A DNA stretch of 64,000 bases from Pararhizobium sp. IMCC21322 (GTDB taxonomy: Bacteria > Pseudomonadota > Alphaproteobacteria > Rhizobiales > GCA-2746425), in contig NZ_CP132335.1 of the NCBI RefSeq assembly GCF_030758295.1, positions 5,167,501-5,231,500 on the forward strand. Reading direction: 5' to 3'. The translations under genes and the position numbers were made by a program. The number at the start of each line of letters is the position of its first letter. Within the stretch, counting starts at the first letter, position 1. The notes below the pieces were generated by a model. It did no database searches. It saw nothing but the letters and a program-made list of their open reading frames with translations, and was not told the DNA's origin. Shown here one piece after another: positions 1 to 64,000 of the stretch.

Positions 1-273
1 GCCAAATTAAACGGCAGAATTCAGCCGTTTCGCTTTATCCACATGCTCGACAAAAGATTCACAATTCAAAAGTTTCAGTCTGTCGCCGACATTATATATA
101 GGGTGCTGTGCGTAAACTTTAAGACCTGCGTTCTCCAAGACATAAGTCTGCCTCTTTTACAGCTCATATCGGCGTAGTCTACACAAGACCTGCGCTTGCG
201 GCTTTATCAGGTCTTGGTCTATAAAGGTGCGCTTAACGCGCGCTTCCATACGCAAAAGTGAATCAAGAGCTTT
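1..273. other. Gene-free leader upstream of the M23 peptidase
   Basis: No reading frame with convincing protein character is visible. A ten-base direct repeat (AAGACCTGCG) occurs at 121-130 and 185-194. The second copy forms part of a perfect 9-bp inverted repeat (CAAGACCTG at 184-192, CAGGTCTTG at 208-216) with a 15-base loop. There is no T-run after it, so it is not a terminator for a plus-strand gene. It could be an operator or a leader hairpin of the downstream peptidase gene, but no known consensus was recognised. Confidence 0.4.
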
Positions 274-2289
274 ATGTCACCATCCGTCTCAGAGTTCCGC
301 CGCAAACGTGATCAGCAATTGCGTGTATCCGTGGATGTAGGAACTGATGCCCCGTTGATGACAACTGATACGCGCCTGCGCGTGCCGGATCGTCGTCATG
401 TCAATATGCGCTGGTTTGCCGGAACGGTTCTGACAGGTATTACGTCAGTTGTTCTTATGGGCGGCGCTTTGTTCGCCGCTATTGATGCAACTCATGAAAG
501 CGCTCAGCCAACGGGAGCCCTGAGCGGATCACTCATTCAGGGCGGCCAGCCAATTTCCCAATCTGCCTCTACACTTGCGAACAGCGGCAAGGGAAATCGC
601 TTCCGTCCGGAAATCAAGGAGAAGCCGGCCCGGCGCGTTATTCAGGTCTCGACCGTCAACCGGGAAGGCAATCGCGACTTTATCCGCGTTAAGCCCTTTG
701 TGCACATCAAGGCACCGCTTGCCCTGGAAACCAGCGACCGCATCAGCGAAATTCCTAACTTCAATCCACTGACGGTCTATACAGAAGACCAGCCCGATGC
801 CCGCCAGGAAGCCCTGCCCATCATTACCACCGCAAAGGTGGATGGCGAGATATCCATCCAGGTTCGCCCCTTCCCGCTTGCCATGGGCGCTGTTGATACA
901 GCGGTACTGCTCAGCGAAGCGGATGTCATGTCCGACATTAACGAGATTGGCCGCTTCCTGAACGGCGAGGATGCCAATGCGATCAGCGTTGCAGCCATGA
1001 ACCCACAAGGCATCGGCATGCCAGATGTTGGCTCGGAGCCCGTCGACCTGGCCAATGCACCGATGGCTGACCCCTTCAACATCACAATCATTCCGGAAAA
1101 TGTATCCTTCATCGAGAAATACGGGGATACCGGCGGGAATTTCTCATATGAGGAACGCATTGTTGACGTTGCAGAGGGCGACACACTCTCTGGAATTCTG
1201 GCCAAACACGATGCTGACCAGACGGAAGTCGCCAGCGCCGTAGATGCACTGATCAATGCCCATGCAATCACCCAGATCAAACCCGGCCAGAAAATTCGGA
1301 TCGCCATAGCGACAGCGGAAGACGGCAGCAACCGGGTGCGCCCGGTACGCGTGTCCATCTATCAGGGACGTGAGCATCTGGGCAGTGTCGCTCTCAACGA
1401 CAGTGGTGAGTTTGTTGGCGCAGCCGAGCCTTATCTGGAAGCGGACCTTGGCGAAATTGCTGACGCAAAGCCCATCCCCGGTCAATTGCCGACTTTGTAT
1501 GACAGCCTCTATGAAACAGGCCTCTCGCTTGAGATGCCTCAGGAACTCGTTGCTGATGTCGTACGCATCTTTACCTATGATCTGGACTTCCAGAAGCGCA
1601 TCACACCCAGCGATTCCATTTCCGTTCTGCATTCCACACCCAATGCGGGTAGCGATGAAAACGGGCATGTACTGTTTGCAGAGGTAACGTTGGCTGGAAA
1701 CACCAAACAGTTTTACCGGTTCCGGACACCTGATGATGGCTTTGTCGACTATTATGATGATTCAGGGCGCAGTGCTAAAAAGTTTCTGATGCGCAAGCCC
1801 GTTGCCAAGGGTGCCTTCCGTTCTCCTTTCGGTATGCGCAAACATCCCATTACCGGCGTCTTCAAAATGCACACTGGCGTGGATTGGTCCACAGGGCGCG
1901 GCACGCCAATTTACGCGGCTGGCGATGGCACTGTTAAAATGGCGAAATGGAATGGCGGATATGGCCGCCATATCCGTCTGCAGCATGCCAACCGCTATGA
2001 GACCACTTATTCTCATATGAGCAAAATTGCATCAGGCATCAAGGCCGGTGCACGCGTGCGTCAGGGACAGCTGATTGGCTATGTCGGTTCCACCGGCTTC
2101 TCCACCGGCCCTCACCTTCACTATGAAGTGCTGGTCAATAAGCGCCCCGTGAACCCGATGAAAATCAAACTGCCCAGAGGGCGGGTTCTGAAAGGCGAAA
2201 TGCTGGCCAAGTTCCACGAAGAACGCCAGCGCATTACATCTCTTATTGCACTGAATGAAGAAGCAACAGTAGCCGCAGCGTCAAACTGA
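274..2289 (+). CDS. M23 family metallopeptidase with LysM-like domain
   Basis: A membrane-anchored peptidoglycan endopeptidase of 671 residues. There is a short cytoplasmic N-terminus, one membrane segment at about 47-70, then a long periplasmic region. A LysM-like stretch lies near 290-345 (VAEGDTLSGILAKH ... IKPGQKIRIAI). The catalytic LytM/M23 domain spans about 510-632. The zinc-binding residues are visible: the HxxxD motif in HTGVD (H533, D537) and the HxH motif in HLHYE (H614, H616). An intact motif set predicts an active enzyme that cleaves cross-link peptides, unlike the degenerate relative at 57205. The gene stands alone and converges on clpB, with a shared terminator just after its stop. 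The exact start is uncertain because no strong ribosome-binding site precedes it. Confidence 0.9.
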   Translation: MSPSVSEFRRKRDQQLRVSVDVGTDAPLMTTDTRLRVPDRRHVNMRWFAGTVLTGITSVVLMGGALFAAIDATHESAQPTGALSGSLIQGGQPISQSASTLANSGKGNRFRPEIKEKPARRVIQVSTVNREGNRDFIRVKPFVHIKAPLALETSDRISEIPNFNPLTVYTEDQPDARQEALPIITTAKVDGEISIQVRPFPLAMGAVDTAVLLSEADVMSDINEIGRFLNGEDANAISVAAMNPQGIGMPDVGSEPVDLANAPMADPFNITIIPENVSFIEKYGDTGGNFSYEERIVDVAEGDTLSGILAKHDADQTEVASAVDALINAHAITQIKPGQKIRIAIATAEDGSNRVRPVRVSIYQGREHLGSVALNDSGEFVGAAEPYLEADLGEIADAKPIPGQLPTLYDSLYETGLSLEMPQELVADVVRIFTYDLDFQKRITPSDSISVLHSTPNAGSDENGHVLFAEVTLAGNTKQFYRFRTPDDGFVDYYDDSGRSAKKFLMRKPVAKGAFRSPFGMRKHPITGVFKMHTGVDWSTGRGTPIYAAGDGTVKMAKWNGGYGRHIRLQHANRYETTYSHMSKIASGIKAGARVRQGQLIGYVGSTGFSTGPHLHYEVLVNKRPVNPMKIKLPRGRVLKGEMLAKFHEERQRITSLIALNEEATVAAASN

Positions 2290-2322
2290 GATTGCTGCGA
2301 CCAGTCAAAAATTTCTAAAAAC

Positions 2323-2348
2323 AAAACCCCGCCATAAGGCGGGGTTTT
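2323..2348. terminator. Bidirectional Rho-independent terminator
   Basis: A perfect 11-bp stem (AAAACCCCGCC at 2323-2333, GGCGGGGTTTT at 2338-2348) closes a four-base ATAA loop. It has A-runs on the left and T-runs on the right, so it can work on both strands. It lies between the convergent ends of the M23 gene and clpB. Confidence 0.9.
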
Positions 2349-2355
2349 GAATTTT

Positions 2356-4938
2356 TTATTGCACCGTCAACAACAAGCGGTCTGTGCCATCGTCCACTTT
2401 GACCTCGGCTCCATCAATGACCTCACCGCCCAGAATCTTCTCGGACAGCGGATCCTGCAGATATTTCTGAATGACCCGTTTCAATGGACGCGCTCCATAA
2501 GCTGGTTCAAAGCCTTTATCGGCCAACCATTTTTTGGCACCATCACTCAGTTCAAGGACAATCTTGCGGTCTTCCAACAGGGCATCCAGACGTTTGATCT
2601 GGATATCGACAATCGCGCCCATATCCTGTTGGCGCAGGCGATCAAACAGCACGATATCGTCGATCCTGTTGAGGAATTCCGGACGGAAATGGCTGCGCAC
2701 TGCGCTCATAACCAGACCTTCCGTCTCGTCGGAAATGACATCATCTGTATCGGCCAGAAGAAACTCTGATCCAAGGTTCGACGTCATGATGATGATGGCA
2801 TTGCGGAAATCCACCGTCCGGCCCTGACTGTCGGTCAAACGGCCATCATCCAGCACCTGCAACAGCACATTGAAGACATCCGGATGGGCCTTTTCAATCT
2901 CATCGAAGAGGACCACCTGATAGGGCCGCCGCCGCAGACTTTCTGTCAACGCACCGCCCTCATCATAACCCACATAGCCGGGAGGCGCCCCGATCAGACG
3001 GGCAACCGAATGCTTCTCCATATACTCCGACATATCAAGCCGGGTCATGGCTGTTTCATCATCAAACAGAAACTCCGCCAGTGCCTTGGTCAGTTCAGTC
3101 TTACCGACACCCGTAGGCCCCAGAAACATGAATGATCCCAAGGGCCGGTTCGGGTCCTGCAAGCCAGCGCGCGCCCGCCTGACAGCCGTAGACACAGCTT
3201 TGACTGCGCGGCCCTGGCCAACCACACGGGCTGCCAGATCATCTTCCATGGTCAGCAGTTTTTCCCGTTCACTGCCGAGCATTTTCTCCAGCGGAATACC
3301 TGTCCAGCGTGACACAATATGGGCGATGTGATTGGGCATGACGGCTTCTTCCAGAAAACCCTCTTGCACAGAGTCAGAATCGTCGTCCTGATCCTGCAAC
3401 GCGGCTTCCAGATCAGGAATAACGCCATAGGCCAGTTCCCCGGCACGCGCCAGATTGCCTTCACGCTGCGCCTTTTCAAGCGCAGAACGGGCTTCATCCA
3501 GCTCTTCCTTCAGCTTTTGGGCGGCCGATAATTTATCCTTTTCCGCATTCCACTTGCTGGCCATCGCGGACGCATCTTCTTCCAGATTGACCAGATCGAT
3601 TTCCAGTTTTTCCAACCGGTCCTTGGACGCCTGATCGGTCTCTTTCAGCAGTGCTTCTCGTTCGATCTTCAACTGAATGATGCGGCGGTCCAGCTCGTCC
3701 AGTGCTTCCGGCTTGCTGTCGATCTGCATACGCAACCGCGCAGACGCCTCATCCATCAGATCAATCGCCTTGTCTGGCAAAAACCGATCTGTGATATAGC
3801 GGTTCGACAGATTGGCCGCAGAGACAAGTGCGGAATCGGAAATCCGGACCCCGTGATGCAACTCGTATTTTTCCTTGATGCCACGCAGAATTGAAATTGT
3901 GTCCTCAACGGTCGGCTCACCCACCAGCACAGGCTGGAACCGGCGGGCCAGGGCCGCATCCTTCTCCACATGTTTGCGATATTCATCCAGCGTGGTGGCA
4001 CCCACACAGTGCAATTCACCCCGCGCCAGAGCAGGCTTCAAAAGGTTGGAGGCATCCATGGCGCCGTCCGCCTTCCCGGCGCCCACCAATGTGTGCATCT
4101 CGTCAATGAACAGCACGATCTTGCCTGCAGCATGCTGCACTTCATTGAGCACAGATTTCAGCCGCTCTTCAAACTCACCGCGATATTTCGCGCCAGCTAT
4201 CAACGCGCCCATATCCAGCGCCAGAAGGGACTTGTCTTTCAAAGATTCCGGCACGTCACCATTGACGATACGCAGTGCCAGGCCTTCCGCTATCGCGGTT
4301 TTACCAACACCTGGCTCGCCGATCAGAACCGGGTTGTTCTTGGTGCGTCGGGACAGAACCTGAATGGCCCTGCGAATCTCATCATCCCGGCCAATAACCG
4401 GGTCAAGCTTGCCGTCACGGGCATCCTGGGTCAGATCGCGGGCATATTTCTTCAGCGCATCAAAATTGCCTTCAGAATTGGCACTGTCAGCTGTCCGGCC
4501 TTGCCGCAAAGCGTCAATGGCCTGCCCCAGAGCCTGAGCAGACACCGCCCCGTCGGACAGGCTTTTGGAGGTTGTTGCGGCTTTGACCATGGCCAGTGCC
4601 TGCAACACACGTTCAACGGTTACAAAGGAATCATCAGCCTTCTTGGCATTGTCCTCAGCCTGTTTGAACACTTTGGCCAAAGCCGGAGCTATATAAAGCT
4701 GCCCAGAGCCGCCGGTAACTTTTGGCAAAGCCGCCAAAGCTGCGTCATTGGCCATGCGCACCCGCGCCACATCACCACCAGCAGATTGGATAAGGCTGGC
4801 TGCCAGTCCTTCGGAATCATCCAGAAGAACCTTCAAAAGATGTTCGGGGGAAAATTGCTGATGATCTGCAGCAAGGGCATTGCCCTGAGCAGACTGTACA
4901 AAACCGCGCAGACGGTCGGAATAAGTATCAATGTTCAT
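2356..4938 (-). CDS. clpB: ATP-dependent chaperone ClpB
   Basis: A Hsp100 disaggregase of 860 residues, the usual family length. It solubilises aggregated proteins in the cytoplasm together with DnaK. Two AAA+ modules are visible. The first has Walker [10 protein letters not shown] and sensor text around [12 protein letters not shown]. The second has Walker [10 protein letters not shown] and the [13 protein letters not shown] pore loop. Between them is the long charged coiled-coil middle domain that distinguishes ClpB from ClpA. The start chosen is the ATG at 4938 ([10 protein letters not shown]), which matches known ClpB N-termini and has GGAG about seven bases upstream. A longer frame reaching 5007 lacks this support. 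Confidence 0.97.
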
Positions 4939-5047
4939 AATAACACTCCAGAAACACATCACACCCAACTGGCATATGACGCGAAAACAAAAGAGACGGA
5001 CCCGCAAAGCAGCGTCCGCACACCGATCGGTTGCCGGTGCTGTCCTT

Positions 5048-5075
5048 ATATAGTGTTGCTAATCAGCCACAAAAG
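5048..5075 (-). promoter_or_regulatory. Possible heat-shock (RpoH-type) promoter of clpB
   Basis: Reading on the minus strand, a CTTTTG element (5070-5075) is followed after 14 bases by CACTATAT (5048-5055). This roughly resembles alphaproteobacterial RpoH promoters (a CTTG-type -35 with a C-TAT-T -10). It lies about 110 bases upstream of clpB, a gene normally under RpoH. The match is partial, so the call rests mainly on context. Confidence 0.25.
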
Positions 5076-5099
5076 AGGCTGCAGCGATTCTCTTAAACA

Positions 5100-5130
5100 A
5101 AAACGCGCCCTGTTCAGCAAGGCGCGTTTT
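5100..5130 (-). terminator. Rho-independent terminator of the DUF4167 gene
   Basis: A 10-bp perfect stem (AAAACGCGCC at 5100-5109, GGCGCGTTTT at 5121-5130) encloses an 11-base loop. On the minus strand it is followed by a T-rich run. It lies about 50 bases past the stop of the DUF4167 gene and upstream of clpB, separating the two transcripts. Confidence 0.8.
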
Positions 5131-5180
5131 CAAACTTGATCCAGAAACTTGAATAGACCTGGAAGCCAGACCCGAACCTG

Positions 5181-5900
5181 CTATTCGACAGCATCCGGTT
5201 GCGTCGCCAATTCAGGTTCTTCTGCTTTTGGGCGGCGTGTCCGCGGCTTGCGAACCGGTTTTTCCGGCGCCGGGCTATCAGCAACGGCTTCAACGGTCGG
5301 GCTTGCTTCGGTCTTGGGTCGTCGGGCACGCCGTGGCTTCGCCTCAACAGGGGCTGCCTCAGTTGGCTCAGCAGCAGCAGCAACAACCTGTCCGGTCTCG
5401 CTTGCAGCTTCTTGAGAAGAAGCGCTTTCATTATCCGGCGCATTGTCTTTCGACTTATCAGTGTCAGACGCCTCCAAACCCGGCTGCGGGCCTGAACCGT
5501 TCAGCTGCTCATTGTTTGATGGCTGCTGAGGATTGTCCTGCTGTTGCTGGTTTTGCTGCGCCTGCTGGGCCTGTTGCGTTTGCTGATTGGCGGCTTGGGC
5601 CGCAGCAATAATCCTGGAATAATGCTCTGCATGCTGCATGTAATTTTCAGCAAGAATCCGGTCACCCGCAACCTGCGCATCACGTGCCAGCGTCAGATAT
5701 TTCTCGGCAACCTGCATGGCATTGCCACGAATTTTTACATCCGGGCCATTGCTTTCATAACTGCGTTGTAGCGGATTAGGGCCACGGCGGTTATTATTGC
5801 TGTTGCTGTTGCTGTTGTTATTGTTGTTGTTACGCCCACGATTACGCTGACGATTCTGATTGTTCCGCGAAGACGCGTCTCTGTTAGAAACCCGGTTCAT
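5181..5900 (-). CDS. DUF4167 domain protein with poly-Asn tract
   Basis: A 239-residue protein of the alphaproteobacterial DUF4167 family; function unknown. The N-terminus is an Arg/Asn low-complexity segment (runs such as RGRNNNNNN and SNSNSNNN). The conserved DUF4167 core follows (DVKIRGNAMQVAEKYLTLARDAQVAGD ... NYMQHAEHYSRI, given here in parts). Then comes a Gln-rich stretch and an acidic/Ala region, and finally a tail with RKPRTRRPK and KPRRARRPK motifs that resemble nucleic-acid-binding AT-hook-like patches. The start is the ATG at 5900 with GGAGG at 5912-5916; a TTG at 5918 overlaps that Shine-Dalgarno and is unlikely. The position after prmC-prfA is the usual one in this order. Confidence 0.9.
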   Translation of the reverse strand: MNRVSNRDASSRNNQNRQRNRGRNNNNNNSNSNSNNNRRGPNPLQRSYESNGPDVKIRGNAMQVAEKYLTLARDAQVAGDRILAENYMQHAEHYSRIIAAAQAANQQTQQAQQAQQNQQQQDNPQQPSNNEQLNGSGPQPGLEASDTDKSKDNAPDNESASSQEAASETGQVVAAAAEPTEAAPVEAKPRRARRPKTEASPTVEAVADSPAPEKPVRKPRTRRPKAEEPELATQPDAVE

Positions 5901-6384
5901 TCCAGAGCTAACCTCCAAGTGTTTATCTTCCGCTGCCCTCGGGCCATGCGGCTCCTATAGCCAATATTCATCACACCAATAATCCGTGGCTAATGTCCCA
6001 AAAAGGCAAATACATACATGCCGGACATCAATCAGCAGTCGGTCAATGAGATTCAAATAGGCTCTGTTCCTGCCTCAACTCAGACGGTCAGATTTCCGGT
6101 GCGCCATAAAGGCTCGGGTCAAATTGAAACAAAATGCTCCGCAAGACCCGCCTGCATGAAATCCCCAAATCGTGGTCAGTTATAGAACCGAACACATCTT
6201 GGGAGATCAGCACGGATTCTTCTGGGCCCCAACAAGTCGAGCTGCAGAAAAATCGAAGACTGTCGTCTGAGATGTAATCGAAGCGAGCATTCATTGTTCG
6301 CTTCCCAACACGCAGACTAAGCCACTGATTCCGCCACTTTTCAAGGCTTATCCTGAGAAAACCACCCAAAAAGCTGTTTTTTTG
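5901..6384. other. 484-bp region with no convincing gene
   Basis: In related genomes DUF4167 usually lies close to prmC; here a gap separates them. A minus-strand frame of 93 codons (6088-6369) starts without a clear ribosome-binding site and has an unusual Cys/Ser/Phe-rich composition. A 55-codon plus-strand frame (6018-6183) overlaps it. Neither shows a recognisable motif. The stretch may be a decayed gene or a long leader. Confidence 0.35.
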
Positions 6385-7290
6385 TCAATTTGGTTCGCTT
6401 TTGTGCCCTATCAGCACGCGCGGATGCCCCGCAAGATCGTGCAAAAGCTCAGGCTTGAACCCGGCTTCCCTCATCAGGGCACTCACAGATGAGCTTTGAT
6501 CATATCCAATTTCAACAATCAGATAGCCTCCAGGCAGCAAAAACAGGGCGGCCCTGGCGATCAAAGGTCGGTATACATCAAGGCCGTCACTGCCACCATC
6601 AAGTGCTACAAGGGGATCGTGATCCCGAACCTCTGTGTCCAGACCATCGATCACGTTGCTCATTATATAGGGTGGGTTAGACAGGATTACATCAAAAACA
6701 TCCGTCTTTGGGATGCCATCATAAACATCGCTGAGACAGGTGGAAAACCGGCTGGCCACATCAAGACGTCGCGCATTTCTCTCCGCCACCGTCAAAGCCC
6801 CCTGGCTGATGTCAACGCCCAGAGCCGTGGAGCGCGGTCGCTCCGACAAGATGGCCAGCGGCAAACAACCTGTTCCGGTTCCAACATCCAGAATGCGGGT
6901 CGCACCATCGCCAATGCGCGACAATGCAGCCTCCACTATCAACTCACTATCCGGGCGCGGCACCAGCGTGTCATCTGACAGATAAAATGGCAGGCTCCAG
7001 AATTCCGCCTCACCCACAAGCCGTGCGACCGGAACTCCCGCACCTCGCAATGTTGCCAATTCTGTAAGCGCGTCTGCGTCACGTTCCGTTAGCGGATGCG
7101 TCGGCGCTGCAATCAGTTCGGCATGAGATAATTGCATGTGATGCAAAAGCAGCATCCGGGCATCCAGACCACAATCGATAAATATTTCTCTGGCCTTCAG
7201 CCCGCGCTCTATAATCAGGCGCATTGTCTGAAGAGCAACTGTAAGATTGTCACCAGGCAAAACCGCCAAAGGCTGGTCGGCCTGCTGCAT
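6385..7290 (-). CDS. prmC: Peptide chain release factor N5-glutamine methyltransferase
   Basis: Methylates the glutamine of the GGQ motif in release factors 1 and 2, using S-adenosylmethionine, to raise termination efficiency. The 301 residues include the SAM-binding motif I ILDVGTGTGCLPLA (about 133-146) and the diagnostic NPPYI motif (205-209), which binds the target glutamine. The start codon overlaps the prfA stop (TGATG arrangement at 7288-7292), so translation is probably coupled to that of its substrate. Confidence 0.96.
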   Translation of the reverse strand: MQQADQPLAVLPGDNLTVALQTMRLIIERGLKAREIFIDCGLDARMLLLHHMQLSHAELIAAPTHPLTERDADALTELATLRGAGVPVARLVGEAEFWSLPFYLSDDTLVPRPDSELIVEAALSRIGDGATRILDVGTGTGCLPLAILSERPRSTALGVDISQGALTVAERNARRLDVASRFSTCLSDVYDGIPKTDVFDVILSNPPYIMSNVIDGLDTEVRDHDPLVALDGGSDGLDVYRPLIARAALFLLPGGYLIVEIGYDQSSSVSALMREAGFKPELLHDLAGHPRVLIGHKSEPN

Positions 7291-8378
7291 CAGGCCTCGT
7301 CACCAAGGCTTGCCAGAAGTTCGGCCTGATCTTCGGTGATCAATGCATCAATCACCTCATCAAGGGCCTCGCCTACAATCACCTTTTCCAGTTTGTAGAG
7401 CGTGAGATTGATTCTGTGATCCGTCACCCGCCCTTGCGGAAAATTATAGGTCCGGATGCGTTCTGACCGATCACCTGATCCGACCTGACCCTTGCGGCTT
7501 TCAGCACGCTCATCTGCCAGCTTCTGGCGCTCCATGTCATAGAGCCGCGTTCGAAGAACTTCCATACCTCTGGCCCGGTTCTGATGCTGCGACTTCTCGG
7601 CCTGCACCACCACAACGCCGCTTGGAATATGGGTTATACGCACTGCCGAATCGGTGGTGTTAACGTGCTGTCCTCCGGCACCGGAGGCCCGCATTGTGTC
7701 AATCCGCAAATCTTCTGTGCGGATTTCAATATCCACTTCCTGTGCTTCCGGCAGCACGGCCACCGTAGCGGCTGATGTGTGGATACGGCCTCCCGATTCC
7801 GTTTCCGGAACGCGCTGAACCCGATGCACACCGGATTCAAACTTCAGCTTGGCAAACACGCCCTTACCAGAGATCTTGGCAATAATTTCCTTGAAGCCAC
7901 CCACATCGCCTTCGCTTGCGGAAATCAATTCCACCGTCCAGCCATGGTTGGCCGCATAGCGCTCATACATACGGTAAAGGGTACCTGCAAACAGCGCCGC
8001 TTCATCTCCGCCTGTACCCGCCCGGATTTCCAGCATGGCATTCTTCTGATCAGCCGCATCCTTGGGCAGCAGCAGCAGACGCACTTCATGACCAAGCACC
8101 TCAAGCTGTTCTGCAAGCGCGCGCGCTTCTTCCTGCGCCATGGCGCGCATATCCGCATCAGTCTCGGGATCGGAGAGCATCTCCTGCAAATCCGCATATT
8201 CGGATTCAGCAGCCTTCAGCGTTCGTATCTGCGCAACGACCGGATCCAGTTCCGCATATTCCTGCGACAGAGCGACATATTTCTCCGGATCGGGATTATG
8301 CACCATCTCCGCTTCAATCACACTGAGGCGATTGACAAGCGCATTGAGCTTTTCCTGAGGCAGTGAGACAGATGACAT
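7290..8378 (-). CDS. prfA: Peptide chain release factor 1
   Basis: Recognises UAA and UAG stop codons and triggers peptide release on the ribosome. The 362-residue length is standard. The catalytic GGQ lies in [18 protein letters not shown] at about 235-237. The typical [16 protein letters not shown] segment near the C-terminus is present. It is followed by prmC with overlapping stop and start codons. ptsP lies just upstream on the same strand, 43 bases away, so all three may share a transcript. Confidence 0.97.
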
Positions 8379-8421
8379 GGGATCACTTGGTTATGGAACT
8401 GAAGACAAAACTGATCCGCCC

Positions 8422-10692
8422 CTAATAGGGCACCTGATGTGCTTTCGCAAAGTCTTCCAGCAATCCGCGCAATCCCGGCACACCGGAACTGTCGTTCAGC
8501 CATTCGGCAAACTTGTCCTGAAGCTCCTGAACAGGCAATGCCCGAAGCATTTCCTTCACAGGACCAATTTGTGCCGGTGACATGGAAATCTGCCGGAAAC
8601 CAATGCCAAGCAATGCCATGGCCGCCAAGGGGTGCCCGGCCATATCTCCACACAGAGACAAGGATTTTCCTGCTTTGTCAGCAGCTTCCGTTACCTGCTT
8701 CAGCGCCCGGAAATAAGGACTGCCCAGCGGATCAAAACGTTCCGCCACCCGCGTATTGCCACGGTCACTGGCCGTCATGAACTGCAGCAGATCATTTGAC
8801 CCAACCGATATGAAATCCGCCACTTCAAATAATTCATCGAGCTGAAACAGCAGCGAGGGGACTTCCAGCATCGCGCCCATCTGCAATTTTGGCGGCTCAA
8901 CCTCATAATGACGCCGAACGTGATCAATCTCGCGTTCCACGGCAAGACGGGCTTTCCTCAACTCCGAAACCTCGGTAATCATGGGAAACATCAAGCGCAA
9001 CTCATTGTCTTTCGCCGCCAGCAGCAATGCCCTGATCTGGGCGCGCATCAGACCCGGCCGATCAAGACCCAGACGAATCGCCCGCCAGCCCATAGCCGGA
9101 TTTTCTTCCACATCCATCCGCAGATAGGGCAGCACTTTATCTCCGCCCACATCAATGGATCTGAAGGTTACAGGCTTGCCTTTTGCATGCTCATAAACCT
9201 GCTCATAAAGCGCCTGCTGTTCCGCCATTTTGGGAAAGGATGACGCCACCATGAACTGCAATTCCGTGCGGAACAGGCCGATTCCTGAAGCGCCAGCCTC
9301 TTCCAGATGGTCCATATCAACCAGCAGACCGGCATTCATCAGCAACTCGACATGCACACCGTCCTTGCTGACACTTGGCAGGTTCCGGTTGGCTCGGTAC
9401 CGCTCCATGCGCTTGGCGCGAAAGCGAACCTTTTCGCCATAGGAATGAACAACTTCCGGCGTCGGGCGCAAATGCACCTCGCCAGCATCACCGTCGATGA
9501 TTATGTCATCGCCGGATTCAGCCAAAGCCACCACGTCGATGGCACGCCCGACACTGGGCAGGCCAAGCGCGCGGGCCACAATGCTGACATGGCTTGTGGG
9601 CGCACTTTCCTCCAGCACCAGACCACGCAGATTTGACCGGTCATAATCCAGCAGTTCTGCAGCGCCCATTGTGCGTGCAATCAGAACTGCATTTTCTGGC
9701 AATTCTGCCGTCATGTCGGTCTGGGGCTTGCCCATCAGCACGCGTAAAAGGCGGTTTGCCAGATCCTCAAAATCATGCAGCCGGTCCAGAAGATAAGGAT
9801 CACTGGCCTGCCTCTTCATACGCGCCCGGGTCTGGTTCTGGACCCGTTCAACAGCGGCTTCGGCTGTAAGGCCGGACTGCACGGCCTCTTTGATGCGCCG
9901 GACCCAGCCCTGATCATTGGCAAACATGCGATAGGCTTCCAGCACATCACGATGCGCACCACCAGCCGCCATATCTCCCCGTGCCAGCATGTCATCGACC
10001 GACAGACGCAAGCTGGCAATTGCCGCATCAAGGCGGCGCAATTCAGTTGGGATATCCTCAGCAATCAGCTCCGTCACCACCACGCGGGGCTGATGCAGCA
10101 CGACAGTCCCAAGACCGATCCCTTCGCACAGGGTGGTGCCGGCGAAATGACTGGAACGACGAATGTCCAGATCGCCCCCCGCTCCCGAAAGGCCGGATAA
10201 TTCTTCAGATGCCAGAACTTCGGCAATAACCATGGCCGTGGTCTGAAGCGCTTCGACTTCATCTTCGGCATAGCCGCGCTGGGTGGCGTTCTGCACCACC
10301 AGCACGCCCAGTGTGCGCCCTGCCCGCAAAATAGGTACGCCCAGAAAGGAATGATATAAATCCTCGCCGGTTTCCGGACGATAGGCAAATTGCGGGTGGC
10401 TGCGCGCTTCAGGCAGATTAAGCGGTCGCGCATTAGCGGCAATCAGACCCACAAGTCCTTCGCCAACGCGCAGGGTTGTCTTGTGGACCGCATCCCGGTT
10501 CAGGCCCTCAGTGGCGTAAAGTTCAAGCGCACGGTCTGTCCGCAAGGCATAAATGGAACAGACCTCAGCCACCATATTGGACGCAATCAGGCTGGCGACC
10601 TTATCCAGTCGCTCCTGCGCGCCAATCGATTCCGCCATGGTTGCCCGAAGGCTGCGGAGCAAAAGGCGCGGACCTGCTGTGGCACCAGGCAT
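8422..10692 (-). CDS. ptsP: Phosphoenolpyruvate-protein phosphotransferase PtsP (EI-Ntr)
   Basis: The first enzyme of the nitrogen-related phosphotransferase chain. It takes phosphate from phosphoenolpyruvate and passes it to NPr and EIIA-Ntr. An N-terminal GAF domain (about 15-160) precedes the PEP-utilising enzyme domains. The phospho-accepting His lies in SAPTSHVSIVARALGLPSVG. The C-terminal TIM barrel carries GIGLFRTELQFM and GSNDLLQFMTASDR. The ATG at 10692 (MPGATAGPRLLLRSLR) is preferred: AAGGA lies eight bases before it and it matches rhizobial PtsP N-termini. An ATG at 10701 overlaps that ribosome-binding site. The product is 756 residues. Confidence 0.94.
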   Translation of the reverse strand: MPGATAGPRLLLRSLRATMAESIGAQERLDKVASLIASNMVAEVCSIYALRTDRALELYATEGLNRDAVHKTTLRVGEGLVGLIAANARPLNLPEARSHPQFAYRPETGEDLYHSFLGVPILRAGRTLGVLVVQNATQRGYAEDEVEALQTTAMVIAEVLASEELSGLSGAGGDLDIRRSSHFAGTTLCEGIGLGTVVLHQPRVVVTELIAEDIPTELRRLDAAIASLRLSVDDMLARGDMAAGGAHRDVLEAYRMFANDQGWVRRIKEAVQSGLTAEAAVERVQNQTRARMKRQASDPYLLDRLHDFEDLANRLLRVLMGKPQTDMTAELPENAVLIARTMGAAELLDYDRSNLRGLVLEESAPTSHVSIVARALGLPSVGRAIDVVALAESGDDIIIDGDAGEVHLRPTPEVVHSYGEKVRFRAKRMERYRANRNLPSVSKDGVHVELLMNAGLLVDMDHLEEAGASGIGLFRTELQFMVASSFPKMAEQQALYEQVYEHAKGKPVTFRSIDVGGDKVLPYLRMDVEENPAMGWRAIRLGLDRPGLMRAQIRALLLAAKDNELRLMFPMITEVSELRKARLAVEREIDHVRRHYEVEPPKLQMGAMLEVPSLLFQLDELFEVADFISVGSNDLLQFMTASDRGNTRVAERFDPLGSPYFRALKQVTEAADKAGKSLSLCGDMAGHPLAAMALLGIGFRQISMSPAQIGPVKEMLRALPVQELQDKFAEWLNDSSGVPGLRGLLEDFAKAHQVPY

Positions 10693-10733
10693 CCGCGTCA
10701 TCCTTCTGGCTTATAACTCATGTGTGCCTCAAT

Positions 10734-10771
10734 CCTTTACCTGGCCTGCATGCCTTTACCCGGCCCGCATG
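10734..10771 (+). repeat. Two-copy 19-bp imperfect tandem repeat
   Basis: CCTTTACCTGGCCTGCATG (10734-10752) is followed directly by CCTTTACCCGGCCCGCATG (10753-10771). They match at 17 of 19 positions, both differences being C/T. The pair lies in the 143-bp gap between lysC and ptsP, about 45 bases upstream of the ptsP start. It could be a chance duplication or a pair of binding sites. Confidence 0.7.
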
Positions 10772-10835
10772 ACGAACAGTGTCTCTACAACATTGCGAGT
10801 GCAATTATGTGTCACACAGACTGTCTGCCGATCCC

Positions 10836-12101
10836 TCAGTCCTGCGGCTTGTCGAGGCCATAAAGGCTGTGCAGGGACCGTACAGCCAACTCAGTATAGG
10901 CTGCATCGATCAAAATCGAAATCTTGATTTCGGAGGTCGTGATAAGTTGAATGTTAATGCCTTTTTCAGCCAGAGAGCTGAAAGCCTGGGCCGCAACACC
11001 AGCATGCGACCGCATGCCAATGCCAATGACAGAAACCTTCACCACATCTTCGGAGCCGGAAACAAGCTCGCAGATGATCTCGCCGCATTCGCGCTGTTCA
11101 TCAATCACCTTGCGCGCACGGGCGTAATCCGCTTGCGGCACAGTGAAGGTGATATCTGTTGTTTTACCGTCTTCAGAAATATTCTGGACAATCATGTCCA
11201 CAATCACATTGCCCTCAGACAAGGGCAGGAAGATCGCAGCTGCGACACCTGGCCTGTCAGCAACCCTGCGCAAAGTGATTTTTGCTTCATCCTTGCTGTA
11301 GGCAATACCTGTCACCAATTGCTGTTCCATAAAAGCCTCTTCATCACAAATCAGGGTGCCGGGCGGTGTTGCGCCAGGGCTGGAATCGATTGAGTCCGGA
11401 TCATCAAAACTGGACCGCACAAACATGGGCACATTATGCACCATGGCCATCTCGACAGAACGGACCTGCAGCACTTTCGCACCCAGAGAAGCCATCTCCA
11501 GCATCTCTTCAAAGGCCACACGGTCCATGCGCCTGGCACCTGGCACCATGCGTGGATCGGTTGTATAAACCCCATCCACATCGGTATAAATATCACATCG
11601 GTCTGCGTTCACTGCTGCTGCAATGGCAACCGCACTGGTGTCCGACCCGCCCCGTCCCAGCGTGGAAATCCGGTTGTCAGGGCCAATGCCCTGAAAGCCG
11701 GCAATAACCGCGACCTGGTTGATTTCCAGACGCTCGATCAGCCGCGTCCCGTCAATGTCCGTAATGCGAGCAACCCCATGGGCGCCGTCTGTCAGAATCG
11801 GTATCTGCCAGCCCAGCCAGGACCGCGCATCCACACCCATATTCTGCAGCGTCATGGCCAGCAAACCTGCCGTAACCTGTTCTCCGGAGGCCACCACGGC
11901 GTCATATTCGCGCGCATCATGAAACGGGCTTGCCTCGCGACACCAACCCACAAGCTCATTGGTCTTGCCGGACATGGCGGACACAACAACAGCAACCTGA
12001 TGGCCAGCGTTGATTTCGCGCTGAACATGGCGGGCCACATTTTTTATGCGCTCAAGATCGGCGACGGATGTACCGCCGAATTTCATGACTAATCGGGACA
12101 T
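10836..12101 (-). CDS. lysC: Aspartate kinase
   Basis: Phosphorylates L-aspartate in the first committed step toward lysine, threonine, methionine and diaminopimelate. The N-terminal kinase motif KFGGTSVAD is at 7-15 and the conserved GRGGSDTSAVAIAAAV lies near 150. Two C-terminal ACT-type regulatory segments are visible (GIAYSKDEAKITLRRV and VSVIGIGMRSHAGVAAQAF), so feedback control by lysine and/or threonine is expected from the family. The 421-residue length fits the monofunctional alphaproteobacterial enzyme. It is divergent from ubiG across about 200 bases and precedes ptsP. Confidence 0.96.
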   Translation of the reverse strand: MSRLVMKFGGTSVADLERIKNVARHVQREINAGHQVAVVVSAMSGKTNELVGWCREASPFHDAREYDAVVASGEQVTAGLLAMTLQNMGVDARSWLGWQIPILTDGAHGVARITDIDGTRLIERLEINQVAVIAGFQGIGPDNRISTLGRGGSDTSAVAIAAAVNADRCDIYTDVDGVYTTDPRMVPGARRMDRVAFEEMLEMASLGAKVLQVRSVEMAMVHNVPMFVRSSFDDPDSIDSSPGATPPGTLICDEEAFMEQQLVTGIAYSKDEAKITLRRVADRPGVAAAIFLPLSEGNVIVDMIVQNISEDGKTTDITFTVPQADYARARKVIDEQRECGEIICELVSGSEDVVKVSVIGIGMRSHAGVAAQAFSSLAEKGINIQLITTSEIKISILIDAAYTELAVRSLHSLYGLDKPQD

Positions 12102-12300
12102 GCTTTCAGAACTCTTTTATGCAGCGGACATACGGCAGAAAACCACCGGTAATCCAGCCTTTTTGCGCGGCCTTCTTAGACGTTGAGTGGCAAGGAAGCA
12201 ACCGCGCTGTGCATACATTTGCGCCCATTCTTCCCTGTTTTGCTTGACATGTGATCAATGCCAACCACGTTTAGCCATAACAGACCGTGATCCACAAAAC

Positions 12301-13068
12301 ATGAAGACCAAAATGGCTGAAGCACCCAACTCCGGAAGAACCACCATCGATGACGCTGAAGTGGAGCGTTTTTCAAAGCTGGCGGCAGAATGGTGGAACC
12401 CAACCGGCAAGTTCAAACCGCTGCATAAATTCAATCCGGTCCGCATGGCTTATATCAAGGAAAAAGTGTCAGCCCATTTTGACCGCGACATCAAGGCGAC
12501 AGATGCCTTTGCTGGCTTGCGCATTCTCGATATTGGCTGCGGCGGCGGTCTTTTATGTGAACCCATGGCGCGGCTGGGGGCGGGTATTGTCGGCGTGGAT
12601 GCGTCAGCTACAAACATCAATGTTGCCTCACTGCATGCAGAACAAAGCGGCCTTTCCATCGATTATCGGGCGACAACTGCCGAGGCTCTGTCAGATGAAG
12701 GCGAGACCTTCGATATCATTCTCAACATGGAAGTTGTTGAACACGTGGCAGATGTACCGCTGTTCCTGAGCGAGTGTTCCAAAATGTTGCGCCCCGGCGG
12801 CCTGATGTTTGTCGCCACCATCAACCGCACCATGAAAGCCTGGGGTCTGGCCATCATTGGCGCAGAGCACATTCTTAGATGGCTGCCAAAGGGCACACAC
12901 CAATATGAAAAACTGGTTCGGCCCGAAGAGATCGAACAACCGCTGAATGCGCAAGGCCTGTCAATTCTGGAAATCAACGGCGTGTTCTACAATCCGCTGA
13001 AGGATGTCTGGGCTTTGTCGAATGACACGGATGTCAATTACATGATGCTTGCAGAACGGCCCAAATAG
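12301..13068 (+). CDS. ubiG: Ubiquinone biosynthesis O-methyltransferase
   Basis: A SAM-dependent enzyme catalysing both O-methylation steps in ubiquinone synthesis, needed for aerobic respiration. The N-terminal signature [21 protein letters not shown] and the SAM motif [19 protein letters not shown] are typical. The ATG at 12301 gives 255 residues. A second ATG at 12313 ([13 protein letters not shown]) is equally possible and looks closer to family N-termini. Neither has a strong ribosome-binding site. A frame extended to a GTG at 12187 is unlikely. A TTGACA hexamer at 12244-12249 may be the -35 of its promoter, but no good -10 follows. Confidence 0.93.
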
Positions 13069-13126
13069 GCTGAACACCGCCTAAGAGCCGAGTCTGCTGT
13101 CCAGTCTGCGGTAATGTACAAGTCCG

Positions 13127-13834
13127 TCAGGACTTTCCAGTCACGGGGATGAGTGCACCGTGAATCGCGTCACTATCATCTGATGCCAAGAAGGCGATAA
13201 CCGCAGCAAGCTGATCCAGCGTCACCCATTTGCTTGTATCAGCATCCGGCATTGCGTTGCGGTTATCCGGCGTGTCCAGAACGCTGGGCAGAACCCCATT
13301 TACATTGATGTTGTATGGCTTCAGTTCCGCAGAGGCGCTTTCAGTGGCGCGCATGACAGATGATTTGGCCGCCACATAAGGGCCCATGCCCGCACCACCC
13401 TTCAATGCCGCATTCGCGCCCACAGTTACAATCTGTCCGCTTTCACGCTGTTTCATTCCCGGCACGACAGCGGCCAACACTGACAACAGGGTTTCCAGAT
13501 TAAGCGCCTGCATGTTCTGCCAATCATCGGCGCCGGCTTCATGAACTTTTGGCCCCATATCAAACCCGCCCGCAGCCGCAATCAGACAATCAATCGAACC
13601 AAACTCTTTTTCCGCCTGCTGAACGGCAGCCATGACAGCCTTGCGATCAAGCAAATCAAGCGCGCAAATCTTATGGCTGCCGGGCAGTTCGTCAGACAAT
13701 GCTTCAAGCGCCCCGGCATCGCGGCCCATCAACACAAGCCGAGCGCCTTCCTGTGCCAGACGCAAAGAAGTCGCTCGACCAAGATGTCCTGCTGCTCCCG
13801 TCACAACAGCTGTTTTTCCGGCAAATCGTTTCAT
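13127..13834 (-). CDS. SDR family oxidoreductase
   Basis: A 235-residue short-chain dehydrogenase/reductase; substrate unknown. The Rossmann motif TGAAGHLGRA is at about 12-21 and the catalytic pair is in YVAAKSSV near residue 155. The NNAG-type motif is replaced by AAAGG, which is somewhat atypical. It lies 119 bases downstream of the SoxR-linked VOC gene on the same strand and could be co-transcribed with it, which would suggest a role in handling reactive or redox-active compounds. That link is inferred from position only. Confidence 0.85.
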   Translation of the reverse strand: MKRFAGKTAVVTGAAGHLGRATSLRLAQEGARLVLMGRDAGALEALSDELPGSHKICALDLLDRKAVMAAVQQAEKEFGSIDCLIAAAGGFDMGPKVHEAGADDWQNMQALNLETLLSVLAAVVPGMKQRESGQIVTVGANAALKGGAGMGPYVAAKSSVMRATESASAELKPYNINVNGVLPSVLDTPDNRNAMPDADTSKWVTLDQLAAVIAFLASDDSDAIHGALIPVTGKS

Positions 13835-13953
13835 GGCTGATCTTCCCTATGCCTTCGCTCAGTTTTCCGAACAGGACATAGCGCACAATTTCGAGCACAC
13901 AAGCAGTGTCTCAGCTCTCACACCATAATGGCCAAAAGAGACCATGAACGATT

Positions 13954-14355
13954 TCAGTCCTGATAACTCACAACTTCAAATTCAATCATATCAGCATCAT
14001 GAAAATAGAATCGACGACCCGGCTCGTAATCAGCATGACTGTGGGTCTTGAACCCCTTTGCCAAAACCCGTTGCTCTGCCGCATCAAGATCGGACACGAC
14101 GACGCCAATATGGTTCAATCCACCGCGCGTTGAATAGCTGTCATCACGCCCTTCTTTCATCTGGCCCATTGAATAAACGGCCACGTAACTGTCATCCGAT
14201 CCCACATGCACCGTTGTGCCCCCGTGTTTGGCGTCCCCTTGCCAGCGAATGTGCCAGTCAAATAGATCACACAGGATTTCCGCTGTCTTTACGGGGTCAC
14301 TCACCGTCACATTGACATGTTCCAGCACACCGGATTTTTGATTTCCATCAGTCAT
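13954..14355 (-). CDS. VOC family (glyoxalase/dioxygenase-fold) protein
   Basis: A 133-residue single-domain protein of the vicinal-oxygen-chelate superfamily, which includes glyoxalase I, bleomycin-type resistance proteins and extradiol dioxygenases. Recognisable segments are LEHVNVTVSDPVKTAEILCDLFDW, GGLNHIGVVVSDLDAAEQRVLAKG and FYFHDADMIEFEVVSY. Candidate metal ligands are the His of EHVN and the Glu of IEFEV. The start has GGAG six bases upstream. It is transcribed away from soxR, and its promoter carries a SoxR box within a 19-bp spacer, so it is probably induced by redox-cycling agents. Its substrate is unknown. Confidence 0.88.
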   Translation of the reverse strand: MTDGNQKSGVLEHVNVTVSDPVKTAEILCDLFDWHIRWQGDAKHGGTTVHVGSDDSYVAVYSMGQMKEGRDDSYSTRGGLNHIGVVVSDLDAAEQRVLAKGFKTHSHADYEPGRRFYFHDADMIEFEVVSYQD

Positions 14356-14386
14356 AAGTCACTCCAGATCTTTAACAATGAAAGGC

Positions 14387-14417
14387 ACCCTAATTCCTCA
14401 ACCTAACTTGAGGTCAA
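14387..14417 (-). promoter_or_regulatory. Predicted SoxR-controlled promoter of the VOC gene
   Basis: On the minus strand the -35 TTGACC (14412-14417) is separated by 19 bases from the -10 TAGGGT (14387-14392). Overlong 19-20 bp spacers are the hallmark of promoters activated by MerR-family regulators such as SoxR, which distort the DNA to realign the elements. The spacer is occupied by the SoxR box. Confidence 0.65.
14396..14413. promoter_or_regulatory. SoxR box (operator)
   Basis: The 18-bp palindromic site CCTCAACCTAACTTGAGG has perfect CCTCAA/TTGAGG arms and closely matches the known SoxR operator form CCTCAAGTTAACTTGAGG, differing only in the centre. It lies between the VOC gene and soxR. 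A TATGAT hexamer at 14426-14431 could be the -10 for soxR itself, so the site may also mediate autoregulation. Confidence 0.85.
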
Positions 14418-14478
14418 GCTATTTCTATGATAGTGAAATTATCACGAACCACCTAGAATCAAAAGCGATTTTCAGGCG

Positions 14479-14976
14479 ATGAAACCGACAGATAGACTTT
14501 CAATTGGACAATTGGCTGAGCGAACCGGCCTGTCGGTTTCAGCCATCCGCTACTATGACGCGCAGGATCTGATTGAGGCGGAACGCAATGCCGGCGGCCA
14601 AAGACGCTTTATGCGCTCTGATATCAGGCGTCTTTCCTTTATTCAGATCATGCAGCAATTCGGATTTTCCATTGATGAGATCAGAGCGCTTTTGCAAACC
14701 CTGCCTGAGGGCCGCACACCGAATAAAGCAGACTGGCGTCAGATCAGCCGCAGCATAAGGCACCATCTCGACAGCCAAATCAAAACACTTGAAAAACTGC
14801 GCGATAATCTGGATGGATGCATTGGTTGCGGCTGTCTGTCCTTACGCAATTGCGAACTCTATAATCCACAAGACCGAGCCCGGAAAAAGGGCGCAGGCCC
14901 GCGCTATTTATTGGGCGACAGGCCGGTGATTGAAACCAGAGAATCAGCAGGCAAGCCTACCCGAACACAGCCCTGA
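14479..14976 (+). CDS. soxR: Redox-sensitive transcriptional activator SoxR
   Basis: A MerR-family regulator of 165 residues whose [2Fe-2S] cluster senses redox-cycling compounds. The winged-helix DNA-binding domain begins at LSIGQLAERTGLSVSAIRYYD (about 7-27), followed by a dimerisation helix near 88-112. The cluster-binding pattern CX2CXCX5C is intact (C114, C117, C119, C125 in CIGCGCLSLRNC), which separates SoxR from other MerR proteins. The gene is divergent from the VOC gene with a SoxR box between. Its last 20 bases overlap the 3' end of the convergent xth gene. Confidence 0.95.
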   Translation: MKPTDRLSIGQLAERTGLSVSAIRYYDAQDLIEAERNAGGQRRFMRSDIRRLSFIQIMQQFGFSIDEIRALLQTLPEGRTPNKADWRQISRSIRHHLDSQIKTLEKLRDNLDGCIGCGCLSLRNCELYNPQDRARKKGAGPRYLLGDRPVIETRESAGKPTRTQP

Positions 14977-15766
14977 TTGGCACATGGTCGGATGGTTTTT
15001 CCCAGCCGCGTGCGTCACTTAAAATCTCGACCGAAGACAGATGCTTGGCAACATCGGGATGCGACCAGATGTGATCCAGTCGCCGCCCGCGATTGGACGC
15101 TTGCCAGTCGCGTGACCGGTAGCTCCACCAGGAATAAAGTTCCTCAGGCTCCGGAAAGTGTTGCCGCACCAGATCGACAAAACCGCCAGCTTTGAACACT
15201 CTGTCCAGCGTTTCCACCTCGACAGGTGTGTGTGAGACGACTTTCAAAAGCTGTTTGTGAGACCACACATCATGCTCACTGGGAGCAATGTTCAAATCAC
15301 CCACGACAATGTTCTTGTCGCTCTTGAACCGGGCGCCGAAATGCCCGGTCATTTCATCGAGAAATTTCAGCTTGTGATCAAATTTGGGGTTTTTGACAAT
15401 ATCCGGCTCATCACCCCCGGCCGGCACATAGAAATTATGCAACAGCACCGGGTCTGACATTCCCGGAATTGCGTGCCGTGTGGAGATGTGGCGCGTGTCA
15501 CCCATCTCGCAAAATTCCACCCATTCAGCTTCTTCCACAAATGGCTGGCGGGAAATGGTAGCAACGCCGTGATAACCCTTTTGCCCATGCATCGCGATAT
15601 GCTCATAGCCAATCTTCTTGAAGGCAGCTGTCGGGAACTGATCATTCGGACATTTCGTCTCCTGCAGACACAACACATCGGGCTGCCACAGCTCCAGCAA
15701 TTGCTGCACGATGGGCATGCGCAACCGCACAGAGTTGATGTTCCAGGTGACGATAGAAAAAGCCAT
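14957..15766 (-). CDS. xth: Exodeoxyribonuclease III / AP endonuclease
   Basis: A DNA repair enzyme of the exonuclease III-APE1 family that cuts at abasic sites and removes 3' blocking groups. Conserved motifs are SIVTWNINSVRLR (start), CLQETK (Mg-binding Glu), VVGDLNIAP and the terminal SDHVPIRAVFG with the catalytic Asp-His. The chosen start at 15766 (MAFSIVTWNIN) gives 269 residues, the normal length; the open frame upstream to 15949 looks non-homologous and overlaps arfB. The 3' end overlaps soxR by 20 bases in tail-to-tail orientation. arfB lies 61 bases upstream on the same strand. Confidence 0.95.
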   Translation of the reverse strand: MAFSIVTWNINSVRLRMPIVQQLLELWQPDVLCLQETKCPNDQFPTAAFKKIGYEHIAMHGQKGYHGVATISRQPFVEEAEWVEFCEMGDTRHISTRHAIPGMSDPVLLHNFYVPAGGDEPDIVKNPKFDHKLKFLDEMTGHFGARFKSDKNIVVGDLNIAPSEHDVWSHKQLLKVVSHTPVEVETLDRVFKAGGFVDLVRQHFPEPEELYSWWSYRSRDWQASNRGRRLDHIWSHPDVAKHLSSVEILSDARGWEKPSDHVPIRAVFG

Positions 15767-15827
15767 GACGAAATTCCTGTAAGAGAGAAGTATCAGATGG
15801 CCGGATTCGCGAACAGAAGACAAGCCC

Positions 15828-16253
15828 TCAATCGAAATTCGGCTTCTTCCGATTCTGTTTGGTAGACCCGCGCTGCGTTTTCTTTTCCAGACGACGTCGC
15901 TTCGATGCCAAAGTCGGGCGTGTCGGCTTGCGGTATTTGGGCCGTTCACTGGCCTGCTTCAAAAGAGTCAAAAGCCGGTCCCGCGCATCTGCCCGGTTTT
16001 GCTCCTGTGTGCGAAACCGCTCCGCCTGAATAAGAATTTCGCCGGATTTTGTCATCCGGCTGCCAGCAAGCTCAGAGGCCCGGGTTTTGATGTAAGGCGA
16101 CAGCGTTTCGCAATTATTCAAATCAAACCGCAACAACACGGCAGTCGACAGCTTGTTGACATTCTGACCGCCCGGACCGGACGAGCGCACAAATTGCTCT
16201 GTCAGGTCAGCGTCGGTAATATAGTTTGAGCCGGAGATGGGAAATTGTTCCAT
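15828..16253 (-). CDS. arfB: Alternative ribosome-rescue factor / peptidyl-tRNA hydrolase ArfB
   Basis: Releases nascent chains from ribosomes stalled without a stop codon. The 141 residues contain the catalytic GGQ (28-30) in SSGPGGQNVNKLSTAVLLRFD. The Lys/Arg-rich C-terminal tail (about 105-141, ASKRRRLEKKTQRGSTKQNR) is the part that enters the empty mRNA channel in this family. The short length excludes release factors 1 and 2. It is followed on the same strand by xth. Confidence 0.95.
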   Translation of the reverse strand: MEQFPISGSNYITDADLTEQFVRSSGPGGQNVNKLSTAVLLRFDLNNCETLSPYIKTRASELAGSRMTKSGEILIQAERFRTQEQNRADARDRLLTLLKQASERPKYRKPTRPTLASKRRRLEKKTQRGSTKQNRKKPNFD

Positions 16254-16292
16254 GCCCGGCTCATATCATAATCGGCAGACAGCGCAAATTGC

Positions 16293-17705
16293 CTACATGT
16301 GGATCGGCTTGGCAAAAGTCGCCAGAGCAGCTTCACGTACGGCTTCAGACAAGGTTGGGTGCGCATGGCAAGTTCGGCCAAGGTCTTCTGACGAGCCGCC
16401 AAATTCCATCAGCACTGCTGCTTCGTGTATCATGTCACCGGCACTGTGCCCGACAATATGCACGCCCAGAACCCGATCGGTTTTCTTGTCCGCCAGCACC
16501 TTCACAAAACCATCTGTGGCCAACATGGCACGGGCCCTGCCATTGGCAGAGAACGGAAATTTGCCCGCTTTATACTCAATGCCAGCTTCTTTCAGTTCCT
16601 CTTCCGTCTTGCCGACAGAAGCAACTTCCGGCGCTGTGTAAACCACGCTTGGAATCACATCATAATTCACATGACCAGCCTGGCCCGCCAATATCTCGGC
16701 AACGGCCATGCCTTCATCTTCAGCCTTATGGGCCAGCATAGGACCGGCAATCACGTCACCAATGGCATAAACGCCGTCAATATTGGTCTGGAAATGGCCA
16801 TCAACTTCCACGCGGCCAATCCGGTCCAGCTTGACGCCGATGGATTCCAGACCCAGCGAATCCGTATATGGGCGACGTCCCGTCGCCACCAACACCACAT
16901 CAGCATCTATCGAAACCGCATCGCCGCCAGCAACAGGCTCATAGGTCACCTTTGCGCCCTTGTCGGTGGATTCAACGCCCGTCACCTTGGACGACAGCTT
17001 CATCTGAAGGCCTTGTTTGGAAAGCATCCGCTGGAACTGCTTGGACACATCCCCATCCATGCCACCGAGAATCTTGTCCATATATTCAATGACGGTCACC
17101 TTGGCCCCGAGGCGGCTCCACACCGAGCCAAGTTCCAGCCCAATCACGCCGCCACCAACGACAACCATATGGGCCGGGACTTTTTCCAATTCCAGCGCAC
17201 CGGTCGAGGAGACGATGATCTTCTCATCAAATTCAATATCAACGCCCGGAATACCAGCCACATCAGACCCGGTGGCCACTACAATATTCTTGGCTGCAAC
17301 TGTTTGCACAGCGCCATCATCCGCAGTGACTTCAACCTCGCCTGCGCCAAGTATCCGGCCTTCACCATGGAATGTGTCAATCTTGTTCTTTTTGAACAGG
17401 AACGCCACACCTTCCACATTGGATTTAACCGTTTCATCCTTATGCGCCATCATTTGTGGCAGGTTCAGTTTTGCGGTCCCCACATCAATTCCCAGCGTCT
17501 TCAGCTTGTGATCTGCTTCAGACAGAACCTCAGACGCATACAGGAGAGCTTTGGAAGGAATACAGCCAATATTCAGACAGGTACCGCCAAAGGTCGCGCG
17601 CTTTTCAATCACAGCAGTTTTCAACCCCAATTGTGCGGCCTTGATGGCACAGACATAGCCCCCTGGTCCGCTTCCGATTACAACGAGATCATATTGGTCA
17701 GCCAT
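16293..17705 (-). CDS. lpd: Dihydrolipoyl dehydrogenase (E3)
   Basis: Reoxidises the lipoyl groups of the 2-oxoglutarate dehydrogenase complex with NAD. The FAD-binding motif GSGPGGYVCA is at about 11-20. The redox-active disulfide is GGTCLNIGCIPSKALL (C43, C48). The NAD motif VVGGGVIGLELGSVWSRLG and the C-terminal His-Glu pair in HAHPTLSEAV are also intact. 470 residues is normal. It ends the operon mdh-sucCDAB-SDR-lpd, confirming its role as the E3 of that complex. Confidence 0.97.
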   Translation of the reverse strand: MADQYDLVVIGSGPGGYVCAIKAAQLGLKTAVIEKRATFGGTCLNIGCIPSKALLYASEVLSEADHKLKTLGIDVGTAKLNLPQMMAHKDETVKSNVEGVAFLFKKNKIDTFHGEGRILGAGEVEVTADDGAVQTVAAKNIVVATGSDVAGIPGVDIEFDEKIIVSSTGALELEKVPAHMVVVGGGVIGLELGSVWSRLGAKVTVIEYMDKILGGMDGDVSKQFQRMLSKQGLQMKLSSKVTGVESTDKGAKVTYEPVAGGDAVSIDADVVLVATGRRPYTDSLGLESIGVKLDRIGRVEVDGHFQTNIDGVYAIGDVIAGPMLAHKAEDEGMAVAEILAGQAGHVNYDVIPSVVYTAPEVASVGKTEEELKEAGIEYKAGKFPFSANGRARAMLATDGFVKVLADKKTDRVLGVHIVGHSAGDMIHEAAVLMEFGGSSEDLGRTCHAHPTLSEAVREAALATFAKPIHM

Positions 17706-17726
17706 GGTTGGTTCCTTGTGGTTGGG

Positions 17727-18473
17727 CTAGCGCCCGCCAGAGACATCCAGAAAAGCACCTGTCACATAGGATGCCTTTGGAGAAATCAGAAATAAAATCG
17801 CATCGGCCACTTCCTCGGCCGACCCTTCACGTTTCATCGGTATGGTACCGCGCAATTGCGCGACCCTGTCCGGTTCACCGCCACTGGCGTGAATATCGGT
17901 ATCAATGATGCCGGGGCGCACTGCATTCACACGTATGCCCGTCTCCGCAAGTTCAACAGCAAGGCCGGTGGTCAGTGTGTCGATGGCGCCTTTGGAAGCC
18001 GCGTAGTCGATATATTGATGCGGCCCGCCCAGTCTTGCAGCGACCGACGACAGATTGATGATCGAGCCGCCAACACCGCCTGTTTCGGACGACATCCGCT
18101 TGATGGCCTCTCTGGCATAGACCATGGAGCCAATCACATTGACCCGCATCATGCGTTCAAGGCGTTCAGTGCTCATCTGGGAAAGGGGTGACTTCACATC
18201 CACAACGCCGGCGTTGTTGACAAGCGCTGTCAGCGGACTTCCCCACTGATCGATCTGCGCAAAAACCCGCTCTGCATCCGCTTCAACACCGACGTCAGCC
18301 TGGATGGCAATTCCGCGACGGGACACAGCCTCAATCTTCTCCACAACAGATGCAGCAGCAGCCGCATCTGTGAGATAAGTCAGGCATACATCATACCCGG
18401 CTTCGGCAGCCCCAATTGCAACTGCGGCACCAATGCCCCGGCTTCCGCCTGTGACAAGAACAAGACCGGACAT
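17727..18473 (-). CDS. SDR family oxidoreductase within the suc operon
   Basis: A classical short-chain dehydrogenase of 248 residues with TGGSRGIGAAVA (NADP-type P-loop), NNAG, a catalytic Ser near NLSSVAA and YAASKGA. It resembles 3-oxoacyl-ACP reductase or glucose-dehydrogenase-like SDRs, but the substrate cannot be told. It lies between sucB and lpd, 18 bases after sucB and 21 before lpd, so it is almost certainly co-transcribed. I recall an SDR at this place in other rhizobial suc operons. Confidence 0.9.
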   Translation of the reverse strand: MSGLVLVTGGSRGIGAAVAIGAAEAGYDVCLTYLTDAAAAASVVEKIEAVSRRGIAIQADVGVEADAERVFAQIDQWGSPLTALVNNAGVVDVKSPLSQMSTERLERMMRVNVIGSMVYAREAIKRMSSETGGVGGSIINLSSVAARLGGPHQYIDYAASKGAIDTLTTGLAVELAETGIRVNAVRPGIIDTDIHASGGEPDRVAQLRGTIPMKREGSAEEVADAILFLISPKASYVTGAFLDVSGGR

Positions 18474-18491
18474 GCCCCGAATGCCGCCTTT

Positions 18492-19808
18492 CTAGAGATC
18501 AAGAACGAGACGTTGCGGATCTTCAATGGCCTCTTTGACCCGCACCAGGAATGTCACAGCTTCCTTGCCATCAACAATCCGGTGGTCGTATGAAAGCGCC
18601 AGATACATCATCGGACGGATCTTGATTTCACCACCCACAACCATTGGCCGTTCCTGGATTTTATGCATGCCCAGAATACCGGATTGCGGTGCATTCAAAA
18701 TCGGGGTCGACATCAGCGAGCCATATACCCCGCCATTCGAGATGGTAAACGTACCACCCTGCATGTCGGCAATGGACAATTTCCCGTCCCGTGCTTTCTT
18801 GCCATAGGCACCGATGGTTTTCTCCACTTCGGCAATGGACAGCGTATCGGCTTCTTTAACAACGGGGACGACAAGGCCTTTCTCTGTACCGACGGCAACG
18901 CCGATATGGTAGAAATTCTTATAGACGATATCTGTTCCATCAACCTCGGCATTCACAGATGGCACGTCTTTCAGCGCCTGTATCACGGCTTTGGCAAAGA
19001 AACCCATAAAGCCAAGCTTTACGCCGTGCTTCTTTTCAAACAGCTCTTTGTAGTCTTTGCGCAACGCCATGACATTGGTCATGTCCACTTCGTTGAAAGT
19101 GGTTAGCATCGCGGCGGAATTCTGGGCGTCCTTCAAGCGGCGCGCAATAGTCTGCCGCAGCTTGGTCATCCGCACCCGCTCTTCACGGGAGCCATCATCG
19201 CCTGACCGTGCTGCAGCCGGAGTTGCAGGTGCAGGTGCAGCTGCCGCAGGTTCTGGCGAAGGAGCAGCCGCTGGTTCGGGCGCAGCGGGTTCTGCTTTGG
19301 CTGCAGGTGCCGCCATTGCATCAGCAATTCCCTGATCGAGAGATGCCATGACATCCTCTTTCAAAATCTGTCCGCGCTTGCCGGTCCCTTCAACATCATC
19401 CTCTGTCAGATCATGTTCTGCCATTTTCTTGGCGGCTGCAGGTGATGCAGGCATGGCAGATGCACTGGCTTCAGCGGCAGGTGCGGCCTCTTGCGCAGGC
19501 GCTGGTTCCGCCGCAGCTTCAGCTTCCGCAGCTCCATTGCCTGAAGCGCCCGAAGAAGCGCCAGCAGAAGCACCAGCATCAAGTGCCGCCAGCAAAGCAC
19601 CAACTTCGACAGTTTCGCCTTCCTGTGCAATGATTTCGCTCAGCACACCGGAGCTGGGGGCTGGCACTTCGACTGTAACCTTGTCGGTTTCCAGTTCCAC
19701 CAGCGGCTCGTCGGCATTCACCGCATCGCCAACTTTCTTGTACCACTGACCGATAGTGGCTTCGGTGACAGATTCCCCAAGTGTCGGGACGCGAATTTCA
19801 GTTGCCAT
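18492..19808 (-). CDS. sucB: Dihydrolipoyllysine-residue succinyltransferase (E2)
   Basis: The core of 2-oxoglutarate dehydrogenase. A single lipoyl domain (about 2-77) carries the lipoylated lysine in ELETDKVTV (K43). A long Ala/Pro/Glu-rich flexible linker follows (about 80-135), then the peripheral subunit-binding domain ([22 protein letters not shown]), a second Ala/Pro linker, and the catalytic domain ending with DHRIVDG (catalytic His near 409). 438 residues. It follows sucA by 53 bases. Confidence 0.97.
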
Positions 19809-19861
19809 TGTTAGAACTCTTTCGATTGCATCAATACATTAGACGATCAGAACCTGTCGGA

Positions 19862-22828
19862 TTAAGACAGGGCCTGATCAAGGAAATCGGCCCGTTGTGC
19901 CAGATGGGTGGACATCAGCCCTGTTGCAGTTGCCGCAGAAGCCGCGCGTCCCACATAGATAGGCCGCAAAGACGCTGCACCAATATGATTCAGCACCCAC
20001 TCGATATAACTTTCAGCAAAACTCCAGGCGCCCTGGTTCTTGGGCTCTTCCTGACACCATACCATTTCGGCCATTTTGAACCGTCCCAATTCCGTGACAA
20101 GTGCCTTGGCCGGGAACGGATAAAGCTGTTCCAGACGCAGCAGATAGACATCATTGATGCCCCGCTTTTCGCGCTCTTCATAAAGATCGTAATAGACCTT
20201 GCCCGTACACATCACAACGCGGCGGATCTTGTCATCAGGCGCCAGTTTGATTTTCTCATCCGGCAGATATTCTGCATCATCCCATAACAGGCGATGGAAC
20301 GCTGATTCAGGCCCCATCTCTTCCAGGGTCGATCGCGCACGCTTGTGACGCAGCAAAGATTTAGGCGTCATCAGGATCAGCGGCTTGCGGAAATTCCGCT
20401 TCAACTGGCGTCGAAGAATGTGGAAATAATTGGCCGGTGTCGTGCAATTCGCCACCTGCATATTATCTTCCGCACAGGCCTGCAGAAAGCGTTCTGGCCG
20501 GGCTGACGAATGCTCCGGACCCTGACCTTCATAGCCATGAGGTAGCAGCAGAACCAGACCGCACATACGCAACCATTTACGCTCGCCGGCAGACAGGAAC
20601 TGATCAATCACCACCTGAGCGCCGTTGACGAAATCGCCGAACTGGGCTTCCCAAAGTGTCAGCCCGTTTGGCTCTGCCAGCGAATAGCCATACTCATAGG
20701 CAAGGACCGCCTCTTCAGACAGCATCGAATTGATGACATCATATTTGGCCTGCTCTTCAGAGATATTGTTGAGCGGAATATAACGTCCCTCAGTTTCCTG
20801 ATCATACAGCACTGAATGCCGCTGGGAAAATGTTCCGCGTTCGCAATCCTGGCCTGACAGACGGATCGGGTGTCCTTCCTCGGCAAGCGTTCCAAACGCC
20901 ATGGCTTCCGCCATTGCCCAGTCAATGCCAGTTCCGTTTTCCATCATTTTGGCGCGGTTGTTCATAAACCGCTGAATGGTTTTGTGAACTTTGAAGTCTT
21001 CCGGAACCTGCGTAATCTTTCTGCCGATTTCCCGCAGAGCTTCCACATCCTTGCCGGTTTTACCAACGCGCTTTTCATCAGAGCTGTCAGCACGGCTCAG
21101 GCCGGACCAGGCCCCATCCAGCCAATCGGCCTTGTTGGGCTTGAAGGAATTGCCAATTTCAAACTCATCATCCAGATGAGACCGCCAGGACGCTTTTTGC
21201 CCGTCAATGTCGTCTTGCGAAAGAAGCCCTTCAGCCAGCAACTTCTCACCGTAAATCTGCAGCGTGGTCGGATGACTGCGGATCTTCTTGTACATGATCG
21301 GCTGCGTGAAGGCCGGCTCATCGCCCTCATTGTGGCCATAGCGGCGATAGCAGAACATATCGATAACCACCGGCTTGCCGAACTTCTGGCGAAACTCGAT
21401 CGCAACCTTGGCCGCGTAGACCACAGCTTCCGGATCATCACCATTCACATGGAAAATGGGCGCTTCAATCATCTTGGCCACATCAGAAGGATAGGGCGAA
21501 GAACGAGAGAGACGTGGATCGGTGGTAAAGCCAATCTGGTTATTGATGATGAAATGTATCGACCCGCCAGTGCGGTGCCCTTTAAGACCGGACAATCCAA
21601 AACATTCCGCAATCACGCCCTGACCGGCAAAGGCTGCGTCACCATGCAGCAGCAGCGGCAGCACCGCCGAGCGGTCATGGTCATAAACCGTGTCCTGTTT
21701 CGCGCGCGACTTGCCCAGCACCACAGGATCAACAATTTCCAGATGGGACGGGTTCGCTGTCAGCGACAGATGCACATTATTTTCATCAAATTCACGATCA
21801 GATGAGGCACCCAGATGATATTTCACATCGCCGGAGCCTTCCACATCATCCGGCGCAAAAGAGCCGCCTTTGAATTCGTGGAAAATCGCCCGGTGTGGTT
21901 TCGCCATCACCTGCGACAGAACATTCAGTCGGCCACGATGGGCCATGCCAAGGACGATCTCTTTAACCCCAAGCTGACCACCACGTTTGATAATCTGCTC
22001 AAGAGCGGGAACGAGAGATTCGCCACCATCCAGACCAAACCGTTTGGTGCCGGTGTATTTGACGTCAATAAATTTCTCAAAGCCTTCCGCTTCAACAAGC
22101 TTGTTGAAGATCGCTTTCTTGCCTTCCGGCGTAAAGGAAACCTGCTTGTCCGGACCCTCAATACGAGCCTGTATCCAGCCCTTCTCTTCGGGGTCAGAAA
22201 TATGCATGAATTCCACGGCCATCGTCGAGCAATAGGTTCGACGCAGGATTTCAAGCATTTCCGGAATGGTCGCGAATTCAAGCCCAAGCACATGGTCCAG
22301 AAAAATCTGTCTGTCATAATCAGCTTCGCTGAAGCCATATGAAGACGGATGCAGTTCTTCGTGGTCGCGCTCTTCCGCCAGACCAAGCGGATCAAGATTG
22401 GCATGAAGATGGCCCCGCATACGGTAGGCGCGGATCATCATGATAGCGCGCACTGAATCCCGCGTAGCGCTGTGAACCTGCGCTTCGGTAAGATCAACAC
22501 CGTTTGAAGTGGATTCTTCGGCGATTTTTTTGCCAACAGCCTCGGTCACGGCTACAGGCGGAACATCGCCCCAGTCGCTGTCAAGTGCGGAGACCCATTC
22601 CCCATTGGCTTTTACGGGCCAATCAGCGCGTTCCCAGGAAGCACCTCGGGCGTTGGCCTTAACGTCCTGAGGCGCGTCCTTCAGCTTCGCGAAAAAATCT
22701 TTCCACTGTGCATCAACCGAGTTCGGGTCGGACTGATACTGAGCATATATCTCTTCAATATAGGACGCATTGCCACCATACAGAAATGACGTCCCAGCAA
22801 AAATCTCATTCGCCTCTTCACGAGCCAT
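19862..22828 (-). CDS. sucA: 2-oxoglutarate dehydrogenase E1 component
   Basis: The thiamine-diphosphate-dependent decarboxylase of the TCA cycle, 988 residues. It shows the N-terminal FLYGGNASYIEEIYAQYQ E2-binding segment, the AHRGRLNVL motif, the ThDP/Mg region around GDAAFAGQGVIAECFG with INNQIGFTT, and the C-terminal transketolase-like part (LLPHGYEGQGPEHSSARPER). It lies between sucD and sucB; the 121-base gap after sucD is the largest in the suc block and could hold an internal promoter. Confidence 0.97.
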   Translation of the reverse strand: MAREEANEIFAGTSFLYGGNASYIEEIYAQYQSDPNSVDAQWKDFFAKLKDAPQDVKANARGASWERADWPVKANGEWVSALDSDWGDVPPVAVTEAVGKKIAEESTSNGVDLTEAQVHSATRDSVRAIMMIRAYRMRGHLHANLDPLGLAEERDHEELHPSSYGFSEADYDRQIFLDHVLGLEFATIPEMLEILRRTYCSTMAVEFMHISDPEEKGWIQARIEGPDKQVSFTPEGKKAIFNKLVEAEGFEKFIDVKYTGTKRFGLDGGESLVPALEQIIKRGGQLGVKEIVLGMAHRGRLNVLSQVMAKPHRAIFHEFKGGSFAPDDVEGSGDVKYHLGASSDREFDENNVHLSLTANPSHLEIVDPVVLGKSRAKQDTVYDHDRSAVLPLLLHGDAAFAGQGVIAECFGLSGLKGHRTGGSIHFIINNQIGFTTDPRLSRSSPYPSDVAKMIEAPIFHVNGDDPEAVVYAAKVAIEFRQKFGKPVVIDMFCYRRYGHNEGDEPAFTQPIMYKKIRSHPTTLQIYGEKLLAEGLLSQDDIDGQKASWRSHLDDEFEIGNSFKPNKADWLDGAWSGLSRADSSDEKRVGKTGKDVEALREIGRKITQVPEDFKVHKTIQRFMNNRAKMMENGTGIDWAMAEAMAFGTLAEEGHPIRLSGQDCERGTFSQRHSVLYDQETEGRYIPLNNISEEQAKYDVINSMLSEEAVLAYEYGYSLAEPNGLTLWEAQFGDFVNGAQVVIDQFLSAGERKWLRMCGLVLLLPHGYEGQGPEHSSARPERFLQACAEDNMQVANCTTPANYFHILRRQLKRNFRKPLILMTPKSLLRHKRARSTLEEMGPESAFHRLLWDDAEYLPDEKIKLAPDDKIRRVVMCTGKVYYDLYEEREKRGINDVYLLRLEQLYPFPAKALVTELGRFKMAEMVWCQEEPKNQGAWSFAESYIEWVLNHIGAASLRPIYVGRAASAATATGLMSTHLAQRADFLDQALS

Positions 22829-22949
22829 CTTGCAATTTCCCGGAGAGCTTTCACCCCCGTACCTTTTCCACTTTGATCCCAGATTCCACTGTGTTCTTTT
22901 GCCGCCGCACCGTCAACAGTCCGGCGACCCAAGATTGCGTGATTGATGA

Positions 22950-23870
22950 TTATCCGTTGAGCAATTCAACCAGCGTCGTGCCAAGTTTGGCCGGAGACGG
23001 TGAAACGCGGATGCCAGCTTCCTGCATGGCCGCAATTTTGTCTTCAGCACCGCCCTTGCCACCAGAAATCACAGCACCTGCATGACCCATGGTCCGGCCC
23101 GGAGGCGCTGTCCGCCCGGCAATGAAGCCAACAGTTGGCTTCGAACGCCCTTTCTTGGCCTCATCCGCCAGGAACTGCGCAGCATCTTCTTCAGCAGAAC
23201 CGCCAATTTCACCAATCATGATGATCGACTTGGTTTCTTCGTCGGCGAGGAACATTTCCAGCACGTCGATGAATTCTGTGCCCTTCACCGGATCGCCGCC
23301 AATACCGACAGCGGTCGACTGACCAAGATTTTCATTTGTGGTCTGGAAGACCGCTTCATAAGTCAGCGTGCCGGACCGTGAGACGATGCCAACATTGCCC
23401 TTCTTGAAGATGTTGCCTGGCATAATGCCGATCTTGCACTCATCAGGTGTCATGATGCCGGGGCAATTGGGGCCAAGCAAACGGGATTTTGAACCCGCCA
23501 GATGATCCTTCACCTTCACCATGTCGACAACCGGAATGCCTTCGGTGATGCAGGTAATGAAGGAAATCTCCGCATCAATTGCTTCGATGATCGCCGCTGC
23601 GGCACCTGCCGGTGGCACATAGATCACCGATGCATCGGCACCAGTTGCTTCCATGGCTTCCACAACGGTTGTAAAAATCGGCAATTCCTTGCCAGCTGCA
23701 ACGCCAGCACCTTCGCCTGCGGTCCAGGTTGAGCCGCCCTTTTTGGGGTGAATACCACCGACCATCTGTGTGCCGTGATAGGCCAGCGCCTGTTCAGTGT
23801 GGAAAGTCCCGGTTTTACCGGTCATGCCCTGAACGATAATTTTCGTGGATTTATCGACGAGTATGGACAT
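22950..23870 (-). CDS. sucD: Succinate-CoA ligase subunit alpha
   Basis: The CoA-binding, phosphohistidine-carrying subunit of succinyl-CoA synthetase. The N-terminal Rossmann CoA domain contains [17 protein letters not shown]. The phosphorylated His lies in [14 protein letters not shown] (about residue 263). At 306 residues it is slightly longer than the E. coli protein. Its start directly abuts the sucC stop (23870/23871), so the subunits are made in equal amounts. Confidence 0.97.
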
Positions 23871-25070
23871 TTACGCGCCCTCCTTCACAGCTTTGACGAT
23901 CTTCTGCGCAGCATCATCCAGATCATCTGCAGCAATGACATTGAGGCCCGATTCATTAATGATGACCTTGCCGCGCTCCACATTGGTGCCTTCAAGGCGC
24001 ACAACCAGCGGCACTTGCAGACCCACATCCTTAACGGCGCTGACAACACCTTCTGCAATCACATCGCAGCGCATGATGCCGCCAAAGATATTCACCAAAA
24101 TACCTTTCACATTCGGATCCGCTGTGATGATCTTGAAGGCAGCCGTCACCTTCTCTGTGGTCGCGCCACCACCCACATCCAGAAAGTTTGCAGGTTCTGA
24201 TCCGTAAAGCTTGATGATGTCCATGGTCGCCATCGCCAGGCCAGCCCCATTGACCATGCAGCCGATGTCACCATCCAGGGCCACGTAAGCCAGATCATAT
24301 TTGGAAGCTTCGATTTCCTTGGCGTCTTCCTCAGTGGTGTCCCGAAGGGCCATCACATCATCATGACGAAACAGCGCATTGCCATCGAAGGACATTTTTG
24401 CATCCAGCACCCGCAGACGGCCATCTTTCATGACGATCAGCGGATTGATTTCCAGCAGACTCATATCCTTTTCAACAAAGGCTGTGTAGAGCAGCGGAAA
24501 CAGGAATTGGCCATCTTTCCGGGCAACGCCATCAAGCTGAAACGCGTCGCACACCTTGTCCGCGATAGCAGATGTCACACCCTCGGAAAAATCCACGTCA
24601 ATGGTGTGAATCTTCTCGGGCGTTTTTTCTGCAACAGCTTCAATATCCATGCCGCCTTCGGTTGAAGCGACGAACGAAATTTTACCGGTTTCGCGATTGA
24701 CCAGAAGCGAGAGATACAATTCCCGCTCAATATCTGCGCCGTCTTCAATATAAAGACGGTTGACCTGCTTACCCGCTGGACCGGTCTGCTTTGTCACCAG
24801 CGTATTGCCCAACATGTCCTGCGAGTGGCTCACCACATCTTCATGTGAGAAGGCAAGCCTTACGCCGCCCTTGGCATCCGGACCAAGTTCCTTGAACTTG
24901 CCCTTGCCACGCCCCCCGGCATGAATTTGGGATTTGACCACCCAGAGCGGGCCGCCCAATTGCTTCGCTGCAGCTTCTGCCTCGTCGGCGGAAAAAATCG
25001 GCACACCATCGGCAACAGGCGCACCATATTCCTTCAACAGCGCCTTGGCCTGATATTCGTGGATATTCAT
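23871..25070 (-). CDS. sucC: ADP-forming succinate-CoA ligase subunit beta
   Basis: The ATP-grasp nucleotide-binding subunit of succinyl-CoA synthetase, 399 residues. The N-terminal signature [19 protein letters not shown] and the motifs [24 protein letters not shown] and [14 protein letters not shown] are typical. It follows mdh by 36 bases and is joined directly to sucD. Confidence 0.97.
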
Positions 25071-25106
25071 GAATCACTCGTCCTTGTTTGTGCTCAGAGC
25101 CAAAGT

Positions 25107-26219
<1,113 letters not shown>

Positions 26220-26276
26220 TCAGACCAAACCGTTGGATTCTTCATAATCCTTACCTATACGTCAACAAATCACACG

Positions 26277-27431
26277 CTACTTTGATCCATCATCCGAAAC
26301 CATTCCATGCGGTTCGGCCAGATAATCCTTCGACTGCATTTCAATAAGCCGCGATACTGTACGATCAAACGCGAATAATTCATTACCGGATTTAGCGCTG
26401 TAAAGCTGGTCTGGCGCATCAGCAGCCGAGGCAATCAGTTTAACCCGATAATTATACAGCGCATCTATGAGATTGATGAACCGCCGTGCCGCATTCGCCG
26501 AGCCCTGTGTGAGCAGCGGAATCTCGTCAAGAATAACGCTGTGATACAGTTGAGCGATGGCAAGATAGTCCGCCGCACCTAACGGCCTGTTACACAATTC
26601 ATCAAACGAGGCGCGCGCCACCCCTTGAGCCGCTTGCGGAATAACAATTTTGCGCCCCTTCATCTCAATCTCGGTTGTAGCTCCGGGCTCATCACTGCCG
26701 GTCAAATCCAGCCATGCCTGATCCAGACCATCCTGTGCGACCTGATCAAGCGGCGAAAAATACGTCTTGGTCTGGCTCAATTTTTCCAACCGGAAATCCG
26801 TGCGTGCGGTCAGTTCAACCACATTCACCCGGCTTTTCAAAAGGGCAATAAACGGCAGAAACAATTGTCGATTGAGACCATGGGGATAGAGCTCGTCCGG
26901 ATCCACATTCGAGGTGGCAACCAATGTCACACCATTTTCAAAGAAACGCTCAAACAGCCGCCCCAGGATCATCGCATCGGCAATATCGACAACGTAAAAC
27001 TCATCAAAGCAAAGCAGGCTCATATTATCGGACAGAGCATCGGCGACAGGAGGGATCGGATCCCCATCCTTTACCTCGCCTTTTTTGATCAGCGCCCGTT
27101 GCGCGTGAATGCGTTCGTGCACATCAGCCATAAAGGCATGAAAATGAAACCGCTTCTTCTGCCGGACTGGGGATTCTTCAAAAAACAGATCCATCAGCAT
27201 GGTCTTGCCACGCCCAACACCGCCCCAAATATAAAGTCCTTTTGGTGCGGTCTTTGGACCGGATTTGGCAAACAGCCAGCCAAGAGAGCTTTTCTTGGAC
27301 GCAAGTTCGTATTGCTTCAGTGCTTCCGTCAGTTCGGAAAATTTGTCGATGAGGGCAATTTGCGCGGGATCACGCTCAATTGTGCCACCCTCAACAAGGC
27401 GTTGATAACGCGTCTGCATGGCATGCGGCAT
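26277..27431 (-). CDS. zapE: Cell division protein ZapE (AFG1-like ATPase)
   Basis: An AFG1/ZapE-family P-loop ATPase of 384 residues. Visible motifs are Walker A GGVGRGKTMLMDLFFE and Walker B LLCFDEFYVVDIADAMILGRLF, with sensor-like VTLVATSN. In E. coli the homologue acts at the FtsZ ring under stress; a broader proteostasis role is known for AFG1. It precedes mdh on the same strand, an arrangement I recall from other Hyphomicrobiales, but a 207-base gap suggests separate transcription. Confidence 0.94.
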   Translation of the reverse strand: MPHAMQTRYQRLVEGGTIERDPAQIALIDKFSELTEALKQYELASKKSSLGWLFAKSGPKTAPKGLYIWGGVGRGKTMLMDLFFEESPVRQKKRFHFHAFMADVHERIHAQRALIKKGEVKDGDPIPPVADALSDNMSLLCFDEFYVVDIADAMILGRLFERFFENGVTLVATSNVDPDELYPHGLNRQLFLPFIALLKSRVNVVELTARTDFRLEKLSQTKTYFSPLDQVAQDGLDQAWLDLTGSDEPGATTEIEMKGRKIVIPQAAQGVARASFDELCNRPLGAADYLAIAQLYHSVILDEIPLLTQGSANAARRFINLIDALYNYRVKLIASAADAPDQLYSAKSGNELFAFDRTVSRLIEMQSKDYLAEPHGMVSDDGSK

Positions 27432-27457
27432 GGAGCGACCAGAATCCGGTGGGAACT

Positions 27458-28177
27458 TTAGCGACTAACGGACACGGGTGCGCCGCCTTTTGTTTGTCCG
27501 GAGAAACGATTGCCACCGGCTGGCGACAGGCTTGCAACCTGCGATCCGGTCGCCCCGACAAGAACGACCTGGTTGTTCTGCAAATCCCACGCTGTAACAT
27601 TAGCGAGTTCCACAGAGTTGCAGCCCTTTGTTGTGGCACGGTAGCCACCAGTCCATGTGGTGAGTGTCATGAACAGCTGACACGTATCCGCCGTTGATGC
27701 CAACTGCCAGGCACCCAGCATATCAGCGCGGCTCAATTGAACCGCAGAGGCCGTTGGTTGAATAGGCTGTGGCGCAGTCGCGGCAGGCGCCTGAGTAATC
27801 TGTGTATGGGCTGGTGGCGTTGTCACCCGAGGCGGCGCTGCGTTCGCAGCAGCGGCTGGATCAAAGGGCTGAGCGCCGACCGGTTGACCCTGTTGTGCCA
27901 AAGCGGGAGCCGGCGCATTGGGATCAAAAGGCTGTGCTCCACCAGAGGATGGAAGCGGCGGAAGATCACCCGACTGAACCGGCTCTCTCGGTGAACCCGA
28001 GAATGGATTTGGCAAACGCGTTTGACAGGCACCAAGCAGAAATGCAGTTGCCAGCAAGGCAGCGGTGCTTCGTGTAACCACAGATGAGCGTCTGGTCCGC
28101 ACGCGAACCTCTGTTCCGGCAATAGCGGTGGAAGCGCCATGACTGGCGAAAGCCGCTTGGATTTTCTGTCCGGACAT
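27458..28177 (-). CDS. Omp19-like lipoprotein with AprI/Inh protease-inhibitor domain
   Basis: A probable outer-membrane lipoprotein. Its C-terminal domain (about 150-239: DMLGAWQLAS ... CQLFMTLTTW ... GCNSVELANVTAWDL) resembles the AprI/Inh metalloprotease inhibitor fold found in Brucella Omp19. A Pro/Ala-rich linker (about 60-145), with AQPFDPNAP and AQPFDPAAA as internal repeats, connects it to the lipobox LLGAC (C51). The ATG at 28177 has AGGGG seven bases upstream but gives an unusually long 36-residue n-region. A GTG at 28102, with AGAGG five bases upstream, would give a standard 25-residue lipoprotein signal with C26 as the modified cysteine. The true start is therefore open. zapE follows 26 bases later. 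Confidence 0.85.
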   Translation of the reverse strand: MSGQKIQAAFASHGASTAIAGTEVRVRTRRSSVVTRSTAALLATAFLLGACQTRLPNPFSGSPREPVQSGDLPPLPSSGGAQPFDPNAPAPALAQQGQPVGAQPFDPAAAANAAPPRVTTPPAHTQITQAPAATAPQPIQPTASAVQLSRADMLGAWQLASTADTCQLFMTLTTWTGGYRATTKGCNSVELANVTAWDLQNNQVVLVGATGSQVASLSPAGGNRFSGQTKGGAPVSVSR

Positions 28178-28546
28178 TATAGTTCCCCTGTGACTCAACT
28201 CGTACAATTCGTCGACGCGCACGCCCTATGGTCCTGTTTTTGACCAAATATACTGAATATTTTATTGACGCCACGGTTAAAAAAATCAATGGCGCAGTGA
28301 AAATACTGGCAAGATTTAGGTGTGGCACGTGTTGGAATTGTGGCACAGGCTCATTTCAAAGGCTTAAACGTCTACAATCAGGACCATTCTGATTCACTCT
28401 TGAAGACGCCCAACGAATGTCATAAATCTTTGCTACTTGGCGTAAATGCAATCTTTGGTATTATGTTCAGCTCCTGGACAAGCATATCAGGTGGCGCGGG
28501 GGAGTTGAGTTTCAACCCTTCTGAACATTAACGACTGGGGGTCACA
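28178..28546. other. Divergent intergenic region, 369 bp
   Basis: AT-rich DNA between the Omp19-like gene (leftward) and the acyltransferase gene (rightward). No frame of protein character was seen. It contains a plausible rightward promoter (listed separately) and presumably the leftward promoter near 28230-28290, where runs of A and T are dense. Confidence 0.5.
28437..28464 (+). promoter_or_regulatory. Candidate promoter of the acyltransferase gene
   Basis: TTGGCG (28437-28442) and TATTAT (28459-28464) are separated by 16 bases, a fair sigma-70 match, about 80 bases upstream of the start at 28547. No operator was recognised. Confidence 0.4.
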
Positions 28547-29467
28547 ATGGCTCTTTATGCAAATACTGCCTTGAAGGACCGCGTATCCGAAGCGCGTCAG
28601 GCCCGTTCTCGTGTAGCGGTCAAAAACCACGTTCACATTGTGGACAAGCTGATTGCCGAACGCGCAATCGGGCTGGCGTCCCATTGGTCCTGGCCCGTCA
28701 TCCGTCCCATGCTTTACCAGTTGCTGGGATACAGGCGTGCTGTCACCCTGTCAGATATTGTGGCTGACATGTCGGGCCCGGATGCCATGTCCTTCGTATC
28801 GACTATGCTCAATCTGCAACTTGATATTTCCGGCCTTGAGCGCATTCCAAAACAAGGCCCCTTCATTCTGGCAGCCAACCACCCGACGGGCATAGCCGAC
28901 GGAGTTGCCGTTTATGACCTGATCAAAGCCGTTCGATCCGACATTGCCATTTTCACCAACCGCGATGCCGTGCGTGTTGCCCGCCGGTTTGATGAAGTGC
29001 TGATCCCGGTTGAGTGGCGCGAGGAACATAAAAGCCGCGAAAAAACCAAGGAAACGCTGATCAGAACCGCTGAAGCGTTTGATGACGGCAAAGCCGTCGT
29101 GATTTTCCCCTCAGGCCGCATCGGCTATTGGGCCGATGAAAAGCTGAATGAACGCACCTGGCAGGCAACACTTGTGACATTGGCCAAACGTTACAAAGTG
29201 CCGATTGTTCCGGTCCATGTCCGCAGCCGCAATTCCGGTCTGTTCTATCTCTTCAGCCGCATCTCCAACGAGCTGAGAGACATGACCGTTTTCTACGAAT
29301 TGCTCAATAAATCCGGCACCGGTTTTGGCTTGAGCGTTGGAAAGCCAATCTCTCACGAAAGTCTGATTGGCGATGCAAACGAGTTGACGGCAGAGCTGCA
29401 GACCCACACCGTGGCCACACTGGCCCAGGACAGAAATGCCTCCTTCAAAAGCCGCGTCGACGGCTGA
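28547..29467 (+). CDS. Lysophospholipid acyltransferase family protein
   Basis: A 306-residue protein with a PlsC-type acyltransferase domain. The catalytic motif is NHPTGIADG (H112, D118), an HX5D spacing like that of the hemolysin/OlsB-type subfamily rather than the strict HX4D of PlsC. The second block FPSGRIGYW and the third VPIVPVHVRS are present. It probably acylates a lysolipid or amine at the inner membrane. GGGGG lies five bases before the ATG. Exact substrate unknown; ornithine-lipid or phospholipid remodelling are both possible. Confidence 0.85.
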   Translation: MALYANTALKDRVSEARQARSRVAVKNHVHIVDKLIAERAIGLASHWSWPVIRPMLYQLLGYRRAVTLSDIVADMSGPDAMSFVSTMLNLQLDISGLERIPKQGPFILAANHPTGIADGVAVYDLIKAVRSDIAIFTNRDAVRVARRFDEVLIPVEWREEHKSREKTKETLIRTAEAFDDGKAVVIFPSGRIGYWADEKLNERTWQATLVTLAKRYKVPIVPVHVRSRNSGLFYLFSRISNELRDMTVFYELLNKSGTGFGLSVGKPISHESLIGDANELTAELQTHTVATLAQDRNASFKSRVDG

Positions 29468-29593
29468 ATCCGGAGTTCAAACTCTGTTCATCAACGTGCC
29501 TGGCCGTGGCTGATTTCCATGCAAAAAGATTGATCGCCTTCAGTTCAAAGCCGTTATAGCAAATCCCCCACGGGTCCCAATGGAGATTTCACC

Positions 29594-30709
29594 TTGAAAG
29601 CCGATCTGTTTCTGATCAACGGACCCAAAAAAGCCAATGCCTTTCATGCGTCCGGAATCGATGATTTTGAGCTGAGTCCAAAGGGGCAAATCGAGATCGA
29701 CATGCTTGTCGCCTCGCCAGACTGGACGCTCTATGCGGTCGAACCCGCAAAGGGTAAGGCAATGTTTGTGGAGATGCCCGAAGGCAGCGACTTGTCCAAT
29801 TCCGTCTTTGTCTACCAGGACCAATATGATCAGGGATTGCGCGCCGCAATCCTTGACCTTGATACCTTTATCGAGGCCAGTCAGGCGATTGCACCGCCAA
29901 ACCATCTGTCGTTTCTGTTCTCAACCGGGCGCTGTGGCTCAACACTGGCAAGCCGCATCTTCACAAAATTACCGGATGTCTGGAGCCTGTCGGAGCCCGA
30001 TTATCTGACCAATATAGCCATGGCACGGCTGAAATACCCGCGCGCCGAGCTTGTGGCATTGGTCCGGGCAGCTACGCTTTGGACATGTCGCCCGCCGAAG
30101 GGCCAGGCGCCAACAACGATCGTCATAAAACCACGCAGTGAGGCGACGTTAATCGCCGAACTGTGCCAGGAGGCATTTCCGCACGCGCAGAATGTATTCC
30201 TTTATCGAAGCTTACTCGGCTGGGCAGATTCCATAGGGAAGCTTTCACAGCGGGCCATGGACCCGGCGCTTGTTTATGCCGAGACCGAGTTTTGGCGTGA
30301 CTGGTGGGATCATGTCATGGCGGGTCAGCCACTGACGACATTAGAAGACTATTTCCCTCCGGATCACGGGCCAATTCTGGCGTCAGAATTCTTTACTCTG
30401 GCATGGGATCTGCGAATAGAAGGCTATCTCAAGGCACTGCGGCGAGGCATGAACTTTACCGCAATTCACTATGCGGACCTCAATAAAAACAGAGAGCAAG
30501 AGACGGCGCGCCTTCTCCGCGGCTGCGGATTGTCCACTGACTATTTGAATTTGGCATTGGAAGCATTTGCCGTGGACAGCCACAAAGGAAGCGTCAGCGA
30601 AAATGAAACACCCGCCATGCCAATGCCAGCGAGACAAAGGGCGCGCGCCGCAGCCTTGTTGGCCCGAATGGGAAAGCGCGACTATGTAGAAGCCAGACTG
30701 CCAGATTAG
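29594..30709 (+). CDS. Sulfotransferase-like P-loop protein
   Basis: A 371-residue protein of uncertain function. A segment at about 106-122 (FLFSTGRCGSTLASRIF) matches the 5'-phosphosulfate-binding loop of PAPS-dependent sulfotransferases. A later VFLYRSLLGWADSIGKLS resembles the 3'-phosphate-binding block (RxxxxxxxS). The N-terminal 100 residues are not recognised. The start is a TTG with GGAG eight bases upstream; the next internal ATG is at 29701. It may act on a carbohydrate or lipid. The neighbouring acyltransferase, 126 bases upstream on the same strand, makes an envelope role thinkable but unproven. Confidence 0.65.
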   Translation: MKADLFLINGPKKANAFHASGIDDFELSPKGQIEIDMLVASPDWTLYAVEPAKGKAMFVEMPEGSDLSNSVFVYQDQYDQGLRAAILDLDTFIEASQAIAPPNHLSFLFSTGRCGSTLASRIFTKLPDVWSLSEPDYLTNIAMARLKYPRAELVALVRAATLWTCRPPKGQAPTTIVIKPRSEATLIAELCQEAFPHAQNVFLYRSLLGWADSIGKLSQRAMDPALVYAETEFWRDWWDHVMAGQPLTTLEDYFPPDHGPILASEFFTLAWDLRIEGYLKALRRGMNFTAIHYADLNKNREQETARLLRGCGLSTDYLNLALEAFAVDSHKGSVSENETPAMPMPARQRARAAALLARMGKRDYVEARLPD

Positions 30710-30846
30710 GGTATGATCAGGGTCTGAACCCAGCTGGGCGATAGTATAAATGCAGAAAAATACAGGAAACTGTTCGGCCAAGCCATATTGTGCCGATAAT
30801 GACTGTTGCTGGTGCAAAATAACTGAGCAGGAGACGTGCCACGGAC

Positions 30847-31587
30847 ATGTACAACCCAAAAGGAAACGGCAAGGAGAAAACAATACAATCTGTGCAGTTT
30901 GCAGAGGCAGAGCCACCAAGTCATTTGCGTGGGATAGTACATCGATTTTTAGAACTAAAGACTGGCGGCACGCTGTCGAATGATTATCGATTTCATGCAT
31001 TGCCGGATGCATGCACCTACATCGTCTTTGACCAATTGAATCCCAAAGTCGCTGGAGTTTCCAAATTGCGCGCCTCGTCCGAAGAGCTCAATTTGGGCAA
31101 GGCATTTCACTATGTGAACATTCGTTTTTTGCCTGGCGTCTGGCAAGGTGGCCGTAATGAGGCTGCTTACGGCATGGTGGAAACGGCCTATTCAGGCGAG
31201 CTGCCGCTGATCGAGATTAATCGTCAGCTTTCCAAACGGGATTTTATCGATCAGCAGTCGGTGTTGTCAGGGTTCGTAGAAATGCTGATTGATCGCAAGC
31301 AGGTCGTAGCGAACCCCGTGACTGAAAAAATATTTCAAAACCTCGACGAAATTCATACAGTTTCAGACATGGCGGCTGTTTCAGAACTGTCGACTCGCCA
31401 GTTGCAACGAACGCTCAAACGAACGACCGGGTTTGCTCCGCACGACTTTCTTAAAGTGCTGCGCCTGCAACAAACTCTGAACGGCAATGATGCATCTTCT
31501 TACGCCGACCAGTCGCATTTCATACATTCGTTTCGTAAAGCCACAGGCTACACACCGGGCAAATATTCTCGAAAGTTTGATGTCTGA
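30847..31587 (+). CDS. AraC family transcriptional regulator
   Basis: A 246-residue regulator. The C-terminal AraC/XylS domain (about 160-246) has two helix-turn-helix units, the second ending in DQSHFIHSFRKATGYTPGKYSRKF, the family signature. The N-terminal portion (about 15-150) includes LPDACTYIVFDQL and a VNIRFLPGVW segment typical of the AraC subfamily whose sensing domain resembles DUF6597. It is followed 69 bases later by a VOC gene on the same strand, which is a likely target, though no operator was identified. Confidence 0.88.
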   Translation: MYNPKGNGKEKTIQSVQFAEAEPPSHLRGIVHRFLELKTGGTLSNDYRFHALPDACTYIVFDQLNPKVAGVSKLRASSEELNLGKAFHYVNIRFLPGVWQGGRNEAAYGMVETAYSGELPLIEINRQLSKRDFIDQQSVLSGFVEMLIDRKQVVANPVTEKIFQNLDEIHTVSDMAAVSELSTRQLQRTLKRTTGFAPHDFLKVLRLQQTLNGNDASSYADQSHFIHSFRKATGYTPGKYSRKFDV

Positions 31588-31656
31588 TATATACAATACA
31601 CACCAACTTCGACTTGCTATCTGATTGTCATAATCGATAACAAACAGGAGTTGGAT

Positions 31657-32037
31657 ATGACAAAAATGAACGCAGTTGGATGGTTCGACATCTATGTAAG
31701 CGACCTGAAACGGGCAGTTGCTTTCTATGAAGCTGTCTTGGGGCAAAAACCGGAAGAAATGGCCGATCCAACAGGTCAGTCACAAATGATGAGTTTTCCT
31801 GCTGACATGAATTCATACGGAGCCGCCGGCGCTTTGACAAAGTCAAAACATGCATCCCCGGGGGTAGGCGGCACTGTCGTGTATTTTTCTGCAGAAGACT
31901 GTGCGGTTGAAGAATCACGCGTTGCCGATGCTGGCGGCAAAGTCGTCAGACCAAAATTCTCAATCGGTGAGTTTGGCTGGGTCACACTGTGTCAGGACAC
32001 CGAGGGCAACATGTTTGGTCTCAATTCCCTGAAATAG
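31657..32037 (+). CDS. VOC family protein
   Basis: A 126-residue glyoxalase/bleomycin-resistance-fold protein. It contains WFDIYVSDLKRAVAFYEAVLG, GGTVVYFSAEDCAVEESRVADAGG and FGWVTLCQDTEGNMFGLNS, the pattern of the 'glyoxalase-like, PhnB/YdeN' group often paired with AraC regulators. The ATG at 31657 has AGGAG six bases upstream; a TTG at 31651 is less likely. Two tandem-like half-domains are not both present, so it probably acts as a dimer. Substrate unknown. Confidence 0.88.
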   Translation: MTKMNAVGWFDIYVSDLKRAVAFYEAVLGQKPEEMADPTGQSQMMSFPADMNSYGAAGALTKSKHASPGVGGTVVYFSAEDCAVEESRVADAGGKVVRPKFSIGEFGWVTLCQDTEGNMFGLNSLK

Positions 32038-32093
32038 AGTTCCTGTAATCAACAATGAATGAATAGCGTCATGTCTGGCGTATAAACTGAACC

Positions 32094-32127
32094 CACGGGC
32101 CTGTCGAAAGGCTGCCCGTGTTTCGTT
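32094..32127 (+). terminator. Rho-independent terminator after the VOC gene
   Basis: CACGGGC (32094-32100) pairs with GCCCGTG (32114-32120) across a 13-base loop, followed by TTTCGTTTT. It marks the end of the AraC-VOC unit, just before the left border of the hydroxyproline-type island. Confidence 0.7.
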
Positions 32128-32183
32128 TTATCCTATTCAAGACCAATTTGGACCAGATTTGCATTTGGCTTATGCTGCGATCT

Positions 32184-32252
32184 TCAAACAATGACCCGGA
32201 TAAACAGGGTCAACCGCATCAGGCCGACGCGCCGGAACCGGGCGTAAAGAAA
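32184..32252 (-). pseudogene. C-terminal remnant of a membrane-protein gene homologous to 40067-40678
   Basis: On the minus strand 22 codons and a stop align without gaps to the C-terminal region of the intact gene at 40067-40678; 17 of 22 residues are identical (shared RRVGLMRLTLFI). At DNA level 53 of 59 bases match between 32194-32252 and 40113-40171, including a perfect 30-base block. Upstream of the fragment the similarity fades (LLQSCC versus LLRS), and no start or body of the gene is present. The remnant stops earlier than the intact protein. The rest of the 337-bp gap (32038-32374) holds the terminator above and nothing else recognised. Confidence 0.8.
32199..32228 (+). repeat. 30-bp direct repeat, left copy
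   Basis: Identical to 40118-40147 over 30 bases, in the same orientation, 7,919 bases apart. It lies inside the gene remnant at the left border of the catabolic island. The core begins GATAAACAGGGTCAACCGCA. Confidence 0.9.
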
Positions 32253-32374
32253 GCAGCATGATTGGAGCAGCCGATGTCCGCAAAGCGGGCTGAAGTGGAC
32301 AGGGCCACCGCGTGCGAAATTCGAATTTGTTGCGCCGGTCTCCGGTCAGACATTTTGACCATTCACTGTGGCGA

Positions 32375-34084
32375 TTAGACGTGCTCCGAAAGCCAATCTG
32401 GAAGGTCTTTTGTCGCATTACCACTCAGAGCAACACGGGCACAGTCTGACAGGCTGCCGAACCGAACACCGCGTCCGGTAAGTCCGGTGGCGTAATGTGA
32501 ATATTTCCCGGAATTGGTGAATAACGTCTTCGCCTTTGTTGGAAACAAAGGTTCGGTTATCGAACACCAGCAAATGTCCGGAAAGACCTGCACACCGGCA
32601 TTTTCCAGGCGTTGAATGATGCCTTCCGACCTTGCTTCAGCCAGTACATTGCGCCCTATAGTCACAATCGTATCTGTGTGTGGATCACAGTTTTGCCCGT
32701 CAAGAAGATCTGCAAAATTGCGACACTCTGCAAGTGAAGCATGGGGGCTTCCGATTGCCACCAGTTCCACTTTTTCGCCTGCCCGGTTGAAGCTCAACCA
32801 GACCTGCGCCAAATCTGCAGGTGAAATATCAAGGCGCTTTGCATTTTCAACAGCAGCAAGATGCCCCTCGGGGGTATGGCCGCGAACATGCAACATCGGT
32901 GCCGCAGAGGTTGTGCCAAAGGCCGCACACAAAGCTTTTAAATCGTCTTCGCTGGGGCGAGCCATTTCAAGACCGATCAGAACCGGGATTCGATTGGGTG
33001 ACAGCGTGCCAGCCAACCAACCCAGCATTGGCCAAAGGGCGTCGTCGTACGAACCCGGCAATTCAACTGCAATCTCACACTCCGGCAGGCGGTTTTTTGC
33101 CAAATATACGCCGGTCTTTGGCGCCCGCCCGGTCATGGCAATAAAAAGATCCAGATAATCTGGATGTTTCGCCGTTCGCGCACCAAGTACGGAATTTGCG
33201 TAGATGACAGCATTGGATTCTGACCAACCAATATCTTCACCTTCTGCCGGGGCGTCATCCAGCAAGTAAGGTGCGCAGGTGAATGTGGGGCGGCACCCCA
33301 TTTTGACGTAAGCATCTGCAAGACGGCTTGCCTTATTGCCAAATTCAGGCGCAAGTCCCTGGGATAGCCAGTTCTCACGATCCACAGAAATTGCGTTGAT
33401 TGTGGTCGGGATGCGTGCCTTTGCACCCAACTTTTGCATCTTTTCAGCAAAATCGAGATTTGCATCATGCGCCAGAATACACCCGTCAATATGCCCGCGC
33501 GACACATCGACAAAGCCTGACGCATTTTGCGCTGCGGCCATGAGGCAGAGAATTTCCATAGCAATTTGCGTGGCACGACCATCGCCGCCGTCCAGCATAC
33601 GTCGGTCAGCCTTGGATAGGTCCAGCATGTCTGCGGCGTTCGTTTTCAGACGTATCGATCTGTCATCAAATCGAAGTTCCGTCCCGTCTATGGCAGCGGC
33701 GTTTGCACCTGACAAAGCCTCAAAAACAGGCTTTGGAAGGCGCATGACAAGCACTGGGGAATCGAATAGTCGGCCTGCAATCATTGCACCGAGAGTGAGA
33801 ATGTTCTCTTCTTCGCAAAACACCAAAGCGGCAGGTGCATTGCCGTCGCGCGCCAGTTGAAGCAACACCCCGCTACCACTGCAAGATCCGCGCGATGTCG
33901 GCATGAGCACGATTTTTCCGGAAAGCGCTGCGCCATGATTGGAGTGATGGGTGTCGATTATGACGCCGGTATCAGGATCGACGCCACCCCAAAAACTCAG
34001 CCCTTCTTCACAGAAGACAATTTCGCCCTGCGCCTTTCCTGCTACAAGAAGCGTTCCGGCAGTTTCAGCGTTTTCGATTATCAT
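32375..34084 (-). CDS. Fused aconitase X (probable cis-3-hydroxy-L-proline dehydratase)
   Basis: A 569-residue fusion. Residues 1-135 correspond to the small swivel subunit (DUF126; GKIVLMPTSRGSCSGSGVLLQL) and the remainder to the large DUF521 subunit. Fused bacterial AcnX proteins have been characterised as cis-3-hydroxy-L-proline dehydratases that form delta-1-pyrroline-2-carboxylate; the archaeal split forms act on phosphomevalonate. Cysteines suited to iron-sulfur binding are C270 in TFTCAPYLL and C505/C507 in PDICWCSITEP. It is encoded three bases after gntR on the same strand. No pyrroline-2-carboxylate reductase gene is seen nearby, so that step would be encoded elsewhere. Substrate is inferred from family and neighbours. 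Confidence 0.85.
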   Translation of the reverse strand: MIIENAETAGTLLVAGKAQGEIVFCEEGLSFWGGVDPDTGVIIDTHHSNHGAALSGKIVLMPTSRGSCSGSGVLLQLARDGNAPAALVFCEEENILTLGAMIAGRLFDSPVLVMRLPKPVFEALSGANAAAIDGTELRFDDRSIRLKTNAADMLDLSKADRRMLDGGDGRATQIAMEILCLMAAAQNASGFVDVSRGHIDGCILAHDANLDFAEKMQKLGAKARIPTTINAISVDRENWLSQGLAPEFGNKASRLADAYVKMGCRPTFTCAPYLLDDAPAEGEDIGWSESNAVIYANSVLGARTAKHPDYLDLFIAMTGRAPKTGVYLAKNRLPECEIAVELPGSYDDALWPMLGWLAGTLSPNRIPVLIGLEMARPSEDDLKALCAAFGTTSAAPMLHVRGHTPEGHLAAVENAKRLDISPADLAQVWLSFNRAGEKVELVAIGSPHASLAECRNFADLLDGQNCDPHTDTIVTIGRNVLAEARSEGIIQRLENAGVQVFPDICWCSITEPLFPTKAKTLFTNSGKYSHYATGLTGRGVRFGSLSDCARVALSGNATKDLPDWLSEHV

Positions 34085-34086
34085 AT

Positions 34087-34791
34087 TTAGGCCGGAAGCG
34101 ACTTCGTGGAAATTTGGTGCTGCACCTCATCCCGTCTCGTTTGCAGATAACCCAGCAATGATGCTTTCACGTCTCTTATGTGAGCTTGCGTCAGTGATGC
34201 TGCCCGCTCAGTGTCTCCAGCTTCGCAGGCCAACAGGATGTCCTCGTGCTCTTGTGTTGCACGTTGCATTCCATCGGTCAGAGAGATCTGGGCACGTACA
34301 TAACGGTCCAGCCGGTCCAGAAGTCCGTTGATCACCTTTAAGTAATTGGGCGATTGGGCCGCCTCGTAAAGGCAACAGTGGAACTGTCGGTTGAGTTCGG
34401 TCCAGTCTTCCGGTTTTGTCGAACGTGAGAATTCAGCGTGATATTGTCGTGCCTGCAGTAAAGTGGCCTGGGTCATAATTGGCACTGCGCGCCGCATAGC
34501 GTCTGCTTCCACCAAGGTCCGCAGGTCAAAGATTTCGTCAAACTCTTCATTGGTTATTGCTGCGACAACGGCCCCTTTATAGCGGCGCGTTTCGACAAGA
34601 CCCAACTGGTGAAGGCGCGCTATCGCTTCGCGCACGGGAATGCGACTGGTGTTGAAGGCTTTCGCAATCTCTTCCTGCCGAAGCGGTGCTCCCACCTGCA
34701 GGGTTCCCTTGACAATCGCCTGACGCAAAGACTCAAATACAATTTCAGTAGCCGACTTGGTTTGTGAGACATCGACTGCGCTGAAATTCAT
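34087..34791 (-). CDS. GntR family regulator, FadR/FCD type
   Basis: A 234-residue repressor-type protein. The winged-helix domain lies at about 14-78 (LRQEEIAKAFNTSRIPVREAIARLHQLGLVETRRYKGAVV). The C-terminal all-helical FCD ligand domain (about 85-220) carries the metal/ligand-binding residues (FDLRTLVEADAM, LNRQFHCCLYEAA, EHEDILLACEAGD, LTQAHIRDV). It is divergent from the ABC transporter operon and co-directional with aconitase X. It probably senses the imported hydroxyproline or an intermediate and controls both units. Confidence 0.92.
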   Translation of the reverse strand: MNFSAVDVSQTKSATEIVFESLRQAIVKGTLQVGAPLRQEEIAKAFNTSRIPVREAIARLHQLGLVETRRYKGAVVAAITNEEFDEIFDLRTLVEADAMRRAVPIMTQATLLQARQYHAEFSRSTKPEDWTELNRQFHCCLYEAAQSPNYLKVINGLLDRLDRYVRAQISLTDGMQRATQEHEDILLACEAGDTERAASLTQAHIRDVKASLLGYLQTRRDEVQHQISTKSLPA

Positions 34792-34865
34792 GATCTTTCT
34801 CCTGCTCCAGCCTGGATTCTGGTCGCCCTACCTATAGGGCTTCGAATTCTGGAACACCACAATTA

Positions 34866-34902
34866 GAATATTGTAGACATTATATTGTATCCAAAGTAGC
34901 AT
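34866..34902. promoter_or_regulatory. Divergent promoter and candidate GntR operator
   Basis: TTGTAGACAT (34871-34880) fits the FadR-subfamily half-palindrome pattern GT-n-n-AC. It overlaps a rightward -35 TAGACA (34874-34879) that is 17 bases from a -10 TAGCAT (34897-34902) for the ABC operon. On the minus strand a perfect TATAAT lies at 34879-34884 for gntR. The octamer ATATTGTA is repeated at 34868-34875 and 34882-34889, which could mean two operator sites one and a third helical turns apart. Confidence 0.5.
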
Positions 34903-34933
34903 TTAATGGCACAATTCTCAACAAGGGTTCGAT

Positions 34934-35746
34934 ATGAAAAAGACTATCCTGACCGCAGTAACTGCGGCCGCACTTCTTGCCACATCCTTCTCTGTGTCGG
35001 CATGGGCCGACACGCTTGACGACGTTGTTGATCGCGGAACACTGCGTTGCGGTGTGGTTCTCGATTTCCCACCAATAGGCTATCGCGACGCAAACAACGA
35101 GCCAGCAGGGTTCGACGTGGAGTACTGCGCTGACCTGGCTGCGGCATTGGAAGTCGAGCATGAAATTCTGCCTCTTACCTGGTCTGAGCGTTTGCCCGTC
35201 ATTGTGACTGGCCGCGCGGACGTCGTATTTGGCGGCACCTCAGACAGCCTTGCCCGTGCGCGAACAGTCGGGTTTTCGATCCCTTACGCAATTTACTATG
35301 CGCAAGGCATTGTGAATGCGGAAAGCGGGATCGAAACCATTGAAGACATGCGCGGCAAGCGCGTTGCAGCAGCTGTAGGTACCGTCCCAGAACAAGAATG
35401 GTTGAAAATCGCCGCCGAGTGGGGCGAAGAAGATAACTATCAGGGGTATCAGTCCGAGAACGAGGTTTTTCTGGCTGTTACTCAGGGAAAAGCCGACATT
35501 GGCATAACGACCAACACAGCTGTGCTTCCCATTACTCAGCAGTATGACAACATCCTTGCCGGTCCCCGTATGCCTTGGACCACGGATTACACCTCCGTTG
35601 TTGGCAAGCGCCAAGACGTAACCTGGTTGAACTATCTCAACCTGTTCGTCACCCATCAGGTTCGCTCCGGCCGTTATCAAGAGCTATGGGGCAAATACGT
35701 TGGTGGCGAAGCACCCGAACTTCGCATTCCAGGCGTCATGTACTGA
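34934..35746 (+). CDS. Amino-acid ABC transporter substrate-binding protein
   Basis: A periplasmic solute-binding protein of 270 residues in the polar amino-acid family (SBP_bac_3). The signal peptide is about 1-25 (hydrophobic core, cut after SVSAWA). The mature protein begins DTLDDVVDRGTLRCGVVLDF and contains the family pattern GFDVEYCADLAAAL and the arginine-bearing SDSLARARTVGFS loop that binds the ligand carboxylate. It is the first gene of a four-gene importer operon. Ligand probably a hydroxyproline or related imino acid, judged from the linked enzymes. Confidence 0.92.
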   Translation: MKKTILTAVTAAALLATSFSVSAWADTLDDVVDRGTLRCGVVLDFPPIGYRDANNEPAGFDVEYCADLAAALEVEHEILPLTWSERLPVIVTGRADVVFGGTSDSLARARTVGFSIPYAIYYAQGIVNAESGIETIEDMRGKRVAAAVGTVPEQEWLKIAAEWGEEDNYQGYQSENEVFLAVTQGKADIGITTNTAVLPITQQYDNILAGPRMPWTTDYTSVVGKRQDVTWLNYLNLFVTHQVRSGRYQELWGKYVGGEAPELRIPGVMY

Positions 35747-35802
35747 TGAAATTTCCTCGCCCCCTCATCGGGGCGAGGAACCGACTGATCGGGGCGTGAA
35801 AT

Positions 35803-36465
35803 ATGTTTGACTATAATTTCCATTGGCGGCCTGTTTTCAGAAGCATTCCCGATCTTCTTGAAGCGGCAACCGTCACCCTGCAGGTGGCGGTGATCTCAAT
35901 GGTGATCGGCATACTTATTGGCCTGGTCCTTGCGTTGACCCGTATGCACCTGAGCGGACCTGCAAGATGGATCGCCTCAACCTGGGTTGAAGTAGCGCGC
36001 AATACGCCCGCTTTGTTTCAACTGTTTTTCTTCGGATTCGGGCTCGGTGCTGTGGGTGTGCATTTGTCGCCTTACGTCATAGTCGTCGCTGCCCTCAGCT
36101 TTAATTGCGCTGGTTATCTGGCGGAGAATTTTCGTGGTGGATTCCAGGCGATCCCGGAAACACAGATTCGCGCTGCGCGCTCTCTCGGCATGACAGCCTG
36201 GCAAAGTTATACGAGGATCATTATCCCGCAGGTGTTTCGCATCGTATATCATCCGATAACCAATCAGATGGTTTGGGCGGTGCTGATGTCATCGCTTGGC
36301 ATGTTGGTGGGGTTTCGGGAGCTGTCTGGCGAGACGCAGGCGCTTGCCAGCCGCACCTATCGTATTTTTGAGTATTTCGCCGTCACAGCCGTGATCTATT
36401 ATATGGTTGTGAAAATCATACTGCTTGCGTCGCGCCTGCTGGCCACGCGCCTTTTCAGGTATTGA
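35803..36465 (+). CDS. Amino-acid ABC transporter permease 1
   Basis: A polar-amino-acid (HisM/GlnP-type) inner-membrane permease of 220 residues with about five membrane helices. The cytoplasmic EAA loop that docks the ATPase is visible as ENFRGGFQAIPETQIRAARSLGMTAWQSYTRIIIPQ. It lies 56 bases after the binding-protein gene and 10 bases before the second permease. The two permeases would form a heterodimeric channel. Confidence 0.93.
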   Translation: MFDYNFHWRPVFRSIPDLLEAATVTLQVAVISMVIGILIGLVLALTRMHLSGPARWIASTWVEVARNTPALFQLFFFGFGLGAVGVHLSPYVIVVAALSFNCAGYLAENFRGGFQAIPETQIRAARSLGMTAWQSYTRIIIPQVFRIVYHPITNQMVWAVLMSSLGMLVGFRELSGETQALASRTYRIFEYFAVTAVIYYMVVKIILLASRLLATRLFRY

Positions 36466-36475
36466 GGGGCACCAG

Positions 36476-37138
36476 ATGGAACCGACAATAAGTTTTTTTT
36501 CGGGCTTTCAGCTTTCCGATCTCTGGTACCTTGCCGAGGCTGCCTGGCGCACCTTGTTGATTTCTGCCTGCTCAATAGCCATCGGCACCATACTTGGGAT
36601 CATATTTGGCTGGATGCTTTATGAAGGCAAGCTGGCTGCCACGTTGACGCTGAACCCGATCCTGGACATCTTTCGTTCAGTCCCTCTGATTATTCAGCTT
36701 GTTCTGTTCTATAATTTCGCGCCAATTATCGGGTTGAATCTTGATCCCTTCTTGTCCGGTGTCGTAATCCTGTCGATCTATTGCGCATCACTGGTGGCAA
36801 ACGTTGCACGCGGTGGAATGGAAGCGGTTGGCAAACCGATGCGCCGCGCATCGCGTTCGCTTGGGATGAATTACTGGCAGGATTTGCGCCATGTTGTTTT
36901 GCCAATCGGTGGGCCAGCGGTGTTTCCTTCCTGGGTAGGCGTAGCACTTGGTGTGATGAAAGACAGCGCTCTGGTGTCGGTCCTGGGCTACATCGAATTA
37001 CTCAAGGCCAGTCAGATCCTCGTCACGCGCACACAAGAGCCTTTATTGATCCTGACAATTGCCGGCGCTTTCTACTTTGCACTTTCCTATCCAATCTCGC
37101 GTTATGCCGCAGCGCTTGAGCAACGGTGGTCCACATGA
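36476..37138 (+). CDS. Amino-acid ABC transporter permease 2
   Basis: The second HisM/GlnP-type permease, 220 residues. The EAA loop reads ARGGMEAVGKPMRRASRSLGMNYWQDLRHVVLPIG. The ATG at 36476 has GAGGGG seven bases upstream and is preferred over a frame open to 36425 that overlaps permease 1. Its stop overlaps the ATPase start (ATGA at 37135-37138), implying translational coupling. Confidence 0.93.
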   Translation: MEPTISFFSGFQLSDLWYLAEAAWRTLLISACSIAIGTILGIIFGWMLYEGKLAATLTLNPILDIFRSVPLIIQLVLFYNFAPIIGLNLDPFLSGVVILSIYCASLVANVARGGMEAVGKPMRRASRSLGMNYWQDLRHVVLPIGGPAVFPSWVGVALGVMKDSALVSVLGYIELLKASQILVTRTQEPLLILTIAGAFYFALSYPISRYAAALEQRWST

Positions 37139-37857
37139 TCGAAATCCGTGGGGTAGAAAAGTTCTTCGGAGCCTTACAGGTTCTTAAGGGGATCGATTTG
37201 GATGTGCGAAAGGGCGAGGTCCTGTCGATCATCGGGGCGTCAGGTTCTGGAAAATCGACGCTGCTTTATTGCATCAATGGACTTGAACCGATCCAAAAGG
37301 GCTCCATCAAGGTCGATGGCACCGATGTGCACGCCAAGAGTACAAATATAAACCACCTGCGCCAGAAGATGGGCATGGTTTTTCAGCAATGGAACTCTTT
37401 CCCGCATCTGACCGCCCTGGAAAACGTGGCGCTTGCGCCCAAAATCGTGAAGGGAATGTCGAAAGCCCAAGCGCGTGACATTGCCGCCAAACAATTGGAG
37501 CATGTGGGCTTGGGCGATAAGTTGGATGTCTACCCCAGCGCGCTTTCTGGGGGCCAGCAACAGCGGCTTGCCATCGCGCGCGCGCTGGCGATGGAACCGA
37601 CTTATATGCTGTTTGACGAAGCAACCTCGGCGCTGGACCCTGAATTGGTTGGCGAGGTGCTGGATGCCATGCGACTGCTGGCGCAAGAGGGAATGACGAT
37701 GATCTGCGTAACCCATGAAATGGGCTTTGCGCGCGATGTATCTGATCGGGTCGCCTTTGTGCATGAAGGTATTATCGAAGAAATCGACACCCCCGCCGAA
37801 ATTTTTGGCACGCCTAAATCCGATCTTCTCAAAAAATTCCTTTCGAATATCCGATGA
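37135..37857 (+). CDS. Amino-acid ABC transporter ATP-binding protein
   Basis: The ATPase subunit of the importer, 240 residues. Motifs: Walker A GASGSGKST, Q-loop around MVFQQWNSFPHLT, signature LSGGQQQRLAIARAL, Walker B YMLFDEATSALDPE and the switch His in CVTHEMGFA. The start is the ATG at 37135 overlapping the permease 2 stop; a GTG at 37126 would add three residues. It completes the importer operon and is followed 85 bases later by the DapA-like gene. Confidence 0.95.
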   Translation: MIEIRGVEKFFGALQVLKGIDLDVRKGEVLSIIGASGSGKSTLLYCINGLEPIQKGSIKVDGTDVHAKSTNINHLRQKMGMVFQQWNSFPHLTALENVALAPKIVKGMSKAQARDIAAKQLEHVGLGDKLDVYPSALSGGQQQRLAIARALAMEPTYMLFDEATSALDPELVGEVLDAMRLLAQEGMTMICVTHEMGFARDVSDRVAFVHEGIIEEIDTPAEIFGTPKSDLLKKFLSNIR

Positions 37858-37942
37858 TTTTTGGAAACCCACACAGACATCGCGGTCTAAGCTCCGATCC
37901 GCGCCCCGATCCACGATGTGAATTAACTCAAGGAACATAGTA

Positions 37943-38902
37943 ATGACTGTAGATGCATTCGCAGGCTGCATGCCTGCCCTCATGACCCCCTGCACTGCAG
38001 ACAGAAGTCCCGACTTCGATGGTTTGACCAAGACAGGCCAAGCACTGATCGAGGCGGGCATGTCTGCGGTGATTTATGCTGGCTCCATGGGCGACTGGCC
38101 GCTTCTGACTGACGCCGAGCGGATGCAAGGGGTCGATCGACTGGTAAAGGCCGGTGTGCCCGTTGTTGTTGGCACGGGCGCCGTCAATACGAAAGCCGCA
38201 GTGGCGCATGCCGCGCATGCCGCCGAAGTTGGCGCGCGCGGGCTGATGGTTATTCCGCGCGTGCTGTCGCGCGGATCTTCTGCGGCCGCACAGCGCGCGC
38301 ATTTCAAAGCGATCCTTGAGGCGGCCCCGGATCTTCCCAGCGTCATCTACAATAGTCCATATTACGGCTTTGCAACGAAGGCCGATCTGTTTTTTGACTT
38401 GCGCAAAGACCATCCAAATCTGGTGGGCTTCAAAGAATTCGGCGGCAAAGCGGATTTGCGATATGCCGCCGAGAACATCACATCACGGGATTCAAATGTA
38501 ACGTTGATGGTTGGCGTGGATACCGCCGTATTCCACGGGTACGTCAATTGCGGGGCGACGGGGGCGATTACAGGAATTGGCAACGCGTTACCCAAACAAA
38601 TCTTGCTTCTGTGCGCGCTGTGCCAAAAAGCGGCTGCAGGGCACGTGGAAGCCCGCATACGGGCGATGGAGCTGGAAGAAGCCTTGGGTGTTCTGTCCAG
38701 TTTCGATGAAGGGCCGGATCTTGTTCTGTTCTACAAACACCTGATGGTCTTGAACGGCCACGACGAGTATCGCCTACACTTCAATGAAACAGATGCGCTT
38801 TCGGACGCGCAGCGCAACTATATTGAGCAGCAATACGCCCTGTTTAACACCTGGTACGCCGCGTGGTCTGCGCAAGGTGGTATCATCGCGAAATGCTCCT
38901 GA
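37943..38902 (+). CDS. DapA-superfamily lyase/deaminase
   Basis: A 319-residue (beta/alpha)8-barrel enzyme of the dihydrodipicolinate synthase/N-acetylneuraminate lyase superfamily. The Schiff-base lysine is K164 in LVGFKEFGG and the catalytic tyrosine Y136 in VIYNSPYYG. The usual GSTGE loop reads GSMGDW, so it is not the lysine-pathway DapA. Linked to hydroxyproline genes, a candidate role is 1-pyrroline-4-hydroxy-2-carboxylate deaminase, which yields 2-oxoglutarate semialdehyde in trans-4-hydroxyproline breakdown. That assignment is from context. AAGGA lies nine bases before the ATG. Confidence 0.85.
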   Translation: MTVDAFAGCMPALMTPCTADRSPDFDGLTKTGQALIEAGMSAVIYAGSMGDWPLLTDAERMQGVDRLVKAGVPVVVGTGAVNTKAAVAHAAHAAEVGARGLMVIPRVLSRGSSAAAQRAHFKAILEAAPDLPSVIYNSPYYGFATKADLFFDLRKDHPNLVGFKEFGGKADLRYAAENITSRDSNVTLMVGVDTAVFHGYVNCGATGAITGIGNALPKQILLLCALCQKAAAGHVEARIRAMELEEALGVLSSFDEGPDLVLFYKHLMVLNGHDEYRLHFNETDALSDAQRNYIEQQYALFNTWYAAWSAQGGIIAKCS

Positions 38903-38951
38903 TCTCGGGCCAGAACGTTTGATCAGACAGAAGGCTGGGTCGGGGTGAAAC

Positions 38952-39977
38952 ATGCGTAGCTCTAAGACAATTCATGTAATTTCCGCCCATGCGGAAGGCG
39001 AGGTCGGCGATGTCATTGTCGGCGGCGTGTCCCCGCCATCCGGCGACACGATCTGGGATCAACGCAGCTTCATTGCGTCAGACCAGAGCCTTAGGAATTT
39101 CGTATTGAATGAACCACGAGGGGGCGTGTTTCGGCACGTCAACTTGCTGGTTCCGCCAAAGCACCCCGATGCCGACGCCGCCTTCATCATCATGGAGCCA
39201 GAAGACAATCCGCCGATGTCCGGGTCAAATTCGATTTGCGTTTCAACTGTATTGCTGGATAGCGGAATTATCCCGATGCAGGAACCTGTGACGGAGATGG
39301 TCCTGGAAGCGCCCGGCGGTCTGGTGCGGGTCAGGGCCGACTGCAGTAATGGTAAGGCGACGCGCATAACGGTTCAGAATGTGGCCAGTTTTGCGGATAA
39401 AATTGCAGTGCCGCTGGAAGTGGAAGGGATCGGAACTCTAACGGTTGATACGGCCTATGGTGGCGACAGCTTTGTTGTCGTCGATGCCGAAAGCCTGAAC
39501 TTTGAAATCGTTGAAAGCGAAGCTGCAGACATTGCCCGCCTCGGCGTCAGGATCACCGATGCTGCGAACCAGCAATTGGGGTTTACGCACCCCGAGAACC
39601 CCGACTGGAATCATATCTCATTCTGCGCTTTTTGTGGCCCATTGGAGTCCGTGCCGACAGGTGTAGCCAGCCGATCTGCTGTCGCAATCAAGCCCGGCAA
39701 GGTGGATAGATCGCCGACCGGAACCGCAGTTTCGGCACGGATGGCATTGATGGCAAGCAAGGGCCAAATGACCATCGGTGAGGAATTTGTGGCGACCTCA
39801 ATCATCGGTTCTACTTTCACGGGGAAAATAGAAGCTGCCACAAGCGTCGGCGACCGGGCAGCAATTATCCCGCAGATCAGCGGACGCGGCTGGATCACAG
39901 GCATCCACCAACACATGCTGGATCCAGACGATCCATGGCCTCAGGGCTACAAGCTTAGCGATACATGGGGGGCATAA
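38952..39977 (+). CDS. Proline racemase superfamily protein with Ser/Thr active-site pair
   Basis: A 341-residue member of the proline racemase/hydroxyproline epimerase superfamily. The first catalytic-Cys block, usually MCGH, reads MSGSNSI (S90, S92). The second block, DRSP(C)GTG in racemases, reads [10 protein letters not shown] (T256). Thr at the second place is known from trans-3-hydroxy-L-proline dehydratases, but those keep Cys at the first. With neither Cys present, racemisation by the two-base thiol mechanism is unlikely. The protein may be a dehydratase or act on another substrate. It ends the operon that begins with the ABC importer, 49 bases after the DapA-like gene. Confidence 0.88.
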
Positions 39978-40066
39978 CATCGTTGTTACCGATTGATCGC
40001 GATACGTTTGTCAGTAAGCAGTTTCAGTGAAGTAGCGGTGGCGGAACCTGCATCAGGCGAGGGCCG

Positions 40067-40678
40067 CTAAACAATGTTCCAGAACACATAGCCAAACCAG
40101 GCGTAGAACAACACCCAGATAAACAGGGTCAACCGCATCAGGCCGACACGGCGGAGCCTGGTGTAAAGAAAACTGCGCAATAGGCCCGACAGGACCAGTA
40201 CCACCACAATTCTTGAAAAGCGGGCAATGGTCGCCGGTTCCAGAAACGCCAGCAATGGCGCAATGCCGGCTTCAAAGGCGGTTGCAGAAAATATTTTGAA
40301 CGGAACCCCGGTAAAGCCGCCAAACAGCAACGCGCCCATAGGTTCCGCTGCCATATCAGTGGACGCATAGCGCAACAATTCCTCGGTAATACCGGGAACT
40401 GTCAGAATGAAGGACCGGACAAACTCCGGGTTCACCTGCGACAATTTATAAAGAACAATGCCGCCCAGCATTGTGCCGATCAAAGCCGTAAAGGCAGGGA
40501 CCATGGCCTTCAGCACGCCGAAGCGCATCACAGCCAGGCTGATCAGCACATCCACCATGATGAAAAACCAGAGAGCTTCCGCAAATCCCCAGATGAAGCC
40601 CACGAGTGACCACACCAGCAGCCAGCTCCAGGTCAGGGCATTCCTGGGAGACATGGGACCGAGCAGCAGCCCAACCAT
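40067..40678 (-). CDS. Uncharacterised multi-pass membrane protein
   Basis: A 203-residue hydrophobic protein with about five predicted membrane helices (for example near 14-34, 58-80 and 178-200). Segments such as LLFGGFTGVPFKIFSATAFEAGI vaguely recall DedA/VTT-domain proteins, but I do not recognise the family firmly. It lies 15 bases downstream of sdhB on the same strand and may be part of the sdh transcript. Its 3' end carries the right copy of the 30-bp repeat that borders the catabolic island; a homologous C-terminal remnant lies at the other border. Confidence 0.8.
   Translation of the reverse strand: MVGLLLGPMSPRNALTWSWLLVWSLVGFIWGFAEALWFFIMVDVLISLAVMRFGVLKAMVPAFTALIGTMLGGIVLYKLSQVNPEFVRSFILTVPGITEELLRYASTDMAAEPMGALLFGGFTGVPFKIFSATAFEAGIAPLLAFLEPATIARFSRIVVVLVLSGLLRSFLYTRLRRVGLMRLTLFIWVLFYAWFGYVFWNIV
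40118..40147 (+). repeat. 30-bp direct repeat, right copy
   Basis: Identical to 32199-32228. Here the repeat is inside the coding sequence of the membrane-protein gene, spanning codons for RRVGLMRLTLFI. The gene remains intact through it. Confidence 0.9.
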
Positions 40679-40693
40679 GACAAGACCTACCCT

Positions 40694-41470
40694 TTAGACG
40701 CGTCTTTCAACCATCATCTTCTTGATTTCTGCAATGGCCTTGGCCGGGTTGAGACCCTTCGGACATGCTTGCGCGCAATTCATGATGGTGTGACAGCGAT
40801 ACAGCCGGAACGGATCTTCCAGATCGTCAAGCCGTTCACCGGTCGCCTCATCCCGGCTGTCAATCAGCCAGCGATAGGATTGCAACAGAACTGCGGGGCC
40901 CAGATAGCGATCACCATTCCACCAATAGCTTGGGCAGGATGTTGAGCAACAGGCGCACAAAATACACTCATACAGCCCGTCCAGTTTTTCACGGTCCGCT
41001 TCGCTCTGCTTCCACTCCCGTTGCGGGCTTGGCGTTGTTGTTTTGAGCCACGGCTCAATCGAGCGATGCTGGGCATAGAAATTCGTCAGATCCGGCACCA
41101 GATCCTTGACCACCGGCAGATGCGGCAGGGGATAGATTTTAACATCCCCGTCAATCTCATCCATGCCCTTGGTGCAGGCCAGCGTATTGGTTCCATCGAT
41201 ATTCATGGCACAGGACCCGCAAATGCCCTCGCGGCAGGACCGTCGGAAGGTCAGGGTCGGATCAATATTACTCTTGATCCAGATCAGCGCATCCAGAACC
41301 ATCGGTCCGCAATCATCCAGATCCACATGATAAGTGTCGACCTGCGGATTGCCGTCCCCGTCAGGATTCCAGCGATAGATGCGAAATTCACGCAAATTGC
41401 TGCCAGATGGTTTTTCCCAGGCTTTACCCTGCTTCATCTGTGAATTTTTAGGCAGTGTCAGTTGAACCAT
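40694..41470 (-). CDS. sdhB: Succinate dehydrogenase iron-sulfur subunit
   Basis: The electron-transfer subunit of complex II, 258 residues. The [2Fe-2S] ligands lie in [21 protein letters not shown]. The [4Fe-4S] motif is [17 protein letters not shown] and the [3Fe-4S] motif [20 protein letters not shown]. All clusters are intact. It follows sdhA by 29 bases. Confidence 0.97.
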
Positions 41471-41499
41471 GATTGAAAGGCTCTCTCAGCAAAAAGAAA

Positions 41500-43314
41500 T
41501 TAATAAACGCGGGTTTTGGGGGCGATCTTCTCCAACGGTATTTCGTTGGACAACGGGTCAGCATGAACCGGACGCGAATCCAGCGTTACTTTCCCCTCTT
41601 CAGACACCCAGGACAGCGAATGCTTGCGCCAGTTCTCATCATCCCGATCCGGGCAGTCCTCACGCGCATGAGCGCCGCGGCTTTCTGTCCGCGCTTCGGC
41701 GGAGTAAACTGTGGTGATGGCATTGGCCATCAGGTTTTCATACTCGATGGTTTCCACAAGATCCGTATTCCAGATCATGGACCGGTCGGTCACCTGAATG
41801 TCGTCTCGCGCATCCCAGATTTCCGACACGCGCTTACAGCCATTCTTCAAGGTTTCGCCGGTCCGGAACACGGCAGCATCCTCCTGCATGGCTTTCTGCA
41901 TTTTCAGGCGCAGATCAGCGGTGCGGGTGCTGCCATTGGCATTGCGCAATTTATCAAACCGCTGCAGAGCCTTGTCGACGGACGCCTGATTGAGGTTCTC
42001 ATTGCTGGATTTCGGGTCAACAATTTCACCGGCGCGAATAGAGGCCGCCCGCCCAAACACAACCAGATCGATCAGAGAATTGGACCCAAGACGATTGGCA
42101 CCATGCACAGAGGCACAGGCAGCTTCGCCAACGGCCATCAGCCCCGGCACCTTGGTGTCAGGATTGCCGTCTTTGAGGGTCATCACTTCACCCCAGTAAT
42201 TGGTCGGGATGCCACCCATGTTATAATGCACGGTCGGCAGAACCGGAATCGGCTCCTTGGTCAGATCAACACCGGCGAAAATCCGTGCTGATTCTGAAAT
42301 ACCCGGCAGACGCTCTGCCAAAGTTTCCGGCGGCAGATGATCCAGATGCAAATGGATGTGATCCTTGTCATTGCCTACGCCGCGCCCGTCGCGAATTTCC
42401 ATGGTCATGCAGCGGGACACAACATCACGCGAGGCCAGATCCTTATAGGTCGGCGCATAGCGCTCCATAAAGCGCTCACCTTCGGAGTTGGTCAGATAAC
42501 CACCCTCGCCCCGCGCGCCTTCGGTAATCAGGCAGCCCGCACCGTAAATACCGGTTGGATGGAACTGAACGAACTCCATATCCTGCAAAGGCAGTCCCGC
42601 ACGTGTGACCATCGCATTGCCATCGCCGGTACAGGTATGGGCGGATGTGGCAGAGAAATAGGCCCGGCCATAACCGCCGGTTGCCAACACCACCATTTTG
42701 GACTTGAAGGCATGCATCGTACCGTCATCCAGCTTCCAGGCAAGAATACCCTGACAGGTGCCTTCTTCCGACATGATCAGATCAATTGCCAGATATTCGA
42801 TAAAGAATTCGGCGTCATGTTTCAAAGACTGGCCATACAGCGTGTGCAGGATGGCATGGCCGGTGCGGTCTGCTGCGGCACAGGTGCGCTGCACAGGAGG
42901 GCCTTCACCATATTCCGTCGTGTGGCCGCCAAATGGACGCTGGTAAATTTCGCCTTCCTTGGTCCGCGAGAAGGGCACACCATAATGTTCCAGTTCATAA
43001 ACGGCCTTCGGCGCCTCACGCACCATGTATTCAATGGCATCATGATCGCCAAGCCAGTCTGACCCCTTGACCGTGTCATACATGTGCCACTGCCAGGAAT
43101 CCGGTCCCATATTGCTGAGGCTGGCCGCAATGCCACCCTGCGCTGCAACTGTGTGCGAGCGCGTGGGAAATACTTTTGTTATACAGGCGGTGCGCAGGCC
43201 TTGCTCCGCCATTCCCAATGTGGCGCGCAGACCAGATCCGCCAGCGCCAACAACAACGACATCGAATGTGTGTTCGGTAACGTCATAGGCCTTACCATTT
43301 GCAGCAGTCACCAC
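41500..43314 (-). CDS. sdhA: Succinate dehydrogenase flavoprotein subunit
   Basis: The catalytic subunit of complex II, 604 residues. The FAD-binding motif is [20 protein letters not shown]. The histidine that covalently binds FAD lies in [10 protein letters not shown]. The substrate and capping-domain motifs [21 protein letters not shown] and [15 protein letters not shown] are present. It lies between sdhD (three bases upstream) and sdhB. Confidence 0.97.
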
Positions 43315-43317
43315 GGA

Positions 43318-43698
43318 CTAACCTCCAAAGCTCAATTTCAGAATGGAAAACACCGACACAAGTGCGATTGCCGCCGTGAAGAAAGTGTTCCCGAGTACGA
43401 GCACAATTTTCATGCCCTCTGAGTGAATATAGTCCTCAATCACAACCTGCATACCCAAACGCATATGCCAAGTGACCGACAGAACCGCTGCGATCAGGAA
43501 AATTGCACCAAGCGGCGAACCTGCCGCTGCAACAAATTCCGCGTGGGTAGCGCCAGACAACATGATGACAAGAATCACAAAGCCGATAACCAGCGGCACA
43601 TTGGCAACGGCTGTCAGCCTTTGTTGCCAGAAATGCGATGTGCCATCCTTGGCTGATCCAAGATGGCGAATGGTTTTCAAAGGTGTCCGCATTGACAT
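43318..43698 (-). CDS. sdhD: Succinate dehydrogenase membrane anchor subunit
   Basis: The small hydrophobic anchor of complex II, 126 residues with three membrane helices. The heme/quinone region is WHMRLGMQVVIEDYIHSEGMK, where the His is a heme b ligand candidate. The N-terminal TSHFWQQRLTAVANVPL is typical of the alphaproteobacterial SdhD. It lies 12 bases after sdhC. Confidence 0.93.
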   Translation of the reverse strand: MSMRTPLKTIRHLGSAKDGTSHFWQQRLTAVANVPLVIGFVILVIMLSGATHAEFVAAAGSPLGAIFLIAAVLSVTWHMRLGMQVVIEDYIHSEGMKIVLVLGNTFFTAAIALVSVFSILKLSFGG

Positions 43699-43710
43699 GC
43701 TTATTTGCTC

Positions 43711-44127
43711 CTATCGCACCATATAGCCGATGATCCAGACAAGAACTGTCAGAATCACCGAGCCGGCGAGTGTGGCCTTCGCCATTGTCTCACGCACAAC
43801 TTCGCCGAAGCCATGGCCCGTGTCCCAGACAAAATGGCGCAGGCCGCCCAACATGTGATGCAGCAAGGCCCAGGTGAAGCCAAACAGGATCACCTGTCCG
43901 AACCAGGATCCGAAAAAGCCCTGAACCCAGTTGAAATAGTCAGGACCGCTTGCAGCCGCAAACAACCACCAGGCCAGCAAAAACATGCCGAAATACAGGC
44001 CAACGCCGGTAATGCGGTGGACGATGGACATCACCATCGTGAACAGTGGCCGGTAAACCTGAATATGCGGAGAAAGGGGTCGATCAGCGCCAATGCGCGG
44101 ATGAGGGGTCGGTGTCGTCTCAGACAT
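43711..44127 (-). CDS. sdhC: Succinate dehydrogenase cytochrome b556 subunit
   Basis: The large membrane anchor, 138 residues, three helices. The signature RPLSPHIQVYRPLFTMVMSIVHRITG carries the quinone-site Ser/Arg and HRITG motif; the heme-binding His is in HHMLGGLRHFVWDTGH. The start at 44127 (MSETTPTPHP) is preferred over a frame open to 44178. First gene of sdhCDAB. Confidence 0.95.
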   Translation of the reverse strand: MSETTPTPHPRIGADRPLSPHIQVYRPLFTMVMSIVHRITGVGLYFGMFLLAWWLFAAASGPDYFNWVQGFFGSWFGQVILFGFTWALLHHMLGGLRHFVWDTGHGFGEVVRETMAKATLAGSVILTVLVWIIGYMVR

Positions 44128-44223
44128 GAAATGCGCCTTTATTTGCAGCAAAGCCAATCGGCGAGACAGATTTTGCAAGGAGTCTGCCAGAAAATTAACC
44201 AGATATTGCCATCAAGTGCTCTG

Positions 44224-44252
44224 TTCTTAGAAAACTTAAGCAGCCACGTCAA
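44224..44252 (-). promoter_or_regulatory. Candidate sdh operon promoter
   Basis: On the minus strand TTGACG (44247-44252) is 17 bases from TAAGAA (44224-44229), about 95 bases upstream of sdhC. The -35 is a strong match, the -10 only fair. Confidence 0.35.
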
Positions 44253-44294
44253 AGTAACCTTTTGACCCATGGGCACTTTATCGCAAATGAAAGC

Positions 44295-45344
44295 CTATTG
44301 AAGCAGAACGCGTTCCACCTCAAAACCGGACTCACGAAACAGGGCAACCAAACCCTCCTTGCCCGGCAAATGCAGCGCCCCGACCGCAATAAATGCACCA
44401 CCCTCGCTGACATAAGGCAAAGAACGCTCGGCCATGCGCCGATTGCGATCAACGATCATGCTTTTTGCAAAACCCTCCGGAATATCGGCCAGCGGCGCGA
44501 ACGGCATTTCGATTCTTTCAAGTGCCAACATCTGATCCATGCGTTCTGCATCATAAAGCGCAACCAGCGTCGCAGCAAAGTCTTCGATCTGATCTTCGTG
44601 CAAAACCAAAGTCTCCAGCATCTTCACGCCTTCGGCCAGTGGAATATTGGTAATCGCTTCCATCTGCTCGGCAAAGGATTCAAGGCCGGTTGTGGGAATA
44701 CCAGCAGCTTCGGCTGCGCTGGCGATGCGCACATCAACCGTATTGTTCATGCCCCCGGTACTTTCCAGCATGCCCGGCAATTCACAGGACGGAATGGAAA
44801 TCAGCGCCGTGACGACAAACGGCCGAAAGCCGATCAGGGCAAAAGGTGGCAGTCCCATATCCGTCATCAGACGCTCCAGATTGCCATAGGCCTGCGGGCT
44901 CATGAAATCTTTCAATGTCTTGCCATTACCCAGAAACAGGTTTCCCATCTGCAGCACCGATTGTTCTGCAACAATCGTTTCATTGGCAATATCAGGGATT
45001 TCCGTGACCACCAGTTGCGACTGCAGCACCAGATCAAGCACCGTCGGCGAAATCTCCGGAACACTCAGTTCAGACAGATGAATTGTACCGAACAGATATG
45101 ATGTTTTGCCGTCTGGCGCTGTGATCCGCCACAACAGCCCTTCCCCATTGGGAATAGCCCGCGCTTCGCGCTCCAGATTGGCATAGACCTCCGGGTAATC
45201 CGCTTCCAGCTGGCTGACAATACTTGTGCCGGTACAGCTGGGATGTGCCGGATTGGCAGTAGCAGCTGTTGCCCCAAACGCCACCAGCAAGCCCGTAAAG
45301 CCAAGCACGCAGCCAAGAAATCCCATGCGCCAGATTGCGGTCAC
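44295..45344 (-). CDS. TraB/GumN family protein
   Basis: A secreted or periplasmic protein of 349 residues with an N-terminal signal sequence (about 1-31, LGFTGLLVAFGATAATA). The TraB/GumN domain shows the two conserved GxxH blocks: FGTIHLSE near 90 and VGALHLPG near the C-terminus. This fold belongs to the erythromycin-esterase/TIKI-type metalloprotease-like clan; bacterial roles are poorly known. It starts with GTG at 45344, which has AGGAG seven bases upstream. It lies just upstream of sdhC, but with its own 167-base spacer. Confidence 0.88.
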   Translation of the reverse strand: MTAIWRMGFLGCVLGFTGLLVAFGATAATANPAHPSCTGTSIVSQLEADYPEVYANLEREARAIPNGEGLLWRITAPDGKTSYLFGTIHLSELSVPEISPTVLDLVLQSQLVVTEIPDIANETIVAEQSVLQMGNLFLGNGKTLKDFMSPQAYGNLERLMTDMGLPPFALIGFRPFVVTALISIPSCELPGMLESTGGMNNTVDVRIASAAEAAGIPTTGLESFAEQMEAITNIPLAEGVKMLETLVLHEDQIEDFAATLVALYDAERMDQMLALERIEMPFAPLADIPEGFAKSMIVDRNRRMAERSLPYVSEGGAFIAVGALHLPGKEGLVALFRESGFEVERVLLQ

Positions 45345-45354
45345 AACAATTCTC

Positions 45355-45558
45355 CTAATAGTCAGACAAAGTTATATCGTCAGAATAGGTGCCTTCGGTC
45401 TCTTTCCAGACCGCCTGTCCGCACATCATGGAACCACTTTCAGGATTATGCGACAGCGTCGGGCTGCCATGCAGGTTCCAACCGGCACTTAAGGCCTTGG
45501 AGACGCGTTTGCAAAATGACGAATCATCAGGGCCTGTAAGATATCGATAGAGTTTCAT
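45355..45558 (-). CDS. DUF1737 protein
   Basis: A small 67-residue protein of the DUF1737 family, recognised by MKLYRYLTGPDDSSFCKRV, the GWNLHGSP block and MCGQAVWKE. Function unknown; such domains are often found as short stand-alone proteins. The ATG has GGGA upstream. It lies 10 bases before the TraB/GumN gene and 46 bases after the CitE-like gene, so the three may be one transcript. Confidence 0.9.
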   Translation of the reverse strand: MKLYRYLTGPDDSSFCKRVSKALSAGWNLHGSPTLSHNPESGSMMCGQAVWKETEGTYSDDITLSDY

Positions 45559-45604
45559 ATTGTTTCCCGTTTCATACTGTTTCCCGGTTCATGGTGTGTC
45601 CTGC

Positions 45605-46495
45605 TTATTGAGTACCGTCCGCAAGGCCTGCCTTCACCAGCACCCGCTGAGCGGCTTTGAGATGCAGAAATTCCACCATTTTGTTGTTAACAGTCAAAAC
45701 AGCTTTGCCAGCATTGGCCGGATCGGCAAACGCTGCGCAAATGGCTTTCGCCTCCAGCACATCCGCCTCAGCCGGTGTAAAGGCCACCATACAGGCCGCA
45801 ATCTGGCCCGGATGGATCAGGCTTTTGCCATCAAGGCCAAGTGCGGCGCCCTGTTCACATTCCGCCTGAAATCCGTCCATATCCTTCAAATCGGTATAAA
45901 CGCCATCCACCAGAGCCAATCCATAAGCGCGGCACGCTGCAAGGCATTGCATGATCCACGGAATAAAGGCTGCCCGTCCCGGCACTAAAGGCGTACCCGT
46001 TTGCAGCGCAAGATCATTGGTTCCCAGCATCAAAGCTTCCAGTCTTGGGTCAGCCGCCGCCGCCATTGCGGCAATCTCACCGATATTCATCAGTGCCAGC
46101 GGGCTTTCAATCATACCCCACAACCGAATGGAAGCTGGTGCGTCGCTTGCTTCAAAGGCGCTCAGCGCGGTCTCGATATCAGCGGTCTTGTCCACTTTCG
46201 GCAGCACAATGCCGTCTGGAACCATCGCCAGAACCGCCAGAAAATCTTCCGCGCCCCATAGCGTATCAAGCGGGTTGATGCGCACCAGAATGCGGCCCTT
46301 TGGGCGGTCCCCTTCCAGCGCTGCACGTAAGGCTTCTCTGGCATCGGCTTTGCCAGCACTGGTAACTGCGTCCTCCAGATCAAAAATGACACAATCAGCG
46401 CCCAACATGTCAGGACTGCCTAACACTTTAGCGACAGCACGATGATTGTCGGCCGGGACATACAATATGCTGCGAAAGGCGTTGTATTTGTTCAT
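45605..46495 (-). CDS. HpcH/HpaI aldolase/citrate lyase family protein (CitE-like)
   Basis: A 296-residue (beta/alpha)8 enzyme of the CitE/malyl-CoA lyase group, Mg-dependent, cleaving or hydrolysing acyl-CoA esters. Visible motifs are RSILYVPADNHRA (CoA phosphate binding), FDLEDAVTSAGKADAR (metal/substrate Asp-Glu), RINPLDT, and the Glu of GMIESPLALMNI. No CitF or CitD genes lie nearby, so a stand-alone malyl-CoA or beta-methylmalyl-CoA lyase/thioesterase or citramalyl-CoA lyase is more likely than citrate lyase. Confidence 0.9.
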   Translation of the reverse strand: MNKYNAFRSILYVPADNHRAVAKVLGSPDMLGADCVIFDLEDAVTSAGKADAREALRAALEGDRPKGRILVRINPLDTLWGAEDFLAVLAMVPDGIVLPKVDKTADIETALSAFEASDAPASIRLWGMIESPLALMNIGEIAAMAAAADPRLEALMLGTNDLALQTGTPLVPGRAAFIPWIMQCLAACRAYGLALVDGVYTDLKDMDGFQAECEQGAALGLDGKSLIHPGQIAACMVAFTPAEADVLEAKAICAAFADPANAGKAVLTVNNKMVEFLHLKAAQRVLVKAGLADGTQ

Positions 46496-46628
46496 GAGAT
46501 TTCCAGATAATTGAGCGCCTTCTTATCACCCACAAACCGGCTCCTGTCAGCAGTCTTTTCATGGCATTCGCACTGTGAACCTGCTACAGCAGCGATTACA
46601 TGCCCGGTGAAAAAACCAGCGATTCCCA

Positions 46629-47795
46629 GTGCAAAACACATTTGATGTCATCATTATTGGAAGCGGCATTGTCGGCGTTTCAACCGCATGGCATTTGCGG
46701 GGAATTGGCTTTGCCGGCACAATTGCCATCGTGGAACGCGACCCGAGCTTCAGCCATTCATCCACGTCTCAGGCCATCGGTGGCATCTGGCAGCAATTCT
46801 CTCTCAAAGAAAACGTTCAAATGTCGCTCTATGGCGCAAAATTCCTCAAGGAATTTGCCAAGGAGCAGAAAATCGATCTGGATTTTCAAGAACATGGCTA
46901 CCTGTTTCTGGCCAAGGAGGAGGGTCAGGACACTCTGGAAAAAAATGTCGCCCAGCAGCGCAAGCTGAAAGCCGACATCGCGCTATTGACCCCCACCTTG
47001 CTGCAACAGCACTTCCCCTGGCTCAATACAGACGGGCTGGCAGCCGGGGCTCTGGGTCTGTCCAATGAGGGATGGTTCGATGCCCACCAGCTTCACAGTT
47101 CCATGCGCAGCGCGGTTCGCGACTGGGACGTGCCCCTGATCAAGGGATCAGTCTCCGAAATCGAACATACCGACAGCGAAATTCGCTCGGTGATGCTGGA
47201 CAATGGGCGGCGGCTGAAATGCGGTCATCTCGTCAATGCAACCGGACCCAATGCCGGAATTCTGACGCGGATGGCCCGGATTCGTCTGCCCATTGAGCCA
47301 AGAAAACGCAGCATCTTCATGGTCCATGGCGATTCTGCACCATCTGAAATGCCGGTGCTTGTCGACCCCAATGGTGTGTTCCTGCGCCCGGATGGCCCCT
47401 TCCACATTTGCGGCGTCGCGCCCGACAAAACATCTGACAGCCGCAGCACCACGTCAGACATTGAGCCGGATCCGGATTTGTTTCATGGCATCATCAAGCC
47501 GGCACTTGCGGCGCGTTTGCCCGACGTAAAAGAATTCAAGATCATTCGATCATGGGCTGGCCATTACGACTACAACAGTTTTGATCAGATCGCCGTTCTG
47601 GGACCTCATACCCGTCTTGAGAATTTCTATTTTGCCAACGGCTTTTCCGGAATTGGCCTGCAACAGGGCCCGGCGGCAGGGCGCGCCGTAGCCGAACTCA
47701 TTCTCCATGGCGCTTATCAGACCCTCGATCTGTCCCGGCTTGGCTTTGAGCGCATTGTTGAAAACCAGCCGCTTGAAGAGGAAAACCTGATTTAG
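46629..47795 (+). CDS. FAD-dependent oxidoreductase (DAO family)
   Basis: A 388-residue amine/D-amino-acid oxidase-type flavoprotein. The FAD-binding motif is VIIIGSGIVGVSTAWHL (about 8-24), followed by SHSSTSQAIGGIWQQFS. The C-terminal block YFANGFSGIGLQQGPAAGRAVAEL closes the flavin site. It resembles FOXRED1/sarcosine-oxidase-beta-like proteins. The start is a GTG with only a weak ribosome-binding site. It is followed by a pyridoxal-kinase-like gene and a PLP-dependent dehydratase, suggesting amino-acid or amine catabolism; substrate unknown. Confidence 0.88.
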   Translation: MQNTFDVIIIGSGIVGVSTAWHLRGIGFAGTIAIVERDPSFSHSSTSQAIGGIWQQFSLKENVQMSLYGAKFLKEFAKEQKIDLDFQEHGYLFLAKEEGQDTLEKNVAQQRKLKADIALLTPTLLQQHFPWLNTDGLAAGALGLSNEGWFDAHQLHSSMRSAVRDWDVPLIKGSVSEIEHTDSEIRSVMLDNGRRLKCGHLVNATGPNAGILTRMARIRLPIEPRKRSIFMVHGDSAPSEMPVLVDPNGVFLRPDGPFHICGVAPDKTSDSRSTTSDIEPDPDLFHGIIKPALAARLPDVKEFKIIRSWAGHYDYNSFDQIAVLGPHTRLENFYFANGFSGIGLQQGPAAGRAVAELILHGAYQTLDLSRLGFERIVENQPLEEENLI

Positions 47796-47892
47796 CCCGA
47801 TCGTGACTTCGATCCCCTGCCAAGTTGACTAACCTGGCCAACGGGCTGATATGGATGGCCACTTGGTTCAACAGCACTGAAATGCGCTTAAG

Positions 47893-48849
47893 ATGCAGCC
47901 TTCAAACTCCGCAGCCACCCGCCCTTCAATTATCGTTCTGTCCAGCCTGGTGGCTGATGGCTCTGTCGGTGGACGGTTGGCCTGTTTTGCCCTGGAAAGA
48001 CTGGGGTTTCCGGTCTGGCTCGTGCCAACAGCCACCCTGCCCCGCCATCCCGGTCGCAGTCCTTCGGTCCGCACAAATACGTCTGCTGAATTTCTGCAAG
48101 GCTGTTTGGCTGATCTATCTGAACTGGCCAAATCGCAGCCAATCGCCGCAATCCTGACCGGCTATATGGGCGATGCTCAGCAGATAAACATCATTGCCGA
48201 CGCCATATCCGATCTGAAAGCGAGCCATCCGGACCTGCTTTATATGTGCGATCCTGTGTTGGGAGATGGCGACCAATTATATGTCGCTGAGGAAACTGCG
48301 AACGCCATGCGCGACAAGCTCTGGCCGCTATGCGATATCGCCACGCCCAACAGTTTTGAACTGTGCTGGCTGGAAGGCGCTGCTGATCAATCCGTAACAA
48401 CCGCGCCCGCTCTGGCCGATCTTTCAAGAACGGCATCACCGCAACGCGTCGCCGTGACCAGCGTTGCCGGACTGATGAAAGGGTATATTGGCAATCTGCT
48501 AGCCACGCCCGACACGCCGGCCATTCTATTTGAGCATCTGGTCATGCCGCACGCGCCACACGGCACAGGGGATTTGTTTGCGGCCCTCTTGCTTGGTCAT
48601 TATCTGCTATCCGGTAATTGGGAAAAGGCGACCGAGCGGGCAAGTGCCGCCCTGTTTGAACTGACCGCCAGAGCCGCAAAATCAGGCCTTCACGACCTGC
48701 CGCTGATTGCAGAGCAAGCATCGCTGGAGCGTCCCATGGCCTCAGTATCCAAACGCCAGATCACAACGGCCCAGACAGGAAGCAAAACCGGACAGCAAGC
48801 TGGAAAGAAGGGCAAACGACCCGTTTTGAAACCCAGCCCTCTTTCGTAA
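47893..48849 (+). CDS. Pyridoxal kinase-like protein
   Basis: A ribokinase-superfamily protein of 318 residues resembling PdxK/PdxY. Motifs are LSSLVADGSVGGRLACFALERLG at the N-terminus, ILTGYMGDAQQ, YMCDPVLGD near 120 and the anion-hole/catalytic block HGTGDLFAALLLG. It probably phosphorylates pyridoxal. A basic tail (about 290-318, with GQQAGKKGKRP) is not part of the family core. It lies 97 bases after the flavoprotein gene and 31 bases before a PLP enzyme that would use its product. Confidence 0.85.
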   Translation: MQPSNSAATRPSIIVLSSLVADGSVGGRLACFALERLGFPVWLVPTATLPRHPGRSPSVRTNTSAEFLQGCLADLSELAKSQPIAAILTGYMGDAQQINIIADAISDLKASHPDLLYMCDPVLGDGDQLYVAEETANAMRDKLWPLCDIATPNSFELCWLEGAADQSVTTAPALADLSRTASPQRVAVTSVAGLMKGYIGNLLATPDTPAILFEHLVMPHAPHGTGDLFAALLLGHYLLSGNWEKATERASAALFELTARAAKSGLHDLPLIAEQASLERPMASVSKRQITTAQTGSKTGQQAGKKGKRPVLKPSPLS

Positions 48850-48880
48850 ACAAATCCGCTCTCATAAATCAGGAACCCTC

Positions 48881-49804
48881 ATGATAAGCCGCAGTGCAAT
48901 CGAAGAAGCTCACGCGCGCATTGCGCCCTATATTCGCCGCACGCCTGTCATGGACAGCAATGGCGACTTTTGCGACCATGACACGCCCGTGTCCCTCAAG
49001 CTGGAACTGTTTCAGCACACAGGGTCATTCAAACCGCGCGGCGCGTTCAACAATCTGCTCACCAGAGCGGTTCCAAAGGCAGGCATCGCGGCAGCGTCCG
49101 GTGGCAATCATGGTGCAGCCGTGGCCTATGCTGCCGCGCGCCTGGGTCACAAAGCTAAAATCTTCGTGCCGGAAATATCCAGCCTGGCCAAACAGGCTAA
49201 AATCCGTGAAGCGGGTGCGGATTTGGTCGTGGAAGGCGCGCACTATGCCGATGCCCTTGCACTATGCAACGCCTATCAACAGCAAACCGGCGCGATGACA
49301 ATTCACGCTTATGACGCTGAAGAAACCATCGCCGGGCAAGGAACGGTTGCACTGGAGTGGCTGCAGCAATCAGGCCCGCTGGACACATTATTGGTGGCAG
49401 CCGGTGGCGGTGGTCTCATCGCCGGCATTTTATCGGCATGTCAGGATGTGTGTCGCGTAATCTCGGTGGAGCCGGATGGTGCCTGCTGTCTGGCTCAGGC
49501 ACTGCAGGCCGGACGACCGTTTAATGTGGAAATTAGTTCAATCGCAGCGGACAGTCTTGGCGCGCAATCATTGGGCAAATTGTCCTTTGAAATTTGCCAA
49601 AAACACCTTCACCGCGCAATCACCGTTCCCGACAGCGCTATTCTCAAAACCCAGAAAGCCATCTGGCAAAAGCTGCAAATCATCACCGAACCGGGTGGAG
49701 CAACGGCACTGTCTGCGCTCGTCCATGGCGCCTATAGACCTGAACCGGGGGAGCGAATTGGTGTTTTACTATGCGGTGCCAACGCTGAATCTGGTGTTTT
49801 TTGA
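48881..49804 (+). CDS. PLP-dependent threonine/serine dehydratase-like protein
   Basis: A fold-type II PLP enzyme of 307 residues. The PLP lysine is K51 in HTGSFKPRGAFNNL. The phosphate and substrate loops are ASGGNHGAAVAYAAARLG and AAGGGGLIAGI. No C-terminal ACT-like regulatory domain is present, so it resembles catabolic threonine dehydratase, serine racemase or hydroxyaspartate dehydratase rather than biosynthetic IlvA. Substrate unknown. It is the last gene of the flavoprotein-kinase-dehydratase unit. Confidence 0.88.
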   Translation: MISRSAIEEAHARIAPYIRRTPVMDSNGDFCDHDTPVSLKLELFQHTGSFKPRGAFNNLLTRAVPKAGIAAASGGNHGAAVAYAAARLGHKAKIFVPEISSLAKQAKIREAGADLVVEGAHYADALALCNAYQQQTGAMTIHAYDAEETIAGQGTVALEWLQQSGPLDTLLVAAGGGGLIAGILSACQDVCRVISVEPDGACCLAQALQAGRPFNVEISSIAADSLGAQSLGKLSFEICQKHLHRAITVPDSAILKTQKAIWQKLQIITEPGGATALSALVHGAYRPEPGERIGVLLCGANAESGVF

Positions 49805-50131
49805 CCATAATTCCTACAAATCCGCCTTTTCTGGCAAAAGAGCCTTGAAACTATTGCCTGTCAGAGCCTATTTTAGGAGTGTGCATGGCTTATGCCTTGC
49901 GCGAAGGTAAATAGCCGTTCACTCAGACGAACTCTCAGATGAGATTGTATGATCGTTGACCGTGTGGCCGTTATCGGAAAATTCTTCACCATGAAAGCCT
50001 GTGCTTTGATGTGGTTGGTTCTTTTGGGCCGACGCAAAAATGCCGGTTTGGTCCATTATTTTGGGCTGTGACATGAGGAAGGCCTATTCGGCGACGGGTG
50101 CATTTATTTTTAAAAGGATAAAACCCTGACC
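49805..50131. other. 327-bp region with no convincing gene
   Basis: In many Hyphomicrobiales nadD precedes rsfS; here no nadD is present. A 40-codon frame (49949-50071) with a short hydrophobic stretch lacks a ribosome-binding site and is not supported. The region presumably holds the rsfS promoter. Confidence 0.4.
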
Positions 50132-50584
50132 ATGCCATTGCAGGCTTCGTCCTCCGACACAGCGCCAAAAAAAGGTGCAAATGTGCAACCCGCACATGCG
50201 ATGTCAGAGGCAGCGGCTGAAACCGAATTCTCTTCGGAAGAAGCCCTTAAAATTGTTCTCGCCAGCCTGGATGATTCCAAGGCTGAGGAAACACTGCCAA
50301 TCGATATCAGCGGAAAATCTCCACTGTTCGACCATATTGTGGTGACCACCGGACGCTCACATCGTCACGTCAATGCGATTGCCGATCACCTTTTGCGCGA
50401 TGTGAAAACAGCCGGTCTTGGCCGCGCTTCTGTTGAAGGCTTGCCGGCTTGCGACTGGGTGCTGGTCGATACAGGCGATGTTGTCGTTCATATTTTCCGC
50501 CCTGAAGTGCGCGAGTTTTACAATATCGAGAAAATCTGGCGCGCCCAGGAAGACGATATGACACCGGCTCCGGCAAACGCCTGA
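50132..50584 (+). CDS. rsfS: Ribosomal silencing factor RsfS
   Basis: Binds ribosomal protein uL14 and blocks subunit joining when nutrients are scarce. The conserved domain (about 37-142) reads ALKIVLASLDDSKAEETLPIDISGKS in parts, with DHIVVTTGRSHRHVNAIADHL, GDVVVHIF and FYNIEKIW. About 30 low-complexity residues precede it. A second ATG at 50201 would remove most of this extension but has no ribosome-binding site; AAGGA lies 14 bases before the first ATG, rather far. It is followed 18 bases later by rlmH. Confidence 0.94.
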   Translation: MPLQASSSDTAPKKGANVQPAHAMSEAAAETEFSSEEALKIVLASLDDSKAEETLPIDISGKSPLFDHIVVTTGRSHRHVNAIADHLLRDVKTAGLGRASVEGLPACDWVLVDTGDVVVHIFRPEVREFYNIEKIWRAQEDDMTPAPANA

Positions 50585-50602
50585 GCGAGTGAAACTGAGC
50601 CA

Positions 50603-51085
50603 GTGAAACTGACGATAGCTGCAATCGGGCGGATGAAACGCGGTGCCGAGCAGGATTTGTGCGCGCGCTATGCTGATCGCGCCGACAAGGCAGGCCGCGC
50701 GCTCAGCCTTGGCCCATTGCGCATTGTCGAATTCAATGAATCTCGCGCACCGCGACCAGCTGAACGCAAGGCCCAGGAAGCTGACATGCTCTTGGGTGCC
50801 GCACCTCCTGGCGCGGCAAAATTCGTGTTTGATGAACATGGCACTGCCCACACCAGCCGCAGCTTCACAAATATTCTGGCGGAAGAACGCGATAATGGCT
50901 GCTCGGAAGCATGGTTCTTCATTGGCGGCGCTGATGGCCATGGCAATGCTTTGCTGGATGCTGCGACCAAAAAAATATCGCTGGGCAAAATGACCTACCC
51001 CCACCAGATTGCACGATGCCTGTTGGCAGAGCAGATTTACCGGGCCATCACCATTCTGTCTGGACACCCCTATCATCGGGACTAG
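50603..51085 (+). CDS. rlmH: 23S rRNA (pseudouridine1915-N3)-methyltransferase RlmH
   Basis: A SPOUT-class methyltransferase acting on helix 69 of 23S rRNA in assembled ribosomes; 160 residues. Motifs are KLTIAAIGRMKRGAEQDLCARY at the start, WFFIGGADGHG (SAM-knot glycine loop) and MTYPHQIARCLLAEQIYRA at the C-terminus. Tightly linked to rsfS, the usual arrangement. Confidence 0.96.
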   Translation: MKLTIAAIGRMKRGAEQDLCARYADRADKAGRALSLGPLRIVEFNESRAPRPAERKAQEADMLLGAAPPGAAKFVFDEHGTAHTSRSFTNILAEERDNGCSEAWFFIGGADGHGNALLDAATKKISLGKMTYPHQIARCLLAEQIYRAITILSGHPYHRD

Positions 51086-51142
51086 GGTCAAAACCCAATT
51101 GGAAAACTTGAAAGCCGTTCTGTTTTTGATACAAGGATAGCC

Positions 51143-52378
51143 ATGATCCGCACCCTCTTATGTCTTCTTTTGCTCGTGACGTCCGGACAAGTCTTCGCTC
51201 AGGATCGCGGCGCTATCGAGCGGCAGTTCCAAAACTGGCTGAAAGATACAATTTTACCGCAAGCGCGGTCCGTTGGTGTGTCGCGGCGCACCTTCAATGC
51301 CGCTTTTTCCGGAGTGACCCTGAATTGGGACCTTCCGGACCTTGTACCACCAGGCACCAAGCCCAAAGTGCCCAAGCGCCAGCGTCAGGCTGAGTTTAGT
51401 TCACCAGGAAAATATTTCAGACGCGGCAGCATTGATGGCGCCACCTCGGTTGGCCGACAGATGGCGGCACGCCACGCAAAAATACTTGCAACTGTCGAAC
51501 GGCAAACCGGTGTGCCGGGACGCATCGTTCTGGCCATCTGGGGCCGCGAAAGCGGTTATGGTCGAGCTTCAATCCCCCACAATGTGTTTAAAGTTCTGGG
51601 CACGAAAGCCTTTATGAGCACAAGAGCGCCCTATTTTACCGCTGAATTGGTAGCGGCTCTTCAGATCGCCGAGGCAGGCCACGCACCAGAGCGCACCATG
51701 AAAAGCAGCTGGGCTGGCGCTCTTGGCCAGCCGCAATTCATGCCATCCAGCTTCTTGAAATATGCTGCAGATGGCAATGGTGATGGCCGCGCTGACATCT
51801 GGAACTCTGAAGCTGACACCATAGCATCCATCGGAACCTACCTTGCCTTGCACGGCTGGGTCGGCGATCGCGATTGGGGCTTTGAAGTGGATCTGCCGCG
51901 GTCTGTTTCCTGTACGCTGGAGGGCCCGGATCAGGGCCGATCCATCGCCGCTTGGGAAGCCATGGGGATAAAACGCGTGTCCGGGCGCCCTTTCCCTGAT
52001 CACGAAAAACGCGGTGAAGGCTATCTGCTTCTGCCAGCAGGCCGAAACGGTCCGGCCTTCATTGCCACACCGAATTTCTTTGTTTTGAAGGAATATAACA
52101 AGAGCGATTTATATGCGCTGTTTGTCGGTCATGTCGGTGACCGCATCCAGTATGGTGTTGGTGATTTTACCGCACGCTGGGGCGCTGTCGGCGGACTGCT
52201 GCGCTCCGACGTGGCAACCATGCAGCGTGCGCTGGAAGCAAAAGGGCATGATGTTGGCGGTGCCGATGGGCTGGCCGGTTTCAAAACCCGCCGCTCCATA
52301 GGCCGTTGGCAGGAAGCAACGGGACAGGCTTCAACCTGCTTCCCCGAAGCAAATATGAAGGCAGCGCTGACCCGCTGA
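51143..52378 (+). CDS. Lytic murein transglycosylase (MltB-like)
   Basis: A periplasmic peptidoglycan lytic transglycosylase of 411 residues. The signal peptide is about 1-19 (cut after GQVFAQ). The SLT_2/MltB domain (about 25-330) shows the catalytic Glu in IWGRESGYGRAS (near 135) and ALGQPQFMPSSFLKYAADGNGDGRADIW. A C-terminal peptidoglycan-binding domain (about 345-405; LLRSDVATMQRALEAKGHDVGGADG) follows. AAGGA lies six bases before the ATG. It fits the cell-wall theme of the region but lies within a segment that separates rlmH from the envC-like gene. Confidence 0.94.
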   Translation: MIRTLLCLLLLVTSGQVFAQDRGAIERQFQNWLKDTILPQARSVGVSRRTFNAAFSGVTLNWDLPDLVPPGTKPKVPKRQRQAEFSSPGKYFRRGSIDGATSVGRQMAARHAKILATVERQTGVPGRIVLAIWGRESGYGRASIPHNVFKVLGTKAFMSTRAPYFTAELVAALQIAEAGHAPERTMKSSWAGALGQPQFMPSSFLKYAADGNGDGRADIWNSEADTIASIGTYLALHGWVGDRDWGFEVDLPRSVSCTLEGPDQGRSIAAWEAMGIKRVSGRPFPDHEKRGEGYLLLPAGRNGPAFIATPNFFVLKEYNKSDLYALFVGHVGDRIQYGVGDFTARWGAVGGLLRSDVATMQRALEAKGHDVGGADGLAGFKTRRSIGRWQEATGQASTCFPEANMKAALTR

Positions 52379-52448
52379 CAACCAAACGGATAAGTGGCGG
52401 GTGAGTGGCCTGTGAGTAGATTGAGCATCACCGAGATGGAACGCTGAT

Positions 52449-52961
52449 ATGGTCAGGTATGTTGCACTTTTGCGGGCAGTCAATGTCGGCGGCAGCGGAA
52501 AACTGCCTATGAAAGATCTCATTCAACTGTGCACAGAAGCAGGGTTTGAAGATGTTCAGACCTATATCGCAAGCGGTAATGTTGTGTTTTCGACCCATCT
52601 GCCGACAGATCAGGCAAAGGCCGTTCTTGAAGCCCGACTTGAGACCTATGCAGGCCGGCTTGTCCCCGTTTTCATCAGAACCGGCCCTGAATTGAAGTCA
52701 ATTCTGGATGCCAATCCCTTCCCCGATAAGCCGGGAAACCGCACCATGGTGGTCTTTCTGGATGGCGCGCCACCCAAAGATGCGCTTGCGCAGGCAACCG
52801 GGTTGAAGAGCGAAGAAATGCGCCTCGGCGCGCAGGAGCTCTACATCCACTATGGCGAGGGCATGGGACAGTCAAAGCTGAAAATTCCTGCAGCCCAATC
52901 CGGAACGTCCCGGAACATGAACACAGTCGCAAAGCTTGTCAAAATGGCGTTGAATGAATAG
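52449..52961 (+). CDS. DUF1697 family protein
   Basis: A 170-residue cytoplasmic protein of the DUF1697 family, recognised by YVALLRAVNVGGSGKLPMKDL, YIASGNVVFST and the C-terminal LKIPAAQSGTSRNMNTVAKL. The function of the family is unknown. It converges on the GGDEF-EAL gene across a 63-base gap. Confidence 0.92.
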   Translation: MVRYVALLRAVNVGGSGKLPMKDLIQLCTEAGFEDVQTYIASGNVVFSTHLPTDQAKAVLEARLETYAGRLVPVFIRTGPELKSILDANPFPDKPGNRTMVVFLDGAPPKDALAQATGLKSEEMRLGAQELYIHYGEGMGQSKLKIPAAQSGTSRNMNTVAKLVKMALNE

Positions 52962-53024
52962 GTGCGGGATCACATGATCCGGCAGCTTACAATCCCACAT
53001 GAATGCCCGTGAAATCATTCTGGC

Positions 53025-55010
53025 CTAAGCGACGTTTTGCTCGGGTTCAATGCCAGCCGCGATCTGCCTTTGAATTGTATTCAGCGTGTCTGCGGAAATG
53101 ACCCTGGCAGCCTCATTCGCGTCCATCGGCTGACCGAAATAAAACCCTTGCAACTGATCGAAATCCATATGAGCCAGAGCATCGATATGAGTATCGTTTT
53201 CCACACCCTCTGCCGTCACTTCCATGCCAATGCCGTGGCCAAGTACGACAATGGTTTCTATGATCTTCTTCAGTGTCTCAGAGTCATTTTCATAGCCGAG
53301 CACAAATGACCGGTCGATTTTCAACTTGTCGAACTTGTATTTCCAAAGATAGCTGAGACTGGAATAACCTGTTCCGAAATCATCCATAGCTATGGAAATA
53401 CCCATTTCCTTAAGCGCTTCAAGTTGCTTATGCACACTGCCATCGTCACCCATTAACAGGCTTTCCGTCACTTCCAGTTCAAGTCTTTTTGCTGGAAATT
53501 CGTATTTTTCCAGCAAATTTGCCACCATTGATGGCAAATCCTGCGGTTCAAATTGTACGGGTGACAGGTTGACTGACACGAACATGTGCTCGGGCCAGCT
53601 TTTAGCGTTGGAAATGGCCTCTTCCAGTACCCAATTCCCAATAGGCTTGATAAGTCCCAGCTTCTCGGCCAGAGGGATAAATTGGTCAGGACCAATGATC
53701 GTCCCGTCCTCACTCTGCAAACGCAGCAATGCCTCAAAACCCAGAATGGCCTTCGAATCCGATGCATTGATTGGCTGATAGTGAAGTTCCAGTCCGGTCC
53801 CATCCACGGCCTGTCGCAGTAATTTCTCGATGCGCTGACGTTCCTTCAGTTCCTGCTCCATATCACAGGTGTAACTGGTAACGGTATTCTTGCCGGATTC
53901 CTTGGCCTTGTACATTGCGATATCGGCCGCATGCAGCACGTCTTCGATATCCTGTGAACCAGCTGCCAGATGAGTCCCCGCACTGACATGCCCGACAATG
54001 GTTTTACCCTTGTATTCAATGCCATTTGAAACCGCCGCGAGGATCTTTTCCGCAATTGCGTTCAACTGTTCCTTCGATACGCCAGGCAGGCAGACAACGA
54101 ATTCATCCCCGCCAAACCGTGAGGCGATACCATCAGCGGGCAGTTGATCTTCAATGGCTCTGGCGGTGGCGCGCAGAAAAGCATCACCACCTTCGTGCCC
54201 ATAACTGTCATTGACCTGTTTGAAGTCATCAATGTCGATGAAGATCATCCCTACCGGCTTAGTGTCATCGCCATTACCTCCGAAAAACTTCTCGACAAAA
54301 AGCGTAAAGGACCGCCGATTATAGAGCCCCGTCAGCACATCATATTTAGAAAGACGTTCAGCCCTGGCCTTTTCTGCGTTTGCGATGGCACCTTTCTTCA
54401 GGAATGCCAGAGACGGAACAAGATAGATCAGGGCGCACAAAAATGGCAGCGCATAGGCAATCCAGGAAAATCCGGATCTCAGATTCGCGGCCATGTTTGT
54501 CTGATCCAGGTAAACTTCAACCACCCCAATCTTCTGATCGGCACCGTCTGTAATCTGCACGTAGGCTTCTACATAAGTGTCGGGACGATTATCTTTCAGT
54601 CGTCCGTCATAAGTAGTGATGTCGCTGGTTCCGGTCTGAAATACCGCCAGTGCTTTCTCATTCACTTCAGACAGGGTGTGCCCTTCATTGATGAACCGAT
54701 ATTCATCCGAGACAAGAGCAACGGTGCCATCAGGCCGGAATACCTTGAACCGAAACACATCGCCGAACTGAACCGCTGCATCAATGAGCTTAGCCTGTGT
54801 CTCGGTCGGCTTTCCCGAGCGGATCAGACCCTCAAGATTACCCAGATTCTGATAAAAATACTGGGTCCAATGTGCAGCGCGTGATTCCGCTTCATTCTTG
54901 GTAACGCGATCTACTGCCCGGTCCAGTCCCACCCAAACCCCAAGGCTCAAGACCACGGTAACAGCGATGACGACGCAAAATGCGAACAATGAATGCTTGC
55001 GAATTCTCAT
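53025..55010 (-). CDS. Membrane GGDEF-EAL cyclic-di-GMP protein
   Basis: A 661-residue signalling protein. Two membrane helices (about 6-28 and 176-198) enclose a periplasmic sensor region. The GGDEF domain (about 225-385) has an intact FGGDEF active site, so diguanylate cyclase activity is possible. The usual RxxD inhibitory site reads LPAD, so product inhibition is probably lost. The EAL domain (about 405-655) keeps FEALLR, the LEVTESLL Glu, DDFGTGYSS, KIDRSF and AEGVE, the set needed for phosphodiesterase activity. The ATG at 55010 has AGGA nine bases upstream; an ATG at 55058 would add 16 residues. Confidence 0.93.
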   Translation of the reverse strand: MRIRKHSLFAFCVVIAVTVVLSLGVWVGLDRAVDRVTKNEAESRAAHWTQYFYQNLGNLEGLIRSGKPTETQAKLIDAAVQFGDVFRFKVFRPDGTVALVSDEYRFINEGHTLSEVNEKALAVFQTGTSDITTYDGRLKDNRPDTYVEAYVQITDGADQKIGVVEVYLDQTNMAANLRSGFSWIAYALPFLCALIYLVPSLAFLKKGAIANAEKARAERLSKYDVLTGLYNRRSFTLFVEKFFGGNGDDTKPVGMIFIDIDDFKQVNDSYGHEGGDAFLRATARAIEDQLPADGIASRFGGDEFVVCLPGVSKEQLNAIAEKILAAVSNGIEYKGKTIVGHVSAGTHLAAGSQDIEDVLHAADIAMYKAKESGKNTVTSYTCDMEQELKERQRIEKLLRQAVDGTGLELHYQPINASDSKAILGFEALLRLQSEDGTIIGPDQFIPLAEKLGLIKPIGNWVLEEAISNAKSWPEHMFVSVNLSPVQFEPQDLPSMVANLLEKYEFPAKRLELEVTESLLMGDDGSVHKQLEALKEMGISIAMDDFGTGYSSLSYLWKYKFDKLKIDRSFVLGYENDSETLKKIIETIVVLGHGIGMEVTAEGVENDTHIDALAHMDFDQLQGFYFGQPMDANEAARVISADTLNTIQRQIAAGIEPEQNVA

Positions 55011-55353
55011 GAAGAAATTTCCTACATTTTTCTTGCAGCAAACATTCACAGTTCGCATTAAAATATCATTACAAACTTTTGATCACCGGAATGTAAGTAA
55101 ATGAACGATGAAACCGGAAATTCATAAGGATGAAATTTTCGACGTAACAGAGCAAGAAACAGAAGTAAAAATGGGCCGCAAACCCGGCAAATCATTCAGA
55201 CGAAGCCCGCCCGGCCTGCGATGCTCCGTCGTTCAGAATTCTCCAATAGTCAAATCAGGTTCCAGGCGCGCTGGTTCTCTTCCAGATGGGCGATGGAGGG
55301 CAGAGTTGCTGGATATAAATGTCAGCTATCTGCCGGCCAGACATCACAGTTCT
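55011..55353. other. 343-bp region between the GGDEF-EAL and DUF1349 genes
   Basis: Contains the leftward promoter region of the GGDEF-EAL gene (AT-rich, 55020-55090). A plus-strand frame from 55108 runs into the antisense of the DUF1349 gene and shows no known motif. No terminator was recognised. Confidence 0.4.
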
Positions 55354-55941
55354 TCATTCATGAAGCTCTTTCACCTGCGGATCAGTCAACGACCAGTCAT
55401 GAAAGCATGCCTTGAAACCGGCCCGTTCCGGGGAGCAAAGGTAGGGTCCGACCTGGACTGTGGTAGCGGCATCGGGAAGCGGAGCAAGACGGGCCATTTG
55501 CCATCCATCGCTCCCTCCATGCTGCATGAGCAGCACATTGCCCAGACGCGTGATGCGCAATGTCACTGGCCCGTCAAGGGCAACAGCTTGCGCGGACCAG
55601 TCGGAAAAACCGTCTGTGACGACAACGCTGAGATGTGTCGCCCCGTCGGTCAGTTCAACACCGAACTTCACCCATGCGGTTGGCCCGGACCGCACCATTA
55701 ACCCGGCCTGATCATACAGTGTCTGATAATCTCCGCTGAATGTCAGAACCGCACTGAAATCTTCCGTCCGCTTTTGCAGCAGCGCGTGGCCATCATCCCG
55801 TTCAAAGCCGTAATGTGTCCGTTGCCAGAAATCGGTTTTGTCTCCCGACGTCGCATGCAACAGGCCACCCGGATCAATCGACCAGTCATCCGGCTCATTC
55901 AGCCACGCCATATCCGCCCAGCTTTGCGTTGTTTTTACCAT
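55354..55941 (-). CDS. DUF1349 (concanavalin-like) protein
   Basis: A 195-residue protein of the DUF1349 family, a beta-sandwich related to concanavalin/glucanase lectins. Family features are WLNEPDDWSID, TDFWQRTHYGFERDDGHAL, DQAGLMVR, WVKFGVELTDG and VGPYLCSPERAGFKACFHDW. No signal peptide is visible, so it is probably cytoplasmic. Function unknown; carbohydrate binding is plausible from the fold. Confidence 0.9.
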   Translation of the reverse strand: MVKTTQSWADMAWLNEPDDWSIDPGGLLHATSGDKTDFWQRTHYGFERDDGHALLQKRTEDFSAVLTFSGDYQTLYDQAGLMVRSGPTAWVKFGVELTDGATHLSVVVTDGFSDWSAQAVALDGPVTLRITRLGNVLLMQHGGSDGWQMARLAPLPDAATTVQVGPYLCSPERAGFKACFHDWSLTDPQVKELHE

Positions 55942-56274
55942 TCAATCAGATCCTTCTTCCGATACATGACGGTTTTTTGCGAGCCTTAAAACCCAATGAA
56001 TGCGTCTGCAACAGCCATGAACACCGGAATGCTGAGGATGGCCACCGGCGTTCCCGATCCGGTTGAGGGCTCGACACAGGCAGATGGATTGGCTTTTGGC
56101 AGTTGCGTCAGCATGGTGCTCGCGATTTCAAAAGATGAAGTCCGTAACGTTAACACTCAATTGTCAGAGCGGTATGCGCGATCAGTTTTAGAATAAAAAA
56201 TATATCTTTTTGAATTTTCGTTCTATTATTTAGAACATTTCTGCAAGACACACTTTCCTGAGGGCCTGAAAGAT
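55942..56274. other. 333-bp divergent intergenic region
   Basis: Lies between the DUF1349 gene (leftward) and the LysR gene (rightward). A 66-codon frame (55996-56196) has no ribosome-binding site or motif. The last 80 bases are strongly AT-rich and presumably hold the lysR promoter; LysR proteins often control the divergent neighbour, here the DUF1349 gene. Confidence 0.4.
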
Positions 56275-57132
56275 ATGGACACCCTGAATTACCGGCATCT
56301 GCGTTATTTTCGGGAGGTCGCCCATGAAGGTAATCTCACACGTACGGCCGCAAAGCTGAACCTGTCGCAGTCGGCCCTGTCCACGCAAATAAAAACGCTG
56401 GAAGATCGCCTGGGCCATGCCTTGTTTGACCGCGTGAGCCGTGAATTGGCAATTACCGAAGTCGGGCGGATTGTGCTCGACTATGCGGACCGTATTTTCG
56501 GAACCGGTGAAGAGCTGGTTGCGCAGCTTGAAGGACGGGGAAACGTCAATTGGCCGCTGCGCGTCGGAGCCATATCAACATTGTCCCGAAACTTTCAACT
56601 CCAGTTTTTAAAACCTGTTCTTGAGGAGCAGACGACCGAAGTCATCCTGAAATCAGGCGGCGAGGAAACCTTATTGGCATCTCTCAAATCACTGGCGCTG
56701 GATGTGATGCTGACCACCCAGCCGCCACGCAATTCTGGCACCGCAGAGTTCACAGCGCATCTTATTGCAGAGCAAACGGTGGGTGCCCACGGAAATCCGG
56801 CGCGACTGAAGCACAAAACGCTGGCGGATCTGCTTCGCAATGAGCCCCTCATTGTGCCCACAGAAAGCTCCATTCGCACTGGGTTTGACAGCCTGATTGC
56901 ACGATTGGGTGTGCAGCCAAAAATTGCCGCTGAAGTTGATGATATGGCCATGGTGCGCCTGTTGACCCGTCAGGATTTTGGCATCGCTATTGCGCCAAAT
57001 GTTGTTCTGGCCGACGAGATTGCAGCCGGATTGGTGGAAACATCGCGGTTTGATCTGGCGATTGTGGAAACCTTTTACGCAGTCGTTGCCCGGCGCGCCT
57101 TTCCACATCCGGCGCTTGAAGACCTGCTGTGA
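56275..57132 (+). CDS. LysR family transcriptional regulator
   Basis: A 285-residue LysR-type regulator. The winged helix-turn-helix is at about 5-64 (LRYFREVAHEGNLTRTAAKLNLSQSALSTQIKTLEDRLGHALFDR). The effector-binding domain (about 90-285) includes GAISTLSRNFQLQFLKPVLE and HGNPARLKH. The N-terminus resembles NhaR-like LysR proteins (MDTLNYRHLRYF). Target unknown; the divergent DUF1349 gene is the first candidate. Confidence 0.93.
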   Translation: MDTLNYRHLRYFREVAHEGNLTRTAAKLNLSQSALSTQIKTLEDRLGHALFDRVSRELAITEVGRIVLDYADRIFGTGEELVAQLEGRGNVNWPLRVGAISTLSRNFQLQFLKPVLEEQTTEVILKSGGEETLLASLKSLALDVMLTTQPPRNSGTAEFTAHLIAEQTVGAHGNPARLKHKTLADLLRNEPLIVPTESSIRTGFDSLIARLGVQPKIAAEVDDMAMVRLLTRQDFGIAIAPNVVLADEIAAGLVETSRFDLAIVETFYAVVARRAFPHPALEDLL

Positions 57133-57204
57133 GCTGAGGAGATTGACGCTTCACTTTTTCCATTGGCGCTTTTTACCGGCGCAAGTTTGCGCTAAACAGG
57201 CGTC

Positions 57205-58590
57205 ATGATCGCTTTCCTCATCCGCTGTGTCGTTCTGATGTCTCTGTGCCTGTTCGCAGGCATGGCCGCTGCGGAAACGCCACGCGAGGTCAAACTGCGC
57301 CTGGAAATGGAGCAGCGGGCCAAGGATCTGGCAAATCTGCAGGCCAGTATTGAGGTCACCGCCGAGCGAGAGGCCGAACTGGCCGCAGATGTGCAGGCTC
57401 TGGAACAAACCCGCGCAACACTCAACACGGAATTGATCGAAGCTGCCCAGCGCTCCAGAACACTGGAAGACAGCATTTCCAATTCCGAAGTTCGGCTGGA
57501 TGCCTCACTGGAAACCGAAGAAGTGATTCGCCTGTCCCTGCTCAAACGACGCGCATTGCTTGGAGAAATTCTGGCCACTCTGCAACGCATGGGCCGCTCT
57601 CCACCGCCCGCCTTGCTGGTCCGCCCGGAGGATGTGATGAGTGCTATCCGCAGTGCCATGCTGATTGGAGCCGTCCTGCCGGATGTAAGGGGACAGGCTG
57701 AAAAACTGGCCTCCGATCTCGATGAACTGGTGGCTGTACGAACAGAGATCGAGGATACGACAAATCAGCTCAAGTCGGACTATAAGGCCTTGAGTGAGGA
57801 ACAGACCCGTCTGGCATTGCTGCTCGACAAAAAACGGGAAGAAGTGAGCGAATCAACATCCGAGCTGGCAATCCAGCAGCAAAAAGCTTCGGAATTGGGC
57901 AAGGAAGCTGTCAGTCTGAAAGAGTTGATAGGCTCAATGGAAGAGCAAATTGCTGCCGTTCAGAAAGCCCAACAAGATTCCATCGACGCAGCAGAAACCG
58001 CCCGCCGCGAGGCAGCGCAACGAGCCGCAGCACGAACAACAACGTCAAAATTGCAGGCTTTGGGAGATCAGGGCCGTATTGCACCGGCAATCTCTTTTGA
58101 CGATGCGAAAGGACTGCTGCCACTGCCGGTCAGCGGTGCATTACTGGCGGATTTTGGCTCACCTGATGAAACTGGCGATGACAGCAAGGGCATCAGCATT
58201 GCCGCGCGCCCTGGCAGCGCAGTCATAGCCCCCGCCGATGGCTGGGTCGTCTATGCCGGGCCATTTCGCACGTACGGCCAATTATTGATCCTGAATGCTG
58301 GCGATGATTACCATCTGGTACTGGCAGGTATGGAAACAATTAATGTCGAATTGGGGCAATTTGTTTTGTCCGGCGAGCCCATTGCCACAATGGGGTCACG
58401 GAAGCTTGCCAATCTGGTTACTGCAGATGCTGGCTCCATAACCAATGGGGATGATCGATCCCTAACGGATAGTAACGTGACAGATGGTCCTGCTGCGCTA
58501 TATGTTGAGTTTAGAAAAGATGGCGTTTCAATAGACCCGTCCTCCTGGTGGGTCGTGGATATAGCCACCGAAAATGATTTAGATGGTTGA
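57205..58590 (+). CDS. EnvC-like murein hydrolase activator
   Basis: A periplasmic protein of 461 residues. A signal peptide (about 1-23, cut after GMAAA) is followed by a long coiled coil (about 25-275). A C-terminal LytM domain (about 315-455) follows. The zinc ligands are gone: the HxxxD region reads KGISIAA and the HxH region reads LYVEF, so it cannot be a peptidase and should act as an amidase activator, as EnvC does. It precedes ctpA by 40 bases in the conserved cell-wall cluster. Confidence 0.92.
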   Translation: MIAFLIRCVVLMSLCLFAGMAAAETPREVKLRLEMEQRAKDLANLQASIEVTAEREAELAADVQALEQTRATLNTELIEAAQRSRTLEDSISNSEVRLDASLETEEVIRLSLLKRRALLGEILATLQRMGRSPPPALLVRPEDVMSAIRSAMLIGAVLPDVRGQAEKLASDLDELVAVRTEIEDTTNQLKSDYKALSEEQTRLALLLDKKREEVSESTSELAIQQQKASELGKEAVSLKELIGSMEEQIAAVQKAQQDSIDAAETARREAAQRAAARTTTSKLQALGDQGRIAPAISFDDAKGLLPLPVSGALLADFGSPDETGDDSKGISIAARPGSAVIAPADGWVVYAGPFRTYGQLLILNAGDDYHLVLAGMETINVELGQFVLSGEPIATMGSRKLANLVTADAGSITNGDDRSLTDSNVTDGPAALYVEFRKDGVSIDPSSWWVVDIATENDLDG

Positions 58591-58630
58591 AGTTTTGCGG
58601 TAGACTATCCGGCAAACATATTCGAAGGGC

Positions 58631-59965
58631 ATGAAGATGATAAATAAATCCGTTGTCACCCTGGTTGCAGGCGTCATGATTGGCGCTGCAGGCGTGGTTG
58701 GCGTGAGTCAATTGCCGATCGTCGGCGCATCTGCGGAGGCCGCCAGCCGCGATACATACCGCCAATTAAACCTGTTTGGTGATGTGTTTGAGCGTATTCG
58801 CAACGATTATGTTGAGGAACCCGGCGACGGTGACCTGATCGAATCAGCGATTACCGGTATGCTGACCTCACTTGACCCCCATTCCAGCTTCATGAATGCC
58901 AAAGCGTATCAGGATATGCGGGTACAGACCCGCGGTGAGTTTGGTGGTCTTGGTATTGAAGTCACCATGGAAGACGGCTTTGTGAAGGTTGTGACCCCGA
59001 TTGATGACACACCGGCTGCAAAAGCTGGCGTTTTGCCTGGCGATCTGATCACCCATCTGGATGGCGAGCAGATTCAGGGACTGACTTTAAATGAGGCCGT
59101 GGAAAAAATGCGCGGCGCCGTTAAAGAGCCCTTGACCGTGACGGTCCGTCGCGGCGATGGCGCGCCGTTTGATATCACGATCATTCGCGACATCATCAAA
59201 ATCCGTTCCGTCCGTTTCCGCATCGAAGATGGCATCGGCTACATTCGACTGAGCCAGTTCACCGATCAAACCTTTGATGGCTTGAAAGATGCAATTGCAG
59301 AGATCAAGGAAACACAGGAAGAAGATGGTCTGAAAGGCTATGTTCTGGATTTGCGCAACAACCCCGGCGGTTTGCTGGATCAGGCTATTGCCGTATCCGA
59401 CGCGTTTCTGGAGCGCGGTGAAATCGTCTCCACCAGAGGACGGCACAATGGCGACAGCCAACGCTTCTCTGCCCGCGATGGAGATCTGATAGACGGCAAA
59501 CCGGTTATTGTATTGGTCAATGGCGGCGCAGCTTCTGCATCCGAAATCGTTGCCGGCGCATTGCAGGACCATCGCCGTGCCACCATTCTTGGAACACGCT
59601 CATTCGGCAAGGGATCGGTTCAAACCATTATCCCGCTTGGCACCGAAGGCGCGATTCGTCTGACGACTGCGCGCTATTACACACCGGCAGGCCGTTCCAT
59701 TCAGGCAAAAGGCATTGTCCCTGATATCCGTGTGATTCAGGAACTGCCCGAAGAACTGAAGGGGCTGGAGCAGCCTCGCGGTGAAGCCTCCTTGCGTGGC
59801 CATTTGGCAAATGGTGGTGACGAAGAAGAGAAGGCTGGCTCCTCAGCGTATGTGCCACCCGATCCCAAAGATGATCAGCAGCTGAACTTTGCCTATGACC
59901 TCCTGAATGGCATTCAGGTACATGCAAACTTCCCGCCTGATCCTGAGCAGGGTGTTCCAAACTAA
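58631..59965 (+). CDS. ctpA: C-terminal processing peptidase (S41)
   Basis: A 444-residue carboxy-terminal processing protease of the S41A family. An N-terminal membrane/signal segment (about 7-36) is followed by a PDZ domain (about 95-175; GEFGGLGIEVTMEDG, PAAKAGVLPGDLI) and the protease domain. The catalytic residues are S302 in AASASE, K327 and Q331 in FGKGSVQ. It acts in the periplasm on envelope proteins; in relatives it affects cell-wall hydrolase levels. A strong UUCG-capped terminator follows. Confidence 0.96.
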   Translation: MKMINKSVVTLVAGVMIGAAGVVGVSQLPIVGASAEAASRDTYRQLNLFGDVFERIRNDYVEEPGDGDLIESAITGMLTSLDPHSSFMNAKAYQDMRVQTRGEFGGLGIEVTMEDGFVKVVTPIDDTPAAKAGVLPGDLITHLDGEQIQGLTLNEAVEKMRGAVKEPLTVTVRRGDGAPFDITIIRDIIKIRSVRFRIEDGIGYIRLSQFTDQTFDGLKDAIAEIKETQEEDGLKGYVLDLRNNPGGLLDQAIAVSDAFLERGEIVSTRGRHNGDSQRFSARDGDLIDGKPVIVLVNGGAASASEIVAGALQDHRRATILGTRSFGKGSVQTIIPLGTEGAIRLTTARYYTPAGRSIQAKGIVPDIRVIQELPEELKGLEQPRGEASLRGHLANGGDEEEKAGSSAYVPPDPKDDQQLNFAYDLLNGIQVHANFPPDPEQGVPN

Positions 59966-60002
59966 ATCACCTCAGTGATTTTGAATTCGATCATACAGAC
60001 CC

Positions 60003-60028
60003 AAGCCCGCTAATTCGTTAGCGGGCTT
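60003..60028 (+). terminator. UUCG-capped terminator after ctpA
   Basis: An 11-bp perfect stem (AAGCCCGCTAA at 60003-60013, TTAGCGGGCTT at 60018-60028) closes a TTCG tetraloop and is followed by CTTTGTTT. The UUCG loop makes it exceptionally stable. It separates ctpA from the polysaccharide-deacetylase gene. Confidence 0.92.
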
Positions 60029-60115
60029 CTTTGTTTAAAAGAAACCAATTCTTCACCATGTAGCCGCTAGTCTGCGCCCTCACCATCGGGGGTAGCAGGT
60101 GGAAAGCCGCATCAC

Positions 60116-61348
60116 GTGACCAGTTTTTCTGTTCCTATAAACGAATCGGGCCAGGTTTCGAAAGAAAACCAATCAGGGTCAGCACTGCCTGCAATTGTCG
60201 GCCTGTCGACCATCAGCTTATGCCTGATTGTTGTTCTCATCCTCTGGATTTCAATTCTCGATGATCCGGCAGGCGGACGCCCGCATGTCAGTGTCGAGAT
60301 TACAAATGCGACGGCGCAGCTTGATCTCGGCACTGTAGGCGTCGCAAATGTCCGCCCCAGCATGACGCCGGATCCGGAAGATCTAAGCATTGATCCCCTG
60401 CTGCCAGGCACAAAAATGCGGGCGATAGCAGCCAGTCCGGGCACGATCACCGCCGCACCGGACGCGAATATTGCAGATAGTGAAGAGCCAATTGCGGCGT
60501 CAATCCATTCCAACGCTCACCGCCTCTCCGTCTTCCCCCTGGATAATATGGTGGCGCGCAGCGAATATGGATTGATCCCCAAACGCTCCGGCGATGGCAT
60601 GACCCCGTTTTCAGTCTATTCAAGACCACAACAATTTATCCCCGAGGGTCCGAAAATCGCGCTGGTCATTGGCGGCATTGGCCTGTCCCAAAGCACCACG
60701 GCACAAGCGCTTGTTGAACTGCCACCAACAATAGCGCTGGCGTTTGCAACCTATGGCGAAAATCTGGAACGATGGAAGAAGCTGTCTCGCGAAAACGGCT
60801 TCGAGTTGTTGATCGAAGCGCCCATGGAGCCTTTCAACTACCCCCAGAATGATCCGGGACCCCACACGCTTCTGGTCGATGCAACCCCTGCAGAAAACAA
60901 ATCCAAGCTGGATTGGGTTCTATCGCGCACATCAAACTATATCGGCGTGATCCCTTCTATGGGAGCACGGTTCACCGCAGACGAAAATGCATTGACGGCA
61001 TTTGCCAGCGAATTGAACAAAATAGGCCTTGCTTTCATTGATCCGTCAAACTCTGTTCGCAGTATTGCTGACCAGATTGTGCGCCGCGCCTCGACGGATC
61101 AACTGGGGCATTTGCCATTTCTGAAGGTGGATGTTGTGCTTGACGGAGACGCAACACGCGCTTCCATCGAACAGCACCTCATTCAACTTGAGGAATTGTC
61201 CAACACCAAGGGCCTTGCCGTGGGCTATGCCCAATTGCGTCCATCCACAGTGGCAACCCTCACGGAGTGGCTGCAATTACTGGAACAGCGCGGTGTTACA
61301 CTGATCCCCTTGAGCGCAGCAATCAATCTATCCATGCCAAAATTGTGA
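60116..61348 (+). CDS. Divergent polysaccharide deacetylase family protein
   Basis: A 410-residue protein (old name DUF610). A membrane helix at about 26-47 anchors a periplasmic region; the NodB-like fold domain spans about 175-405, starting GPKIALVIGGIGLSQSTTAQALVELPPTIALAFATY in parts. It is a divergent member and lacks the canonical metal triad of active deacetylases, so the activity is uncertain. It starts with GTG. The position between ctpA and rppH is conserved in Hyphomicrobiales. Confidence 0.9.
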   Translation: MTSFSVPINESGQVSKENQSGSALPAIVGLSTISLCLIVVLILWISILDDPAGGRPHVSVEITNATAQLDLGTVGVANVRPSMTPDPEDLSIDPLLPGTKMRAIAASPGTITAAPDANIADSEEPIAASIHSNAHRLSVFPLDNMVARSEYGLIPKRSGDGMTPFSVYSRPQQFIPEGPKIALVIGGIGLSQSTTAQALVELPPTIALAFATYGENLERWKKLSRENGFELLIEAPMEPFNYPQNDPGPHTLLVDATPAENKSKLDWVLSRTSNYIGVIPSMGARFTADENALTAFASELNKIGLAFIDPSNSVRSIADQIVRRASTDQLGHLPFLKVDVVLDGDATRASIEQHLIQLEELSNTKGLAVGYAQLRPSTVATLTEWLQLLEQRGVTLIPLSAAINLSMPKL

Positions 61349-61422
61349 CGCTGTAAAAAGCAGACATTGCCTCACTTCCTGTCAGGGGTTACTGCTGAAA
61401 GAAGTCGACAGAGGACGCTTTC

Positions 61423-62031
61423 ATGACATTGGTAACCGACATTCGTCAGCTGGAGCAGCTGTATGGCGTGCCTTCAGAAGCCTCGTTGATCAAAGTCTCC
61501 GACCAGATTACCAGAAACTACCAATTGCTGATCGAAGCGTCACCTTTCATGATATTGGCCACCAGCGGCCCGGAAGGGATCGACTGTTCACCGCGCGGCG
61601 ACGCAGAACAGGTCGTTTTCATCAAGGATCGAAAGACCCTTTTGCTGCCTGACCGCAGGGGAAACAACAGAATGGATTCCTTACGCAACATTGTGCGCAA
61701 TCCTGAAATCGCCCTGCTGTTTCTCATTCCGGGCAGCAACACGACGCTGCGCCTCAATGGAACAGCAATTATAAGCACAGATGCGGACCTCACCAGCCAG
61801 TATGAAATGCAGGGAAAAGAGCCCCGTTCGGTGATCATAGTGACCATCCGCGAAATTTATTTCCAATGCGCCAGAGCTGTCATGCGGGCTGATTTGTGGA
61901 ACCCGGAGCATTTCAAGCCCGCAAAAACCCTCCCATCGGCAGGCGATATGATGCAGGAACTCAAAAATGATTTTGATGGAACCTCTTATGATAAGGAATG
62001 GCCCGCCCGTGCAGAACAATCAATGTGGTAA
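61423..62031 (+). CDS. Pyridoxamine 5'-phosphate oxidase family (FMN-binding) protein
   Basis: A 202-residue split-barrel flavoprotein of the MSMEG_1061/PPOX class. Features include SPFMILATSGPEGIDCSPRGDAE, LLLPDRRGNNRMDSLRNIVRNPEIALLFLIPG (in parts) and FQCARAVMRADLW near 145-158. It is not PdxH; members of the class bind FMN or F420 and reduce diverse substrates. AGAGGA lies eight bases before the ATG. It is six bases upstream of rppH and probably shares its transcript. Confidence 0.9.
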   Translation: MTLVTDIRQLEQLYGVPSEASLIKVSDQITRNYQLLIEASPFMILATSGPEGIDCSPRGDAEQVVFIKDRKTLLLPDRRGNNRMDSLRNIVRNPEIALLFLIPGSNTTLRLNGTAIISTDADLTSQYEMQGKEPRSVIIVTIREIYFQCARAVMRADLWNPEHFKPAKTLPSAGDMMQELKNDFDGTSYDKEWPARAEQSMW

Positions 62032-62037
62032 GCGCTC

Positions 62038-62577
62038 ATGAACAGTTCAGAAAATCTCCTCCCATACCGCCCCAATGTGGGCATCGCCCTGTTTAACAGA
62101 TCCGGCAAGGTATGGGTCGGCCGCAGGGCTGGAATGCCCGAAACCCTGCCCGAAGAGGACGATATGAGTTTCGCCTGGCAAATGCCCCAGGGCGGCATTG
62201 ATGACGGGGAAGACCCACTTCCGGCGGCGAAGCGTGAATTGTTTGAAGAAACAGGTGTCAGCAGCATAGAAATGCTGGCTGAGGCCCCGGACTGGTTTAC
62301 GTATGAATTGGCTCCCGACATCATCAAGAAGGGCTGGCGCAGCAAGTATCGCGGCCAGCGGCAGAAATGGTTCGCGTTCCTGTTTACCGGCGATGAGACA
62401 GAAATCAACGTTTTAACGCCCGGCGGCGGAGCCTTTGAGGCCGAGTTTTCGGATTGGCGCTGGGCAGATTTGGAAGAAACACCGGACCTGATCGTTCCGT
62501 TCAAACGAGAGGTCTATGAACAGGTCGTAGATGCCTTCTGCGGAATCTCGGACAATCTGAAACTGGATGCTGGCTGA
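62038..62577 (+). CDS. rppH: RNA pyrophosphohydrolase (Nudix)
   Basis: Removes pyrophosphate from the 5' end of transcripts to start RNA decay; 179 residues. The N-terminal YRPNVGIALFNRSGKVWVGRR and the complete Nudix box GGIDDGEDPLPAAKRELFEETG (read as GX5EX7REUXEEXGU) are present, with WFAFLFTG downstream. The family name rests on the rhizobial gene order and similarity to Rhizobiales RppH (also called IalA/NudH). Confidence 0.93.
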   Translation: MNSSENLLPYRPNVGIALFNRSGKVWVGRRAGMPETLPEEDDMSFAWQMPQGGIDDGEDPLPAAKRELFEETGVSSIEMLAEAPDWFTYELAPDIIKKGWRSKYRGQRQKWFAFLFTGDETEINVLTPGGGAFEAEFSDWRWADLEETPDLIVPFKREVYEQVVDAFCGISDNLKLDAG

Positions 62578-62584
62578 GACATTA

Positions 62585-62613
62585 AAAAAGCCCGGCGAAT
62601 GAGCCGGGTTTTT
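62585..62613. terminator. Bidirectional terminator between rppH and atpC
   Basis: CCCGGC (62591-62596) pairs with GCCGGG (62603-62608) around a six-base loop, flanked by five A on the left and five T on the right, so it can stop transcription from both sides. Confidence 0.85.
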
Positions 62614-62635
62614 CTGAAATTCCAGATATGTGACG

Positions 62636-63037
62636 TCAGAGCGATAGCGACTGTTTCACATGTTCAAGATCGGACAGACGCAGATTGGCAATGTCTTTGG
62701 CATCGCCTTCAGCCACATCGACAGCTTCCTGAGCATTCTTCAGTCGGGCCGCCAGCGTCTCGCTGTCCAACTCATTGGCCAGCATGGCAACTTCTGCCAG
62801 AAGGCTCAGACCATTGTCGTTGATGTCAGCAAACCCGCCATCCACAAAAATTGTGTCTTCGCCGCCCTCGGCGCGTTTGACCAGAACCAGACCTGGCTTG
62901 ACAGTTGTCATGGTCGGGGCGTGATCCTTCATGACGGTCATTTGACCGTCAGATGCAGGAATTACAACTTCAACCACGTCTTCCGACAACACCAGACGTT
63001 CTGGTGATACCAGTTCAAACGGAAAGGATTCGGCCAT
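62636..63037 (-). CDS. atpC: F1F0-ATP synthase epsilon subunit
   Basis: The small regulatory subunit of F1, 133 residues. The N-terminal beta-sandwich begins FPFELVSPERLVLSEDVVEVVIP, with DGQMTVMKDHAPTMTTVKPGL, the usual pattern. The C-terminal helical part is short. It follows atpD by 36 bases as the last gene of the F1 operon. Confidence 0.96.
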   Translation of the reverse strand: MAESFPFELVSPERLVLSEDVVEVVIPASDGQMTVMKDHAPTMTTVKPGLVLVKRAEGGEDTIFVDGGFADINDNGLSLLAEVAMLANELDSETLAARLKNAQEAVDVAEGDAKDIANLRLSDLEHVKQSLSL

Positions 63038-63073
63038 TAGTCTGCCTCTTTCAATACTGCGACTGCCTGCCAG

Positions 63074-64000
<927 letters not shown>

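Follow-up and report, generated by a model that had tools for sequence, protein, structure and literature searches.

Probable integrase-free relocation of eight genes with a predicted role in 3-hydroxyproline catabolism to the 3' end of a membrane-protein gene

Eight genes in the genome of Pararhizobium sp. IMCC21322 (G000) lie between two direct repeats, one of which is within the 3' end of an intact gene, as in genomic islands integrated by recombinases. How this block reached its present position is the question raised by the locus. The probable answer is that an old, conserved block relocated within its lineage, integrase free, into the gap between a VOC-family gene and a membrane-protein gene. 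The sister genome G003 carries the block elsewhere and has this site empty, which suggests movement with no visible mobility enzyme. Features of the window (the whole 64-kb stretch analyzed) are listed in Table 1.

Table 1. Coordinates (window positions) of the block, the repeat copies, the junctions, and the neighboring genes
Feature	Position	Strand	Basis or remark
VOC-family gene, left neighbor at the empty site; orthologue adjoins the membrane-protein gene in G003	31651..32037	+	Comparison with G003
Left copy: former 3' end of the membrane-protein gene, displaced (old stop to ~35 codons upstream)	32184..32257	-	Alignment to right copy and G003
30-base identical core, left	32199..32228		Exact match
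Left junction, 111 bases	32258..32368		DNA search; no second genome match
Aconitase X LhpI	32375..34084	-	NF051439, 864.3 bits (cut-off 700); PDB 7cnp; PF04412
GntR/FCD transcriptional regulator	34087..34791	-	Profile match
ABC solute-binding protein, family 3	34934..35746	+	PF00497; below every NCBIfam cut-off shown
ABC permease 1	35803..36465	+	Profile match
ABC permease 2	36476..37138	+	TIGR01726 above cut-off; PF00528
ABC ATPase	37126..37857	+	PF00005
Dihydrodipicolinate-synthase family enzyme	37943..38902	+	PF00701; no NCBIfam equivalog above cut-off
trans-3-Hydroxyproline dehydratase (proline-racemase family)	38952..39977	+	NF047722, 627.6 bits (cut-off 550); PDB 4k7g
Right junction	39978..40066		Up to ~40023 matches flank of G003 block
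Membrane-protein gene, intact, 203 aa; right copy in its 3' end	40067..40678	-	No Pfam/NCBIfam family; neighbors
30-base identical core, right	40118..40147		Exact match

The repeat described in the initial annotation is real: the two cores agree at 30/30 bases in the same orientation and form the sole exact direct repeat of ≥18 bases in the window; the chance expectation for a 30-base repeat of this kind is 2e-9 (base composition, 64 kb). Gap-free homology between the copies spans 64 bases (32194 to 32257 versus 40113 to 40176), 56 of them identical, within which the reported 53 of 59 matches for 32194 to 32252 is correct. The protein-level frame (CFLYARFRRVGLMRLTLFIRVI versus SFLYTRLRRVGLMRLTLFIWVL) likewise fits the reported 17/22 identity of the left remnant. 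Extension past 32257 gave a p value of 0.19, so the homology stops there, and a clean run of 30 bases given 8 random mismatches in 64 has a p value of 0.036. When 40000 to 40700 was used as a DNA query against the whole genome, matches were found at two places only, the left and right copies.

As first annotated, the right copy is part of an intact gene. This membrane-protein gene directly follows the gene for the iron-sulfur subunit of succinate dehydrogenase, downstream of the succinate dehydrogenase genes, and has one protein-level match per genome in all five genomes of the genus; Pfam and NCBIfam profile searches assigned its product to no family. The left copy is longer than previously stated and extends to the old stop codon, TGA (32184 to 32186); between 32193 and 32194 it has lost, in frame, 36 bases that G003 and the right copy retain. 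The duplicated gene end amounts to ~110 bases. In G003, the AraC-VOC unit directly adjoins the membrane-protein gene, and the eight genes are absent there. This empty-site allele aligns with the left copy around its stop codon and on into the flank downstream, which identifies the left copy as the gene's old 3' end, now displaced. Both results support the earlier proposal of an insertion at the 3' end that left the displaced end behind. The right copy's stop codon and next three bases (TAG CGG) are those of G002 and differ from those of G003 and the left copy.

The block is predicted from its gene content to serve 3-hydroxyproline catabolism, with LhpI and trans-3-hydroxyproline dehydratase both scoring over curated NCBIfam cut-offs. 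Like the L-hydroxyproline gene cluster outlined by Watanabe et al. (2016, PMC5144071), it joins aconitase X LhpI, a dehydratase of the proline-racemase family, an ABC transporter, and a regulator; unlike that cluster, it has no recognized pyrroline-2-carboxylate reductase among its eight genes. In a search of 385 genomes of the class, six, including G000, gave an aconitase X match with an E value of 1e-120 or better; among the four others compared with their flanks (all but G486), only G177 has all eight genes together.

The same eight genes occur in G003 at another locus, where 32369 to 39999 aligns over its full length, at 89.7%, with G003:C17 (L017:10226-17867). Differences at four-fold sites between the window and G003 are as frequent in the block (301/1,226; 0.246) as in eleven core genes (412/1,757; 0.234; Fisher p = 0.51). 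Because G003 has the same genes with core-like divergence, the block is most simply older than the split between G000 and G003 and has probably changed address, although both lineages could possibly have acquired it from an equally distant source. The initial annotation had the block arriving by integration or recombination and suggested comparing its base composition with that of its flanks; its G+C content falls inside their range, and this, together with the second locus and the core-like divergence, does not support a foreign origin. The block's locus in G003 lies within an interval that varies between G000 and G003, and the corresponding G000 interval yielded no block remnant in the searches made; movement between the two loci may have run in either direction. 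Sequence to the left of the block in G003 has matches in G000, G001, G002, and G004 that fall mostly in the ABC-ATPase gene of that flank, while the right flank has a single 67% match, in G002, and none in G000, G001, or G004. The block was not found in G002.

The most likely mechanism, judging from the sequences compared, would be a single crossover by a transient circle, or homology-facilitated illegitimate recombination (HFIR), at an integrase-free hotspot. The point of entry would have been the gap separating the convergent VOC and membrane-protein genes, next to the succinate dehydrogenase genes. The incoming DNA, from the same genome or a related strain, may have had the block linked to a piece of ~110 bases from the 3' end of the membrane-protein gene. 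It could have been integrated as a transient circle through one crossover of the RecA type or, alternatively, by HFIR, whose illegitimate joint would be marked by a microhomology of 3 to 10 bases. The right boundary would then have a complete gene, and the left a surplus 3' end that later decayed. The site carries a duplicated target adjoining a nonhomologous joint; neither a circular intermediate nor a donor locus with the block beside the membrane-protein 3' end was seen, and G003's copy shows none.

Events of this kind have been described in Escherichia coli, in which circular molecules with part of their homology missing were integrated by a single crossover and 109 to 950 bases of the target end were duplicated in 14 sequenced clones (Amarir-Bouhram et al. 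2011, PMC3240628). Classical HFIR, as characterized in the same report, usually deletes recipient DNA. As in those integrations, part of the target's end is duplicated here and no integrase is in evidence, but they concerned laboratory plasmid DNA, whereas the present case is natural, spans 7.6 kb, and is deduced from sequence. Displacement with orphan 3' ends is also outlined for Rhs and type VI secretion system (T6SS) effector-immunity loci (Kirchberger et al. 2017, PMC5361080), where, similarly, a new module lies at a gene's 3' region and the old 3' part is left downstream. There, however, the incoming module takes the place of the effector, whose immunity gene is retained, whereas here the gene product is the same in kind and the displaced piece is scrap.

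The site itself has the features of a hotspot without integrases: conserved core flanks, varied content in relatives, and no mobility genes. Among the five genomes of the genus, the gap between the acyltransferase and membrane-protein genes differs in content in all four that are readable (G001 ends at a contig end there) and is only 36 bases in G004. The absence of an integrase had been called unusual, but published hotspots commonly have no mobility genes, and 27% of those in a 2017 study lacked the integrases and transposases looked for (PMC5635113). This site resembles the hotspots described there in its conserved core flanks, its different content in each genome, and the lack of detected mobility genes. 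The model of that study, double homologous recombination at the two flanks, would be expected to be scarless, whereas one side here kept a displaced gene end; also unlike those hotspots, the block occupies a different locus in each of the two sister genomes. Fragments of the 3' end of the membrane-protein gene were not detected at other hotspot borders in G002 (400 bases beyond its acyltransferase), G003, and two window intervals (4 tests; p = 0.32 to 0.96).

Integrase-mediated insertion would make the block an element, or the remains of one, with its att site in the membrane-protein 3' end, moved in trans without its own integrase. Att-flanked elements moved in trans are known as cis-mobilizable elements (CIMEs), and core sites of tyrosine recombinases often hold inverted repeats. 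The geometry fits, with the 3' end restored on one side, displaced on the other, and an identical core that contains an imperfect inverted repeat of 7 bases flanking a 6-base spacer. Nevertheless, this inverted repeat is inside coding sequence, and similar terminator-like sites are common by chance (15 counted versus 10.8 in shuffles; standard deviation, 3.5). The homology also runs unevenly beyond the core, and around G003's block there are only short imperfect repeats, with no repeat of the 30-base core or att type and no membrane-protein fragment; G000 has two copies only. No tyrosine integrase is near: G000 has nine PF00589 matches, none in the window and none beyond 1.16 Mb of the 5.25-Mb genome. 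All eight block genes have assignments other than integrase or recombinase, the window contains no tRNA genes, and no related integrase-bearing element was seen at this site in G002, G003, or G004. Site-specific integration is therefore considered rather unlikely. It is also unlikely that the block and its repeats were already here in the common ancestor, with G003 losing the block by repeat recombination and holding it elsewhere through another event. A crossover within the repeats would yield exactly the structure of G003, and a tree joining the right copy with G003 was not rejected (p-AU = 0.36, with too few replicates according to the program's warning). Nevertheless, the two copies group together in the best tree, and G002 has neither the block nor, in the 400 bases tested, a gene-end scrap. 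In addition, G003's block carries no detectable gene fragment and therefore is not an excised circle that was reinserted.

Pairing of the two copies in that tree has 57% bootstrap support, and other trees are not rejected. At 4 of the 64 sites, the copies agree against all three relatives (G002, G003, and G004), and the left copy is shared with G002 at 3, with G003 at 1, and with G004 at 1. Fill-in of a double-strand break with staggered ends near the 3' end of the gene, with capture of the block, would explain paired copies of one allele without a donor and would leave a target duplication of ~110 bases. Recombination is a more natural route than the capture of an intact 7.6-kb operon cut near its own gene boundaries, no precedent for break capture with so long a duplication is known to us, and such an event is quite improbable. 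Doubling of the whole membrane-protein gene with loss of most of one copy would account for the left copy as a gene fragment, but it is disfavored by the end of homology at 32257, by the single protein-level match in each genome of the genus, and by the G003 site, which has no second copy; it is very improbable.

Relocation by recombination leaves the source of the incoming DNA to be considered. The proposal that the two ends came from different strains, with the core as the crossover site, is not required but may hold: the best tree pairs the copies, if weakly, and there is a mild excess of divergence beside the insertion. The 330 gene bases adjoining it differ between the window and G003 at 32/322 positions versus 168/2,870 in the following 2.9 kb (Fisher p = 0.007, for a boundary picked after the fact; block shuffle p = 0.017). 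Between G003 and G002, the same stretch is only slightly raised (50/330 versus 354/2,870; p = 0.16), each species being represented by one genome. This excess and the TAG CGG shared with G002 are mild hints that may favor a donor from another strain. In the best tree, the left branch (0.102 substitutions per site) is ~3 times longer than the right (0.035), which fits decay of a useless copy.

It may tentatively be suggested that the hydroxyproline operon is a unit that changes address between sister species without its own recombinase, cut near its outer stop codons. Should this hold for a large number of operons in these bacteria, relocation driven solely by host recombination would count among the regular routes by which their genomes change. 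A single pair of sister genomes presents the empty site, the scar, and the operon's second address together, and the divergence clock suggests an age for the operon that matches the species split. An island-like layout, with direct repeats and a gene 3' end, need not imply a foreign mobile element, and at this locus a presumed integrase-free insertion could be dated and tested across strains. Judging by titles, no paper on operon relocation was on point, and none was found on hydroxyproline genomic islands.

The left junction has no match in G000 apart from itself and none in the flanks of G003's block, the right junction, the membrane-protein and succinate dehydrogenase stretch, or L008 of G003. 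The right junction from ~40023 to the membrane-protein stop codon had no match among the sequences tested. The segment common to both genomes has its outer limits ~6 and ~45 bases past the block's outer stop codons.

The 30-base core is the sole exact direct repeat of at least 18 bases in the window, where 2e-9 repeated 30-mers would be expected by chance, and the two copies are real, far beyond chance. The initial annotation was right about this repeat, and the copies are more extensive than it described, with 56 of 64 bases identical in gap-free homology; no homology to the membrane-protein gene was detectable beyond 32257. As a DNA query against the complete single-contig genome of 5,252,332 bases, window 40000-40700 matched only its own place and the left copy. 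The left remnant reads LTLFIRV-IV-stop versus LTLFIWVLFYAWFGYVFWNIV-stop, and the stop codons are TGA in the left copy, TAG in the right copy and TAA in the sister genome, G003.

Features of the locus and corresponding sites in related genomes (window positions unless a locus or contig is named)
Feature	Location	Strand	Remarks
Acyltransferase gene	28547-29467		
Sulfotransferase-like gene	29594-30709		
Left copy, displaced gene end	32184-32257		
Gap-free homology between copies	32194-32257; 40113-40176		
Identical 30-base core	32199-32228; 40118-40147		
Inverted repeat in core	32209-32228; 40128-40147		7 bases, imperfect, around 6 bases
Eight-gene block	32375-39977		
Membrane-protein gene, 203 aa	40067-40678	minus	right copy in its 3' end; gene follows succinate dehydrogenase genes
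Segment common to window and G003	32369-39999; G003:C17 (L017:10226-17867)		
Variable interval around G003 block	G003:C17 123106-143989 (21 kb); window's genome, G000:C1 413378-443622 (30 kb)		
Variable site, window			sulfotransferase-like gene, AraC, VOC plus eight-gene block
Variable site, G003			small AAA-domain gene, weakly sulfotransferase-like gene, AraC, VOC
Variable site, G002			TetR regulator, HlyD-family protein, MacB/FtsX-type permease, ABC ATPase, protein without Pfam match
Variable site, G004			36 bases only between the two stop codons

The window's genus comprises five genomes in the collection, its own included, which are also the whole family there. A relative without the eight genes at this site was found among them: in G003 (locus L008), window 29566-32200 and 40068-45691 are contiguous, and AraC and VOC directly adjoin the membrane-protein gene. 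Window 32038-32193, which flanks the left copy, aligns with the G003 intergenic stretch, through the stop-codon region of the gene inclusive, so the left copy is the displaced old 3' end, with the right copy now closing the working gene. The left copy is without 36 gene bases that G003 has, an in-frame loss, and the match picks up again at 32194. The empty site thus supports the proposal that insertion occurred at the 3' end of the gene and left the displaced end behind. The 203-aa product, a membrane protein as judged from its sequence, had no match in Pfam or NCBIfam. A 37% relative in G016, from another family, likewise follows sdhB; in G146 and G044, the relative is not by sdh over the 17 kb covered.

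The interval between the acyltransferase and membrane-protein genes holds four contents in four genomes, and in the fifth (G001) the contig stops inside the membrane-protein gene; the site appears to be a hotspot. On the far side of the gene set in G002 (Rhizobiales bacterium IMCC20636), a 400-base stretch was tested and showed no fragment of the membrane-protein 3' end. The TetR, HlyD, MacB/FtsX and ABC-ATPase genes of that set (L009, 7518-11721) resemble an efflux operon. The sulfotransferase match of the window gene is subthreshold in Pfam, with no NCBIfam family, and the gene belongs to the accessory unit common to G003.

The block has a second address in G003, where it aligns end to end with the window at 89.7%, with an AraC-type regulator on one side and, on the other, a MerR regulator that adjoins a flavin oxidoreductase. 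The common segment begins ~6 bases past the aconitase X stop codon and stops ~45 bases past the dehydratase stop codon, and at G003:C17 no fragment of the membrane-protein gene was seen to accompany the block. The G003 block lies in an interval whose flanks are shared with the window's genome and whose content is almost wholly different between the two; a single 62-base DNA match was seen inside it. At an E value of 1e-50, aconitase X was matched in three of five genomes, the window's included, and not in G002 or G001; the homologue in G004 is of 36% only. Between the window's genome and G003, fourfold degenerate sites differ at 301/1226 (0.246) in the block, compared with 412/1757 (0.234) in eleven flanking core genes (Fisher p=0.51); the value for the sulfotransferase-like, AraC and VOC genes is 77/330 (0.233). 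G+C, which the initial annotation suggested comparing with the flanks, does not point to a foreign origin. Most simply, the common ancestor already had the block, and its address changed in at least one lineage, although both lineages could conceivably have imported it from a third source at equal distance. Of the "arrival" first proposed, the insertion stands, and foreign arrival gives way to what is most likely relocation of a resident operon, given the second address and the core-like divergence.

Whether the two ends come from different strains, as had been suggested, is a question on which the evidence points faintly both ways. Over the 64 aligned sites, the two copies share four states against G003, G002 and G004; the left copy shares three with G002 against right, G003 and G004, one with G003 against right, G002 and G004, and one with G004 against right and G003 (G002 has a third base), while the right copy shares one with G002 against left, G003 and G004. 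These sites are interleaved, so neither copy shows a visible mosaic pattern. Left and right group together in the best tree (57% bootstrap, none of three alternatives rejected), with branch lengths of 0.102 (left), 0.035 (right) and 0.040 (G003), which suits a duplication later than the split and subsequently faster change in a useless copy, and two strains would be unneeded; with eight mismatches, an uninterrupted 30-base core is only slightly out of the ordinary (p=0.036). Leaning towards two strains are the bases TAG CGG, the right-copy stop codon with the triplet after it, which are those of G002 and not of G003 or the left copy, and raised divergence beside the insertion. There, over 330 gene bases, the window's genome and G003 differ at 32/322 versus 168/2870 over the next 2.9 kb (Fisher p=0.007 with a boundary picked post hoc; block shuffle over prefixes, p=0.017). 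The same 330 bases are slightly raised for G003 versus G002 (50/330 versus 354/2870, p=0.16) and for the window's genome versus G002 (50/322 versus 354/2870, p=0.11). The excess might mark a short tract donated by another strain or, in part, a faster-evolving gene end.

The block was inserted into an ancestral convergent gap, displaced a 3' end and has a second address; the route may have been single crossover of circular DNA or its sister route, homology-facilitated illegitimate recombination. In Escherichia coli, circular DNA short of part of its homology is reported to integrate by RecA-dependent single crossover, duplicating 109 to 950 bases of the target end (PMC3240628), and the duplication here would have run from ~40068 to 40176, with a length of about 109 bases until 36 of them were lost. 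Homology-facilitated illegitimate recombination has been proposed for displaced genes at Vibrio T6SS loci (PMC5361080). An integrase acting in trans could possibly have moved the block, but no direct repeat of the window's kind was found around the G003 block. The window contains no tyrosine-integrase domain, as initially noted, and no tRNA; the nine matches in the genome all lie below 1.16 Mb (window at 5.17 to 5.23 Mb). A hotspot free of integrases is hardly unusual, since one survey gives 27% of hotspots as lacking the integrases and transposases searched for (PMC5635113). The event is of a known kind, and what distinguishes this case is that empty site, scar and second address are all present, which makes it useful rather than new in kind. 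In shape, the inverted repeat in the core resembles a weak terminator or the core site of a recombinase; it sits in coding sequence, and sites of such shape are frequent by chance.

The proline-racemase-type dehydratase of the block is a relative of PDB 4k7g, and its sequence reads PPMSGSNS and DRSPTGT, motifs that we take to put Ser and Thr at the two Cys positions of proline racemases. A crystallized trans-3-hydroxyproline dehydratase is reported to have a Ser/Thr pair (PMC4113996). With the dehydratases, a GntR regulator, an ABC importer and a DHDPS-family enzyme, the block looks like a unit for 3-hydroxyproline uptake and breakdown, of predicted substrate and regulation; gene clusters of such a hydroxyproline kind have been described (PMC5144071). 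All eight genes also occur together in a distant alphaproteobacterium, G177 (L052, G177:C1:3460000-3479500, at 3023-10574), with the two dehydratases at swapped ends relative to the window: aconitase X comes last, and the proline-racemase-type enzyme is at the left end, in divergent orientation.
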